DNA from: a virus
IMG/VR virus record: IMGVR_UViG_3300031886_000010
Location: 1-43,851 of that record
DNA length: 43,851 bases
Reading direction: 5' to 3' (one strand)
This document shows, one piece after another, positions 1 to 43,851 of the stretch. The notes beneath the pieces were generated by a model. That model was not told the DNA's origin. It made no database searches and saw only the letters and a list, made by a program, of their open reading frames with translations. Each line of letters starts with the position of its first letter. Within the stretch, counting starts at the first letter, position 1. The position numbers and the translations under genes were made by a program.

Positions 1-54
1 CTGGTAAGGCACTGCGTCAGAGACCACTCTGGGGAACTGAAAAAAAAGGCTTAG
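1..54 (+). CDS. possible 3' end of an upstream gene (partial)
   Basis: An open frame enters from the left edge and stops at the TAG at 52-54, ending in a Lys-rich tail (GELKKKA). The frame starting at base 3 is also open, to a TGA at 63-65, so the frame is not certain. The short Lys tail resembles the EKKC end of the gene that finishes at 8374, which also abuts one of the repeated promoters. No function can be assigned. Confidence 0.25.
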   Translation: MVRHCVRDHSGELKKKA

Positions 55-75
55 CGGCCCACTGAAAAAAACCCC

Positions 76-102
76 TCAAGTTTCTGGCGCAGATGCCGTT
101 AA
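76..102 (+). promoter_or_regulatory. sigma-28-like promoter, copy 1
   Basis: The -35-like TCAAGTTT (76-83), an 11-nt spacer and the -10-like GCCGTTAA (95-102) match the FliA/WhiG consensus TAAAGTTT-N11-GCCGATAA. An A-tract precedes it. The next ATG is at 135, with a GGAG ribosome binding site between. Confidence 0.65.
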
Positions 103-134
103 GGTATTCATAACCCAAGCCCGGAGAACACAAA

Positions 135-437
135 ATGATCACGCGAAAACGAGCAGTCGAGAACTCAAAGAACCCCCTGGGGAGCACCATCGCGGACTGG
201 CACGTCGGCCACGTCGTACGGAGCAACGGAGAGGTCCGGTACAGCATCGCAGACCCCCTCCAGCACCTCGTCGTAGTCAACGGCCCCATGGACGCGGAAA
301 CCTTCCAAGGCCATACGGTCGATTCAATCGTCCGGGACGAAGTGGACACCAACTGGCAAATGCAGTTCGGCCTCGACCCGTATCGCCGCATCAACCGGAA
401 GCCGGCGGACCTGCTCACCCTGGAGCCCACGCAATGA
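135..437 (+). CDS. unknown small phage protein, 100 aa
   Basis: I do not recognise this protein. It is an acidic-basic mixed soluble protein without membrane segments or cysteines. The start is chosen because it follows promoter copy 1 and a CGGAG ribosome binding site. It is the first complete gene of the left arm, where most genes have their own copy of the same promoter. Confidence 0.7.
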   Translation: MITRKRAVENSKNPLGSTIADWHVGHVVRSNGEVRYSIADPLQHLVVVNGPMDAETFQGHTVDSIVRDEVDTNWQMQFGLDPYRRINRKPADLLTLEPTQ

Positions 438-481
438 TCCCGCCGCCGCCGAAAAAAGATCGCACGTAGCCGAAAAAGGTG

Positions 482-508
482 TTAAGATTCTCCACGGAAT
501 GCCGTTAA
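482..508 (+). promoter_or_regulatory. sigma-28-like promoter, copy 2
   Basis: TTAAGATT (482-489), 11 nt, GCCGTTAA (501-508). The A-rich run upstream (GAAAAAGG) could act as an UP element. It drives the metallopeptidase gene starting at 557; the leader of about 40 nt contains a GGAG site. Confidence 0.7.
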
Positions 509-556
509 GGTATTCATAAGGCGGGCAACAAACCCCTCGCCTCGGAGAACAAGAAC

Positions 557-1174
557 ATGGCCAGCATCCGCACCGGAATCACCAGCACCCGCAACAAGAT
601 GACCAGCAGTGGTCGGTCCAGCCATCGGCAGTCCACCGAGCCCTTCGCTCAGGACTACTTCTTCTGGATGGCCCGTGACGGGCAGCGCAAGAAGGTCTAT
701 GACGCCGAAGCCGCATTTGGCTGGGGCGATGACTTCGGTGCAAAGCAGCGCATGAGCGAGCTGTGTGTGTACAAGGTGATCGACGCCCTGGAGAATTCCA
801 TGCTCCTCGCCGAGTACACCACGCACCCCAAGTACTTCACGCCTGACGTGACCCTCAAGGGCAAGCAGTCCGGCGGCAGCTACTGCCCCACCACGGGCGT
901 CCACGCTGGCAAGTTCACGCACGAGTACGTGATCATCCACGAGTGGGCGCACCACGCCATCACCGTGACCCTGGGCGACATTCACGCGCCCCACGGCGAA
1001 GAGTTCGTCCGGTGCCTTTTGGACGCGGTCCACGCCATCCTCGGAATCAAGGCCTACAAGGCCCTCAGCGAGGAGTTCGCACTTCGGAACGTCCGAGTGG
1101 CCACCACCAGTCTCGACATTGTGCCCCGCCTCTTCGGCGGCCCGAAGGCCCGCGACCTGGAAATCGAGGACTAG
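557..1174 (+). CDS. SprT/TIGR04338-like zinc metallopeptidase
   Basis: Likely a zinc-dependent metallohydrolase or peptidase of 205 aa. It has HEWAHH at about residues 127-132 (an HExxH zinc motif) and, some 15 residues later, HAPHGEEF, giving the third His ligand in the H-G-x-x-F context typical of SprT-like and TIGR04338 actinobacterial/phage metallohydrolases. The N-terminal 30 residues are Ser/Arg-rich and low complexity. Substrate is unknown. SprT-family proteins act on DNA-bound proteins, but that role here is inference. It stands alone behind promoter copy 2. Confidence 0.7.
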   Translation: MASIRTGITSTRNKMTSSGRSSHRQSTEPFAQDYFFWMARDGQRKKVYDAEAAFGWGDDFGAKQRMSELCVYKVIDALENSMLLAEYTTHPKYFTPDVTLKGKQSGGSYCPTTGVHAGKFTHEYVIIHEWAHHAITVTLGDIHAPHGEEFVRCLLDAVHAILGIKAYKALSEEFALRNVRVATTSLDIVPRLFGGPKARDLEIED

Positions 1175-1187
1175 CCAAAGAAAAGGC

Positions 1188-1223
1188 TAAAGACTTGACG
1201 GCAACGTGCCGTTAAGGTATTTA
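1188..1223 (+). promoter_or_regulatory. sigma-28-like promoter copy 3 overlapping a sigma-70 promoter
   Basis: TAAAGACT (1188-1195) and GCCGTTAA (1208-1215) are 12 nt apart, the only copy not at 11. Interleaved with it is a sigma-70 pair, TTGACG (1195-1200), 17 nt, TATTTA (1218-1223). It may be read by either holoenzyme. It precedes the gene at 1265. Confidence 0.65.
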
Positions 1224-1264
1224 TAAGGCGGACAACAGATAACCCCCGCTGGAGAATCAAGATC

Positions 1265-1567
1265 ATGACCATCGAAGACCAACTAGAGAACGTGCTGGAG
1301 AATAGCAACTGCGCACTCGACCTACGGGTACGACAGGGCGGAACCGCAGGCCTGCAGCAGGTAGCCAGTGCCACGTTCATGGAGTCGAGCCGTCACCTCT
1401 CGAACCTCGAAGAGGCAGAGGCGAACCTGGAAGCCGTGAAGGCGGACGCAGCCAGATTTCTGGCGACGGACGAAGCCGGCGCAGCGAGCCACGGCGAGTT
1501 CTGGCTGGCAAACTTCGTCGAGCAGCGACGGATCGAGCAGCAGGACGCAGAGGAGCTGGCACAATGA
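1265..1567 (+). CDS. small helical protein carrying module A (EEAEANL)
   Basis: A predicted alpha-helical protein of 100 aa with unknown function. Its first 75 residues are similar to the N-terminal half of the 214-aa protein at 7129-7773: both have a short Leu/Asn-rich start, a QGG segment, VAS(A)xF and then a L(S)x(I/L)EEAEANL helix. I call this shared part module A. It overlaps the next gene by 4 nt (ATGA), so the two are translationally coupled. It follows promoter copy 3 and a GGAG site. Confidence 0.7.
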   Translation: MTIEDQLENVLENSNCALDLRVRQGGTAGLQQVASATFMESSRHLSNLEEAEANLEAVKADAARFLATDEAGAASHGEFWLANFVEQRRIEQQDAEELAQ

Positions 1568-1917
1568 TCGACCGAAAGCAGCTACAGATTGTCCGCGACC
1601 AGCTGAGCCAGATCGCCAGCGACACGGCGGACATTCCGAAGAACAACAAGGCCAAGCAGGCTTTCCGGGAAGCGGAATGCCTCCTGGATGACCTGGAGAC
1701 GGCGGAAGACGCCTACAACGAGGCCCTGGAGCAAGCGCAGACCTTCGCAGACTGCAGCCCCTACCTCGCGGTTGACGCCGACGCCGACGCCGACGAGGCG
1801 GACGCGCTCATAAACGAGTCGTACGTCGATGACTGCTACGACGAAGGCGAGGCTCTCGCGAGCGCCGGCTTCGGGACCGACGAGGACTACGGCTGCTACG
1901 GCGGGGAGGACTGGTAA
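1564..1917 (+). CDS. unknown acidic protein, 117 aa
   Basis: Not recognised. Residues 1-60 are predicted helical/coiled; the C-terminal half is very acidic with an (AD)n run encoded by a GACGCC repeat, and ends rich in Tyr, Gly and Asp. The strong negative charge could suit a DNA-mimic or a protein decoy, but nothing proves this. Overlaps the upstream gene by 4 nt, so probably co-translated. Confidence 0.7.
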   Translation: MIDRKQLQIVRDQLSQIASDTADIPKNNKAKQAFREAECLLDDLETAEDAYNEALEQAQTFADCSPYLAVDADADADEADALINESYVDDCYDEGEALASAGFGTDEDYGCYGGEDW

Positions 1918-1919
1918 CC

Positions 1920-2183
1920 ATGAGCGACATTCAACCCGAATACGCATGCATGGAGAGTGAGTTTGTCGCGCGCCTCAAGGAAGGCACGGCCTACTCATAC
2001 CTCGACACGGCCGGACGCCTCAGCCATCGCATTATGATCGGTGGAGACGTCCTGGAAGGGGCCCCCATGGACGTCTTCGTCCTGAAGGACTCCAGCTGGC
2101 CCGGGCACTTCGGAAGCTGGCAGGTACAGCCGGTGATGCCCATGCCCTACCTCCCTAGCCCGGAAGACCTCCCGGACCTCTAA
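1920..2183 (+). CDS. unknown small protein, 87 aa
   Basis: Not recognised. Soluble, with a Pro-rich C-terminus (MPMPYLPSPEDLP). The start lies 2 nt after the previous stop with GGGGAGGA upstream, so it belongs to the 1265-2183 operon. Confidence 0.65.
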   Translation: MSDIQPEYACMESEFVARLKEGTAYSYLDTAGRLSHRIMIGGDVLEGAPMDVFVLKDSSWPGHFGSWQVQPVMPMPYLPSPEDLPDL

Positions 2184-2206
2184 GAAAAAAAAACTGAAGA
2201 AAGGTG

Positions 2207-2233
2207 TAAAGATTCTCACTGGAATGCCGTTAA
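2207..2233 (+). promoter_or_regulatory. sigma-28-like promoter, copy 4
   Basis: TAAAGATT (2207-2214), 11 nt, GCCGTTAA (2226-2233), preceded by an A-rich run. Leader of about 40 nt to the ATG at 2281 with a GGAG site. Confidence 0.7.
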
Positions 2234-2280
2234 GGTATTCATAAGGCGGACAACATAACCCCCCGCTGGAGATCAAGACA

Positions 2281-2517
2281 ATGAAGACCATCGACCTCAA
2301 GTACCTCACCTGCTCCATGCCCGGGACCATCATCGGCAACGCCAAAGTGTTCTCGCCCTTCGCAGCTCACGCGGAAGTAGTTGCCGAAGACCTGCAGGCT
2401 GGTGACGAGGACTGGACCTACGAGGTGGTGACTGTCACCGACGGCTGGCCGGTAATCGGCAAGGCCATTCAAATCTTCGACGAGGAAGGCGAATTCGTCT
2501 CCTTCTGGACCGAGTAG
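2281..2517 (+). CDS. stand-alone module B protein, 78 aa
   Basis: An unknown 78-aa protein that is a free-standing version of a module fused elsewhere. Residues about 22-78 (KVFSPFAAHAE...YEVVTVTD...FVSFWTE) match the C-terminus of the 7129-7773 protein (KVFETLDAAEFF...YEVIGVTD...FVAYWTE) and that of the 7934-8374 protein. Acidic, no membrane segment. It is followed by a GCTTAC-rich intergenic cassette with a hairpin. Confidence 0.7.
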   Translation: MKTIDLKYLTCSMPGTIIGNAKVFSPFAAHAEVVAEDLQAGDEDWTYEVVTVTDGWPVIGKAIQIFDEEGEFVSFWTE

Positions 2518-2660
2518 TTAGCCCAGTACCCGAGGATGCCGCTTACGTTAACTCTAAGCATACGCGCCTCCGCTTACTGGATTTAGGGCCCTCCCAGGAG
2601 GGGGGCCCGCTTACCTTCAACGCGGCTTACCCCGCACGGGCCCATGTACCCATAAAGCCC
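2518..2660 (+). repeat. intergenic GCTTAC cassette with GC-rich hairpin (copy 1)
   Basis: This non-coding stretch has four GCTTAC hexamers and a 23-nt hairpin at 2586-2608 (GGGCCC arm, CCTCCCAGGAGGGG core). Bases 2571-2634 are nearly the same as 7851-7914. The hairpin has no T-run, so a rho-independent terminator is only possible, not clear. Confidence 0.6.
2586..2608 (+). terminator. hairpin without T-run, possible terminator
   Basis: GGGCCC(T)CC / GG(G)GGGCCC stem, small loop, downstream of the gene ending at 2517. The same hairpin recurs at 7866-7888, also behind a module B gene. Confidence 0.35.
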
Positions 2661-2687
2661 TAAAGTTCCGGCCCCACTGGCCGATAA
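2661..2687 (+). promoter_or_regulatory. sigma-28-like promoter, copy 5 (leaderless)
   Basis: TAAAGTTC (2661-2668), 11 nt, GCCGATAA (2680-2687): 15 of 16 positions match the E. coli FliA consensus. The ATG at 2695 begins exactly 7 nt after the -10, so transcription should start at or next to the start codon. A CGGCC/GGCCG inverted repeat lies in the spacer. Confidence 0.75.
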
Positions 2688-2694
2688 GGTTATC

Positions 2695-3159
2695 ATGAGC
2701 AACGAAGAAAGACTACAGAACGAAAGCGAGAACGGAATCAAAGTCCTCTCTGTGGACGGCGTCCCGGTGCCCTGCCGGACATTCGCCGTAGGAGACGGCG
2801 TTCACTGGAACGCAGGAACCGACTGCGACAGCGGTACGGTAGTACGGGTCACCCCGAAGTCCATCTACGTTGTAGAGGATGAGGCCAAACTTCTCAACTC
2901 CACCGATTCGGGCGCACCGGACGCGCTCAAGTTCTACCCCGGGGGATTTGTCGGCCACACGGCAGGCAGGCAGCGATACGAGTTTTCGCCGGGTTCCGGT
3001 GAGCCCATCCGATTCAGCCTGCGGACCCGCCGGGACAGGGCCGGGGCGGAAACCACCCTCTTCAAGCAGTCTGGCACTGGCAGTGCCACCACGGGGTCGA
3101 TGCGGAACTGGGGAGTCCTCTACCACGGTCGCCACAAGCACTACGACTACAACTTTTAG
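2695..3159 (+). CDS. conserved-type phage hypothetical, 154 aa, predicted leaderless
   Basis: A 154-aa protein of the kind often found in small-gene regions of phages: a beta-rich N-terminal part (GVPVPCRTFAVGDGVHWNAGTDCDS and a VVRVTPKSIYVVED strand), an RQRYEFSP segment, and an HYDYNF end. Function unknown; the fold suggests a small barrel. The start at 2695 sits 7 nt behind promoter copy 5. AAGG lies 5 nt upstream and could pass for a Shine-Dalgarno, but would lie inside the promoter. Confidence 0.75.
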   Translation: MSNEERLQNESENGIKVLSVDGVPVPCRTFAVGDGVHWNAGTDCDSGTVVRVTPKSIYVVEDEAKLLNSTDSGAPDALKFYPGGFVGHTAGRQRYEFSPGSGEPIRFSLRTRRDRAGAETTLFKQSGTGSATTGSMRNWGVLYHGRHKHYDYNF

Positions 3160-3188
3160 TCGGCGGTCAGAAAAATGCGAAAAAAGGG

Positions 3189-3215
3189 TAAAGGTTCCGG
3201 CCCGCAGGCCGATAA
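3189..3215 (+). promoter_or_regulatory. sigma-28-like promoter, copy 6 (leaderless)
   Basis: TAAAGGTT (3189-3196), 11 nt, GCCGATAA (3208-3215), then exactly 7 nt to the ATG at 3223. The spacer again carries a CGGCC/GGCCG inverted repeat. Confidence 0.7.
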
Positions 3216-3222
3216 GGAAGGC

Positions 3223-3372
3223 ATGGAAAACGGAACTATCACCATCGACCTCGGCAAAGCCCTCCGGGCGGAGAGCCGCCGATCCAACCGGATGCCCCAA
3301 GGCGGGCGTCATGGAACCCCCAAGGGGAAGAAGGGTTACAAGCGTAACCCCAAGCACAGGAAGGGACACTAG
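3223..3372 (+). CDS. small basic phage protein, 49 aa
   Basis: A short, very basic protein with the end GKKGYKRNPKHRKGH. The open frame extends up to 3175, but that would place the start upstream of promoter copy 6; the ATG at 3223 is exactly 7 nt behind the -10 as in the three other leaderless genes, so I prefer it. The sequence 5' of this ATG (AAGGAAGG) could also serve as a ribosome binding site. The charge suggests nucleic-acid binding; function is unknown. Confidence 0.65.
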   Translation: MENGTITIDLGKALRAESRRSNRMPQGGRHGTPKGKKGYKRNPKHRKGH

Positions 3373-3373
3373 A

Positions 3374-3703
3374 ATGCCTGCTTACACCAGAATGGAAGGC
3401 TTCCTTGGCATGAGCTACCTGCTCAGTCACTACACCGTCGCGCCCGCTCGCCTAGTTGAGGCGTTCGGCACCCCCGGTGAGAGCGATGGCTGCAAGACGA
3501 GCGGGGAGTACGTCTTCACCGACAAGGCAGGGAAGTGCTTCACCCTGTACGATTGGAAGTCAACCAGCCTCTATGAAGGCTGCGGCCCCTCTCCCTCAGA
3601 CTTCTGGGCTTCCGAAGCCCCCTACGAGTTCCACATCGGCGGAAACGAGGGAACCGATGTACTGGAAGCCGCCGAATGGCTCGACAACCTGGGGCTCAGG
3701 TAA
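3374..3703 (+). CDS. unknown protein, 109 aa
   Basis: Not recognised by name. It has a conserved-looking core (GEYVFTDKAGKCFTLYDWKSTSLY) and a C-terminal EFHIGG...DVLEAAEWL helix. The start at 3374 is 1 nt after the previous stop and has AGGAAGGG upstream; internal Met codons at 3392 and 3410 are alternatives. Same operon as 3223. Confidence 0.65.
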   Translation: MPAYTRMEGFLGMSYLLSHYTVAPARLVEAFGTPGESDGCKTSGEYVFTDKAGKCFTLYDWKSTSLYEGCGPSPSDFWASEAPYEFHIGGNEGTDVLEAAEWLDNLGLR

Positions 3704-3704
3704 G

Positions 3705-4382
3705 ATGGCCCTCGACTACCACTACTACAACTTGCACAAGAATTGCTGGAGCATCCAGAACCGTGGGCTCGTCATTGGGCACGTGGCTGAGCGCCTGATA
3801 GACGCACCGGAGTTCGTAGTGCGCCCCGCGGGGCAACGCGCGGTCCGGGAGCAAAAACGAAAGAACGTCCACGCATTTGTCAAGGGGGAGGCGGTTCGCG
3901 GTGGTCTGGTGCGACGTCGGGGCGGACTTCAAGGCCCAGTTCGCACAGAGCCTTGCGGCAAATCGGTTCTTCCCGGCGAGACAGGTCTTCGGACAGACTG
4001 GGCGACGTGGCAGCTAATGGACTCCTGGGAGGAGGCGTCTTACAACCCCTACCGGAACGCACCCGAGGTGGCGACGTTCTACCTCAAGTCCACCGGGGAG
4101 GCCATTGTGTCGGCGGAGTTATGCTTCTTGACCCGCGACAGAAAAATGTTTGTCTGGGACCCCGTCACCTTGGCCGAAGAAAACCCTCAACGAAGGCGAG
4201 AACGTCGCGTTGCTCAGCGCGTGCGGGCTGTAGAAAAGCTCACCGGGTGCCCATGGTGCCGTGCGGCCACCGACCCCGAACACCGCCACTGCTTGGGCAG
4301 TCCGAAGCTGTTCACCTCGGAAGAAGCTACCAAGGCGAAGACCGCAATCGACAAGCTCCGAGCATGGAAAATGTGGCCTTGA
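3705..4382 (+). CDS. chimeric or frameshifted phage protein (225 aa as read)
   Basis: Read without correction this is one 225-aa frame, but it looks like a damaged composite. Residues 1-65 (YYNLHKN..., ending RKNVHAFVKG) and residues about 112-150 (YNPYRN...FVWDP) look like two related parts of a common small phage protein. Between them another frame gives a more protein-like reading (FAVVWCDVGADFKAQF) that stops at a TAA at 4015-4017 overlapping an ATG at 4017, as expected if one base is extra near 3893. A second shift near 4182 would give KTLNEGENVALLSACGL and a stop at 4233. The last 20 residues come from a 61-bp exact copy of the tape-measure gene. Function unknown; possibly a pseudogene pair. 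Confidence 0.5.
   Translation: MALDYHYYNLHKNCWSIQNRGLVIGHVAERLIDAPEFVVRPAGQRAVREQKRKNVHAFVKGEAVRGGLVRRRGGLQGPVRTEPCGKSVLPGETGLRTDWATWQLMDSWEEASYNPYRNAPEVATFYLKSTGEAIVSAELCFLTRDRKMFVWDPVTLAEENPQRRRERRVAQRVRAVEKLTGCPWCRAATDPEHRHCLGSPKLFTSEEATKAKTAIDKLRAWKMWP
4305..4365 (+). repeat. 61-bp exact inverted copy of a tape-measure gene segment
   Basis: Identical, in opposite orientation, to 43005-43065. Both copies are read in the same frame and encode KLFTSEEATKAKTAIDKLRA. Here it forms the end of the 3705-4382 frame; at the right it lies inside the tape-measure protein. Confidence 0.9.
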
Positions 4383-4449
4383 CTGAAAAAAAGTGTTAAG
4401 ATTCCCCGCCAGATGCCGTTAAGGTATTCATAACCCAAGCACGGAGAGC
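4368..4449 (+). repeat. promoter cassette duplicated at 4839-4920
   Basis: About 80 bp beginning AAAATGTGGCC and running through promoter copy 7 to the ribosome binding site is repeated at 4839-4920 with only two or three differences in the -10 downstream region. The repeat start falls in the 3' end of the preceding gene in both places, so it overwrites gene ends. Confidence 0.85.
4396..4422 (+). promoter_or_regulatory. sigma-28-like promoter, copy 7
   Basis: TTAAGATT (4396-4403), 11 nt, GCCGTTAA (4415-4422), behind an A7 tract. Leader of about 24 nt with CGGAG to the ATG at 4453. Confidence 0.7.
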
Positions 4450-4452
4450 AAC

Positions 4453-4857
4453 ATGGCAACGCAATTTGACGACGACGCAGGCACCCCGGTGGCGGTTATC
4501 ACGTACCAGGGGGACGCCAACGGTCGAGAGCTTTGGATTTTTGCCCCCCTGTCGCACTACAGCCCCAACGATCCGGGCGAGGATTCAATCCTCACCGGCT
4601 CCGACGGCACCACGGCCACCCTGCCCGAATTGGTGGCCTTCGCCGACCGCGAGAAACTCGCCATTAAATTCCTGCCCAGGATTATGCCGGGGAGCGCGCT
4701 GTGGCCAAAGAGCCGCGACGAGGCCGAAGAGGCCGAGGCTGCGCGCATCCAGAGCGACATCGACGCCATCGAGTGCGACGAGATCGAGTCGCAGTTCGTC
4801 GATGACTGCGCCCCCCGAGGGGACGACCTTGGCCGAAGAAAATGTGGCCTTGACTGA
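4453..4857 (+). CDS. unknown acidic protein, 134 aa
   Basis: Not recognised. The N-terminal part is beta-rich and a helix (EEAEAARIQSDIDAIE) follows. The end as read (RGDDLGRRKCGLD) lies in the duplicated promoter cassette. One base fewer in the C6 run at about 4810-4815 would instead give APEGTTLAEENVALTEKKC, ending in the EKKC seen at the end of the 7934-8374 protein; so the C-terminus may be frameshifted. Starts 30 nt behind promoter copy 7 with GGAG. Confidence 0.6.
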   Translation: MATQFDDDAGTPVAVITYQGDANGRELWIFAPLSHYSPNDPGEDSILTGSDGTTATLPELVAFADREKLAIKFLPRIMPGSALWPKSRDEAEEAEAARIQSDIDAIECDEIESQFVDDCAPRGDDLGRRKCGLD

Positions 4858-4920
4858 AAAAAAGTGTTAAGATTCCCCGCCAGATGCCGTTAAGGTAGAC
4901 ATAACCCAAGCACGGAGAGC
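4839..4920 (+). repeat. promoter cassette, second copy
   Basis: Near-identical to 4368-4449; see that entry. The main difference is TAGACA in place of TATTCA just after the -10 element, which leaves the sigma-28-like boxes intact. Confidence 0.85.
4867..4893 (+). promoter_or_regulatory. sigma-28-like promoter, copy 8
   Basis: TTAAGATT (4867-4874), 11 nt, GCCGTTAA (4886-4893). Downstream TATTCA is changed to TAGACA, so a sigma-70 reading is weak here while the sigma-28 reading is untouched. Confidence 0.7.
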
Positions 4921-4927
4921 CCAAGCA

Positions 4928-5746
4928 ATGATGAAGCAGGCGACAATCGAGAAATACACCGCAATCGCAACCGAAGCGGGATACAGGGCAGACCGCGACG
5001 ATAACACGACCTTCGTGGCTTGCGGGCGCTGCGGCGGCGCGGGAGTCATCCATTTCTTCGGTCACGTAGAGGGCGGAATCTGCTTCAAGTGCCGCGGTGC
5101 CAAGGGTAGCCGCCAGTCGCTAGTGACGCTGGGCAAGCGGGTTGACGCCCGCGTCAAGCGTGCCGATAAGAAGGTCCGGGCGGAAGAGGCGGAGCGCGAA
5201 GCCGCTCATGTCAAGGCTAAGCTTTTCTTGGCCGACCGCCCGGAACTGAAAGAGGCGCTCGACATGGCCCCCGAGGGCGACCCCCGCAGGGACATGGCCG
5301 AGAAGCTGGAATACTGGGGCAGCCTCTCGGATAAGCAGGTAGCCTTTGCGCTTACTCTGCGAGACCGCGATCAAAACCGCGAGGCCGAGGACGCCGCCCC
5401 CAAGGGGACCGCCCCCGAGGGTCGCCAGCAGATCGAGGGCCGGATCGTGGGCACGAAGGTCTACGACGGGGACTACGGGGAGGTCACGAAAATCCTCGTG
5501 AAGTGCGAGGATGAGGACGGGACCTTCAAGGTTTTCGTGAGTCTCCCGAGCGGTCTGGGCAAGAGCAAGGACCCCGAGGGTCGCTGGGAGAGCGCCCGGG
5601 ACCTCGCTGACCGGAAGGCCCGCGTCCGGCTTACGGCAACGTGGACCCGGAAAGAGGACGACTTCGCGACGGGCAAACGCCCTGCCAAGGCCGAGCTTCT
5701 CCCCTCCCCGTGGGGCCTACCGTTAAGAGATGCACAGGACGAATAG
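4928..5746 (+). CDS. DnaJ-type zinc-ribbon plus OB-like protein, 272 aa
   Basis: Residues 33-60 hold a CGRCGGAG...CFKCRGAKG pair of CxxCxG motifs, as in the DnaJ zinc finger, probably binding one zinc. A charged helical middle (residues 75-155) follows. The C-terminal third (GRIVGTKVYDGDYGEVTKILVKC...KVFVSLPSG...VRLTATW) looks like a small OB-type beta barrel, an arrangement seen in proteins of actinobacterial phages. This makes a nucleic-acid-binding role plausible. ATG codons at 4928 and 4931 are both possible starts. It is one of the larger genes of the left arm. Confidence 0.7.
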   Translation: MMKQATIEKYTAIATEAGYRADRDDNTTFVACGRCGGAGVIHFFGHVEGGICFKCRGAKGSRQSLVTLGKRVDARVKRADKKVRAEEAEREAAHVKAKLFLADRPELKEALDMAPEGDPRRDMAEKLEYWGSLSDKQVAFALTLRDRDQNREAEDAAPKGTAPEGRQQIEGRIVGTKVYDGDYGEVTKILVKCEDEDGTFKVFVSLPSGLGKSKDPEGRWESARDLADRKARVRLTATWTRKEDDFATGKRPAKAELLPSPWGLPLRDAQDE

Positions 5747-5800
5747 TGCTAAAGATTGACAGCCGGGTACCGATAAGGTATACATAACCCAAACGGGAGA
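5740..5800 (+). repeat. 61-bp promoter repeat shared with 6019-6079
   Basis: The stretch from the preceding stop codon region (CGAATAG) through the dual promoter to the GGGAGA ribosome binding site is repeated without visible difference at 6019-6079. Duplication of a whole promoter unit, including the end of the upstream gene. Confidence 0.85.
5750..5784 (+). promoter_or_regulatory. dual sigma-28-like / sigma-70 promoter, copy 9
   Basis: Sigma-28 boxes: TAAAGATT (5750-5757), 11 nt, ACCGATAA (5769-5776). Overlapping sigma-70 boxes: TTGACA (5756-5761), 17 nt, TATACA (5779-5784). Part of a 60-bp repeat shared with copy 10. Confidence 0.75.
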
Positions 5801-5805
5801 CTGTG

Positions 5806-6024
5806 ATGGCCACCGGATACGACATTCTTGACGACTTGACCGAAGAGATCGTCCCGAGGGCCGACCTGATTGCCCTCAGAGACGAGATTACGGGTCTGCT
5901 CGACACTGCACGTCAAAAAGTCATGCTCTGGGAAGACGAGCTAGAGTATCTGGCCGAGGCGGTCGAGGCTGGCGATGCCGCCGCCTTGGAGCAGCTGGCA
6001 GATTTTCACAAAATCCACGAATAG
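5806..6024 (+). CDS. unknown helical acidic protein, 72 aa
   Basis: Not recognised. Predicted all-helical, acidic, no Cys. A GTG at 5803 is in frame, but the ATG at 5806 has better spacing to GGGAGA. Behind dual promoter copy 9. Confidence 0.65.
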   Translation: MATGYDILDDLTEEIVPRADLIALRDEITGLLDTARQKVMLWEDELEYLAEAVEAGDAAALEQLADFHKIHE

Positions 6025-6079
6025 TGCTAAAGATTGACAGCCGGGTACCGATAAGGTATACATAACCCAAACGGGAGAT
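6019..6079 (+). repeat. 61-bp promoter repeat, second copy
   Basis: Same sequence as 5740-5800; contains dual promoter copy 10 and overlaps the end of the gene finishing at 6024. Confidence 0.85.
6028..6062 (+). promoter_or_regulatory. dual sigma-28-like / sigma-70 promoter, copy 10
   Basis: TAAAGATT (6028-6035), 11 nt, ACCGATAA (6047-6054); overlapping TTGACA (6034-6039), 17 nt, TATACA (6057-6062). Confidence 0.75.
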
Positions 6080-6082
6080 CAC

Positions 6083-6277
6083 ATGACCATGAGCCCGATG
6101 AAACCGACAAACTACGCCGAAACGAAGGCCCTTCGTACCTCCGCGAAACTCGACGAAATGCGAGACGCGATCCGTGCCGCCGCGAGCGCTGCCTACCGCG
6201 CGAACCAGAGCGCGAAGACTGACGAGACGAGGCGCGTTTTGGACGCTCTCGCTAGCCTGCTTGCGGAAGTGTCATGA
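6083..6277 (+). CDS. unknown helical protein, 64 aa
   Basis: Not recognised. Ala-rich, predicted helical, slightly basic. GGGAG lies 6 nt before the ATG at 6083. Ends in an ATGA overlap with the next small gene. Confidence 0.65.
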   Translation: MTMSPMKPTNYAETKALRTSAKLDEMRDAIRAAASAAYRANQSAKTDETRRVLDALASLLAEVS

Positions 6278-6441
6278 ACGTCCACATAGCACTGAACACG
6301 CAGTGGAGGAAACCGGGCGAGCGCTACAAAGTTACCATCACGGCTCAGGAGGACGGGAAGGTACTCGCAAGGTTCTTCACGTCCGACAGCGTCCTGTTCA
6401 TGGACGATAAAGAGATCATAGCAAAGGCGGGCCTCACATGA
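6274..6441 (+). CDS. unknown small protein, 55 aa
   Basis: A 55-codon frame coupled to the previous gene by ATGA. It reads as a beta-rich start (YKVTITAQEDGKVLARFF) and a short helix (DDKEIIAKAG). The coupling, the third-position GC bias and the tight fit to the next promoter support it as real. Function unknown. Confidence 0.6.
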   Translation: MNVHIALNTQWRKPGERYKVTITAQEDGKVLARFFTSDSVLFMDDKEIIAKAGLT

Positions 6442-6454
6442 CCACGAATAGTGC

Positions 6455-6481
6455 TAAAGTTCCGGCCGCACTGGCCGATAA
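6455..6481 (+). promoter_or_regulatory. sigma-28-like promoter, copy 11 (leaderless)
   Basis: TAAAGTTC (6455-6462), 11 nt, GCCGATAA (6474-6481), then 7 nt to the ATG at 6489. Almost the same sequence as copy 5, up to and including the first codons (ATGAGCAAC). Confidence 0.75.
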
Positions 6482-6488
6482 GGTTATC

Positions 6489-7016
6489 ATGAGCAACAAC
6501 GACACCTACCGCAAAGAGCCCGCCAACAACCCGTACGTCTTCAAGAACGCCCTGTCCCTGGAGGCGAACCCGCCCATCGGCCAGAACCCGCAGCTCGTGG
6601 ACTACGACGGCGAGTTCGACAACCTTGCCGAGGTGGCCCGAGGGCACGCCGACCAGATCAAGCTCCACTACCTGTTCCCCCGAAGGGACCACGGCGGAGT
6701 GCAGGCCGGCCTGGGCGAAGAGTTCGTATCGGTGGAGATCGACAACACCGACCTCCGAGCCGGCATGGCCTACGTGGCCGACAAACTGACCAACAACGAG
6801 GAAGGCTTCCGCTACACCTCTGAGGGCGTCCGGAACGAGCACGGCGAGCAGGTCTGGCTCATGGAGGGATGGTCTTCGTTCCTTAACCTCGTGACGGAAG
6901 TGCTCCTGGAGCGGGGCACCCTCGATCAACGGCCGCAGTTCGTAGCCTTCGCGATCCTGGTCGCGGCATTCGGCGCGGACAACGCAGAGTGCTACACCCG
7001 AGGCACCGTAGTATGA
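6489..7016 (+). CDS. unknown protein, 175 aa, predicted leaderless
   Basis: Not recognised. Soluble, acidic, with helices towards the C-terminus (FLNLVTEVLLERG, FVAFAILVAAFGADN). The frame is open from 6438, but that start is upstream of promoter copy 11; the ATG at 6489 sits 7 nt behind the -10 as in three other genes. The first four residues (MSNN/MSNE) match those of the 2695 gene because promoter and start were copied together. Confidence 0.7.
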   Translation: MSNNDTYRKEPANNPYVFKNALSLEANPPIGQNPQLVDYDGEFDNLAEVARGHADQIKLHYLFPRRDHGGVQAGLGEEFVSVEIDNTDLRAGMAYVADKLTNNEEGFRYTSEGVRNEHGEQVWLMEGWSSFLNLVTEVLLERGTLDQRPQFVAFAILVAAFGADNAECYTRGTVV

Positions 7017-7102
7017 CTGCGGCTTACTTGCCGCTTACATTTTCTGCGGCTTACTTGCCGCTTACATTTTCTGCGGCTTACTTGCCGCTTACCTTCAACG
7101 TA
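7017..7102 (+). repeat. 27-bp tandem repeat with paired GCTTAC motifs
   Basis: Unit TGCGGCTTACTTGCCGCTTAC plus ATTTTC, three copies, the last diverging into CTTCAACG. It gives six GCTTAC hexamers in about 85 bp between two genes. Each unit can also pair GCGGC with GCCGC as a small hairpin. No promoter of the sigma-28 type is seen here. Confidence 0.85.
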
Positions 7103-7128
7103 ACTCAAATGGAACGGAGAACGCACAA

Positions 7129-7773
7129 ATGACTGCCAACCCACAGTACCCGGTTTTAACGCTGAAGTACCTTCTGAACGACATCCTCAAGAATTGCGAC
7201 CGCGCACTAGAAATGCCCCCCTCGCAAGGCGGAAGCGGCATTGCGCAGACCGTCGCCAGCGCGCTGTTCTGCAAGGCCAGCGGCCACCTGTCCTACATCG
7301 AAGAGGCCGAGGCCAACCTCGCTCCCCTTAGGGAGAACGCCGAGCGGTTCACGGGCGTACTGTCGCAGTCTTACCTGTCCTACATCGAAGAGGCAGAGGC
7401 CAACCTCGCTATCGCGAAGGAGAACGCCGAGCGGTTCCTGGGGACCGACGAGGCCAAGGCAGCAATCAGCGGCGAAGCTCTCTCAACGGCCAATGCGGCC
7501 CTATCTTTAGCCGACAGAGATATTCTCAAGGACATCCGTGCCGTGAAGACGATTGAGAAGAAACGATTGCCCGCCGAGACGAAGGTCTTTGAGACACTCG
7601 ACGCTGCGGAGTTCTTCGCCGACGTCTTGAACGAGGGCGACGAGGACGGCTGGGCCTACGAGGTGATCGGGGTGACCGACCACCAGCGCAACCTGACCAC
7701 CAACATCGTGGCTTACGCCATCGAAGTGTCCGACGAGGACGAAGAGTTCGTCGCTTACTGGACCGAAATTTAG
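7129..7773 (+). CDS. A-A'-B module fusion protein, 214 aa
   Basis: Unknown function, but clear architecture. Residues 1-70 match the 1265-1567 protein (module A). The helix YIEEAEANLAPLRENAERF is then repeated as YIEEAEANLAIAKENAERF. The C-terminal 60 residues match the 2281-2517 protein (module B: VF, YEV, VTD, FVAYWTE). A stretch of about 115 bp (7496-7620) is almost identical to 7979-8112 in the next gene. The start at 7129 has GGAG upstream. It looks assembled by local recombination from neighbours. Confidence 0.7.
   Translation: MTANPQYPVLTLKYLLNDILKNCDRALEMPPSQGGSGIAQTVASALFCKASGHLSYIEEAEANLAPLRENAERFTGVLSQSYLSYIEEAEANLAIAKENAERFLGTDEAKAAISGEALSTANAALSLADRDILKDIRAVKTIEKKRLPAETKVFETLDAAEFFADVLNEGDEDGWAYEVIGVTDHQRNLTTNIVAYAIEVSDEDEEFVAYWTEI
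7496..7620 (+). repeat. coding repeat shared with 7979-8112
   Basis: From GCGGCCCTATCTTTAGCC to the GGAGTTCTTCGC stretch the two copies are nearly identical. The second copy has an extra inserted duplicate of ACAGAGATATTCTC. Encodes DRDILKDIRAVKTIEKKRLP plus the start of module B. Confidence 0.85.
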
Positions 7774-7930
7774 CCCGGTACCCGAGGGTTGCGGGTTGCC
7801 TCCAGTCCTAGGTCTGGAAAGTGCGCCGCGCGTAATGCACCGACCCCCTCCGCTTACCGGATTAAGGGCCCTCCCAGGAGGGGGGCCCGCTTACCTTCAA
7901 CGCGGCTTACCCCGCTTACCTTGAAAAGGA
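7774..7930 (+). repeat. intergenic GCTTAC cassette with hairpin (copy 2)
   Basis: Non-coding. Bases 7851-7914 repeat 2571-2634 with few changes, including the 23-nt hairpin (7866-7888) and several GCTTAC hexamers. Both cassettes follow a gene that ends in module B (FW/YWTE), so gene end and cassette were probably copied as one unit. Confidence 0.75.
7866..7888 (+). terminator. hairpin without T-run, possible terminator
   Basis: Same GGGCCC-based hairpin as at 2586-2608, downstream of the gene ending at 7773. Confidence 0.35.
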
Positions 7931-7933
7931 AAC

Positions 7934-8374
7934 ATGGGCATGGGTTTTGACGACATCGACATCGACGGCGTGCTGGCGGCGGCCCTATCTTTAGCCGACA
8001 GAGATATTCTCACCACGAACAGAGATATTCTCAAGGACATCCGTGCCGTGAAGACGATTGAGAAGAAACGATTGCCCGCCGGGACGAGGGTCTTTGATAC
8101 ACTCGACGCTGCGGAGTTCTTCGCATCGGTCTTGACCGAGGGCCGAGCATGGGCAGGTCCGCGCCACTTTGTGGGCCGGACCTACATCGTGACCGGCGTG
8201 ACCGACAGGCAGCGGTTTCTCGATGACCGCATCGCAGGCTTCGTGGTCGAAGTCGAGGACGAAGACGGGGAGTTCGCCGGTCAACTAACACGCTTCCGCT
8301 ACACCGCCCCCGACGGGTCCACCCTTCTGCTACACACTAGCAGGGCCGGTGGCAGTAGCGAAAAAAAGTGTTAA
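7934..8374 (+). CDS. module B paralogue, 146 aa
   Basis: Unknown function; paralogue of the C-terminal half of the preceding protein. It keeps the DRDIL helix (doubled here by a small insertion) and module B, then adds a different tail (LTRFRYTAPDG...) that ends SSEKKC. The last codons lie in the A-tract of promoter copy 12, so the promoter element supplies the C-terminus. AAAGGAAAC precedes the ATG at 7934; a second ATG at 7940 is possible. Confidence 0.65.
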   Translation: MGMGFDDIDIDGVLAAALSLADRDILTTNRDILKDIRAVKTIEKKRLPAGTRVFDTLDAAEFFASVLTEGRAWAGPRHFVGRTYIVTGVTDRQRFLDDRIAGFVVEVEDEDGEFAGQLTRFRYTAPDGSTLLLHTSRAGGSSEKKC

Positions 8375-8397
8375 GATTCTGTGGCGGGTACCGATAA
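8371..8397 (+). promoter_or_regulatory. sigma-28-like promoter, copy 12 (leaderless)
   Basis: TTAAGATT (8371-8378), 11 nt, ACCGATAA (8390-8397), then 7 nt to the ATG at 8405. It overlaps the stop of the previous gene. Confidence 0.7.
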
Positions 8398-8404
8398 GGT
8401 ACTC

Positions 8405-8569
8405 ATGAACAACGGAGAGCAGGAGGGCACCCCGGCGAGGTGCGCTATACTCTTCCAAAAGGTCATTCATAAAGAAACCCAGGTAACGGGTTCGGAGACA
8501 ATAAGATTAAGGGTGGAACGTCTCCGCACCGACCTTACGAATCACAATCCCACGAGAGATCGGAGTTAA
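8405..8569 (+). CDS. possible small protein, 54 aa, predicted leaderless
   Basis: Not recognised; basic C-terminus. Codon use is less GC-rich than its neighbours and a sigma-70-like -10 (TATACT, 8446-8451) lies inside it, which argues against a real gene. In favour, the ATG stands exactly 7 nt behind promoter copy 12 as in the other leaderless genes. The alternative is that this stretch is a leader for the membrane protein at 8573. Confidence 0.4.
   Translation: MNNGEQEGTPARCAILFQKVIHKETQVTGSETIRLRVERLRTDLTNHNPTRDRS
8446..8451 (+). promoter_or_regulatory. possible -10 box of a sigma-70 promoter
   Basis: GCGC-TATACT-CT resembles the -10 context of the middle-region promoters (GC before, TC after), but the -35 position reads GAGGGC, which is poor. 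It could serve the membrane gene at 8573. Confidence 0.3.
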
Positions 8570-8572
8570 CAC

Positions 8573-8674
8573 ATGATAATCGTAATCTCAGGCATTATCC
8601 TGTCCGCAGGAGTTATCGGCCTCGGACTTGCCCTATACGTCTTGTACGATGGCTACCCGTGGGATGGCAAATGA
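8573..8674 (+). CDS. 33-aa single-pass membrane peptide
   Basis: A short frame: IIVISGIILSAGVIGLGLAL forms one membrane helix, followed by a short polar tail (YDGYPWDGK). CGGAG lies 7 nt before the ATG, and its end overlaps the next start (ATGA). Function unknown; first of a long series of membrane and exported proteins. Confidence 0.6.
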   Translation: MIIVISGIILSAGVIGLGLALYVLYDGYPWDGK

Positions 8675-8901
8675 GCCACGATGGTCACGACGAAGAGGAG
8701 GTGGAATACGTCCTCCTCAGCGACATACGCGACGAGGTTGACAGGCTTCACGTTTTTCTCAACAATAGCCTCGACCAACTAGCTGACCCGGAGTTAAGCG
8801 ACGAACGGGCGTGGGAGATGGAGCAATTCATCGAGCGCACAGCAATAGCGCTTATCGAGAAAATCTCATATATGGTGGTTCAGGAAGAGGAGGACTGCTG
8901 A
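8671..8901 (+). CDS. unknown acidic helical protein, 76 aa
   Basis: Not recognised. Helical and acidic (DEEEVEYVLLSDIRDEVDRL). The frame is open from 8659, but the ATG at 8671 overlaps the previous stop and is the likely start. Coupled to the membrane peptide before it. Confidence 0.65.
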   Translation: MSHDGHDEEEVEYVLLSDIRDEVDRLHVFLNNSLDQLADPELSDERAWEMEQFIERTAIALIEKISYMVVQEEEDC

Positions 8902-8902
8902 C

Positions 8903-9217
8903 ATGATGGAAGTTAACTACGAAAGCGAAGCGCTCAACGGTATCGGTAGGTACCGCAATTCGGAGACGGGCATCCGCATCTACACCCACACGATGGAAGT
9001 GGAAGTGTATTGGGAAGAGTGGTGCCCCCTCAACGAATCGTCTTACCAAGCGGCGCGCACCCTGTACGTGGCTGCCTGTATCCATGAGATGTTGGACGAG
9101 AAGGAGCGACACGCGCTAATCATTGCGGAGATCGAAGACTCCGACATCATCGTCGAGGGTGACGGGGAGACCGAAGACCTCTTCGACTTCCAAGTCCTCA
9201 AGATCACAGAAGAATAA
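8903..9217 (+). CDS. unknown acidic protein, 104 aa
   Basis: Not recognised. Beta-rich N-terminus, a helix around residues 45-70 (SYQAARTLYVAACIHEMLDEKE) and an acidic end. GGAGG lies 9 nt before the ATG at 8903; ATG 8906 is an alternative. Followed by a short hairpin and a strong promoter. Confidence 0.65.
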   Translation: MMEVNYESEALNGIGRYRNSETGIRIYTHTMEVEVYWEEWCPLNESSYQAARTLYVAACIHEMLDEKERHALIIAEIEDSDIIVEGDGETEDLFDFQVLKITEE

Positions 9218-9234
9218 GAGGCCCCGAGCCTCTT
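9216..9234 (+). terminator. short hairpin after the 8573-9217 operon
   Basis: AAGAGGC / GCCTCTT stem of 7 bp with a 5-nt loop, overlapping the -35 of the next promoter. No long T-run. Confidence 0.35.
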
Positions 9235-9261
9235 GACAACCGGGCCCATGTGGGCTATACT
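9233..9261 (+). promoter_or_regulatory. sigma-70 promoter
   Basis: TTGACA (9233-9238), 17 nt, TATACT (9256-9261): near-perfect consensus. It begins the operon that starts at 9301, with CTGGAGG as ribosome binding site. Confidence 0.85.
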
Positions 9262-9300
9262 CCAAATACCTCAAAAAAACATACCCCTGGAGGCAAGAAT

Positions 9301-9579
9301 ATGCCCATCTTACTTGAGATCCTCCCTCCCGAGCCGGGTGCCGCCTTACCCCCGGAGGGCATCCCCCCGGGTGCCGCCTTACCCCCGGAGGGCATCCCCC
9401 CGGGTGTGGGCGCCCCACGGGAGGCTGAAGCCCCGCTTACCGAGGAGGTCGAGACGGGAACAGCAGAATTCATGAGCAAGGACGGGCTCATGATCCGGGT
9501 AAAGTTCGTAGACTCAGAGGTTGAGGAATGGGTACCCATCGAGAGAGTCAGGATGGACGGCGGGGAGAACGCAGCATGA
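9301..9579 (+). CDS. Pro-rich tandem-repeat protein, 92 aa
   Basis: Not recognised. Residues 10-36 contain two copies of an 11-residue unit (GAALPPEGIPP) encoded by a 33-bp tandem repeat at 9336-9401. The C-terminal part (LMIRVKFVDSEVEEWVPIERVRM) is beta-like. The frame is open from 9250 but the promoter and the GGAGG site place the start at 9301. Overlaps the next gene by 4 nt. Confidence 0.7.
   Translation: MPILLEILPPEPGAALPPEGIPPGAALPPEGIPPGVGAPREAEAPLTEEVETGTAEFMSKDGLMIRVKFVDSEVEEWVPIERVRMDGGENAA
9336..9401 (+). repeat. 33-bp tandem repeat, two copies
   Basis: Two identical 33-bp units in tandem inside the gene at 9301, in frame, so copy number can change without breaking the gene. Confidence 0.9.
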
Positions 9580-9857
9580 CCGACGAGCAAGTGCTAGATA
9601 CCGTGATCCGGCTGCGGAACAACATCTCCGCCTCATTCATATACCACCGACTAACGGACAAGGGCGAGCGAAGTCGCGCTGCGGTCGCGCGTCGGGACGG
9701 GGTACACCGAGGCGAGGACGACCCTGAGATCAAGACGACAACCAATCTGACAGGCTCATCGGTCGCGATGTACGAACCGAGTCGAGAAGCATTTATCAGC
9801 GCGCTGGACGACGCGGAAAAGGTGATTGTCCATTTGCGCCAGGGAGTCGAAACTTGA
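9576..9857 (+). CDS. unknown protein, 93 aa
   Basis: Not recognised. Mixed charge, helical ends (DEQVLDTVIRLRNNI; AFISALDDAEKVIVHL). The ATG at 9576 overlaps the previous stop; ends overlapping the TTG start of the next gene. Confidence 0.65.
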   Translation: MTDEQVLDTVIRLRNNISASFIYHRLTDKGERSRAAVARRDGVHRGEDDPEIKTTTNLTGSSVAMYEPSREAFISALDDAEKVIVHLRQGVET

Positions 9858-10090
9858 CCCCCGGACTCCTGTCCGTCATTAGCTTGCTGGGCCCCTTCGG
9901 GACCCTTGCAGCCTTTGTTGTCTTCAACGTCGCGTACGGTGCGCTGGCGCGGCCTGAATGGGGTAAGCGGGGTAAGCCTTTAACTGCGGCCCTCTGGTTC
10001 TGCGCATGGGCCGCGTCGGGCCTCTGGTTAGTCGCAACCGTCTGGTTCGTCGCAACCGTCTGGTTCGTCGCAACCGTGGCAGGCCCTTGA
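9854..10090 (+). CDS. small membrane protein with VWFVAT repeats, 78 aa
   Basis: Two hydrophobic segments (about residues 5-30 and 44-76). The second is built on a six-residue repeat, WFVATV, from an 18-bp tandem repeat at about 10029-10077. TTG start at 9854 overlapping the previous stop (TTGA). Function unknown; a holin-like or envelope role is possible but not shown. Confidence 0.6.
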   Translation: MTPGLLSVISLLGPFGTLAAFVVFNVAYGALARPEWGKRGKPLTAALWFCAWAASGLWLVATVWFVATVWFVATVAGP

Positions 10091-10115
10091 CGAAGGCGAG
10101 GTGGTAGGCTACACT
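10087..10115 (+). promoter_or_regulatory. sigma-70 promoter
   Basis: TTGACG (10087-10092), 17 nt, TACACT (10110-10115). The -35 overlaps the stop of the previous gene. It leaves a leader of about 100 nt before the ATG at 10224. Confidence 0.7.
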
Positions 10116-10223
10116 TCTCCATACGAAAGAGTGACCCCCCGGGGCGCGGCCTGAAGCGGATAAAACAACTAAAAAAATCCAACCAGCTGCCCCCGGGGGA
10201 TCTAACCCTACGGACAAAGAAAA
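10116..10223 (+). other. long structured leader
   Basis: A non-coding leader with two self-complementary GC runs, CCCCCCGGGG near 10134-10143 and CCCCCGGGGG near 10191-10200, that can pair with each other or fold separately. Between them lies an A-rich stretch. No strong Shine-Dalgarno precedes the ATG at 10224. The leader may control translation, but I recognise no riboswitch class. Confidence 0.35.
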
Positions 10224-10808
10224 ATGAACCCCTCTGATCTCACAATCGACTTTTCCGTTACGGGAGATGAGTTTACCGAAAAACTCAAGACCCTCGCCAT
10301 CGTTGCCGAAGTACACGGCGACACATTCTTGTCGGACATCGGCAAGAGGAAGGCAGATTCCATGACACCGAAACGACCCAGCCGCAAGGACAGGGAAGCC
10401 GAAGCAGGGCGTGTTATCAACTCCATTATTGACGAATCGTATCACGGTGAGCGATACGTGACGTCCGACTTTTCCGCCATGACACAGACCGGGCGGTCAT
10501 TCGTAAAACGCCTATTGCACAAGAGCCCGCGCATCCAAAGGGTTGGCCAGTTTTGGCGGGTCAACGCATCGCACGAAGCGCTTACCTCAGAACCGTACAC
10601 CCACGAACTTGAGCCGTCGCTTGTCGAGCGAAGCCGCATTGGCCTTATTCAGGAGTTAGGTTCGCTCCTAAAGACCGCAAACGAGATTGAAGGCGGGGGA
10701 AGCGCGGCTTGGCCCCGAGGCGAGATCCTTGAGCAGATGGAGTCGATCCGGTCCTACCTTTCTGATCTCGACCAATACAACCCAGAAGAGGAGAACTCAG
10801 ATGACTAG
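10224..10808 (+). CDS. unknown protein, 194 aa, possible DNA-binding domain
   Basis: Not recognised. Residues about 50-110 (PSRKDREAEAGRVINSIID...RSFVKRLLHKSPRIQRVGQFWRVN) alternate helices with a W-containing strand and could be a winged-helix domain, but I see no clear motif. The C-terminal 70 residues are helical and acidic. It sits between the long leader and a group of membrane proteins and overlaps the next start by 8 nt. Confidence 0.6.
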   Translation: MNPSDLTIDFSVTGDEFTEKLKTLAIVAEVHGDTFLSDIGKRKADSMTPKRPSRKDREAEAGRVINSIIDESYHGERYVTSDFSAMTQTGRSFVKRLLHKSPRIQRVGQFWRVNASHEALTSEPYTHELEPSLVERSRIGLIQELGSLLKTANEIEGGGSAAWPRGEILEQMESIRSYLSDLDQYNPEEENSDD

Positions 10809-11196
10809 ATACAAGTACCCCCCGGTGGCTAAAGCCCTATCGCTTATTATTGGTTTTCTAATCGGCGGACTTATGTTCGGCCTGATTGGGGGAGAAGCAA
10901 CAGGTAGCCACCCGCGCACCCCCTCGGTGCAAGAACATGAGACGGCCAACCTTCTTTGCGCTGTTCTGGCCAATAGGCCGGGTGGTCGAGCGCGCTCTAT
11001 CTCTTGTGTCCCGAAGGGCGATTACGCTGTATCGGGGGACGTCACCGGGTATACCGACACCAACGGAGTGTGGATTCCGATTCCCAGCTGCGGCACGTTG
11101 CCGTACATCCCCGGTGGGCAACCGTGCCTGCCTCCGCCTGTCACTCCTCCTGGGTGCTGGACCATCGCCCCCTTTGGCGTGGTGTGCGACAGATGA
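10801..11196 (+). CDS. membrane-anchored Cys/Pro-rich exported protein, 131 aa
   Basis: One N-terminal membrane helix (about residues 9-31, ALSLIIGFLIGGLMFGLIGG), followed by about 100 residues with six Cys and many Pro, Gly and Tyr, which suggests a disulfide-bonded periplasmic domain. It has no lipobox. The frame is open upstream, but the ATG at 10801 overlaps the previous stop and gives a sensible membrane topology. Function unknown. Confidence 0.65.
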   Translation: MTRYKYPPVAKALSLIIGFLIGGLMFGLIGGEATGSHPRTPSVQEHETANLLCAVLANRPGGRARSISCVPKGDYAVSGDVTGYTDTNGVWIPIPSCGTLPYIPGGQPCLPPPVTPPGCWTIAPFGVVCDR

Positions 11197-11363
11197 TTGA
11201 TTGGCTGCTCCATTCACCCACCCCGCTCGCAATCGCAGGAGGGCTATACCTCCTACAGGCATACGGGTACGCATCGAGAGGCGATTTCGGGCACACAGTT
11301 GTATTCGTAGCTTACTGCGTGTCCAACTTAGGTTTCATAATTTCTTGGAAAGCGACTCAATGA
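11193..11363 (+). CDS. small two-helix membrane protein, 56 aa
   Basis: Two hydrophobic segments (AIAGGLYLLQAYGYA and VVFVAYCVSNLGFIISW) joined by a short polar loop with Arg and Asp. ATGA coupled at both ends. A holin-like shape, but a role in lysis is uncertain since a better holin candidate lies beside the endolysin. Confidence 0.6.
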   Translation: MIDWLLHSPTPLAIAGGLYLLQAYGYASRGDFGHTVVFVAYCVSNLGFIISWKATQ

Positions 11364-11578
11364 CGAGACGAGAACAACGCAAAGCCGGGGCGGCTCTTCG
11401 CCAGCAGGCTTACGAGGCCCTGTCTCTGCAAGAGCGGATCGACCGGGCGAAGAGCCGCCCTGGGAACAGCGGGAAGGAACTTCTCCGCTTACGCAAGCAG
11501 CTTCGTTCGGACTACGACGACAAGCGCAAGGGGCCGAAACGCCCCCGCCGCCGCAAGGGGGCCCGAAGTGAAGACTGA
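11360..11578 (+). CDS. unknown basic helical protein, 72 aa
   Basis: Very basic and helical (REQRKAGAALRQQAYEAL; KRKGPKRPRRRKG). Not recognised beyond its resemblance to small basic phage proteins. ATGA coupled to the gene before, and overlaps the next gene by 11 nt. Confidence 0.65.
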   Translation: MTRREQRKAGAALRQQAYEALSLQERIDRAKSRPGNSGKELLRLRKQLRSDYDDKRKGPKRPRRRKGARSED

Positions 11579-11831
11579 GGTACAGCTGACGATTAGCCCC
11601 TTGCGGATTATGACAACGGTGGTAACGGTGGGTGCGTTTATCGGTGTAATCGTTGGCGTCTCCCACTGGGTATTCCGTGCAGAGGAATCTCACGTCAACA
11701 CCGTCAAGCTGACGGAGATTGTTGAGCAAATAAACACCCAACAGGCATTTGAGCGAAAACTTTGGGGTGATTCTTACGAGAAGCGGATCTCCGAAATTTT
11801 GGAGAGAGAAGGAAACGAGGAGGGCGATTAG
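11568..11831 (+). CDS. single-pass membrane protein with coiled tail, 87 aa
   Basis: Residues about 13-36 form a membrane helix; the remaining 50 residues are polar and helical. GTG start at 11568 inside the previous gene. The shape (short N-terminus, one helix, coiled tail) is like an inner-membrane spanin or a holin accessory, but no lysin is close, so function is open. The stop at 11831 is followed 2 nt later by the PEP-CTERM gene. Confidence 0.6.
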   Translation: MKTEVQLTISPLRIMTTVVTVGAFIGVIVGVSHWVFRAEESHVNTVKLTEIVEQINTQQAFERKLWGDSYEKRISEILEREGNEEGD

Positions 11832-11833
11832 TC

Positions 11834-12442
11834 ATGGATAAAGAAACAAAGGACACAAAGGACGAATGGTTCACTCCCGAGGGAATCACCTCTCCTGTCT
11901 TTGTGCCGGACGAGCAGGGTACGACTGTCTTCGATGAAGACTTGGGGTTCCCGGGCGTCTGCGGGCAACCATGCTTTTCCGTTGAGGAGAGCTACGAAGT
12001 GTGGTCGCCGGATAACCCGGGCAATCCGCTCCCGGAACCCGGGAACAACACATACGTCTACACCCTAACACACGATGGCGGCTCTGGACCGTTCGTACCC
12101 GCTGTTCTTGACTTTACAATGAAGGTTGACTCCGATTTTGTAACCGACGCTGGGTCGCTCAGCGGTTCCGGCGTCGAGCCGTCCGAAGTGAGCATCTCAG
12201 AACTCTTCGACGTGGTAACTTGGAAGTTTGAGAATGACTTGCTGGACCCGGGGGAGACTACCCAGGAGCTTTTCGTTCACTCGCCTCTCGACCCAGGTAA
12301 CGTGGATGCCACGATGACGGGGCAAGCCTCGCTTACCGCTTACAGCGAAACAGTCGGCCCGCTTACAGTGCCGGAACCCGCGACTTCTCTTCTCATGCTT
12401 ATCGCCGTTGTAACCGTTGCGGCGCTGAGGCGCGTGGCCTAA
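11834..12442 (+). CDS. PEP-CTERM sorting-signal protein, 202 aa
   Basis: The last 24 residues (179-202) form a textbook PEP-CTERM tripartite signal: VPEPATS, a hydrophobic helix (LLMLIAVVTVAAL) and a basic end (RRVA). In bacteria this signal is processed by an exosortase (EpsH family) and ties proteins to the outer envelope or exopolysaccharide. The body (residues 20-175) is beta-rich and acidic, like other secreted PEP-CTERM proteins. The N-terminus (MDKETKDTKDEWF) has no visible signal peptide, which is unusual for the family. The ATG at 11834 has GGAGGG upstream; no in-frame earlier start adds a signal. Its end overlaps the next start by 1 nt. Confidence 0.75.
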   Translation: MDKETKDTKDEWFTPEGITSPVFVPDEQGTTVFDEDLGFPGVCGQPCFSVEESYEVWSPDNPGNPLPEPGNNTYVYTLTHDGGSGPFVPAVLDFTMKVDSDFVTDAGSLSGSGVEPSEVSISELFDVVTWKFENDLLDPGETTQELFVHSPLDPGNVDATMTGQASLTAYSETVGPLTVPEPATSLLMLIAVVTVAALRRVA

Positions 12443-12720
12443 TGGAACAAGAGCATCTCGATACGATTTCCGGCTTCACCCTTGAGCATACCGATTCGGT
12501 TATCTCCATCTTGGAAGCTCTCCTCTCTACCGCGAAGACGTTCATCAAAATCTCAAGGCTAGCGGGAGACGGAGCGCTGCTGAGGAAAACGGTTATGCAG
12601 CACGAAGTAATTGAGGAGATCATCAACGAACTCCGACTACACGCTGGCGAAAAGGCTCGCGAAGAGGTTGTGCGTAACATCATTCAGAGGAACAGCGATG
12701 TTCTCCGGGAGATTGCGTAG
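12442..12720 (+). CDS. helical protein ending like the tape-measure protein, 92 aa
   Basis: A helical protein of unknown function. Its last 19 residues (EEVVRNIIQRNSDVLREIA) match the C-terminus of the tape-measure protein at the other end of the window (EEVVLNILQRNSDVLREMA), and the DNA is about 85-90% identical over some 57 bp. The similarity goes on past the stop into the next gene. So this gene and the following one hold a diverged copy of the tape-measure/next-gene junction. Confidence 0.7.
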   Translation: MEQEHLDTISGFTLEHTDSVISILEALLSTAKTFIKISRLAGDGALLRKTVMQHEVIEEIINELRLHAGEKAREEVVRNIIQRNSDVLREIA

Positions 12721-12777
12721 ATGGCAACTTCATATTTCAAAAGCGTCGGCAGCCTAACGAGTGATGTTGTGCCCGGT
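12660..12777 (+). repeat. diverged copy of the tape-measure/tail-gene junction
   Basis: Similar, in inverted orientation, to about 42180-42297. In both places ...QRNSDVLRE(I/M)A-stop is followed at once by ATG and MAT-YF-S---LT---VPG. The coding strand here runs to the right, the other to the left. Confidence 0.7.
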
Positions 12778-12960
12778 ATGAACCCGCTTACGCCGCTTAC
12801 CCTTATTGTGTGCGTACTCCTTTGTGCTTGCGCCTCCCCCGTGGCTACCAAGACGAACGATCCTTACCGTGATGAAGTCTTTGTCCTGGGAGACGAAATC
12901 GTCCCCCCGATGGGTTGCCTCATGTGGCAACAGAAAGACCCCGACAATGCGGAGTGTTAG
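12721..12960 (+). CDS. small lipoprotein, 79 aa (or 60 aa)
   Basis: A signal segment (PLTPLTLIVCVLLCAC) with a probable lipobox LCA-C suggests a lipoprotein with a short mature part of about 40 residues. Two starts compete. The ATG at 12721 has GGGAG 8 nt upstream and gives an N-terminus (MATSYFKSVGSLTSDVVPG) that matches the tail protein at 40888-42237. The ATG at 12778 gives a more typical signal peptide. The first 19 residues may be a leftover of the junction duplication. Overlaps the next gene by 14 nt. Confidence 0.6.
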   Translation: MATSYFKSVGSLTSDVVPGMNPLTPLTLIVCVLLCACASPVATKTNDPYRDEVFVLGDEIVPPMGCLMWQQKDPDNAEC

Positions 12961-13414
12961 CAGAAGGGGATTTTTGTCAGGTCTGGCGTTGGTAGTGGCC
13001 GTGCCCTCTACCGTGGTAGCCCAGGAACGAACGTATGTTGATGACCTAAAAGAGGTTTTCGCCATAGTAAAGGGTGGGTTCCGACCCGTATCCGACGAAG
13101 AGCAATGGGATCTCCCCGATTTCCTAGACGACTGGCGAGCGCCGGACAACCCCAGGAAAGTAGTTGGGGACTGTGATGATTTCGCGATAGCTTGCAGGCA
13201 GCTACTAAGGGAGAGGGGGGTACCGTCTCGACTCATGGCTTGCATTACCGAGACCAGAGACGCTCACGTGGTTTGCACTTCCGGCAACTTCGTTCTGGAC
13301 AACCGATTGAAGTCCGTGGTTACCCTGTCGCACCTCCCCAGGTACACGTTTCTAGCAGTGAGTGGCTTCAAGAAAGGCGAGGAGTGGAGAGCCGTGGAAG
13401 GCGTGCGGCGATGA
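12947..13414 (+). CDS. Tat-exported transglutaminase-like cysteine protease (BTLCP type)
   Basis: The N-terminus MRSVSRRGFLSGLALVVAVP is a twin-arginine signal (SRRGFL), probably cut after VVA near residue 26. The mature domain has the triad of the bacterial transglutaminase-like cysteine proteinases: Cys in VGDCDDFA (about residue 75), His in DAHVV (about 107) and Asp in LDNR (about 119). So a folded periplasmic cysteine protease or transglutaminase-like enzyme is expected. 155 aa is short for the family but includes all three motifs. The frame is open from 12806, but the start at 12947 gives the intact Tat signal. Overlaps its neighbours on both sides. Confidence 0.75.
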   Translation: MRSVSRRGFLSGLALVVAVPSTVVAQERTYVDDLKEVFAIVKGGFRPVSDEEQWDLPDFLDDWRAPDNPRKVVGDCDDFAIACRQLLRERGVPSRLMACITETRDAHVVCTSGNFVLDNRLKSVVTLSHLPRYTFLAVSGFKKGEEWRAVEGVRR

Positions 13415-13647
13415 CATACGAATACACTTGCGGGAACTGCGGGGCAGATATAGAAATCGAGCATTCGATGAAGGACAAGGCTAAGCGGAAATGTCCCGAG
13501 TGCGGAAAGATGAAACTGAAACGACTCGTGTCCGGTGGATCGGGGTTCTCGCTCACTGGTGACGGTTGGGCCGGGGACGGGTACTCCGGCGGGAGCAAGA
13601 GCAGCAGGGACCGCTCACGTTTTAACGAAGTGACCGGAAAGAAGTAG
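13411..13647 (+). CDS. FmdB/CxxC-CxxC zinc-ribbon protein, 78 aa
   Basis: TYEYTCGNCGADIEIEHSM followed by CPECGKMKLKRLVSGGSGF is the FmdB-type zinc ribbon (CxxC_CxxC_SSSS family), a putative regulatory protein family. Four Cys bind one zinc. The tail is Gly/Ser/Arg-rich. ATGA coupled to the protease gene. Cytoplasmic, no signal. Target unknown. Confidence 0.75.
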   Translation: MTYEYTCGNCGADIEIEHSMKDKAKRKCPECGKMKLKRLVSGGSGFSLTGDGWAGDGYSGGSKSSRDRSRFNEVTGKK

Positions 13648-13657
13648 ATGACCGGAC

Positions 13658-13686
13658 TTGACACCGCTCATTGAGTGCGCTAGACT
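13658..13686 (+). promoter_or_regulatory. sigma-70 promoter
   Basis: TTGACA (13658-13663), 17 nt, TAGACT (13681-13686). Leader of about 18 nt with GGAGAGG to the ATG at 13712. Confidence 0.75.
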
Positions 13687-13711
13687 CTCGCTCTTAACTG
13701 GAGAGGGAAAA

Positions 13712-14134
13712 ATGAACGAAAAGCGAACGCTGCACCCCGCGCCCGAGCAGATAACGGAGGCCGAGGACATGGCCGGTAAAACCCTGAAGGTGGGGGACCG
13801 GGTCTACGCGCCGCCCCACTCTTTCGGTGGCGAGGATGACGGAATGTTCGACTCCCCGCTCATCAAGGTCGATGGTGAGGAACACCTTACGCCTTCAGTT
13901 CGTGGACGCATTACCGAATTTTACTGGGCTCCGGTCAAAGGTATGTGGTTTTGCCGCATACAGTCCAAGGAGGGGTTCGACAATTTCAAGCTACCCGAGC
14001 GCTGCAAGAGACAGGCGGGTCGCACGTCATCTGAGAAGCAGGACAAGCGTATCGCCGACCGGAAGGAAACTATCGAATTGGCTAAGAAGCCGAAGCCCGT
14101 GGTCAAGAGACGGCGGGTGAAGCGGGGCGGGTAA
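13712..14134 (+). CDS. unknown protein with basic tail, 140 aa
   Basis: Not recognised. Beta-rich middle (GKTLKVGDRVYAPPHSF; VRGRITEFYWAPVKGMWFCRIQ) that looks like a small SH3/KOW-type barrel, followed by a Lys/Arg-rich tail (KPKPVVKRRRVKRGG). May bind nucleic acid. The frame opens at the -35 box, so the ATG at 13712 is the start. Confidence 0.65.
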   Translation: MNEKRTLHPAPEQITEAEDMAGKTLKVGDRVYAPPHSFGGEDDGMFDSPLIKVDGEEHLTPSVRGRITEFYWAPVKGMWFCRIQSKEGFDNFKLPERCKRQAGRTSSEKQDKRIADRKETIELAKKPKPVVKRRRVKRGG

Positions 14135-14583
14135 TGGGGCGGATCAACGAAAATATGACGAATTGGGAGGTGGTGTTCCACACCTATCGAGACCCTTTCA
14201 TTAACTTGGCCGCAGCGATTGTTGCCACTGCGGCTTACCCGTGGCGGATGGTGGCTACGTTTGCCACGGCACGTGGGGAGATGCGAGCGATGCTGGTCCG
14301 GGTATTCACCAAACTGGTGGTTACGCTTTGGTATGCTACCATGTACTCCACCGTACGGGCGATCATGCTTACTCCAATCTTCATTATAGGACCAATCTTG
14401 CGTGTCACTGGCCCATTGCAGGGTGCCGCCATGATCGGCGTCCTCACTGGGTTTGTCTCTGGGCTTCTGATCGCCCCAAACGACCCCTACGGCCAACTGG
14501 CTATTGGGCTTACCTTCGGGACATTAGCCACAGGTGCGGTTGTTGGTTTGGTGATGTGGGTTACTTCTAGTGTGGACGACTAA
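14134..14583 (+). CDS. multi-pass membrane protein, 149 aa
   Basis: Four or so hydrophobic segments (about residues 23-43, 58-80, 84-98 and 112-145). Not recognised. Starts at a TAATG overlap with the previous gene and ends the same way. A superinfection-exclusion or envelope role is possible from its place among exported proteins, but this is inference. Confidence 0.65.
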   Translation: MGRINENMTNWEVVFHTYRDPFINLAAAIVATAAYPWRMVATFATARGEMRAMLVRVFTKLVVTLWYATMYSTVRAIMLTPIFIIGPILRVTGPLQGAAMIGVLTGFVSGLLIAPNDPYGQLAIGLTFGTLATGAVVGLVMWVTSSVDD

Positions 14584-14867
14584 TGGCCACCCGGCGTGAC
14601 ATAATCTTCCTATTAGAGGTCTCGCAAGAGGCGCGGCAATCCGCAGACGCTTTCGAGCAGGAAACAGAACCCAGGTACGAGTCCATGGTTGAGGATTCCT
14701 ACACGATTGCGTACTACGCGGAGAAAATCGCGAAGTACCTGTCAGAGTCTCCCGACTCCATCGACGGCACCGCCCACACTACCGTTCTTCTGGCCCTGGA
14801 GGTCATGAACGCAATAAGGAACGAGTCCATGCGCCAAGCCGACAACGGGAAGGCCACAGTGCATTGA
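14583..14867 (+). CDS. unknown helical protein, 94 aa
   Basis: Not recognised; helical, slightly acidic, soluble. Overlaps both neighbours (TAATG before, TTGA after). Confidence 0.65.
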   Translation: MATRRDIIFLLEVSQEARQSADAFEQETEPRYESMVEDSYTIAYYAEKIAKYLSESPDSIDGTAHTTVLLALEVMNAIRNESMRQADNGKATVH

Positions 14868-15400
14868 CAAACGAGCAAACATACTGGAGACTGACCGCGG
14901 AGCGCGATGCGGTAACCCACGCTCTTGAGGTGATGGAATCGGACCCCTTTTATGGCCACCTCGCCAACGACTGGAGGGCCAATCTCATGGCGAGGCATAT
15001 CGTTAGGGCATCGGAACTCGACAGAGAGATCAAAGCTGCAAGGCGGAATCGCCCCCACAAGAAGTATCAGAACGAGGGGCTAACCTTTCCCACAGCCGAG
15101 TACCCCCTCCCGAATGGAGCCTCCGTCCTGGGCAGCAACGGTCTCCCGATCCGTTCGGAGAAGTGGGCCTACAAGCAGCTGTCCGAGTCACTATCCGACA
15201 ACTCTCACTCTTACAGCGCGGTACACGCCGCAAGAATTGACGAATGCCTGATCCTCATACATTCCCACACGGGCAGAGTCAAAAGAGACGTACTGGTTGA
15301 CGCTGGCAACACAGCTAGATCAAAAAGCCGAAAAAGGCACAACAAAGACTTTAGCATGGCCCGTGGCCTTGAAGGCACGGCAGCAATGAGGTACCGATAG
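14864..15400 (+). CDS. unknown basic protein, 178 aa
   Basis: Not recognised. N-terminal helices (residues 1-60), a Pro/Gly loop region (FPTAEYPLPNGASVLGSNGL), then a helical region with several His and a basic end. TTG start at 14864 overlapping the previous stop, an arrangement used several times in this phage. Confidence 0.6.
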   Translation: MTNEQTYWRLTAERDAVTHALEVMESDPFYGHLANDWRANLMARHIVRASELDREIKAARRNRPHKKYQNEGLTFPTAEYPLPNGASVLGSNGLPIRSEKWAYKQLSESLSDNSHSYSAVHAARIDECLILIHSHTGRVKRDVLVDAGNTARSKSRKRHNKDFSMARGLEGTAAMRYR

Positions 15401-16204
15401 ATGGTCGGGGACATAGAGAAAGTAGTATTCCAAGAGGAACTAGACAAACTTATCCAAAACCGAGAAGACCTTGGCGACCGGATAAAGCTAAGCGAAGGCC
15501 GGACGGTTGCGGGCTACGACTTTGGTGGCAAGGATCTATATAACAGCACACTCGCTGGCGTAAGCTTTGTGGGCTGCGATTTCGAGTCTGCCGACATCCA
15601 CCACTGTAACTTTTCTGGGGCCCACTTCAACAACTGCTCTTTAGAGAGGGCGATGGCCAACGAGTCAAACTTTGACGGTGCTACGATAGAACAGTCCAGT
15701 CTCGACTTCGCGTGTTTCACGGAATCCAGCCTTGTGGAAAGTAGCTTACTCTCCAACACGTATCTGGGGACAACCTTTGAGGGAGCGACAATGACGCGGG
15801 CGCTGTTCCTTTGGGGCGCTTTCGGTGATGGCCGCACGTTCTGTAATTTCTCGGGTGCTAACCTCATGAATACAAGAATCGAGTTTGCGGACATGAGCCA
15901 CATCGAAGCACACTTCTGTGACTTCTCTGGCGCGAACATTCGGCAGACATCCCTTGCTCATGCCGACTTACAGGGCAGTAAGTTCCATTCTGTGTCAATG
16001 GCGGGTGTGTCTTTTCAAGAGGCGCATATGTGGAAGACCCACTTTTTCTCTACCAATCTGTGTACTGTGGATTTTTCTGGAGCGGCCTTGGCGGGGTCAA
16101 GGTTTGAGTTCTGCGACTTGCAGGGTACCGGCCTTTCACAGGTTGACCTGAAGGACGTCATTATAGAAGACTGTAGCCCCATCGTTGAGACGAAACGCTG
16201 GTAG
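15401..16204 (+). CDS. pentapeptide-repeat protein, 267 aa
   Basis: From about residue 38 to 255 the sequence is made of A(D/N)(L/F)xx-like five-residue repeats (YDFGG, KDLYN, STLAG, VSFVG, CDFES, ADIHH, CNFSG, AHFNN...), which fold into a right-handed quadrilateral beta-helix. Some members (Qnr, MfpA) imitate DNA and shield gyrase. Whether this one does is unknown; the surface is moderately acidic and Cys-rich at repeat positions. The N-terminal 37 residues are helical. It starts directly after the previous stop and closes the small-gene operon. Confidence 0.85.
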   Translation: MVGDIEKVVFQEELDKLIQNREDLGDRIKLSEGRTVAGYDFGGKDLYNSTLAGVSFVGCDFESADIHHCNFSGAHFNNCSLERAMANESNFDGATIEQSSLDFACFTESSLVESSLLSNTYLGTTFEGATMTRALFLWGAFGDGRTFCNFSGANLMNTRIEFADMSHIEAHFCDFSGANIRQTSLAHADLQGSKFHSVSMAGVSFQEAHMWKTHFFSTNLCTVDFSGAALAGSRFEFCDLQGTGLSQVDLKDVIIEDCSPIVETKRW

Positions 16205-16232
16205 TTGACAGTGGGGGCGCTTACGCTATAAT
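16205..16232 (+). promoter_or_regulatory. sigma-70 promoter
   Basis: TTGACA (16205-16210), 16 nt, TATAAT (16227-16232). It starts at the stop of the pentapeptide gene. The spacer contains CGCTTAC. The downstream ATG at 16231 is inside the -10, so translation must start at 16255. Confidence 0.85.
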
Positions 16233-16254
16233 GTCCACCGATACGGAGGATTCC

Positions 16255-17943
16255 ATGTCAAATCATAATGGTGGCAGGGGGACGTCGATGCAATCGTGGT
16301 TCGACGCCAACCCCAAAGCGCTGAAACGAACAAAAGACTTTGTCGCCAACCGAAAGAAAGGCGACCCCACTTCCGTACGCTCTTTGCTCGATTCGATGAT
16401 CCTCCAGTTCAAGTTTCCGTTCTCCAGCGAACCAAGTCTCGTAAGACATCTCAAGTCTCTTGGATTGGCCGCGGTGGTTCCGGGGGAGCCCAAGGCTCCG
16501 GTGACGGAAGTGCTTGAAAAGAATCATCTTTTTGTCCCCTCCAGCAAGCAGTCGGAAGCAATTCGGACCTCCCGAAGGTGGGTAGTGACCGCCGCCCAGA
16601 ATAACACCGACCCCGAGGGTAAGTTCCTTGAGACGCTGAAGGTGTACTGCAAGCGCAACAAGGCGGAACTTTTGATCCGACCTCTGCGCTACAAAAACCC
16701 TACCAACAATGGGATCGTCCCGGATGGCGCGGACCCCGAGGGGATCTGGTGGCACCCTGACGTCGAACCCTATCTAATCGACGTTGAGGTCGAACTGAAA
16801 GACGTACTTATCCCCGATGTTAGGATCGCCGCTACCGCCGGTAACCCGCTTACGGGCCTCGACTCCCGGTCTGGTGCCAAGCACGGCGTCTACGCGGCCA
16901 CTCAACTAGCCATGCGTACGGTCCCGACACCGCAGCAGGCCCTCCCGAAGATCCTCTACAGCACTGGCGCGGTTACTGTCGCGAACTACTCGACTACGAA
17001 GTCAGGTAACCTCGCGGAGTTCCACCATAACCTAAGTGCCGTGGTGATCGAGCAGGACGAGAAGGGCAGGACATTTATCCGAGCCGTACAGTGGGACGGC
17101 AATGGTATCACCGACATCGACAGGCGGTACACCCCGAAGGGATCGAAAAAGGCGGACAGGTGGGAAGCGTTGATCCCGGGCGACGAACACGCATGGTTCG
17201 TGGACCCGTCCGTGGTGGGGGCCACTTACCTGAACAAGAACTCGATGGTCAAGACGGGCCGCCCCCACGTGATCGTTCGCCATGACCTCCTCGACTGCTA
17301 TAGCGTGTCGCACCATCACCTGGGGAACCAGCTTATCCAGACGAACAAGGACGTACACGGTTGGGGTAATCTTGAGCAGGAGCTAAGCGACACCATCGCT
17401 TACCTCAACACAACGTCCCCCAAGGACACGTTGAATTTGATCGTCTCCTCTAACCACAATAACCATCTTTCCCAGTGGCTTAGCAAGGGCGAGAAGGCTG
17501 TTACTTCGCAGAATGCGCTGCTTTACCACAAACTCATGGCCGCGGTTCTGGAGTCCTCTGAGAAGACCCATACCGGGGTAAAGCACGCCGATCCGTTTGA
17601 GGTGTACTCTCGCGGCAAGATTAAGGCGCAGGCCGAGTTCCTTGGCGGGGAAGACTGCTACATGATAAAGGACATCGACGTAGCCATGCACGGGCATCTG
17701 GGTCCGAATGGGTCACGTGGTTCGGCGAGAAACCTCTCCAATATCGGGGTCAAGTCCGTGATCGGGCACACCCACAGCCCCAACATTTTCCGCGGCGTAC
17801 ACCAAGTGGGGACATCGAGTCGGTATGATCTGGAGTACGCCTCTGGCCCGTCCAGCTGGCTGCACTGCCACGGAGTGATACACAGCAACGGCAAGCGGCA
17901 GCTACTACCCATTATTGACGGAGAATGGCGTGCTAGAGATTAG
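16255..17943 (+). CDS. T5 A1-like metallophosphoesterase
   Basis: A 562-aa protein that looks like a divergent calcineurin/Mre11-type metallophosphoesterase of the phage T5 A1 kind. Candidate metal motifs: DLLDCYSVSHHH (about residues 345-356), SSNHNNH (about 398-404, in place of GNHD/E) and VIGHTHSP (about 501-508, the GHxH motif). The N-terminal 70 residues look like a helix-turn-helix region. In T5, A1 is needed for host DNA breakdown and shutdown of pre-early genes; the same role here is inference. CGGAGGA lies 4 nt before the ATG. It opens the DNA metabolism region. Confidence 0.6.
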   Translation: MSNHNGGRGTSMQSWFDANPKALKRTKDFVANRKKGDPTSVRSLLDSMILQFKFPFSSEPSLVRHLKSLGLAAVVPGEPKAPVTEVLEKNHLFVPSSKQSEAIRTSRRWVVTAAQNNTDPEGKFLETLKVYCKRNKAELLIRPLRYKNPTNNGIVPDGADPEGIWWHPDVEPYLIDVEVELKDVLIPDVRIAATAGNPLTGLDSRSGAKHGVYAATQLAMRTVPTPQQALPKILYSTGAVTVANYSTTKSGNLAEFHHNLSAVVIEQDEKGRTFIRAVQWDGNGITDIDRRYTPKGSKKADRWEALIPGDEHAWFVDPSVVGATYLNKNSMVKTGRPHVIVRHDLLDCYSVSHHHLGNQLIQTNKDVHGWGNLEQELSDTIAYLNTTSPKDTLNLIVSSNHNNHLSQWLSKGEKAVTSQNALLYHKLMAAVLESSEKTHTGVKHADPFEVYSRGKIKAQAEFLGGEDCYMIKDIDVAMHGHLGPNGSRGSARNLSNIGVKSVIGHTHSPNIFRGVHQVGTSSRYDLEYASGPSSWLHCHGVIHSNGKRQLLPIIDGEWRARD

Positions 17944-17950
17944 TTTCGCC

Positions 17951-17979
17951 TTGCGCGCCACCCGCCACCGTGATATACT
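17951..17979 (+). promoter_or_regulatory. sigma-70 promoter
   Basis: TTGCGC (17951-17956), 17 nt, TATACT (17974-17979), in the 70-bp gap before the primase-helicase gene. Confidence 0.6.
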
Positions 17980-18012
17980 TCTCTCCAATCGAGAGAAGAA
18001 GGGCCTCTTTTA

Positions 18013-20181
18013 ATGGTCTTCGACAAAAAACAACTGACCCAATATCTGCTGGCGAAGTTCACCGGCAAGCTCGTGCCCCTGCACCAGTGGGACGCCATCG
18101 ACCAGCACGGTCGAGAGCGCGGGAAGTCGCCCCGGGACGGTGCTTGGCGGGATCGCCGATACACCAAGGATCAGTTACAGACGGCCATGGACAACGGGCA
18201 CAATCTCGGAGTACGTCTGGGGCCGGATGACCTCGTTGTGGATATGGACCCCCGAAACATGACCATGACCTGTGACGAGGCCGTGGATATGCTTGATACA
18301 GAGTTCGGGACAGACCTCGCGAACTCGCCGACAGTTGTTACCGGTTCCGGCGGGTACCATATTTACACTAGCCTCGATGACGGTTGGGCGGGCACGAAGT
18401 TTCGTAACGGACTTGACGGCTACCCTGGTGTCGAGTTCAAGGCTCATGGAAAGCAGGTTGTCGCGGCTGGGTCGAAACACCCCAATGGTACCACTTACGT
18501 TTGGAAAGACAACGGAGTCACCTTGGACAACGGTGACCGGGGTATGAACAGCAATCTCCTTGTTGCCATCGCTAAGACGGCAGCGCGCAAGAACGAAAAC
18601 GCAGCTACGGATGTTGCACCGGAGAAGCTAGGCGAGATGCTGTCGCACCTCGACCCCACGGATTTCTCTGACAACGATAGTTGGGTGCAGTTGGCAATGT
18701 CCTGCTTCCATGCCACTGCTGGTCTTGGGGTTGACCAGTTTGTCGAGTGGTCTCTTTCCGACCCGAATTATTCTGGCGACGAGGAGATCATTCGCATGAG
18801 GTGGGATAGCTTTGAAGGTGGGGAGGGTGTTACCTCCGCGACCCTCTTCAAGTTCGTCTCCGAAGCGGGCATGGCTAAACTCCTCAAGCCGGAAGCTAGG
18901 GAGGCGTTCGGGGATTCCGCGATCACCGAGGCCGATGCCGCGCTACTCGCTAATGTCCCCGATCTTAGTGATGAGCCCCTGTTTGAACGCGATGGTAAGG
19001 GCAAGGCGATGAAGACCGCCGCAAACACTAAGCGGGGGCTTCGTGGCCTTGGGGTCAGCGCTGTCCGAAACGCCTTTACCGAAACGAACTTTGTTGTTGG
19101 CCGCCCCGGGGGGCTGAATCAGTACCACGCGCTCCTCAAGGACGGTGAGTTCAACAAGGTAGACGATGACGTGCTTACCGCCACCAGAAACGCCATCATG
19201 GCTAGGTGGGGCTTTGAGCCCTCCATGACCACTGTTATGGAGGCATACGCCGAAGAGGCTCTCCAGCACTCTTTCCATCCGGTCCAAGATTACTTGAATA
19301 CACTTACCTGGGACGGCGAAGACCGGATCTCGGATTTCTTCACTAAGTTTTGCGGGACAGACCCGGGGCCGCTTGCCACCCGTATAGCTCAAATTATGTT
19401 TAAGGCCGCAGTGGCCAGGGCGTTCAAGCCCGGAGTGAAATTCGACACAATGGTTATCCTTGAAGGCAAGCAGGGTTGCGGTAAGTCAACTCTTATCCGC
19501 TACCTCGCGGGGCCCGGATGGTCTGTCGAAGGGCTGCCCCCGAAGCTCGACAAGGACACTGTCCAGGCCCTACAGGGCTCGTGGCTAGTCGAGATCGAAG
19601 AACTCAACATGATGCGGAAGTCGGACATAGACGCGATGAAGGGCTTCGTCTCCAAGACCGAAGACACCGCGAGGTTCGCTTACGCGAAGACCATGAAGAC
19701 CTATCCTCGGAAGTGTATCTTGATCGGTACCACAAATGATGACCAGTACCTTCTCGACTCGACTGGTAACCGACGCTACCTCCCTATCCGAGTGGGTACG
19801 GTCGATCTTCTCGGTGTGCGCGCAGCGCGCGATCAGCTTTGGGCCCAAGCTACCCAGATGTGGAAGGACAACCCAACGGAAGACGCTCTCATGCTCCCCC
19901 AGAATATGTGGAATGAGGCAGCGGAGGAGCAGGACCATAGGCGTGTTCAAGACCCCATCGAATACGACACTACCGAGTATCTCGCGCGCCTCGACAGCGA
20001 TATAGATTTCGTTTCGAGTCAGACGCTAATGTGGGAAATTATCAAGAAAGCGTCTTCGGACGCGAACTTGAAGGACACCCGCAGGATCAACCGCGCCATG
20101 AAGACCCAGACCGGGTGGGAGCCCGCGAGGCGAACGATCAATGACGTCAAAGTACGTGGATACGAAAGGTCTGCGACATGA
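18013..20181 (+). CDS. primase-polymerase / VirE-type helicase fusion
   Basis: A 722-aa replication protein. The N-terminal 190 residues are an archaeo-eukaryotic primase-polymerase domain, with catalytic VVDMDPR at about residue 75 and GSGGYHIYT near 112. A PriCT-type helical domain follows at about 200-270 (NDSWVQLAMSCFHA...RMRWDSFEG). The C-terminal part is a VirE/SF3-like ATPase: GKQGCGKST at about residue 484, LVEIEELN near 525 and the GTTNDDQYL sensor region near 574. It should prime and unwind phage DNA for the polymerase encoded at 23406. The next gene overlaps by 4 nt. Confidence 0.85.
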   Translation: MVFDKKQLTQYLLAKFTGKLVPLHQWDAIDQHGRERGKSPRDGAWRDRRYTKDQLQTAMDNGHNLGVRLGPDDLVVDMDPRNMTMTCDEAVDMLDTEFGTDLANSPTVVTGSGGYHIYTSLDDGWAGTKFRNGLDGYPGVEFKAHGKQVVAAGSKHPNGTTYVWKDNGVTLDNGDRGMNSNLLVAIAKTAARKNENAATDVAPEKLGEMLSHLDPTDFSDNDSWVQLAMSCFHATAGLGVDQFVEWSLSDPNYSGDEEIIRMRWDSFEGGEGVTSATLFKFVSEAGMAKLLKPEAREAFGDSAITEADAALLANVPDLSDEPLFERDGKGKAMKTAANTKRGLRGLGVSAVRNAFTETNFVVGRPGGLNQYHALLKDGEFNKVDDDVLTATRNAIMARWGFEPSMTTVMEAYAEEALQHSFHPVQDYLNTLTWDGEDRISDFFTKFCGTDPGPLATRIAQIMFKAAVARAFKPGVKFDTMVILEGKQGCGKSTLIRYLAGPGWSVEGLPPKLDKDTVQALQGSWLVEIEELNMMRKSDIDAMKGFVSKTEDTARFAYAKTMKTYPRKCILIGTTNDDQYLLDSTGNRRYLPIRVGTVDLLGVRAARDQLWAQATQMWKDNPTEDALMLPQNMWNEAAEEQDHRRVQDPIEYDTTEYLARLDSDIDFVSSQTLMWEIIKKASSDANLKDTRRINRAMKTQTGWEPARRTINDVKVRGYERSAT

Positions 20182-20708
20182 ATTATGCTGCGGACAAGTG
20201 GTTGCAGCGATTCCTAGAACACAAAAACGCATCACCCCTTGGAGACAGAGACCCCGTAGAAGATCGCGGGGTTATCCTATCCGAAAAGTGCGGTGTTTGT
20301 CAAGATCCAGCAGCCCAACCCTATTTTAATACGGAGGTGGACGCCGAAGGTAAAGGCATGAGGTACCAATGTTCCGAGTGTCTCGAACCCTGGGCGTTCA
20401 GCTGGGAGTTCATTTATCGAGGAGCAGTTCAGTCTATACCAAAGCGGGCTAGCTTGGACTTGAAACAAACGAGGTGGTCGGACGTTTCCATACAGTTTGA
20501 GCGTATGCAGCAAGAGTCCCCCATGGAGACAGCCATCTACGCGCATAGCGTCATGGGGTTTTCGATTCGCGATCTTGCACGCATGGCCTCAGAGGAGTGG
20601 CCCGATGACGCTGACGCACCAAAAACTATATGGAAGGTCAGACAGGCGATTAACACAGGCAGAGGACGCTGGGCACGCCGCCTAAATGACATCGGAATAA
20701 GGACTTGA
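20178..20708 (+). CDS. zinc-binding protein with C-terminal helices, 176 aa
   Basis: Cys pairs CGVC (about residue 38) and CSEC (about 64) form a likely treble or ribbon zinc site. The C-terminal half is helical (SIRDLARMASEEW...TIWKVRQAINTGR) and may hold a helix-turn-helix. A DNA-binding accessory of the primase-helicase is plausible because it is coupled to it by ATGA. Not recognised by name. Confidence 0.6.
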   Translation: MNYAADKWLQRFLEHKNASPLGDRDPVEDRGVILSEKCGVCQDPAAQPYFNTEVDAEGKGMRYQCSECLEPWAFSWEFIYRGAVQSIPKRASLDLKQTRWSDVSIQFERMQQESPMETAIYAHSVMGFSIRDLARMASEEWPDDADAPKTIWKVRQAINTGRGRWARRLNDIGIRT

Positions 20709-20732
20709 CAGTGAGCCAGGGGGTGCTATACT
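20705..20732 (+). promoter_or_regulatory. sigma-70 promoter
   Basis: TTGACA (20705-20710), 16 nt, TATACT (20727-20732), with GGAGG ahead of the ATG at 20759. The -35 overlaps the previous stop. Confidence 0.85.
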
Positions 20733-20758
20733 CCCCTCTTATCTCTTAGGAGGACTAC

Positions 20759-21103
20759 ATGAAGGTCGAGTTTGAACTCAGCGAACAGACGGTTCGCGCG
20801 ATCAAAGCAATCGTGGCGGATGCGGTAAAAGAGGCGCTTACCGACTCTGGACAGACGGTAGACCTCTCTACCAGCCCCGTGACGATTCCTGTTGCGGAGG
20901 GCAAACAGGCCCCGGCCACCGTTGACAGTATGTCCCCAGGCGACATCCGGGAACTCGCGAAAGAGTTCGCAAAGCAGAGGGGGAGTAGGGGCCGGGAAGC
21001 CCTGCTTTCTGTCCTGAAGAAGTTCAACGCCAAGTCTATTTCGGCGGTAAAGACCGAGGACATCCCGGAACTCGCCAAGACCTTGGCGGCGGGGATCAAG
21101 TAA
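20759..21103 (+). CDS. unknown phage replication-region protein, 114 aa
   Basis: A helical N-terminus (EQTVRAIKAIVADAVKEAL), a Pro/Ser linker, then a C-terminal domain (DIRELAKEFAKQRG...ALLSVLKKFNAKSISAV...ELAKTL) of a kind often found next to phage replication genes. Function unknown. Followed by two GC-rich hairpins. Confidence 0.65.
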   Translation: MKVEFELSEQTVRAIKAIVADAVKEALTDSGQTVDLSTSPVTIPVAEGKQAPATVDSMSPGDIRELAKEFAKQRGSRGREALLSVLKKFNAKSISAVKTEDIPELAKTLAAGIK

Positions 21104-21105
21104 CT

Positions 21106-21169
21106 CCGGGGCCCTCCCCCGGATGCCGGGGAGTCGAGAGTGCTTACCTCCGGGCGCTCTCCTCCCCGG
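21106..21169 (+). terminator. double GC hairpin between genes
   Basis: First stem CCGGGG/CCCCGG at 21106-21122. The second is longer: CCGGGGAG (21126-21133) pairs with CTCCCCGG (21162-21169), with GAGAG/CTCTC inside, and the loop carries GCTTAC. No T-run follows, so it may attenuate or protect RNA rather than end transcription; the gene at 21193 has no other promoter in this gap. Confidence 0.45.
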
Positions 21170-21192
21170 CAGTATTTCGAGGAAAGACACCT

Positions 21193-22518
21193 ATGAAGCA
21201 CGCAAGTCTTGGAGCATCTTCGGCATCTCGGTGGATGAACTGTACCAGCAGTCCGTCGCTCATCGAGACGCTCGACCCAGAACTCCGCAACCGCTCCAGC
21301 ATATTCGCTGAAGAGGGATCGGCGGCGCACGCCTTTGCCGAGTACGCCGCGATCTACGTGGTTCGGGAACGGAAGCGCTTTGACAAAGACCTACGTGGTC
21401 GCAGTATCGGGCGACTCGACGGCGGTTACTACATTCTGGGCGGCGACCACGAGTACCCCGATCCGGGCACGCTTACTTTTGAAATCAACGACGAGATGCA
21501 CAACGCGGTGCAGGTTTACGCCGACACCATCTTGCAGTTCTGCGAAGAGTCGGTAGCGTGGCCGCGCGGGATGGTCGAAACTACCGTGTTCCCGTTGGGG
21601 CAAGATAAAGAGGTATACGGAACCGCAGACTGCATCCTACACGATACTGCGGGCGGAACTATATGGGTGATCGACTTCAAGTACGGGAGGGGCGTTAAGG
21701 TTACGGCCCAGAAAAACCCGCAGGCGATGTTCTACGCAGCCGGGGTGGTGGAATCTGCCTTCGGCGACAGCGAGATCGCGGATGGCGTTGACATCGTATC
21801 CAAGGTTAAAGTGAACATCGTCATCGTCCAGCCACGTGTCGAGTTTGCGGACGGTCGCAGTATCTCGGATTGGCGCACTACCGTTGGGGAAATTAGAAGT
21901 TGGGTCAACGACGAACTCCTCCCCGCCGTCGAGTATACTACGAATCCTGCCCTCGCGAAGTACGAGGTTGGGGGGTACTGCCGCTGGTGCCCCGCTGCTG
22001 CGATTTGCCCCCTACAGCAAGCGACTGCCCTGAAGCAGGCGCAAGAAGCGTTTGGCGGCGATCTCGAAACCCTACCGCTGAGTGAGGCCAAGAACGTGGA
22101 ACTCATTATCCCGGATGCCAATGACCTCGACGGCATATCGTCTGCCCTGAAGATCGCAGCTGTCCTCGACAACTGGTCTGCCAGGGTCAAGGATCTCGCC
22201 GACAACCAAGCGGTGAAAAACAACAAAAGGCTTCCTGGGTTCAAGGTTGTCCGCAAGCGGACTAACCGAAAGTGGGTCTCCGAAAAGGCCCTGGAACAGG
22301 AGCTTCGCGAAATGGGCGCTCTGGATAGGGCCACCAACGTAAAGATCAAGTCGCCGACCCAGCTTGAGAAGGCGGGGTTCGACAAGGACTTCGTCTCAGA
22401 GCGGTCGCTCAAGCCGGATGGCGGCATGACGGTAGTTCCCGAGGACGACCCCCGTAAGGAAGCCTCAAACGCAGTTCTGGCTTTCAGTGAAGCCAGCCCC
22501 CACACGGAGAGCAACTGA
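21193..22518 (+). CDS. DUF2800 PD-(D/E)XK nuclease (RecB/Cas4-like)
   Basis: A 441-aa DUF2800 family protein. The N-terminus HASLGASSASRWMNC...FAEEGSAAH is the family signature. The nuclease core is GTADCILHD (about residue 143) and WVIDFKYGRG (about 158), then a conserved QAMFYA helix. A Cys cluster, YCRWCPAAAICP near residue 261, with an earlier Cys could bind an iron-sulfur cluster as in Cas4/AddB nucleases. Such genes usually stand beside DUF2815 and DNA polymerase A genes, as here, and are thought to act in recombination or replication. Confidence 0.85.
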   Translation: MKHASLGASSASRWMNCTSSPSLIETLDPELRNRSSIFAEEGSAAHAFAEYAAIYVVRERKRFDKDLRGRSIGRLDGGYYILGGDHEYPDPGTLTFEINDEMHNAVQVYADTILQFCEESVAWPRGMVETTVFPLGQDKEVYGTADCILHDTAGGTIWVIDFKYGRGVKVTAQKNPQAMFYAAGVVESAFGDSEIADGVDIVSKVKVNIVIVQPRVEFADGRSISDWRTTVGEIRSWVNDELLPAVEYTTNPALAKYEVGGYCRWCPAAAICPLQQATALKQAQEAFGGDLETLPLSEAKNVELIIPDANDLDGISSALKIAAVLDNWSARVKDLADNQAVKNNKRLPGFKVVRKRTNRKWVSEKALEQELREMGALDRATNVKIKSPTQLEKAGFDKDFVSERSLKPDGGMTVVPEDDPRKEASNAVLAFSEASPHTESN

Positions 22519-22742
22519 TGAGCGCGGCCTTAGTCGCAGCATTGGCCGCCGGGTTTGTTTTATGTGTTTTCGTTTGGTGGAAGGCGTTCCCCGAAGACTT
22601 TCGCGCTCCATCATACGCGGAGCAACATATAACTAAGAAATACACCCCCTTGACTATTGATGACATTGGTATGCCCGAGGATTACTTTGCTTGGAGAGCA
22701 GCCGAAGATTTCGCCAAAGGCTTGACAAGGGGTAGCACCTAA
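22518..22742 (+). CDS. single-pass membrane protein, 74 aa
   Basis: One N-terminal membrane helix (ALVAALAAGFVLCVFVWW) and a 50-residue polar tail. It starts at a TGATG overlap with the nuclease gene. The end contains the next promoter. Function unknown. Confidence 0.6.
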   Translation: MSAALVAALAAGFVLCVFVWWKAFPEDFRAPSYAEQHITKKYTPLTIDDIGMPEDYFAWRAAEDFAKGLTRGST

Positions 22743-22750
22743 GCTATACT
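22722..22750 (+). promoter_or_regulatory. sigma-70 promoter
   Basis: TTGACA (22722-22727), 17 nt, TATACT (22745-22750), driving the single-strand binding protein gene at 22811. Its leader has a TTGTGGCAGTGTTGCCGCAA hairpin and an AGGAGG site. Confidence 0.85.
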
Positions 22751-22810
22751 CCGACTTGTTGTGGCAGTGTTGCCGCAACATACCCAAAACGGACTAAAAA
22801 GGAGGCCAGC

Positions 22811-23344
22811 ATGGCCAATTCAAGTCGCAAACTCGTGTCCCCGGTGGGACGCCTCTCCTTCCCCGCACTCTTCGTGCCGGAAGTGAATCAAAACAACCCG
22901 TCCGCCACTGCCAAGTACAGCACGATTATCGTGTTCGACAAGGACACGGACATCGCCCCCCTGGAAGAGATCATCGCCGAGGCCCGCGAAGCCAAGTTCG
23001 GTCAGGATGTTCCTTCCAATTTCCGAAATCCGATCCGAGATGGTTCGGAGAAGGCCCACCTCGGTGAGCCGTTCGGCGAGGGCACCAAGTTCGTGACCGC
23101 CAAGTCGAACTTCCAACCGGGCATCGTCGGCCCCGACCTCCAGCCGGTCATCGACCAGAACGAGGTCTATCCCGGAGTCTACGCTCGACTCCAGATCCAT
23201 GCCTTTGGTTATGGCACCAACGGCAACAACGGTGTCGGAATTGGCCTCGACAATGTCCAGAAGGTCAAGGACGGCGGCGCTCTCGACGGTCGCGTCGATG
23301 CGTCTTCCGCTTTCGATGCAGTAGAGGTGGATGACCTCCTCTAA
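22811..23344 (+). CDS. DUF2815 single-strand DNA-binding protein
   Basis: A 177-aa DUF2815 family protein: beta-rich OB-like body starting VSPVGRLSFPALFVPE, with IRDG and FGYGTNGNNGVGIGLDNVQ in conserved positions, and an acidic tail (AFDAVEVDDLL) like that of SSB proteins. It is expected to coat single-stranded DNA during replication. A strong own promoter and AGGAGG site suit a protein needed in large amounts. Followed by a hairpin. Confidence 0.8.
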   Translation: MANSSRKLVSPVGRLSFPALFVPEVNQNNPSATAKYSTIIVFDKDTDIAPLEEIIAEAREAKFGQDVPSNFRNPIRDGSEKAHLGEPFGEGTKFVTAKSNFQPGIVGPDLQPVIDQNEVYPGVYARLQIHAFGYGTNGNNGVGIGLDNVQKVKDGGALDGRVDASSAFDAVEVDDLL

Positions 23345-23354
23345 CACTGCACCT

Positions 23355-23386
23355 GGGGCTGCCCGGTCCCTTTCCCGGGTAGCCCC
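23355..23386 (+). terminator. hairpin between ssDNA-binding and polymerase genes
   Basis: GGGGCTGCCCGG / CCGGGTAGCCCC stem of 12 bp with one G-T pair, and an 8-nt loop. Weak T content downstream (TTCC); likely a partial terminator that lowers polymerase expression relative to the upstream gene. Confidence 0.5.
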
Positions 23387-23405
23387 TTCCGCCCCCCTCC
23401 ACCTA

Positions 23406-25535
23406 ATGCACAAAAACAACCACGTCACTATAGATTTTGAAACGAGGAGCCCGACCGATATTCGGTACGGGGCGCACCGTTACGCCCAAGATGATCAAAC
23501 CGAAGTAATGTGCCTCGCCTGGATAGCGCCGGGGGACGCTGACGTAAACCTCTGGGCACCTGCTTACCCCCACGTCGGGCTACCGGAGCGGGGAGTCGAG
23601 TTGCTCCCCAAGCTCTTCAAGGCGATAGAGGACCGCGTCCCCATCGAGGCCCACAACGCCTCATTTGAGCGTGCGGTCTGGGAGTACATTTGCGTGCCTA
23701 AGATGGGTTGGCCCGCGATACTGCCCGAGCAGTGGCGGTGTTCGGCCTCGGTGGCCGCATCTTTCGCCTTACCTCGCTCCCTGGACGGAGTGTCACAGGC
23801 GCTTAACGTCTCCCACAAGAAAGACATGACGGGCAACAAGATCATGAAGCGAATCTCCAAGCCCCGCGCTCCACTCAAGAAGGACATGGAGATCGTTGCG
23901 GAGCAACGCCTGGGCGACCCCAAGCTCTGGAGGGAAGTTCCCCAGCCCAAGACCGTCTTTCTGCTAAACGAGATGAACCCGGATCTGGACCTATCGAAGA
24001 TTTACCCTTGGCACGAGGATAAGAATGATCTGGAGAAACTGTTCTCCTATTGCAAGGACGACGTCCGGGTAGAGAAGATGGTTTCTGAGCGACTCAGTGC
24101 CGGTCTGAGCGACAAAGAGTTGAAGGTTTGGCGACTAGACCAGACCATGAACTTTCGCGGGGTGCATCTCGATACCGCGCTAGTTGACAAGGCTCTTGAG
24201 ATTTCGGAGGAATGTTCCGATAGCGCGAACGAGCGCATCTCCGAGCTTACCGATGGGGCGGTGACCTCGGTGAACCAGCGTACTAAGTTCCTAAAGTGGC
24301 TCAACGATCAGCCCGGTGAAGGCCGTCTGGAAGACCTCCAGAAAGCTACCGTCGAGGATGCCGTCGCTACGCCACGGGACTGGTCCGATGACGCTATGGA
24401 GGCGTTGCTCTTGCGCCAGTCCGGTTCAAAGACTTCCACCAAGAAGTATGAAGCCATGTCCAAGAGCATCTGCGGCGACAACCGGGCCCGAGGACTCCTG
24501 TACTACCACGGCGCGGATACGGGCCGGTGGGCGGGTAGAATCGTCCAGCCTCAGAACTTTCCCCGTGGGGAGATCAACGAAGACATCGACGTACTGTGCG
24601 AAGACGTTCTAAGCAATGACGCCAAGATGCTGGACACTCTTTATGGTGACGCAATGTCGGTCCTCTCCAGCGCCCTCAGAGGCGCGATCACCGCAGCGCC
24701 GGGGCACGATCTTATCTGCGCGGACTACTCCGCTATCGAGGCCAGGGGTGTATTCTGGCTCGCCGGGGACACCCGTGCGCTTGACATCTTGCGATCTGGT
24801 AAAGACATCTACAAGGACATGGCCACACAGATTTACAGCGTGGGCTACGACGAGGTAACCAAGGCGCAGAGACAGACAGGCAAACAGGCCGTTCTCGGCC
24901 TTGGTTACCAGATGGGCGCCCAGAAGTTCCAGACCACTGCGGAAGGGTACGGCATGGTCTTCGATGAGGAGTTCTGCCAAAGGGTAGTTCGCACTTACCG
25001 CGAAGTCCACCACCCCGTGAAATCCTATTGGTATGGCATCAACGACGCGGCTTTTGAGGCTTGTCGCAGGGGCAAAGGCGGAGACCCGGTAAACTTTGGA
25101 CGCCTACAGCTATTCGTCTCCAACGAGGACTTCCTGCACATCCGGCTTCCGTCCGACCGCTTACTCAGTTACTACCAGCCTCGCGTGCAGAAGGTGTGGT
25201 CGGATATGTTTCAGGAAGAGCAAACCAAGCTGACCTTCATGGGGGTTAACTCGATGAGCCGACAATTCTGCCGCCAACAGACATACGGTGGAAAGTTGAC
25301 TGAGAACGTAGTCCAAGCGCTGAGTCGAGACGTAATGGCGGAGGCCATGCTCCGAGCGGAGGAGACCGGTATCTACCTCCCTATCCTGACCGTACATGAT
25401 GAGATCGTAGCAGAGGTTCCCGAGGGAAAAGGCTCTGTTAAGGAATTTGAATCACTTATCTCCGAAAAGCCAGATTGGGCTGACGGTTTACCCCTTGAAG
25501 CGGAAGGCTGGCGTGGCGTCAGGTACCGCAAGTAG
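23406..25535 (+). CDS. polA: DNA polymerase, family A, with 3'-5' exonuclease
   Basis: A 709-aa replicative polymerase. The exonuclease motifs are DFETRS (about residue 10), AHNASFERAVW (about 80) and YCKDDVRVE (about 217). Polymerase motif A is DYSAIEARG near residue 440, motif B RQTGKQAVLGLGYQMG near 489-504 and motif C VHDEIVAE near 663. The residue that corresponds to E. coli Phe762 is Leu, the Leu762 class common in viral metagenomes. The frame is open up to 23331, but the first 25 codons overlap the hairpin; the ATG at 23406 gives the usual start just before the exonuclease motif. Confidence 0.9.
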   Translation: MHKNNHVTIDFETRSPTDIRYGAHRYAQDDQTEVMCLAWIAPGDADVNLWAPAYPHVGLPERGVELLPKLFKAIEDRVPIEAHNASFERAVWEYICVPKMGWPAILPEQWRCSASVAASFALPRSLDGVSQALNVSHKKDMTGNKIMKRISKPRAPLKKDMEIVAEQRLGDPKLWREVPQPKTVFLLNEMNPDLDLSKIYPWHEDKNDLEKLFSYCKDDVRVEKMVSERLSAGLSDKELKVWRLDQTMNFRGVHLDTALVDKALEISEECSDSANERISELTDGAVTSVNQRTKFLKWLNDQPGEGRLEDLQKATVEDAVATPRDWSDDAMEALLLRQSGSKTSTKKYEAMSKSICGDNRARGLLYYHGADTGRWAGRIVQPQNFPRGEINEDIDVLCEDVLSNDAKMLDTLYGDAMSVLSSALRGAITAAPGHDLICADYSAIEARGVFWLAGDTRALDILRSGKDIYKDMATQIYSVGYDEVTKAQRQTGKQAVLGLGYQMGAQKFQTTAEGYGMVFDEEFCQRVVRTYREVHHPVKSYWYGINDAAFEACRRGKGGDPVNFGRLQLFVSNEDFLHIRLPSDRLLSYYQPRVQKVWSDMFQEEQTKLTFMGVNSMSRQFCRQQTYGGKLTENVVQALSRDVMAEAMLRAEETGIYLPILTVHDEIVAEVPEGKGSVKEFESLISEKPDWADGLPLEAEGWRGVRYRK

Positions 25536-25545
25536 AAGGAATAAA

Positions 25546-27249
25546 ATGAGTTACGGACCGAAACTAGAGTTCAGCGACGAGCTTCACGCTCAAAAATACA
25601 GGACGGCAGGCGAGACTTTTTCCGAATCCATGAATCGGGTATCGGGGGCGTTGGCTGACGACAAGGAACACTTCCAAGAGTTGCAGGACGTTCTACGGAA
25701 TCAGCGTTTTCTCCCAGGTGGCCGTGTGCAAGCGAGTATGGGCTCGACGAGGATAGTTACTCCGATCAACTGTTACATGAGTGGCGACATTGCGGACTCC
25801 GCTGTACGCGGCGAGGGCAACATCATGCAGCGGGCTACGGAAGCCTTCGCGACGATGAGACTGGGCGGTGGTATTGGGACGAACTTCTCGACTCTCCGCC
25901 CCAACGGAGCAAACATCAAGACGCTCGATTCGTACTCATCCGGGCCAGTTTCGTTCATGCACATTTTTGACGCAGTGGGGCTTACCGTCTCGTCAAGTGG
26001 TCACCGCCGTGGCGCACAGATGGGTGTTCTCCGAGTAGACCACCCAGACGTTGAGGAGTTCGTTCATGCGAAGAACAACAGCACCTCCCTAACTGGCTTC
26101 AATATGTCCCTCCTCGTACCCGATGCGTTTATGAAGGCGGTCCGAGACGGGGGGACGTTCGACTTAGTATTCAACGGGGAGGTTGTGAAGACAATCAACC
26201 CTGCGCCTCTCTGGAATATGATTATGAGGTCCACCCACGATTACGCCGAGCCTGGGGTCATCTTCATCGACCGGATCAACGACAATAACAATCTCTGGTA
26301 CGCAGAGACGATAACCGGGACGAACCCCTGCGGGGAGATCCCTCTCCCGCCGTTCGGGGCTTGCCTTTTGGGGTCATTCAATCTTACGAAGTATGTGACC
26401 GAGGAGGGGGAGTTCGACTTCGATCTGTTCGCGGAGGACATCCCGATCTGTGTGCGGGCGCTGGACAACGTGATCGACCGCGCTCCGGTATGGCCCCTCC
26501 CGGAACAGGAAGCCGAGATGAAGTCGAAGAGACGAATTGGTATCGGGATCACGGGTCTTGCGAATGCTCTTGAGTTCATGGGTATGCCGTATGGGTCTAC
26601 CGAGTTCTGCCTCTTCACCAAGGAGGTAATGACCGCGCTCCGAGACTCCGCTTACCTCGCTTCCATCGAGATCGCGAAAGAGAAGGGACCCTTTCCTCTC
26701 TTTGGCGAGGACTTCATGAGTGGCGAGTATATCCAGCGCCTCCCGGTTCACATCTCCGACAAGATCAGGGAGAACGGAATCCGAAACTCCCACCTAATCG
26801 CTATCGCGCCAACGGGCACAATCAGTCTAACCGCAGACAACGTGTCTTCCGGGCTGGAGCCGGTGTTCGCCCACCAGTTCGACAGAACCGTCTATATGTC
26901 GGGCGGTCAGCGTACAGAATCCGTTCAGGACTACGGTCTTCGGGTATTCGGGGTAAAGGGGCGCACGGCGTCAGAACTCACGCCACAGGAGCATCTGGAC
27001 GTTCTCGCCACCTGCGCCCCGTTGGTTGACCAGTCGATCTCCAAGACGATCAACGTCCCCCACGATGTAGACTGGGAGGAGTTCAAGGGGATCTATATGC
27101 AAGCGTGGGAGCGCAAGTGCAAGGGCGTCACCACTTATCGTGTAGGTGGGGAGCGAGAAGGAATCCTGAACGAAAATGAATCCGATCCTGAAGACGAGGC
27201 CGCGGCCTGCGCCATGGACGAAACTACAGGACGATGGGAGTGCGAATAG
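25546..27249 (+). CDS. nrdJ: class II (B12-dependent) ribonucleotide reductase
   Basis: A 567-aa adenosylcobalamin-dependent reductase that makes deoxynucleotides for phage DNA. INCYMSG (about residue 73) holds the first redox Cys, NPCGEIPLPPFGAC (about 258) the active Cys and Glu, and APTGTISLTAD the conserved phosphate loop. The C-terminus ends with a CAMDETTGRWEC pair that can shuttle electrons. No ATP-cone is present and no small subunit gene follows, as expected of class II. The start at 25546 follows AGAAGGA; the frame opens inside polA. A strong hairpin lies just after the stop. Confidence 0.9.
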   Translation: MSYGPKLEFSDELHAQKYRTAGETFSESMNRVSGALADDKEHFQELQDVLRNQRFLPGGRVQASMGSTRIVTPINCYMSGDIADSAVRGEGNIMQRATEAFATMRLGGGIGTNFSTLRPNGANIKTLDSYSSGPVSFMHIFDAVGLTVSSSGHRRGAQMGVLRVDHPDVEEFVHAKNNSTSLTGFNMSLLVPDAFMKAVRDGGTFDLVFNGEVVKTINPAPLWNMIMRSTHDYAEPGVIFIDRINDNNNLWYAETITGTNPCGEIPLPPFGACLLGSFNLTKYVTEEGEFDFDLFAEDIPICVRALDNVIDRAPVWPLPEQEAEMKSKRRIGIGITGLANALEFMGMPYGSTEFCLFTKEVMTALRDSAYLASIEIAKEKGPFPLFGEDFMSGEYIQRLPVHISDKIRENGIRNSHLIAIAPTGTISLTADNVSSGLEPVFAHQFDRTVYMSGGQRTESVQDYGLRVFGVKGRTASELTPQEHLDVLATCAPLVDQSISKTINVPHDVDWEEFKGIYMQAWERKCKGVTTYRVGGEREGILNENESDPEDEAAACAMDETTGRWECE

Positions 27250-27260
27250 GACAAAAAAAA

Positions 27261-27287
27261 CCCCAGGGGCCTTGACGGCCCCCGGGG
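27261..27287. terminator. strong hairpin, terminator for leftward transcription
   Basis: CCCCAGGGGCC (27261-27271) and GGCCCCCGGGG (27277-27287) pair over 11 bp with one mismatch. On the minus strand the hairpin is followed by eight T, a classic rho-independent terminator for transcripts coming from the right. On the plus strand it is followed only by GATTTGTT, a weak terminator. Confidence 0.7.
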
Positions 27288-27300
27288 GATTTGTTACATT
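27272..27300 (+). promoter_or_regulatory. sigma-70 promoter with -35 in a hairpin loop
   Basis: TTGACG (27272-27277), 17 nt, TACATT (27295-27300). The -35 lies in the loop of the terminator hairpin. It would drive the gene at 27343. Confidence 0.6.
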
Positions 27301-27342
27301 CTTTCGCGGTAGTAATCTATGAATCTAATAGGAAGTTAAACG

Positions 27343-27729
27343 ATGGACAGCATCGAGATCGAGTTAGCCGAAGTTCTGATAACGGAGTCCCTGCGTACAC
27401 TAAGGAAACGAGCGGCCCAACTCCGTGGTTCGACCGACGTTGCCAACTCGCTAATTGCTGGTGGCCTAGACCCTAGAGACATCATTGATGCGGCGGAGGT
27501 TAGGAAGTTCGCAAATAGGTTACAGGAGTTTCGGGAGGCCAAGTGGTTCTTTTTAGCCGAGGAGAACAAATCGACCACTTTTGAAGTATGTTGTGACGCC
27601 GCAGGTTTGAACGTGGATGCGGTCCGCGACCAGATACGAAAGGATTCCGGTCTGGACTTCAACACCCGTCTCGCTCACAAAGCCGCTGCAAAATTCATGT
27701 ACAAGCGGCGGGAAACCCTCTATGGCTGA
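27343..27729 (+). CDS. unknown phage protein, 128 aa
   Basis: A helical, soluble protein with FFLAEENKSTTFEVCCDAAGLNVDAVRDQIRK in its middle, in pieces typical of a protein found in the replication region of many phages and of late-gene regulators. It could bind DNA, but no known motif is certain. It overlaps the VRR-NUC gene by 8 nt. Confidence 0.6.
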   Translation: MDSIEIELAEVLITESLRTLRKRAAQLRGSTDVANSLIAGGLDPRDIIDAAEVRKFANRLQEFREAKWFFLAEENKSTTFEVCCDAAGLNVDAVRDQIRKDSGLDFNTRLAHKAAAKFMYKRRETLYG

Positions 27730-28003
27730 ACACCTAGTAGAAAAATACGCAGCCAGAGTGGCCAAACGCCACGGGTGCTGGCCCTTAAAACTAGCCATGC
27801 TTGGAGGCCGGGGCTGGCCGGACCACACTATTTTCACAGAGGGCAGGGTTGTGTTCATCGAGTACAAGGTCCCCGGGGGAAAGTTCCAGCCCCTCCAGAA
27901 ACTCATCCACCGAAAGCTGAAAGGGTATGGGTTTCTTGTGGCCGTCTGCTCTACCAAGGAGGACGTTGACCGGTTTTTCGAGGAGCATATTAGTGGCACT
28001 TAA
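27722..28003 (+). CDS. VRR-NUC nuclease
   Basis: A 93-aa stand-alone VRR-NUC domain (PD-(D/E)XK fold): GGRGWPDHTIF (about residue 26-36) supplies the catalytic Asp and VVFIEYKVPGGK (about 42-53) the Glu-x-Lys. Small phage VRR-NUC proteins are structure-specific nucleases for branched DNA and often sit next to an SNF2 helicase, as here. ATG at 27722 overlaps the previous gene; the next start overlaps its end. Confidence 0.85.
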   Translation: MAEHLVEKYAARVAKRHGCWPLKLAMLGGRGWPDHTIFTEGRVVFIEYKVPGGKFQPLQKLIHRKLKGYGFLVAVCSTKEDVDRFFEEHISGT

Positions 28004-29402
28004 ATACGCCCCCCACGCTTATCAGGAGTTCGTCCTGACCCGGATGGAGGAGAAAGGAGTGCTTGCGCTCCTGCTCGATCCCGGTATGGGGAAGACCTCG
28101 ATCTGTCTTGAGGATTTCCGACGAAGACACTCGATTGCTGATGCAAGTCGCGCCCTCGTTGTCGCCCCACTGCGAACCTGCAAAGCCGTGTGGCCCCAGG
28201 AGGGGCGAAAATGGCTAGGCTTTAATCGGTTTAATATCCACGTCGCCCATGGAGTAGGAAAGACGGTGGAGGCCGTCAACGCCGCCGACATTACGGTAAT
28301 CAACCCCGAGGGCCTCGCATGGATGCTCAAAGAAGCCAAGAACATCAACTGGTTCGACTGCGCTTACATTGACGAGTCCACGCTCTTCAAGACAGCGTCG
28401 AGCAAGAGATCGAAGAACCTCTTCAAGTTACTCCATGCTGTCAAGGGGGGAGTGCCCTATCGGTTTATATTGACCGGCACCCCGGCACCTAACGGCGTAG
28501 CTGATCTCTATGGGCAGTTTGGACTCTTGGACCCCAGCATTCTGGGGCGCACCCTTGGGGAGTTCCGAAGCAAATACCAGTTCGCTTGTCGCCGCGCGCC
28601 GTGGGGTATGATGTGGGAACCCGGAGTGAACTCACCAGAGTTGATCCAGAAGGCAATAGCGCCCCACAGCGCAAGACTGGACGCAACAGACCACCTCGAC
28701 CTACCGGGCATTGTAAAAGTCAAGAGACAGGTGGCCTTACCCGTTGAAGCAATGCAGCTGTATAAGAAGTTGAAAGAGGATATGTTCGCCGATCTTGAAA
28801 GTGGCGAGGTTGTCGCGATCAACCCGGGGGTTCTTAGCGCCAAGTGCAGACAAGTCGCCAACGGTGCCGTCTACCTTACCGAGATTGGTGAAGGGGCGAC
28901 AGAAGAGACACGGAAGATCGAGTACATACACACCGCGAAGTGTGAGGCCCTGGACGAGCTATGGCAGGAATTAGGGCAAAAGCCGATAATGGTTGCGTAC
29001 GAGTATAAGCACGATCTGACTCAGATAAAGATGTATATGAAAGAACACCACAAGATGGTGCCCAGGTATATCGGTGGGGGCGTCCCGGAAGACGAGATCG
29101 CCGAGAGCATCGAGCAGTGGAACCGTGGAGAACTACCCATGCTTCTGGTGAACCCGCAGAGCGCCGCGCACGGACTTAACCTTCAAGCAGGAGGGCACCA
29201 CCTCTGTTGGTTCAGCATGACGTGGAATCTGGAATACTACCAACAACTGAACGGTCGCCTTTGGCGGCAGGGGCAGTCCGAAGGCGTCTTCGTGCATCAC
29301 CTAATAGCGGATAAAACTGTCGATGAGGTGGTGTGGAAGGCCATCGAACACAAGAACACTACACAGACGAAGCTACTCACTTATTTGAAGGAACTCCGAT
29401 GA
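27993..29402 (+). CDS. SNF2-family helicase
   Basis: A 469-aa DNA-dependent ATPase. Motif I is LDPGMGKTS (about residue 28), motif II YIDEST (about 125, DEST in place of DEAH), motif III ILTGTPAPNG (about 160) and motif VI QLNGRLWRQGQ (about 417). GTG at 27993 is the likely start, since AGGAG is 7 nt upstream and the alternative frame start at 27927 lies deep in the nuclease gene. Works on phage DNA with the nuclease before it, probably in replication or recombination. Confidence 0.85.
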   Translation: MALKYAPHAYQEFVLTRMEEKGVLALLLDPGMGKTSICLEDFRRRHSIADASRALVVAPLRTCKAVWPQEGRKWLGFNRFNIHVAHGVGKTVEAVNAADITVINPEGLAWMLKEAKNINWFDCAYIDESTLFKTASSKRSKNLFKLLHAVKGGVPYRFILTGTPAPNGVADLYGQFGLLDPSILGRTLGEFRSKYQFACRRAPWGMMWEPGVNSPELIQKAIAPHSARLDATDHLDLPGIVKVKRQVALPVEAMQLYKKLKEDMFADLESGEVVAINPGVLSAKCRQVANGAVYLTEIGEGATEETRKIEYIHTAKCEALDELWQELGQKPIMVAYEYKHDLTQIKMYMKEHHKMVPRYIGGGVPEDEIAESIEQWNRGELPMLLVNPQSAAHGLNLQAGGHHLCWFSMTWNLEYYQQLNGRLWRQGQSEGVFVHHLIADKTVDEVVWKAIEHKNTTQTKLLTYLKELR

Positions 29403-29950
29403 AACTCTGGGACCGACTTAAACTATCCAAATCCGAGTCCGAATACAAACCGGAAGAGATGTTCCAAGCAATGGCTGACAATCTCATCGAACTGCACCCC
29501 CTACAGTACGTGGTGGAAGTACGCATGGAGCCGTTTAGCGAAGAGGACGGAGCCGAAGGCGAGTTCTTCGTGGAGACCTACGAGGCCACGGAACCCGGAG
29601 AGGTTGTAGACACAACCCCAAAGATGATCATACAAATGGACCCTTTCGAGGATGCCACTAGAGAGGAACTCCTTGAGATGATACATGTCCATCTCTTCAT
29701 CCACGAGATGGGGCACGCCCTACAGTTTAGGAACGATGAGTATGAAGAGTCCAGGGAGGAGGACCACGACGCCGAGTGGGGGATCAAGTATGCACAGGCT
29801 TATAACGCCGTGGTGTCCCGGTTCAACGGGTTCTCAGTGGACGAGCAGAATGAGATCCTGGGCTTGACAGACGAGAAGCGGGACGCTATAATCTCAGAAC
29901 TTGCGGACACGCTTACTGCTTTCGAGGAGGAAAACGATGAGCAAAATTGA
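29399..29950 (+). CDS. putative HExxH metallopeptidase, 183 aa
   Basis: LFIHEMGHALQF at about residues 98-109 is an HExxH zinc motif; the third ligand may be in EDHDAEWGIKYA about 20 residues on. Otherwise acidic, with no signal peptide, so probably cytoplasmic. It is the second zinc-peptidase-like gene here, unrelated to the one at 557. Its 3' end contains the next promoter. Target unknown. Confidence 0.65.
   Translation: MKLWDRLKLSKSESEYKPEEMFQAMADNLIELHPLQYVVEVRMEPFSEEDGAEGEFFVETYEATEPGEVVDTTPKMIIQMDPFEDATREELLEMIHVHLFIHEMGHALQFRNDEYEESREEDHDAEWGIKYAQAYNAVVSRFNGFSVDEQNEILGLTDEKRDAIISELADTLTAFEEENDEQN
29864..29892 (+). promoter_or_regulatory. consensus sigma-70 promoter inside a coding region
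   Basis: TTGACA (29864-29869), 17 nt, TATAAT (29887-29892), all twelve positions consensus, inside the metallopeptidase gene. It drives the dNMP kinase at 29937 (GAGGAGG site). Confidence 0.85.
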
Positions 29951-30560
29951 CGCAATGATCGTGGCGTTTATTGGCCCCGCGGGGAGTGGGAAAGACACCG
30001 CCGCCGCTGCCCTTTTGGGCGACGAGGGTGCCGCGAACCTGAAGTTCGCGTCGCCTCTGAAAGACATTTGCTCTCAGATTTTCGGGTGGGACAGGTATCG
30101 GATAGACACCGACCTAAGCTACAAGGAGGAAGTGGGGTACTACTGCGACGGCACGCCCAACATGAATAAGCAGGGCACACCGCAGACCCGAAGACAGATC
30201 CTCCAACTCGTGGGAACCGACCTCATGAGGAACCAAGTCAACGATGACGTGTGGCTTCAGGCGGCCCTACAGACGGTGAGGCAACGCCAAGACATAAAGC
30301 TGTGGGTGGTGACGGACGCTAGATTTACGAACGAGATCGAGTTTCTTCGTTCCAACTTCAGGCACGTACTCGTAGTACGGCTTACCCGTCTGGGCGGGAC
30401 GGCTGGAACCGAGTCGCATAGCCACATCTCGGAAATGCAATCATCCGAAATTGTTGCAGACGAACACGTCAGCGCGCTCGACGGCGACGTCAACGGACTT
30501 CAGGTCCGTTCATGTGAATTGGTTGACGAGTGGATTCTGGAGTCCCTTTCCTTGCAGTAG
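29937..30560 (+). CDS. deoxynucleoside monophosphate kinase
   Basis: A 207-aa P-loop kinase: FIGPAGSGKDT at about residues 11-21 (Walker A), FASPLKDICSQIFGW, the DTDLSYKE segment and a QLVGTDLMR helix, then VVTDARFTNEIEF, the Walker B/lid region. This matches phage T4 gp1-type dNMP kinases, which phosphorylate dNMPs to dNDPs. It works with the ribonucleotide reductase to supply dNTPs. The ATG at 29937 overlaps the previous gene by 14 nt. Confidence 0.8.
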   Translation: MSKIDAMIVAFIGPAGSGKDTAAAALLGDEGAANLKFASPLKDICSQIFGWDRYRIDTDLSYKEEVGYYCDGTPNMNKQGTPQTRRQILQLVGTDLMRNQVNDDVWLQAALQTVRQRQDIKLWVVTDARFTNEIEFLRSNFRHVLVVRLTRLGGTAGTESHSHISEMQSSEIVADEHVSALDGDVNGLQVRSCELVDEWILESLSLQ

Positions 30561-30576
30561 CCAAGGGGAACCTTAA

Positions 30577-30942
30577 TTGAAGTACAGAACCCTATATGTG
30601 GTCTGGGCTGGCAGGGTTGGGCGGGGGCTTATTGTCACCCTACTTACCCATCAGGCGATTGGCTTGGCCTTTCGCGACAACCCAGTAGTCTCGCTACTTC
30701 CCATTTTTCTGTGGCTTATGATAGAAATGGTCATGGCCGATATACGGCGTATGAAGAACCTCCACGAAGAGGACGACACCCACCCAAAGAAACATTCGTC
30801 TAGTGGTGAGATACGTCTCAAAACGATTACCAGCGGCAACGACTTGTCAGATATACGGTGGGTCGTTGGAGCGATTACAGAACGCCTAGACGAACTGGAA
30901 GAGCCCCTGGGCGCTCAAGAGAAGCAGGAGCTTGACAAATAG
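30577..30942 (+). CDS. membrane protein, 121 aa
   Basis: Two hydrophobic segments (about residues 12-30 and 37-55) followed by a polar helical tail. TTG start at 30577 with AAGGGG upstream. Not recognised. Its end contains the next promoter (-35 at 30932). Confidence 0.6.
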   Translation: MKYRTLYVVWAGRVGRGLIVTLLTHQAIGLAFRDNPVVSLLPIFLWLMIEMVMADIRRMKNLHEEDDTHPKKHSSSGEIRLKTITSGNDLSDIRWVVGAITERLDELEEPLGAQEKQELDK

Positions 30943-30961
30943 CCGAATACTGTGCTATATT
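30932..30961 (+). promoter_or_regulatory. sigma-70 promoter
   Basis: TTGACA (30932-30937), 18 nt, TATATT (30956-30961), with CGGAGGGG ahead of the ATG at 30985. Confidence 0.8.
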
Positions 30962-30984
30962 CCCCTGAATCGGAGGGGAATACT

Positions 30985-31086
30985 ATGGAGATAATTCTTT
31001 ACGCTATGGGTATTGCTGGTGTGTTGGCAGTTATCGTGGAGGTCCTTATCTGGATCTTCCCGAGGCTGCCTTTCGGTAAGCACTAG
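30985..31086 (+). CDS. 33-aa single-pass membrane peptide
   Basis: A frame of 33 codons: a membrane helix (IILYAMGIAGVLAVIVEVLIWIF in part) and a short basic end. A consensus promoter and GGAGGGG directly before it support it strongly. Function unknown; next to two lipoproteins, so a lysis role is possible. Confidence 0.65.
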   Translation: MEIILYAMGIAGVLAVIVEVLIWIFPRLPFGKH

Positions 31087-31101
31087 CCCCGGGGTACTGT
31101 C

Positions 31102-31308
31102 TTGACGGAACGGCCTGAACATTTGACCGCACTTGCAGCCATTCTTTGTGCTGCCGCGATCACTGTTTCGGGTTGTTCCGTCTTGCAGAAACTAACTTAC
31201 GACGAAGCCTGCGTGGATAGACACCAAGGGCAGGGCAAAGCTAAGGCGTATTACCTTTGCCGAAATCATGACATTAAGGGATACATACGTGTACACTATG
31301 AATGGTAA
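31102..31308 (+). CDS. small lipoprotein, 68 aa
   Basis: A signal peptide with lipobox VSGC near residue 25 and a mature part of about 44 residues with two more Cys. TTG start at 31102 with GGGG upstream. Next to a second lipoprotein and across from the lysis genes, so an outer-membrane spanin (Rz1-like) is conceivable; it lacks the usual Pro-richness. Confidence 0.6.
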   Translation: MTERPEHLTALAAILCAAAITVSGCSVLQKLTYDEACVDRHQGQGKAKAYYLCRNHDIKGYIRVHYEW

Positions 31309-31492
31309 AATTGGAATAGCTCTAGCCACGGTTGTGGCGAGCTTTTTTCTTGGCGGGTGCGCGTCGTACGATCCGGGTCCGAAGTGGAACGGCGTGACGA
31401 TGCGGACGCAGAGTCGGACGATCTACGTGAACGGTGTGCCCGAAAGGATTACCTGTTCCGGTCGTAACTGCTCTGTGTTACTGAACGATTAG
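31298..31492 (+). CDS. small lipoprotein, 64 aa
   Basis: Signal peptide MNGKIGIALATVVASFFL with lipobox LGGC at about residue 21; mature part of about 44 residues, beta-rich with two Cys (CSGRNC). The ATG at 31298 overlaps the previous gene by 11 nt; a start at 31268 would break the signal. Last rightward gene before the convergent junction. Confidence 0.65.
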   Translation: MNGKIGIALATVVASFFLGGCASYDPGPKWNGVTMRTQSRTIYVNGVPERITCSGRNCSVLLND

Positions 31493-31521
31493 GCGGACGG
31501 AGGCACCTGCCCCCGCCCGCC
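31492..31521. terminator. hairpin at the convergent gene junction
   Basis: GGCGG-CGG-GG pairs with CC-CCG-CCGCC around two A-C mismatches. It is the only structure I see in the 68 bp between the converging arms. No T-run on either side, so termination is uncertain. Confidence 0.4.
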
Positions 31522-31560
31522 ACGGGAAATTGCCCCAACCCCCGAAAGGACAACGTCCCG

Positions 31561-31941
31561 CTAACCAGCGGTGAACGCCCCCTTTCCGAAGAGCCTGAGC
31601 GCGATGTAGCGAACGTAGGCACGTAATACAGATAGAGCGATGAAGAATCGTCCGGTCATTGCGTCTCGGACAACCTCGATGCAGCCTTCCCGATATTCGA
31701 CGTCAGCCGCGTGGCGGTGGCGCTTTCCGAGGTTGTGTTTTCGCCCCAGGTGGTACCTCCAGTCATGGAGGTTTGCAGGGAGGTTCCTGCACTCAAAGTC
31801 CGTACTGGTCCTGCCGATCTCGATTCCGAAGATCGTGTCGGTCGAACAGGACGATCCATCAGGGCCGCCCCAGCCGCTATCGAGGGCTTCGTTCCATTGG
31901 TCTCGGTTCGGCCTGAAGTTCATGAAGCTGTTGACGTCCAC
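31561..31941 (-). CDS. possible phospholipase A2-like lysis-cassette protein, 126 aa
   Basis: Residues about 53-80 read ANLHDWRYHLG...AADVEYREGC: the HD-x-x-Y ... AD pattern resembles the catalytic His-Asp and helix of phospholipase A2-like phage proteins. Cys at several positions could form disulfides. The C-terminal 35 residues are hydrophobic and basic and may touch the membrane. GTG start at 31941 with GAGGAG 8 nt upstream; an ATG at 31923 has no such site. It is the last gene of the leftward operon, behind the endolysin. Assignment is tentative. Confidence 0.55.
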   Translation of the reverse strand: MDVNSFMNFRPNRDQWNEALDSGWGGPDGSSCSTDTIFGIEIGRTSTDFECRNLPANLHDWRYHLGRKHNLGKRHRHAADVEYREGCIEVVRDAMTGRFFIALSVLRAYVRYIALRLFGKGAFTAG

Positions 31942-31946
31942 GGGAA

Positions 31947-32345
31947 CTACTCCTCGATCTCAAAGTGTCCGTAGTCGCGGAACCCCTCGTCCCGAGTCCT
32001 ATCGTCCGAGTCCCAGTCTCCGCCCCAACGTATCACGTCTCCAAGGCCGAGACCGGCGGAAACTGCCTTGACGACGCCTGCTAGCAGGACAAAGGATTCG
32101 GTGTCTTCCCAATCGACCGGCCAGGGGCACACGTCCACAGCTCGGGACGGTCTGAAATTATGCTTGGATTGCCCGAAGCGGGCCCTACTAAATCCATCTT
32201 GGAACGCTTTTTCTTGTGCCTCTCGACCACGGTACCCGGTTGTAACGCTGAAGTCCATTATCTTAATGGCTTGCTCCATCACTCTCTGGAGTCGCCAGTC
32301 GGCCTCTTCTAGGCGCTCTTTAGACTGCTTACCAAATTCAGGCAT
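31947..32345 (-). CDS. endolysin, L-alanyl-D-glutamate peptidase (M15 family)
   Basis: A 132-aa peptidase like T5 endolysin. GQSKHNFRPSRAVDV (about residues 58-72) holds the zinc-binding His and Asp, and RWGGDW...DYGHFEI (about 104-130) the catalytic Glu/Asp and third ligand His. It should cut the L-Ala-D-Glu link in peptidoglycan at the end of infection. No signal peptide, so a holin is needed. AGAGGA precedes the ATG. It lies in a lysis cassette of four genes. Confidence 0.9.
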   Translation of the reverse strand: MPEFGKQSKERLEEADWRLQRVMEQAIKIMDFSVTTGYRGREAQEKAFQDGFSRARFGQSKHNFRPSRAVDVCPWPVDWEDTESFVLLAGVVKAVSAGLGLGDVIRWGGDWDSDDRTRDEGFRDYGHFEIEE

Positions 32346-32357
32346 GGTCTTGTCCTC

Positions 32358-32651
32358 TTAATTGTTTCTTACGTGTTTTTCTTCGGATAGGTTTGTTATG
32401 GCCTTCTCGATATTGAGGATAGACCACTCGATAGTCCCCAGTCTCCGCTCCAGGGCTATTGCGGTTGCCCTGTCTATGTGAGTCTCTTTGTCGATAAGGT
32501 GGGAGGTCAGGCGAGCGTCTACTGCAACGATCTTTGCGGAATGCTCCCCCATGGCCCACTGGGTGGATAGATAGGACGAGAAAACGATCCCCAACAAGCA
32601 TAGGGCGGTGGACACTAGCCACTTGATGTCTGTCTTTTGCGTGTTATTCAT
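32358..32651 (-). CDS. membrane protein with coiled-coil tail (spanin- or holin-like), 97 aa
   Basis: One N-terminal membrane helix (about residues 11-30, LVSTALCLLGIVFSSYL) and a periplasmic-type helical tail with heptad pattern (IVAVDARLTSHLIDKETHI...). This is the layout of an inner-membrane spanin (Rz-like) or of a holin partner. The frame runs on to 32792, but those 47 residues are Pro/His-rich and overlap the next gene, so I choose the ATG at 32651. Confidence 0.65.
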   Translation of the reverse strand: MNNTQKTDIKWLVSTALCLLGIVFSSYLSTQWAMGEHSAKIVAVDARLTSHLIDKETHIDRATAIALERRLGTIEWSILNIEKAITNLSEEKHVRNN

Positions 32652-32713
32652 GCCGAAGTTATCCTTGTACGTGGGGTTGTTGAGGTGCCCATTGTTTTCT
32701 TCATGGGGGGCTT

Positions 32714-32857
32714 CTACAGGTACGCGATGAACGCACCGACCGTGAAGAACACGATGGACGCCAGGGTGAACCACTGCGCTAGCAGGTGCCACCGTACGGC
32801 GCGTCGGTACTCCGCGATCTGCGCGACTACTTCTTCGTTTTGTTTAGTTACGTCCAT
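32714..32857 (-). CDS. small holin candidate, 47 aa
   Basis: A 47-codon frame. A polar N-terminus (MDVTKQNEEVVAQIAEYRRA) is followed by a membrane helix (FTLASIVFFTVGAFIAYL). AAGGAA lies 6 nt before the ATG. Size, topology and the place just ahead of the coiled-coil protein and endolysin suggest a holin. Confidence 0.65.
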   Translation of the reverse strand: MDVTKQNEEVVAQIAEYRRAVRWHLLAQWFTLASIVFFTVGAFIAYL

Positions 32858-32867
32858 GGGGGTTTCC

Positions 32868-33959
32868 TTAGGCGACGCTGTCGGGTCGTCCAGTTAGGAG
32901 CCATCCGGCTGCGGTTCCGCCCGACCGGTAGATGCACAGGATCTCGATGCCCGGTGCGTTCGCAGTGTCCCACTGTGCGCCGGTAGACACGTCGATGTTG
33001 TTCATCCTTACGGTACCAGCTAGGTCAGCGGAGTTGGGCTTAATCAGTATTCCGTTGGTGCTCAGGTCATCTATGATAATGAACCTTACATACTCGCCAT
33101 TACTCAGGGTGGACACCGCAGGTAGGCTGAGGGTTGATCCGGGATCGACCGGATCAACGAGCCAAGTTGAATTCATGTCGCCAGCAGACAGAGTCTGTCC
33201 ACCGGAAAGCACGGTGGTCTGCGTCGGGTAGGATACTGCGGCTGCTGCGGGTGCTTCGGAGATCCACTTGCTGGTGCCGTCGTCGTAAGTCAAGAGGTCG
33301 CCGTCTGCCGGGACGCCTTCGGTGACGTCGGTCAGGTCGTCGATTGCGACTGCGGCTGCTGCGGGTGCTTCGGAGATCCACTTGCTGGTGCCGTCGTCGT
33401 AAGTCAAGAGGTCGCCGTCTGCCGGGGTGCCTTCGGTGACGTCGGTCAGGTCGTCGATTGCGACTGCGCCGCCGGAAGGCGCTTCGGAGACCCACTTGCT
33501 GGTGCCATTGTCGTAAGTCAAGACGTCGCCGTCTGACTCAGATCCTCCAGTGACGTCTGCGAGGTCGCCGATGTTGGATGCCGCAACGGTCGCGGGCGCT
33601 GCGGAGTCAACCCAGTTGGCGCCGTTGAAGGTAAGGATGTTGGTGGAGGCCGCGCCTGTAGTGTCCACGTCGGTCAGGTCAGAGATAGCGGACGCGCCGC
33701 CGGAAGGCGTTGCGGAGATCCACTTGCTGGTGACGTTGTCGTACTCCAGGATGTCGCCGTCTGCCGGGGTGCCTTCGGTCACGTCGGACAAGTCATCGAC
33801 TGCGACGGAGGGCGCGGCTGCGTTGATCGTGGTGCCGAGGTCGGCTACCGAAACCTTCTTGGTCGCGGCTGTGCCGGTGTCCCAAAGAAGGAGCTGGTCG
33901 TCAGAAGTAGTGTTTGCTTCGCTGTTGCTGGGGAAATCGTTAATGGTCTTATTCGCCAT
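32868..33959 (-). CDS. tail fibre-like protein with 38-residue repeats, 363 aa
   Basis: Residues 50-240 are tandem repeats of about 38 residues around DDLTDVTEGTPADGDLLTYD and SKWISEAP; two copies are nearly identical at DNA level with a period of 114 bp. Such D-L-x-D-V...G-x-L-x-Y/W repeats are common in phage fibres and appendages. The C-terminal 120 residues are beta-rich and may bind the receptor. AGGAG lies 7 nt before the ATG. It is the last tail gene before lysis. Confidence 0.7.
   Translation of the reverse strand: MANKTINDFPSNSEANTTSDDQLLLWDTGTAATKKVSVADLGTTINAAAPSVAVDDLSDVTEGTPADGDILEYDNVTSKWISATPSGGASAISDLTDVDTTGAASTNILTFNGANWVDSAAPATVAASNIGDLADVTGGSESDGDVLTYDNGTSKWVSEAPSGGAVAIDDLTDVTEGTPADGDLLTYDDGTSKWISEAPAAAAVAIDDLTDVTEGVPADGDLLTYDDGTSKWISEAPAAAAVSYPTQTTVLSGGQTLSAGDMNSTWLVDPVDPGSTLSLPAVSTLSNGEYVRFIIIDDLSTNGILIKPNSADLAGTVRMNNIDVSTGAQWDTANAPGIEILCIYRSGGTAAGWLLTGRPDSVA
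33235..33476 (-). repeat. 114-bp in-frame tandem repeat in the fibre gene
   Basis: Starts at 33235, 33349 and 33463 mark a 114-bp period (38 codons); the first two units differ at very few positions. Less similar units lie further upstream in the gene. Confidence 0.85.
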
Positions 33960-33973
33960 CGGGTAGCTCCTAG

Positions 33974-33995
33974 GAGGGGGCCTTGCGGCCCCCTC
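33974..33995. terminator. hairpin between hub and fibre genes
   Basis: GAGGGGGCC/GGCCCCCTC, 9-bp perfect stem with a TTGC loop. It lies just after the stop of the hub gene on the minus strand. T-run (TCTTT) only on the plus side. It may lower read-through into the fibre gene. Confidence 0.45.
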
Positions 33996-33998
33996 TCT

Positions 33999-36986
33999 TT
34001 AGTCTCCGTCCACGAAGAACTCGCGATACGGAGAGATGATGGACGGACCCTCGGCCCAGTAGTCGATGAATCCGTCTCTATCTGAGTCAACTGCCACTAC
34101 GGCGGTGTTGTTGTTACCCGCTCTGTCTTCATCTGCCCATCGCTGGACGACAACCCGGCCCTTGAAGGACTGGGCGGCCGGTCCTGTCCAGCCAGTGGCC
34201 AGAAGGATCTCCGCGCGAGTCAAGCGGGCCGCGTTGGAGACTTCCGTCTCGGTGAAGTCCAGCTCGCCACCGACGCTGAGAACGTTGCCAGGAGAACCAC
34301 AGTCAACGCCTGTAGCCACTCCGGTGGCGAAGTTGTACCCAAGACCATCGGGGTCGGCGGGGTTGACCACAGCCGGAACGTCTACGGGCTTGTTCACCAG
34401 GGCAGCGTTAGTAGCGGCATCAACCTTCGTCCACCCAACGGTAGAGGGGAAGGCTGCGCCCCCGCCAGCGACTGTCTCGATGTACCAGTGGAACTTCACG
34501 AAACCATTTGACCCGATAGTCGAGCTGTTAGTGGACTCGTCCTGCGGGTAGATCTCCGGGTCTTTGAAGACCCAGGAGCTATTCTGGTTCTTGAAGTTAA
34601 GCTCGACCTGACCTTCGCCAACGTCGATGTTGTGGCCCGAGGCTCCATAGTTGCCGTTGATGTTAAGGTCGCAGGGTCGGAGCATATGGGCTTCTCGGTC
34701 ATACACGCCAAAGGTACCCGCGTCCGAGATCTGCACGTCCACAGCGTCCGCTAACTCCAGCTTACTTCTAGGAGTGATGGTCTGGTGCTTGTAGATGCCT
34801 CCGGTAACGACGCCCGGTCTGTCCACATCCCACTGGTCGAGGGCCGGGGTCTGCGCGGAGATGAACCAGATCTTTTCACCGACGATATGGTCGGTAAGGT
34901 CTGTGTCCAGGAGTCCGCGGTAGATGCCCGAGATGCCCGTAACATGAGTCGAGTACTGCGTGAGTGCGTCGTTCACGTCGCCGTAGGAGGAGGAGTCTGC
35001 CCGTACGGGGAGAGTCTCCGTGACCAGGGACGTGTAGCCCATGATCTCGTCGCCGATCTGAATGAGGCCCTGCCCCTGGTTCTTGATCTGGTCCAGCGTC
35101 TGCTCGGTGAGCGCCGCGGAGTTAGACACCGCGGCGAACGTGAACGTTGCCGAGGGCAAGTACGTGTCCGACTCGCGTGTCAGAAGCTCTGCGGACATCG
35201 CCGTAGTGACCGCCATCTCGGTGGTCGGGGTCTTCTCCACGGTTTTGGAGTAGGTGAAGTTAGAGCCACCTGCGTCTAACTTGATCGAGGCCATGAAGCT
35301 CTTGTTGGCTGTGTCCGGCGCTGCGACCAAGTGCATGGCGCGGCGGCCGTAGAACAGGCCGCTCACCTGATCGTCTCCGTGGACACGAGCGATCCATGCG
35401 GGCACGCCCTGGACAAGGATGTCGGTGGCCGTGATGGCCTCCATGTCAACGTTATCGTGCAGGTTATAGCCGCCACCAGTGAAGGTCACAACGGGTACCT
35501 CACCGAAGATCTCCTGGTAGCCCTTGATGGTCACATCGCCATTCTTCAGGTCGCCGAGGCCAACCTCAGAGATGCGGAGGACCATATTGTCCAGTCCGTA
35601 CTCAGGGTAGTTCACCTTGACCACGTCGCCGGGGTACAGGTCCGCTGCCTGCCGGTTAGCCGTGAAGCTGAGCCGGATGAGCGGGGTGGCGAGATCGCGA
35701 AGCTCACGTGCAGCGATGCGCGCTGCCTGAGCGGGAACCCGGACGCCCGGGTAGTTGAACTTAGCAACTTCCTGCTGGCCCTGGATCTGCATGTTACCCA
35801 TGTCTTGGGCGAGTGCGAAGGTCTTCTTGAACTCGTTTTCTCGGTCGAAGTACTCGACGTGCACGGAGTTCGTCGTCTCGGTCCAGCCCTGCTTCGCGAG
35901 GTTCTTGATCTTCACGATGTTGGACGTGTCGAACAGCTCAATCGTCTCGACGTCGAAGTCGTCCCGGACGAGCTTGAGAGTGAACTTGCCATCGGTGTTC
36001 TGGTAGAGGGATGCCTCGATCTGCTTGAGGATCTCTTCCACGATCTTCTGGGCGCCGAGCGCCTTATCGATCACGTAGGAGTACCCGTTACCCTCGTTGT
36101 ACACAGTTTCAGCTGCGGCCAGGAAGGTGGGTTGGTTGATGTCGCCCGGGTTGAGGCCGAGGCCGTAGTCCGTGTCAGTGAGCAGCTCGAACAGGCAGCA
36201 CACGGGATTCGCGTCTGCGTACCCGGTGTCCTCTGCAGGATTGATCTTGTGCATGGGCTCGTCCACGCCGAGAGAGTTGGGGTACCGGTGTACCTGGAAC
36301 TCCCACTTACTGATGGATGCGGACTCACCGATGTTTCCACCGGCCCACACCATGTGGCACATTCCGTTGTACCCCGGGACGAAGTCGTTGTTCTCCGGGG
36401 ACTCGTTTGTAACCTTAGCGATGACGTATTCGTTCGGGGTGGCTGTGTCGTTTCCATCGTAGAACACCATGTTGCCCTGCATACCACCGCCCTGCTCGCG
36501 TCCGCCCCAGAATCCGGGCTTGTCCACGTTGACGATGATGCCCTCAGCGAGGCCATTGTCCGTGATGCCGCCTTCGGGAAGGCCGTCGCCGTCCGTGAGG
36601 AGAACCTTGTTACCGACGAGGATGTGCGAGATGGTGTCAATCGGGCCCAGCGAGATAGCTAGGTCGAAGCCCACGTAGTACACGTGGCCGATGACAATTG
36701 TCTTTTTACCAGAGAAGAGTCCTCCGTTGGGAATACGGTCAGTTAGTTCGCGGATCCTGAGCGCTCCGTACCAGATAACGTTCGGTGCCCTTATGCGGCA
36801 CGATCCGTAGATCAGGGGGAGAGATCGGTTTTCAAGAGACGTGGGGAAGTTGAAGTCGCCCAGTCCAGCGGCCTTCGCACTCTCAACATCGGGCTTCGGG
36901 ACCAGCAGCTGCTGGATCACGAAGAGCGCGATGGAGATTATGACGCCGATTATCCATACCCATGGCCTTTTTTGTCGCTTTCGCAT
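33999..36986 (-). CDS. large tail hub / receptor-binding protein (GTA gp15-like), 995 aa
   Basis: Starts MRKRQKRPWVWIIGVI with a hydrophobic segment (about residues 8-26), then a phage tail-tip fold: LPLIYGSCRIRAPNVIWYG, tail-hub region with PNSLGVDEPMHKINPAEDTGYA and LLTDTDYGLGL, and LTANRQAADLYPGDVVKVNYPEYG. This matches the central tail protein that follows DUF2163 proteins in gene transfer agents and related phages, and forms the tail tip that contacts the host. The frame is open to 37124, but the ATG at 36986 is right for the conserved start; the region carries a 50-bp tandem duplication. The C-terminal 250 residues contain two predicted fibre-type domains. Confidence 0.75.
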   Translation of the reverse strand: MRKRQKRPWVWIIGVIISIALFVIQQLLVPKPDVESAKAAGLGDFNFPTSLENRSLPLIYGSCRIRAPNVIWYGALRIRELTDRIPNGGLFSGKKTIVIGHVYYVGFDLAISLGPIDTISHILVGNKVLLTDGDGLPEGGITDNGLAEGIIVNVDKPGFWGGREQGGGMQGNMVFYDGNDTATPNEYVIAKVTNESPENNDFVPGYNGMCHMVWAGGNIGESASISKWEFQVHRYPNSLGVDEPMHKINPAEDTGYADANPVCCLFELLTDTDYGLGLNPGDINQPTFLAAAETVYNEGNGYSYVIDKALGAQKIVEEILKQIEASLYQNTDGKFTLKLVRDDFDVETIELFDTSNIVKIKNLAKQGWTETTNSVHVEYFDRENEFKKTFALAQDMGNMQIQGQQEVAKFNYPGVRVPAQAARIAARELRDLATPLIRLSFTANRQAADLYPGDVVKVNYPEYGLDNMVLRISEVGLGDLKNGDVTIKGYQEIFGEVPVVTFTGGGYNLHDNVDMEAITATDILVQGVPAWIARVHGDDQVSGLFYGRRAMHLVAAPDTANKSFMASIKLDAGGSNFTYSKTVEKTPTTEMAVTTAMSAELLTRESDTYLPSATFTFAAVSNSAALTEQTLDQIKNQGQGLIQIGDEIMGYTSLVTETLPVRADSSSYGDVNDALTQYSTHVTGISGIYRGLLDTDLTDHIVGEKIWFISAQTPALDQWDVDRPGVVTGGIYKHQTITPRSKLELADAVDVQISDAGTFGVYDREAHMLRPCDLNINGNYGASGHNIDVGEGQVELNFKNQNSSWVFKDPEIYPQDESTNSSTIGSNGFVKFHWYIETVAGGGAAFPSTVGWTKVDAATNAALVNKPVDVPAVVNPADPDGLGYNFATGVATGVDCGSPGNVLSVGGELDFTETEVSNAARLTRAEILLATGWTGPAAQSFKGRVVVQRWADEDRAGNNNTAVVAVDSDRDGFIDYWAEGPSIISPYREFFVDGD

Positions 36987-37064
36987 GACTAAATATCCTC
37001 GTCGATGATGCCCGACCTTTTTTGTCGCTTTCGCATGACTAAATATCCTCGTCAATGATGCCCG
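36966..37064 (-). repeat. 50-bp tandem duplication at the hub gene start
   Basis: Two copies with a 50-bp period (36966-37015, 37016-37064), one base different. Each copy carries the end of the upstream gene and the start codon of the hub gene. Confidence 0.95.
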
Positions 37065-37914
37065 TCTCGAACGGGTTGTTGGTGGGGATGAACGGGAAGC
37101 CGCCGTAGTTGCCCACGTTGTCAAACTTGCTGAAGCAGGTCTGAACTGAGTGATCGCATCCGGCGTAGAACGTCAGGATGTCGCCGACTACTAGGCCCGG
37201 TATCTCGATCATCAGTCTGAACTGGTAGCCCGAGGTGGTGTCCGTGTCTAGGATCGACCGGGAGTGGCCACCGCCGCCGAAGGGCTCGCAGTATCCGCCG
37301 TTGAAGAACGCAAGATCCGCAGTCACGAAGTCCGTCATCAGGTCGCCAGCCCAGGCCGGGTCATTGGTGCACGTGATCAGCCGGGGGTCCGCCGAGTCGA
37401 TGGACGCCACACGGACGTCTGACCTGTTGGACGACTTGGCCGCTTGGCACAGTCCGTCGTATAGCACGTGGTTACAGGACCAGGAGAACGTCCGCTTGGG
37501 GACGGTCCGCCGGAGACGGTCTGACGTGGTGGTAATGTTTGCCTTGGCCTCGTCGCCCTCGAATGTCACCCCGCCCACGTCGCCGGACCACCACTGGATG
37601 ACTTCCGAGTCACCGTCAGTGAGGTGTACGCGGTAGATGATCAGGGTATCCGGGATGGGCGGGATCATAGCGAGGTAACGCTGAGCCCATTCGTTGCTAT
37701 CAGGGAAAGTGAGGGTGAGCTTTGCACTCGCCGCCTTGTTACTCAAGGTGGGCGAGGTTCGTTTAATCGCCTCGGGGGTATAGGTGTGCGAGCCGTAAAC
37801 GACGTCCACGTTGCCAGAAGTATATGCGAAGGAGTCGCCCGCGGCGTTCTCCAGCAAGTACAACTCAACGGGTCGTCCGTCTTCGACTGACTCCTCAGTT
37901 GCGACATAGGTCAT
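37039..37914 (-). CDS. DUF2163 / BR0599-family tail hub protein, 291 aa
   Basis: N-terminal residues (ELYLLENAAGDSFAYTSGNVDVVYGSHTYTP in pieces) are typical of DUF2163 proteins; the C-terminal BR0599 part has WSCNHVLYDGLCQ (about residue 146), DILTFYAGCDHSVQTCFSKFDN and GGFPFIPTNNPF with the paired Cys. In RcGTA the homologue (hub 1) connects the distal tail to the tip and carries an iron-sulfur or zinc site. Overlaps the previous gene by 4 nt. Confidence 0.85.
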   Translation of the reverse strand: MTYVATEESVEDGRPVELYLLENAAGDSFAYTSGNVDVVYGSHTYTPEAIKRTSPTLSNKAASAKLTLTFPDSNEWAQRYLAMIPPIPDTLIIYRVHLTDGDSEVIQWWSGDVGGVTFEGDEAKANITTTSDRLRRTVPKRTFSWSCNHVLYDGLCQAAKSSNRSDVRVASIDSADPRLITCTNDPAWAGDLMTDFVTADLAFFNGGYCEPFGGGGHSRSILDTDTTSGYQFRLMIEIPGLVVGDILTFYAGCDHSVQTCFSKFDNVGNYGGFPFIPTNNPFETGIIDEDI

Positions 37915-39734
37915 TGCTTAACTCCGACAATGGGCGAAGACACTGTGATCCGGCCCTGTCCGTTATGCTTTATCTTTGTCTCGTCCGCTGCGAAGCGAGA
38001 GAGGAAAAGGAAGCATATCTGTTTAATGTATCCGAAAGGCTGCGTAGACGGGAAGGTGTCGTCGAACGTCAGGGTGGTAACCCCGGAGTCCTCGTCCACG
38101 CCGTCGGTGGCCGTAAGGATTTCGCGGTGCAGGATCGTGCCGTCAGTCATGGTGAACTGGACGACGTTATAGGGGGCGTTGATGCCCACATTGCCCGCGT
38201 ACCCGTTGTTGTACACCTCCAGCGCCGAAGAGCCTGCTGTGGTGCCTTCCAGGGCCCGGAAGTCCGCTCTGCGGCTCGGGGACCAGAAGGAGTGCTGCCG
38301 TCCGCGAGCCCAGTAGATGAACTTACGCAGAGCCATCGCGTCCACCAGGGCGGTGTCGCCGTCGATCTCCCACATCTTCGTGGTGCTCGCGACGCCTACT
38401 GCCTTGCGGCTTTTGTAGTCCACGATGCCCGTCTCGAAGTCCGTCTTAATGAAGTCGGAGTTCAGGGACTCGTTCATCGTGTCTTCCGACAGGAGGAGCA
38501 GGTCCGTCAGGACCGGAACGCCACGGAAGGTGGTGGAGTACTGCTCGGAGTAGTCCGCGAGGTCGGCGGTCGTCTCTTCCGAGTTCCACTGGACGGACCA
38601 GTCGGATACATTGTTCTGGTACCGCTTGAACGTTCCGCCGTCCTGTGCAACGCATAGTTGCATGGGGACGCAGTACGCCTCGACGGCCAAGAAGGACTTC
38701 TCGGTCGGAGACATGAGCGTCAGGGACGTGTCGGTCACTTCTGTGACCGCGACGATCTCGGTGTCGTTCCAGGCAGACCAGAGGATGGCATTAGAGCCAA
38801 CCCGGAAGTCCATGCCCGTGGTGTCCAGGTAGAGCGTGGTGTCTTCGGCGGTGACGTCCTGCGTCAGGTGGCGGGCATTCTGCCACATGCCGACGCCCAG
38901 CGGCTGGCCGGACACGCCGACAACTAGCGCCTGAGCGGTAGAGAACATGTCCTCGTCCGACTTGTCGATCAGGTACCTCATGCTGAAGGACTGCCGTGCC
39001 TCGGGCCGGGTGGAGACGCGCTGCTCGGTGCCGTCGCGGGCCTCAATCACGTTGGTCTGGAACCCGATGAACTCGTCCAGGGGACGCTGGGGCACGAAGG
39101 GGAACAGGATCGCCCGGGTTCCGAGGATGGAGAACACGGGACTGGCGAGACTTGCGTCCCCCCAGGTGAATGTGAAGTCGATGTCGATGACCGGGTCACC
39201 CTCTCCGGGGACAGTGAACAGGAACTGCAGGTCCACAAGCTCCTGGAAGGTGACGGTGTCATTGAATTGCACGAAGTCGCCTGCCTCGTCCACGATGAAG
39301 TCGCCGGACTCGTCCACCATGTAGGCCAGCGCGGGGAACGGGGAGCCGTCCCGGGCGAAGTTGATGGTGGTGCCCGCGTATCCCAGGCCGGACACGGTGA
39401 CGTTCGACAGAAGCTGCTCTGCGTCCCGGTATGCGTTGAGCAGGCGGAAGCTAGAGGCGGTGTCGGACAGGATGGTTCCGAGGTTCTCGGTGATCGGGAA
39501 CACGTGGGTCTTCTCGAACCACAGTGCGTCCCCGTAGGACATACCTGTGAACACTCCTCCGCGCGCCGGTAGGGCACTGAACGTGGGGAGGAAGGACTTG
39601 GCGCCATAGATCGGATTTTCACCCTTAGAAGCCTGTCCTGTGCCCGCAGCGTAATCCATTCCATACCGGGACTGTAGTCCGGGAGTGGCCCTACCCGCGT
39701 CTCCGGGGGTGGACGGTACGATGAATGCAGTCAT
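37911..39734 (-). CDS. distal tail / hub-associated protein, 607 aa
   Basis: A beta-rich structural protein. Its end YIKQICFLFLSRFAADETKI...GRITVSSPIVGVKQ is like that of proteins just ahead of DUF2163 in many phages; N-terminal parts include two ALAYMVDESGDFIVDEAGDF-type repeats. Probably a distal tail ring or minor tail protein. ATGA coupled to the DUF2163 gene. Confidence 0.7.
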   Translation of the reverse strand: MTAFIVPSTPGDAGRATPGLQSRYGMDYAAGTGQASKGENPIYGAKSFLPTFSALPARGGVFTGMSYGDALWFEKTHVFPITENLGTILSDTASSFRLLNAYRDAEQLLSNVTVSGLGYAGTTINFARDGSPFPALAYMVDESGDFIVDEAGDFVQFNDTVTFQELVDLQFLFTVPGEGDPVIDIDFTFTWGDASLASPVFSILGTRAILFPFVPQRPLDEFIGFQTNVIEARDGTEQRVSTRPEARQSFSMRYLIDKSDEDMFSTAQALVVGVSGQPLGVGMWQNARHLTQDVTAEDTTLYLDTTGMDFRVGSNAILWSAWNDTEIVAVTEVTDTSLTLMSPTEKSFLAVEAYCVPMQLCVAQDGGTFKRYQNNVSDWSVQWNSEETTADLADYSEQYSTTFRGVPVLTDLLLLSEDTMNESLNSDFIKTDFETGIVDYKSRKAVGVASTTKMWEIDGDTALVDAMALRKFIYWARGRQHSFWSPSRRADFRALEGTTAGSSALEVYNNGYAGNVGINAPYNVVQFTMTDGTILHREILTATDGVDEDSGVTTLTFDDTFPSTQPFGYIKQICFLFLSRFAADETKIKHNGQGRITVSSPIVGVKQ

Positions 39735-39743
39735 TAGTTATCC

Positions 39744-40877
39744 CTAGTTCTTGCGGTAGATGAATCCTTGGAGGCCAGAAGCGCGGCCCAGCGCCAGCGT
39801 GGCACCATTCGTTCCCTGGGTCTCCCCGGGGAATGCATCGTCGTCCTCGTCCGAAGACTTCCTGAGCTGCGGGAAGACAATGTAATCGCTCGGGCCGATT
39901 GTGACAATCTCCTCGGGGAGGAGCGTCTCAAGTGAGATGCACCATGCTCCGGGGTAGGTTCCCAGGAGCACCATCTCAGAGCCTGCTGTCGTCGGAATGG
40001 ACGGGGTAGGGTGGGCGCCCTGGTACCGGTTGGTGGCTAGCGCCACGTCCGGTGCAGAGATGTTCCGGCCAGTGAAGCCAGATGTTCCTGCTCTAGCGAG
40101 AATCGAGTTCAGTCCTAACGTACCAAACGACGAGCATCCAATAACGTTGGACCAGTTCGCGTTCAGCAGGCCAGTGCTGGAAGACGGGTTCGGAGTCACG
40201 TCAATCTGACCGAGACTGGTACCCACAGGGTAGTGCAGAGTGTCGAGGCCAGTGGCGCTGTCGTAGTCCCAGTTGAAGGGAACCTGGATGTTGGCGCTGG
40301 TACTCTCGCCCGTGGGGCCGGTGCACGAGACGAAGGTTCCGTAGTTGGTGGTGTAGTCCACTTCGACGATGGACGGGGTGACCCGACCAGTTCGGAAGTG
40401 GGTGTAGATGCCGGTCTGGATCTCCAGGACCATGTGGAAGTAATCTTCGCCATCCTCAGCCGGGGTGTCCCCGAAGAACCAGTAGTTCACGTCGTTGGAG
40501 AAGTTGATCGAGGACGCTGCGGAGCAGTACCCGTCGGACATATTGGCCGCGGCGAGCGGGTTGGCCCATGCGAGTCCCGAGTGCGCGCCGAAGCGCGTGC
40601 CCGAGGCGGCGTTGGTGGACTGCAGGCAAGCCACGAAGTACTGCCCCGCTGTGCCATTCCAGGAGCCCCATGCCACGGAGTCGGATTCGCCGGAGTCCCA
40701 CATATAGTTCATGCCGGTGGCAGTGTGGTTCAAGCACAGCACGTTGGTGCTGGCGTTGTCCATACTCAGGCCGTTGTTGTAGGTCTCCGTGTACGTGCCC
40801 ATGGTGGTGACGCAGAAGGTGGACATGGCCGCGCTGAGGCCGGACCAAGATGCTTCTGTTCCTGCTGAATAAAACAT
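39744..40877 (-). CDS. minor tail protein, 377 aa
   Basis: Beta-rich, low charge, Ser/Thr/Gly-rich, with several Cys and a segment (FHMVLEIQTGIYTHFRTGRV) that looks like a structural core. Not recognised by name, but its place between the tape measure and hub genes makes it a tail protein. Its C-terminus (TIGPSDYIVFPQLRKS) resembles that of the next upstream protein. Confidence 0.65.
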   Translation of the reverse strand: MFYSAGTEASWSGLSAAMSTFCVTTMGTYTETYNNGLSMDNASTNVLCLNHTATGMNYMWDSGESDSVAWGSWNGTAGQYFVACLQSTNAASGTRFGAHSGLAWANPLAAANMSDGYCSAASSINFSNDVNYWFFGDTPAEDGEDYFHMVLEIQTGIYTHFRTGRVTPSIVEVDYTTNYGTFVSCTGPTGESTSANIQVPFNWDYDSATGLDTLHYPVGTSLGQIDVTPNPSSSTGLLNANWSNVIGCSSFGTLGLNSILARAGTSGFTGRNISAPDVALATNRYQGAHPTPSIPTTAGSEMVLLGTYPGAWCISLETLLPEEIVTIGPSDYIVFPQLRKSSDEDDDAFPGETQGTNGATLALGRASGLQGFIYRKN

Positions 40878-40887
40878 TAGGGCCCCC

Positions 40888-42237
40888 TTACGAGATCTTG
40901 ACAGCCAGGAGGGCTGCCGTAGAAGGTGAGTTCACCGCGTCGATTACGAGGTAGTCGGAGCCTGCTACAGTTAGAGTAGCGCCGACGTTCACGTGGAGCG
41001 CGGACACGGCGTACAGTTCGTCGAACTCGCCGTACACTTCGGTAGCGGTTACTGTGGTGTCACTGATGTCAGTACTGCCACCGGGGACATACAAGTAGTT
41101 AGTGACATACACCGGGAACAACGGAGTCTGGTCATTACCGGGACGGGGAGCCTTTAGCTGCTCGACGAACGCCTCGGCGTTGTTAGTGTTGCCTATGGAA
41201 CCACCCGTGGACGCGAACGGAAGGACCCGTGCGGGCTTGCTGGGTGCGTTTGTCGTGTTACCGGCCTGCACATAGCTGATCTGTCCGTCCGGCGCGTAGG
41301 CCTGTGAGCCCGACGCTCCGAGCGAATGGGCCTGCCACCAGCCCTTGACGAGACTGGAGCTAACCTCGGTTGCCGGTTGAGCCGTGTTGCTTTCCGCCAT
41401 CGTGAAGTGGGGGTAGGCATACTCTGTCGAGATCGCGAAGGTATTGATGAATCCCTGGTACGACTGCCGGTACTGGGAGCCGAGGAGGTAGACGCCGGTC
41501 CAGCGCCGCTCGGTAGCGGAGAACCAGAAGCCGATGGCGTCGTCCCACATATTGACGAAGCGCCATTCCGTGGTGTCCGGGTGTAGGCCATCGGTGCTGT
41601 ATCCGCGAGCGCCGCGGAGTCCCAGGGCCTGCTCACCAACGGTGACGTTCTCGAAGTACAGCTCAGAGTACACGTAGTCCGCGGGGTCAGCGAGGCCGAC
41701 CGGGTCCGCGAAGATGAGCCGCTTGTTCTCGATGGTCTCGCCGTTCTGCGGGTCCGAGTCGGTCCACAGCTGAGTGGTGTTCGGGTTGGTTATCACGTCG
41801 AAGGTGATTGTGTCACCGGACACCCAAGCATTGACAGCGCCCTGTGCCACGGTGAAGCCGATGAGGTCTTCGATTACGTAGTGGGTCCCGACCACGCCCG
41901 CTACCTTAGCGCCGGACACGGATCCCGATACGTCGAAGGCCGTCGCAGAGGTGAACGTCAGGGTCCAGGTCTCAGCGACGTTCGGCGTGGTGCCGGACGT
42001 GCCAACCTGAGTACCCGCGCGGGTGTCCAGGTAGTCCACGATACCGTCCGGGTTGCCCACGGAGGTAGCCAGGAGAGTGGCGTAGTCTACGATGGGTGCT
42101 CCCGAGAGGAACTGGACGAGTACACGCTGCAGTGCGGCGCATCCTACGATGCTGTTTCCGTGCTGGAGGGTGTGGCCGATTCCGGGCACAGCTCCATCAG
42201 TGAGGAGCGCCGAGCTATCAAAGTATTCGGTTGCCAT
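40888..42237 (-). CDS. minor tail protein, 449 aa
   Basis: Beta-rich structural protein directly after the tape measure; the ATG abuts the tape-measure stop. Its N-terminus (MATEYFDSSALLTDGAVPG) is echoed in the lipoprotein gene at 12721. C-terminal TLTVAGSDYLVIDAVNSPS resembles the end of the 39744-40877 protein. Not recognised by name. Confidence 0.65.
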   Translation of the reverse strand: MATEYFDSSALLTDGAVPGIGHTLQHGNSIVGCAALQRVLVQFLSGAPIVDYATLLATSVGNPDGIVDYLDTRAGTQVGTSGTTPNVAETWTLTFTSATAFDVSGSVSGAKVAGVVGTHYVIEDLIGFTVAQGAVNAWVSGDTITFDVITNPNTTQLWTDSDPQNGETIENKRLIFADPVGLADPADYVYSELYFENVTVGEQALGLRGARGYSTDGLHPDTTEWRFVNMWDDAIGFWFSATERRWTGVYLLGSQYRQSYQGFINTFAISTEYAYPHFTMAESNTAQPATEVSSSLVKGWWQAHSLGASGSQAYAPDGQISYVQAGNTTNAPSKPARVLPFASTGGSIGNTNNAEAFVEQLKAPRPGNDQTPLFPVYVTNYLYVPGGSTDISDTTVTATEVYGEFDELYAVSALHVNVGATLTVAGSDYLVIDAVNSPSTAALLAVKIS

Positions 42238-42297
42238 TTATGCCATCTCCCGGAGAACATCGCTGTTCCGCTGTAGGATGTTAAGCACAACCTCTTC
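42238..42297 (-). repeat. tape-measure 3' end copied at 12660-12720
   Basis: Encodes EEVVLNILQRNSDVLREMA and is followed by the start of the next tail gene; a diverged copy with the same order lies at 12660-12777. Confidence 0.75.
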
Positions 42298-43851
42298 GCC
42301 TGCCTGAGTCGCCATTGCGTTCGGGACAGAGCTGGGGTCGTCAACGTTGACCACAGATACGTTAACCTGAGGCTTCATGTCGAGTGAGTTGTTGTTCTTG
42401 ATCGAGCCACCCGACGGCGGGACGAACATTTCCGGGCCCTTCTCACCAACCATGTAGGGCTTGCCGGTCGCCACGGGGCCACCGGCCGCTCTGCCGCTAA
42501 AGCCACCAGCCAGTCCGCTTAATGCGCCACTGATCGCGGGGCCTGCGCTGCCAGCGATACCGCTCAAAGATCCGCCTGCGCCGAATGCTCCGGCTGCCGC
42601 CTCAAGTGCCTTGACGAGGAGGAGCTTGAGGATGACCTTCTGGAGTTCGGCGATCATCGTCCTAGCAAACTGCTTGATGTTGAACTTACCAGTGGTCGCG
42701 AACGTCATGAGCGCGTCCGTGGCCATGTCGAAGGCATTGGTCATGCCCTCGGCCCAGATCTGAGCCTCGGAGCCAATGCTCTCGGTGAAGTCCTTGAAGC
42801 CCTGAGCCGCGCCTGCCTGAGCAGCGTCGAAGTCCTTGAGCTTGTCGAAGTTAGCCTCGGCGTAAGCCAGTCGGTACTGCTCGCCCAGCTTAGCCATGAG
42901 CATGGTCTGGGTCTCGGTGTCGGTGCTCTGAGTACGAAGCGCCTCGTTTACAATCTCAGTTCCTTCCTTGAGTTCCATCTCTGCGGCGTATAACGGACTG
43001 AAGGATGCTCGGAGCTTGTCGATTGCGGTCTTCGCCTTGGTAGCTTCTTCCGAGGTGAACAGCTTCTTCTTGGCGTCGGGATTCGGCGGGCCATCGGGCG
43101 CCGCTGTGACGCCTCCGCCTGCTAGCCCTGCCGGGTTAACCAGAGTGCGCTTAGTCTTCTCGAACCGGGCTTCCGCCTGATCCAGGATAGTACCGAACGC
43201 TGCTTCTGCGGCGGACGATTCTCCGGTGCCAAAGAGGGCTCCCACGATTCCGCCGTCTTTTTGTAGTTCGGCTTTCATGTCCCAGTAGTCATTAGTCATG
43301 CCCGAGAAGGCATTGAAGTCTCCGCCGAGGAAGTCTCCGGCTCGCTTGCCCCATTGTATCAGGGTGCCGATTCCGACGAGTGCCTCGTTAATGAAGTCAA
43401 TGAATCCACCCCAGATAACCTTCATTCCGCGACCGAAGTCACGGTAGGCGTACACCATATCATTGAAGTCTTGCTTCATGATCGACCAGAGGACTCCCAT
43501 GTTGCTCCACGTGGTGCCCATGAGGTCACCCAGTGTGGTGGTGCGGTTCATTATGTCTACTTCGGTATCTTCCCAGGCCCAGAGTAGCCCGACGATACCA
43601 GTTAAGGCGAGCGTGATCAGTCCCAGGGGACCGAGCATCGCAGCCATTACTCCGGCCATCGCGATGAAGCCACCGGCACTGATGCCTACGAGAGCGCCTG
43701 CGATGCCCTTGATGTAGAACATCGCCTTCTCGGCGGCGGGGCCACCTTCTTGAAGCATCTTCGAGAAGTCCTGGATGTAATCAATACCAGTCCTGAGCGC
43801 CTCCTTGAGCTTCTGGGTCGCGCCAGTCATCTCACCCAGGCGGGCGACGAA
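42238..43851 (-). CDS. tail tape-measure protein (C-terminal part, runs off the window)
   Basis: The coding frame is open to the right edge (FVARLGEM before residue 1 of the 530-aa reading), so the N-terminus is missing. Seen here: hydrophobic helices (about GIAGALVGISAGGFIAMAGV and LGLITLALTGIVGLLWAW) as in tape-measure transmembrane regions, then long helical stretches, a Gly/Ala-rich part and the conserved tail end KPYMVGEKGPEMFVPPSGG. This protein sets tail length and crosses the membrane during DNA injection. The segment at 43005-43065 and the C-terminus recur in the left arm. Confidence 0.85.
   Translation of the reverse strand, partial: FVARLGEMTGATQKLKEALRTGIDYIQDFSKMLQEGGPAAEKAMFYIKGIAGALVGISAGGFIAMAGVMAAMLGPLGLITLALTGIVGLLWAWEDTEVDIMNRTTTLGDLMGTTWSNMGVLWSIMKQDFNDMVYAYRDFGRGMKVIWGGFIDFINEALVGIGTLIQWGKRAGDFLGGDFNAFSGMTNDYWDMKAELQKDGGIVGALFGTGESSAAEAAFGTILDQAEARFEKTKRTLVNPAGLAGGGVTAAPDGPPNPDAKKKLFTSEEATKAKTAIDKLRASFSPLYAAEMELKEGTEIVNEALRTQSTDTETQTMLMAKLGEQYRLAYAEANFDKLKDFDAAQAGAAQGFKDFTESIGSEAQIWAEGMTNAFDMATDALMTFATTGKFNIKQFARTMIAELQKVILKLLLVKALEAAAGAFGAGGSLSGIAGSAGPAISGALSGLAGGFSGRAAGGPVATGKPYMVGEKGPEMFVPPSGGSIKNNNSLDMKPQVNVSVVNVDDPSSVPNAMATQAGEEVVLNILQRNSDVLREMA
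43005..43065 (-). repeat. 61-bp tape-measure segment copied at 4305-4365
   Basis: Exact match to 4305-4365 in opposite orientation; here it is inside the tape-measure coding region and most likely the source. Confidence 0.9.

Follow-up and report, generated by a model that had tools for sequence, protein, structure and literature searches.

Bacteria use sigma-28 promoters chiefly for the swimming apparatus, and the early genes of phages are usually located behind strong housekeeping promoters. Other arrangements exist in Pseudomonas phage YuA, for which sigma-54-type promoters have been reported, and in SPO1 and phiEco32, which encode sigmas of their own. The published FliA consensus is TAAAGTTT-N11-GCCGATAA (as quoted in PMC7286023). 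In Bdellovibrio bacteriovorus FliA is a global regulator in attack phase, with many non-flagellar genes under sigma-28, and TTAAG-N16-CCGATA was found at 66% of 140 mapped attack-phase promoters (PMC3627812); they offer a precedent for an extensive sigma-28 regulon in a host.

The 43,851 nt of DNA from a metagenomic tailed phage analyzed here (IMG/VR record IMGVR_UViG_3300031886_000010; hereafter the window) carry a set of elements that can be compared with each of these systems. Like the FliA promoters of flagellar and chemotaxis genes, they have both boxes, spaced by 11 nt, and a predicted start at the usual distance; unlike them, they precede unknown genes of a phage, six of the 12 carry the -10 variant GCCGTTAA instead of GCCGATAA, and GG directly follows the -10 box in every copy. 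The Bdellovibrio FliA regulon shares the TTAAG/TAAAG -35 and the CCGATA -10 with the window, but it is chromosomal, and the set is absent in phi1422, the single Bdellovibrio phage compared. As in YuA, SPO1 and phiEco32, a phage gene block would here be tied to a non-housekeeping sigma, whereas the boxes are of the sigma-28 type and a phage-coded sigma was not found in the window.

A discrete set of sigma-28-type sites

The set comprises 12 bipartite sites at 76-8397 (Table 1), a copy number inflated by duplication in a left arm rich in duplications, and each consists of a TAAAG-type box followed by GCCGWTAA. All 12 lie on the + strand and each precedes an ORF start, the site ending 8-50 nt upstream of it, a zone that accounts for 7.6% of + strand positions. 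The earlier note had placed such elements before 12 genes in the first 8.4 kb, and all of them were found there; its gap of 11 nt in 11 copies and 12 nt in one was reproduced on rescanning, the exception being 1188. The 15/16 match to the FliA consensus that it gave for 2661 and 6455 was borne out as well, and 3189 reaches the same value. The sites are not independent of each other, as copies or near-copies make up the pairs 4396/4867, 5750/6028 and 2661/6455.

A scan of both strands of the window with the strict consensus, allowing gaps of 10-12, returned seven matches of at least 14/16, compared with none in 20 Markov simulations. When W was permitted at two positions and the gap fixed at 11, there were 10 matches of at least 15/16 (null 0) and 12 of at least 14/16 (null 0.02). 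In the weight-matrix check that had been proposed along with the original observation, here applied to the window, all 11 gap-11 sites scored 30.7-33.7, values that are circular for the nine sites on which the matrix was trained, while no other place in the window exceeded 15.8; given this gulf, the sites form a discrete set. Every site matches the sigma-28 -10 box at 7-8 of 8 positions, and over deduplicated sites the mean information per position is 0.73 bits for the spacer and rises to 1.37 for the -35 box and 1.78 for the -10 box, which makes GCCGWTAA the most conserved part of the element.

Table 1. Sigma-28-type sites of the window and sigma-70-type promoters listed for contrast.
Feature	Form	Position	Strand	Context
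Site 1	TCAAGTTT-N11-GCCGTTAA	76..102	+	upstream of ORF 135-437
Site 2	TTAAGATT-N11-GCCGTTAA	482..508	+	upstream of ORF 557-1174
Site 3	TAAAGACT-N12-GCCGTTAA	1188..1215	+	upstream of ORF 1265-1567; also TTGACG-N17-TATTTA
Site 4	TAAAGATT-N11-GCCGTTAA	2207..2233	+	upstream of ORF 2281-2517
Site 5	TAAAGTTC-N11-GCCGATAA	2661..2687	+	box to ATG of ORF 2695-3159, 7 nt
Site 6	TAAAGGTT-N11-GCCGATAA	3189..3215	+	box to ATG of ORF 3223-3372, 7 nt
Site 7	TTAAGATT-N11-GCCGTTAA	4396..4422	+	upstream of ORF 4453-4857
Site 8	duplicate of site 7	4867..4893	+	upstream of ORF 4928-5746
Site 9	TAAAGATT-N11-ACCGATAA	5750..5776	+	upstream of ORF 5806-6024; also TTGACA-N17-TATACA
Site 10	duplicate of site 9	6028..6054	+	upstream of ORF 6083-6277
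Site 11	near-copy of site 5	6455..6481	+	box to ATG of ORF 6489-7016, 7 nt
Site 12	TTAAGATT-N11-ACCGATAA	8371..8397	+	box to ATG of ORF 8405-8569, 7 nt
Sigma-70-type	TTGACA-N17-TATACT	9233..9261	+	3' of the sigma-28-type block
Sigma-70-type	TTGACA-N17-TAGACT	13658..13686	+	
Sigma-70, perfect	TTGACA-N16-TATAAT	16205..16232	+	heads the replication block

Predicted start points and leaderless mRNAs

A C/T-A step follows the -10 box of each of the 12 sites, at nucleotides 7-8, and the predicted transcript start is the eighth nucleotide. At 2661, 3189, 6455 and 8371 the A of this step is the first letter of an ATG, an arrangement whose chance of occurring in at least four of 12 sites is ~3e-5 if the sites are treated as independent, which as partial copies they are not fully. 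Because the A at nucleotide 8 opens the ATG, the mRNA at these four sites is perhaps leaderless: four transcripts would start right at the ATG, and that of ORF 2695-3159 is probably of this kind. The remaining transcripts are predicted to have a 21-42 nt leader bearing a GGAG/GGGAG-type ribosome site. An ATG 7 nt after the box recurs in G001, G018, G026 and G035.

Two promoter classes

A sigma-70 scan of the + strand gave no match in 0-8.4 kb and six matches, one of them perfect, in 8.7-16.3 kb. The perfect promoter is followed by a probable start codon at 16255 with GGAG ahead of it. As no sigma-70-type promoter appears on the + strand before about 8.7 kb, two classes of promoter can be distinguished in this phage; the empty scan of 0-8.4 kb likewise argues that the set is not merely a divergent form of the host sigma-70 promoter. 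The earlier note had assigned the sites to the left arm, an extent that proved too wide, since the last of them lies at 8.4 kb and is succeeded by sigma-70-type promoters. The early region itself seems to reach about 16 kb.

Distribution among related and unrelated phages

Close relatives of the 570-aa protein were limited to G001 and G036, the latter a collinear genome reached through a ribonucleotide-reductase match; other relatives were at most 41% identical. The site before gene 3223 is kept at the orthologous gene of G001 (TTAAGG...ACCGATAGG), which starts without a separate ribosome site. These two nearest relatives have one to three weaker sites each and lack the full set, and no site set was seen in the ribonucleotide-reductase relatives or in those more distant relatives of the 570-aa protein. 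Megablast against named phages gave no match. The Pamexvirus/Bradleyvirinae siphophages (phiH1, PaMx28, DLP4) resemble the window in that one strand carries the early and replication genes and the tail genes are convergent, and their polymerase is about 43% identical to that of the window, but the promoter set occurs in none of the named phages examined: phiH1, PaMx28, DLP4, Donnerlittchen, Mallos, VBv52, MMDA13 and VCLv21 have no site or one weak site each.

Comparable sets do precede genes in the unrelated IMG/VR contigs G003, G005, G018, G023 and G024. Eight sites lie within the first 9.2 kb of G024 and about nine on the - strand of G018, close to its right end, while G003, G005 and G023 have sites in excess, about ten of them strong in G005. 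Portal, primase-helicase or polymerase genes identify G003, G018, G023 and G024 as phages. The claim that no described phage has such a set agrees with the literature searched (open-licence papers), in which none is reported.

With regard to the host, when bacterial genomes were scanned for exact copies of the commonest promoter form of the window, two matches appeared, in taxa that point to no host, and a scan for the GCCGTTAAGG form gave L014 again plus two copies of one match within coding-like DNA. No RNA families, riboswitches included, and no tRNA that could serve as a host clue were found. The attack-phase FliA regulon and a 30% match of the G024 portal to a Silvanigrella phage had prompted Bdellovibrionota as a candidate; neither phi1422 nor the Silvanigrella phage shows an excess of sites, and such a host therefore remains a guess.

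Which sigma factor

Taken together, the sequence features make it fairly probable that a sigma-28 (FliA/WhiG)-type holoenzyme uses the 12 elements as promoters, the factor being most likely that of the host. The sigma-28 assignment, put forward in the earlier note, holds for the boxes, the spacing, an abundance beyond chance and the dissimilarity to the sigma-70 promoters of the window, and gains from the site conserved at the G001 orthologue and the similar sets in unrelated phages; transcription of the block by FliA stays a prediction. It is unlikely, in our assessment, that the factor is instead a phage-encoded sigma of FliA-like specificity, either too divergent to detect or encoded in the missing part of the genome, with the sites then serving middle or late genes irrespective of motility. 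The search for a sigma gene suggested in the earlier note turned up none in the 43.9 kb, and even at permissive thresholds there was none in the window or in G001, where a weak Sigma70_r4 match was rejected because the 170-aa protein looks HNH-type by eye. Head genes are absent from the window, and the missing part could hold a phage sigma; the early arm of collinear G036 has one, of 192 aa and with regions 2 and 4. However, that factor is RpoD/RpoS-like and G036 has few sites, and the left ends of the window and G036 seem to correspond, which implies that the early arm that bears the sigma in G036 is largely present here. Whereas G005 combines its strong sites with a divergent sigma-like protein, the sets of G003, G018, G023 and G024 come, as in the window, without Sigma70_r2 or Sigma70_r4 matches. 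Even with the missing head genes and the G036 sigma taken into account, the lack of a sigma in the window and G001 thus makes a phage factor less likely.

There is a slim chance that the elements are read by host sigma-70 through a degenerate -10 (TATTCAT, TATACA) and that the upstream GCCGWTAA serves as an extra contact or a phage-regulator site. Three copies had been said to fit sigma-70 too, and TTGAC(A/G)-N17-TATWYA is indeed present at 1188, 5750 and 6028, but their -10 hexamers have no T as the sixth letter, and the sigma-70 scan, which demands that T, therefore does not list them; the G001 site at 28215 fits TTGCGC-N18-TATTAT as well. The other nine sites lack a TTGACA-like -35, TATWNA is missing in 2661, 3189 and 6455, and none of the 12 is returned by the test (TTGACA, 16-18 nt, TATAAT) that detects promoters of 12/12 and 11/12 in other parts of the window; moreover, conservation peaks in the GCCGWTAA box. 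That the element is not a promoter but an operator of a phage repressor or activator, with a role like that of mycobacteriophage stoperators, would suit its many copies before genes on a single strand of a single arm and its spread partly through segmental duplication. We regard it as highly improbable, given that the element is asymmetric, with two boxes at a fixed distance, a constant pyrimidine-A step and no consistent palindrome, and that the same boxes and spacing occur in unrelated phages. Scarcely credible is a reading of TAAGG in GCCGATAAGG as the ribosome-binding site at the four close sites, or perhaps generally, with the upstream box coincidental: TAAGG does stand 5 nt ahead of the ATG at 2661, 6455 and 8371, but the eight other sites share the box and have a separate GGAG-type site downstream, and the distance to the -35 box is constant.

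Predicted early transcription and its meaning

If the sites are sigma-28 promoters, host RNA polymerase with sigma-28 would, after injection, begin transcription of the 0-8.4 kb block at many closely spaced starts, and the early genes further downstream and the replication genes would run from ordinary sigma-70 promoters. Such dependence would mean that the block is on solely in sigma-28-active cells, that is, flagellated cells after hook completion or Bdellovibrio-like attack-phase cells. Infection would then hinge on the state of the host (swimming, with the hook completed and the anti-sigma FlgM exported), the success of the phage would be coupled to motility or predation, and the sites would be a simple genomic marker predicting phages of motile or predatory bacteria.

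The sets in other contigs suggest that phages with such sites time infection or confine it to swimming cells. We give an even chance to the broader proposal that in several unrelated lineages early genes came independently under the control of the host flagellar sigma, which would let their programme start in motile or attack-phase cells only, and that these lineages form a motility-gated phage class, partly with leaderless early mRNAs. The genes of the 0-8.4 kb block are small and mostly of unknown kind. ORF 557-1174, which has no Pfam match, shows a HEWAHH metallopeptidase-like motif.

Sigma-28-Type Sites in the Left Arm

The earlier note had placed twelve sigma-28 (FliA/WhiG)-type sites at window positions 76-8397, and all twelve were found in the sequence as stated, each a TAAAG-type -35 box followed by a GCCGWTAA -10 box. 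The strict sigma-28 consensus gave seven matches of at least 14/16 in the window and none in simulations, and a consensus with W at two positions and a gap of 11 gave 10 matches of at least 15/16 against 0 expected. A matrix trained on nine of the sites themselves cleanly sets the sites apart from the remainder of the window, with the eleven gap-11 sites scoring 30.7-33.7 and the next best place 15.8. All sites are on the plus strand, none lies beyond 8.4 kb, and each ends 8-50 nt upstream of an ORF start, a zone that makes up 7.6% of plus-strand positions.

The left arm is built from duplications, and three site pairs (4396/4867, 5750/6028, and 2661/6455) are copies or near-copies, so that the twelve sites are not independent. 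In nine deduplicated sites the boxes carry 1.37 and 1.78 bits per position compared with 0.73 for the spacer, which fits selection acting on the boxes. Repeated duplications of gene plus promoter make up window 1-9000 (see table). An exact tandem repeat of 27 nt x 2.8 (CTGCGGCTTACTTGCCGCTTACATTTT) lies between two genes at 7017-7092, and the GCTTACC-rich stretches at 2540-2640 and 7850-7920 are related to it.

A sigma-70 scan of window 1-17000 found six plus-strand matches, from 8738 to 16232, and none on that strand in 0-8.4 kb; this distribution suggests an ordinary sigma-70 in the host and a different promoter class for the left block.

Features of the window and of five IMG/VR contigs carrying several sigma-28-type sites
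Feature	Source	Position or size	Strand	Remark
Repeat	window	7514-7638 / 8019-8143		94%
Repeat	window	2567-2635 / 7847-7915		97%
Gene	window	1265-1567		resembles part of 7129-7773
Sigma-70-type match	window	8738	+	inside putative coding frame
Sigma-70-type promoter	window	9233	+	11/12; sigma-70 scan
Perfect sigma-70 promoter, TTGACA-N16-TATAAT	window	16205	+	ahead of replication block
VapE/Prim-Pol primase, DUF2800, Enc34 ssDNA-binding proteins, family A DNA polymerase, ribonucleotide reductase, SNF2 helicase	window		+
Tail genes	window		-	up to tape-measure protein at right end
Eight sites	G024	79 kb		in first 9.2 kb, each 24-39 nt upstream of an ATG
About nine sites	G018	88 kb	-	close to right end
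About nine sites	G003	70 kb		ahead of genes
Strong sites	G023	51 kb		above simulations
About ten strong sites	G005	137 kb

Predicted Start Points

Eleven sites have CA at nucleotides 7-8 past the -10 box, and one has TA. At sites 2661, 3189, 6455, and 8371 the A of this step (nt 8) is the first base of an ATG, and the remaining eight sites are followed by a leader carrying a GGAG/GGGAG-type ribosome site. This pattern would be expected from sigma-28 initiation producing leaderless mRNAs, although in three of the four ATG-adjacent sites the box's own TAAGG could act as ribosome site. The 7-nt box-to-ATG offset also occurs in G001 (27342), G018 (e.g., 13832), G026, and G035. The last two are contigs of 69-71 kb, whose loci L071 (3476) and L082 (4680), of 58% G+C, each hold one minus-strand 16/16 site with the ATG exactly 7 nt past the box, preceding homologous 78-aa proteins.

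Relatives and Comparable Sets

The nearest relatives found, IMG/VR contigs G001 (31 kb) and G036 (54.7 kb), are collinear with the window, with main replication proteins ~45-70% identical. The 49-aa basic protein encoded at window 3223 has a homologue in G001, whose gene has TTAAGG...ACCGATAGG upstream and no separate ribosome site before its start. Two more sites precede genes in G001, and two or three weak ones occur in the early arm of G036. Such sets are absent from the more distant relatives and the named phages checked. The large set is thus particular to the lineage of the window's phage.

Scanning IMG/VR with the consensus yielded further contigs carrying several sites each. In all five read at length (see table), strong sites outnumber those in simulations. 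Portal, primase-helicase, or polymerase genes identify G003, G018, G023, and G024 as phages; G005 was taken as viral from its IMG/VR classification. The L014 contig has three sites of GCCGTTAA form and, by eye, a terminase-like gene. Because none of these set-bearing phages is a close relative of the window's phage, such sets probably have more than one origin.

Use of alternative sigma factors by phages is already known in kind. In agreement with the earlier note, which knew of no described phage with such a set, our search of the open (non-subscription) literature for phages with FliA or sigma-28 promoters found none reported, and a review of flagellotropic phages (PMC9266447) names FliA nowhere but in the title of a reference.

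Which Sigma Factor Reads the Sites

No recognisable head gene was found in the window, which is therefore a fragment of a phage genome. Within this fragment we found no sigma gene of the phage's own, an option the earlier note had raised, either with Pfam sigma regions 2 and 4, by scanning 50 of the window's proteins against Pfam, or by phmmer with the G036 sigma; none was detected in G003, G018, G023, or G024 either. The simplest reading is therefore that host sigma-28 would read the twelve sites. Possibly a phage sigma is instead encoded in the missing part of the genome: G036 encodes a 192-aa, RpoD/RpoS-like sigma with regions 2 and 4 (L178 8020-9060; G036 48020-49060, minus), and G005 a divergent 331-aa sigma-like protein (L042 15710-16705; G005 115710-116705) with region 4 apparently shortened at the C terminus. 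As for reading by host sigma-28, TTAAG-N16-CCGATA precedes 66% of mapped attack-phase promoters in Bdellovibrio (PMC3627812), so sigma-28 can act as a global regulator; the one Bdellovibrio phage checked, phi1422, had no site set.

Other Features of the Genome

The virus record comprises 43,851 bases at 57.6% G+C, with no tRNA or Rfam match. Its genome plan is similar to that of Pamexvirus phiH1, and its polymerase is only ~43% identical to those of named phages. The C terminus of a 202-aa protein (11834-12442) weakly matches PEP-CTERM (20.3 bits, slightly under cut-off), which is unusual for a phage and a possible hint to the host. Minus-strand ORF 32868-33959, which probably encodes a tail or fibre protein, contains a 114-nt tandem repeat (2.6 copies, 93%) at 33235-33535.
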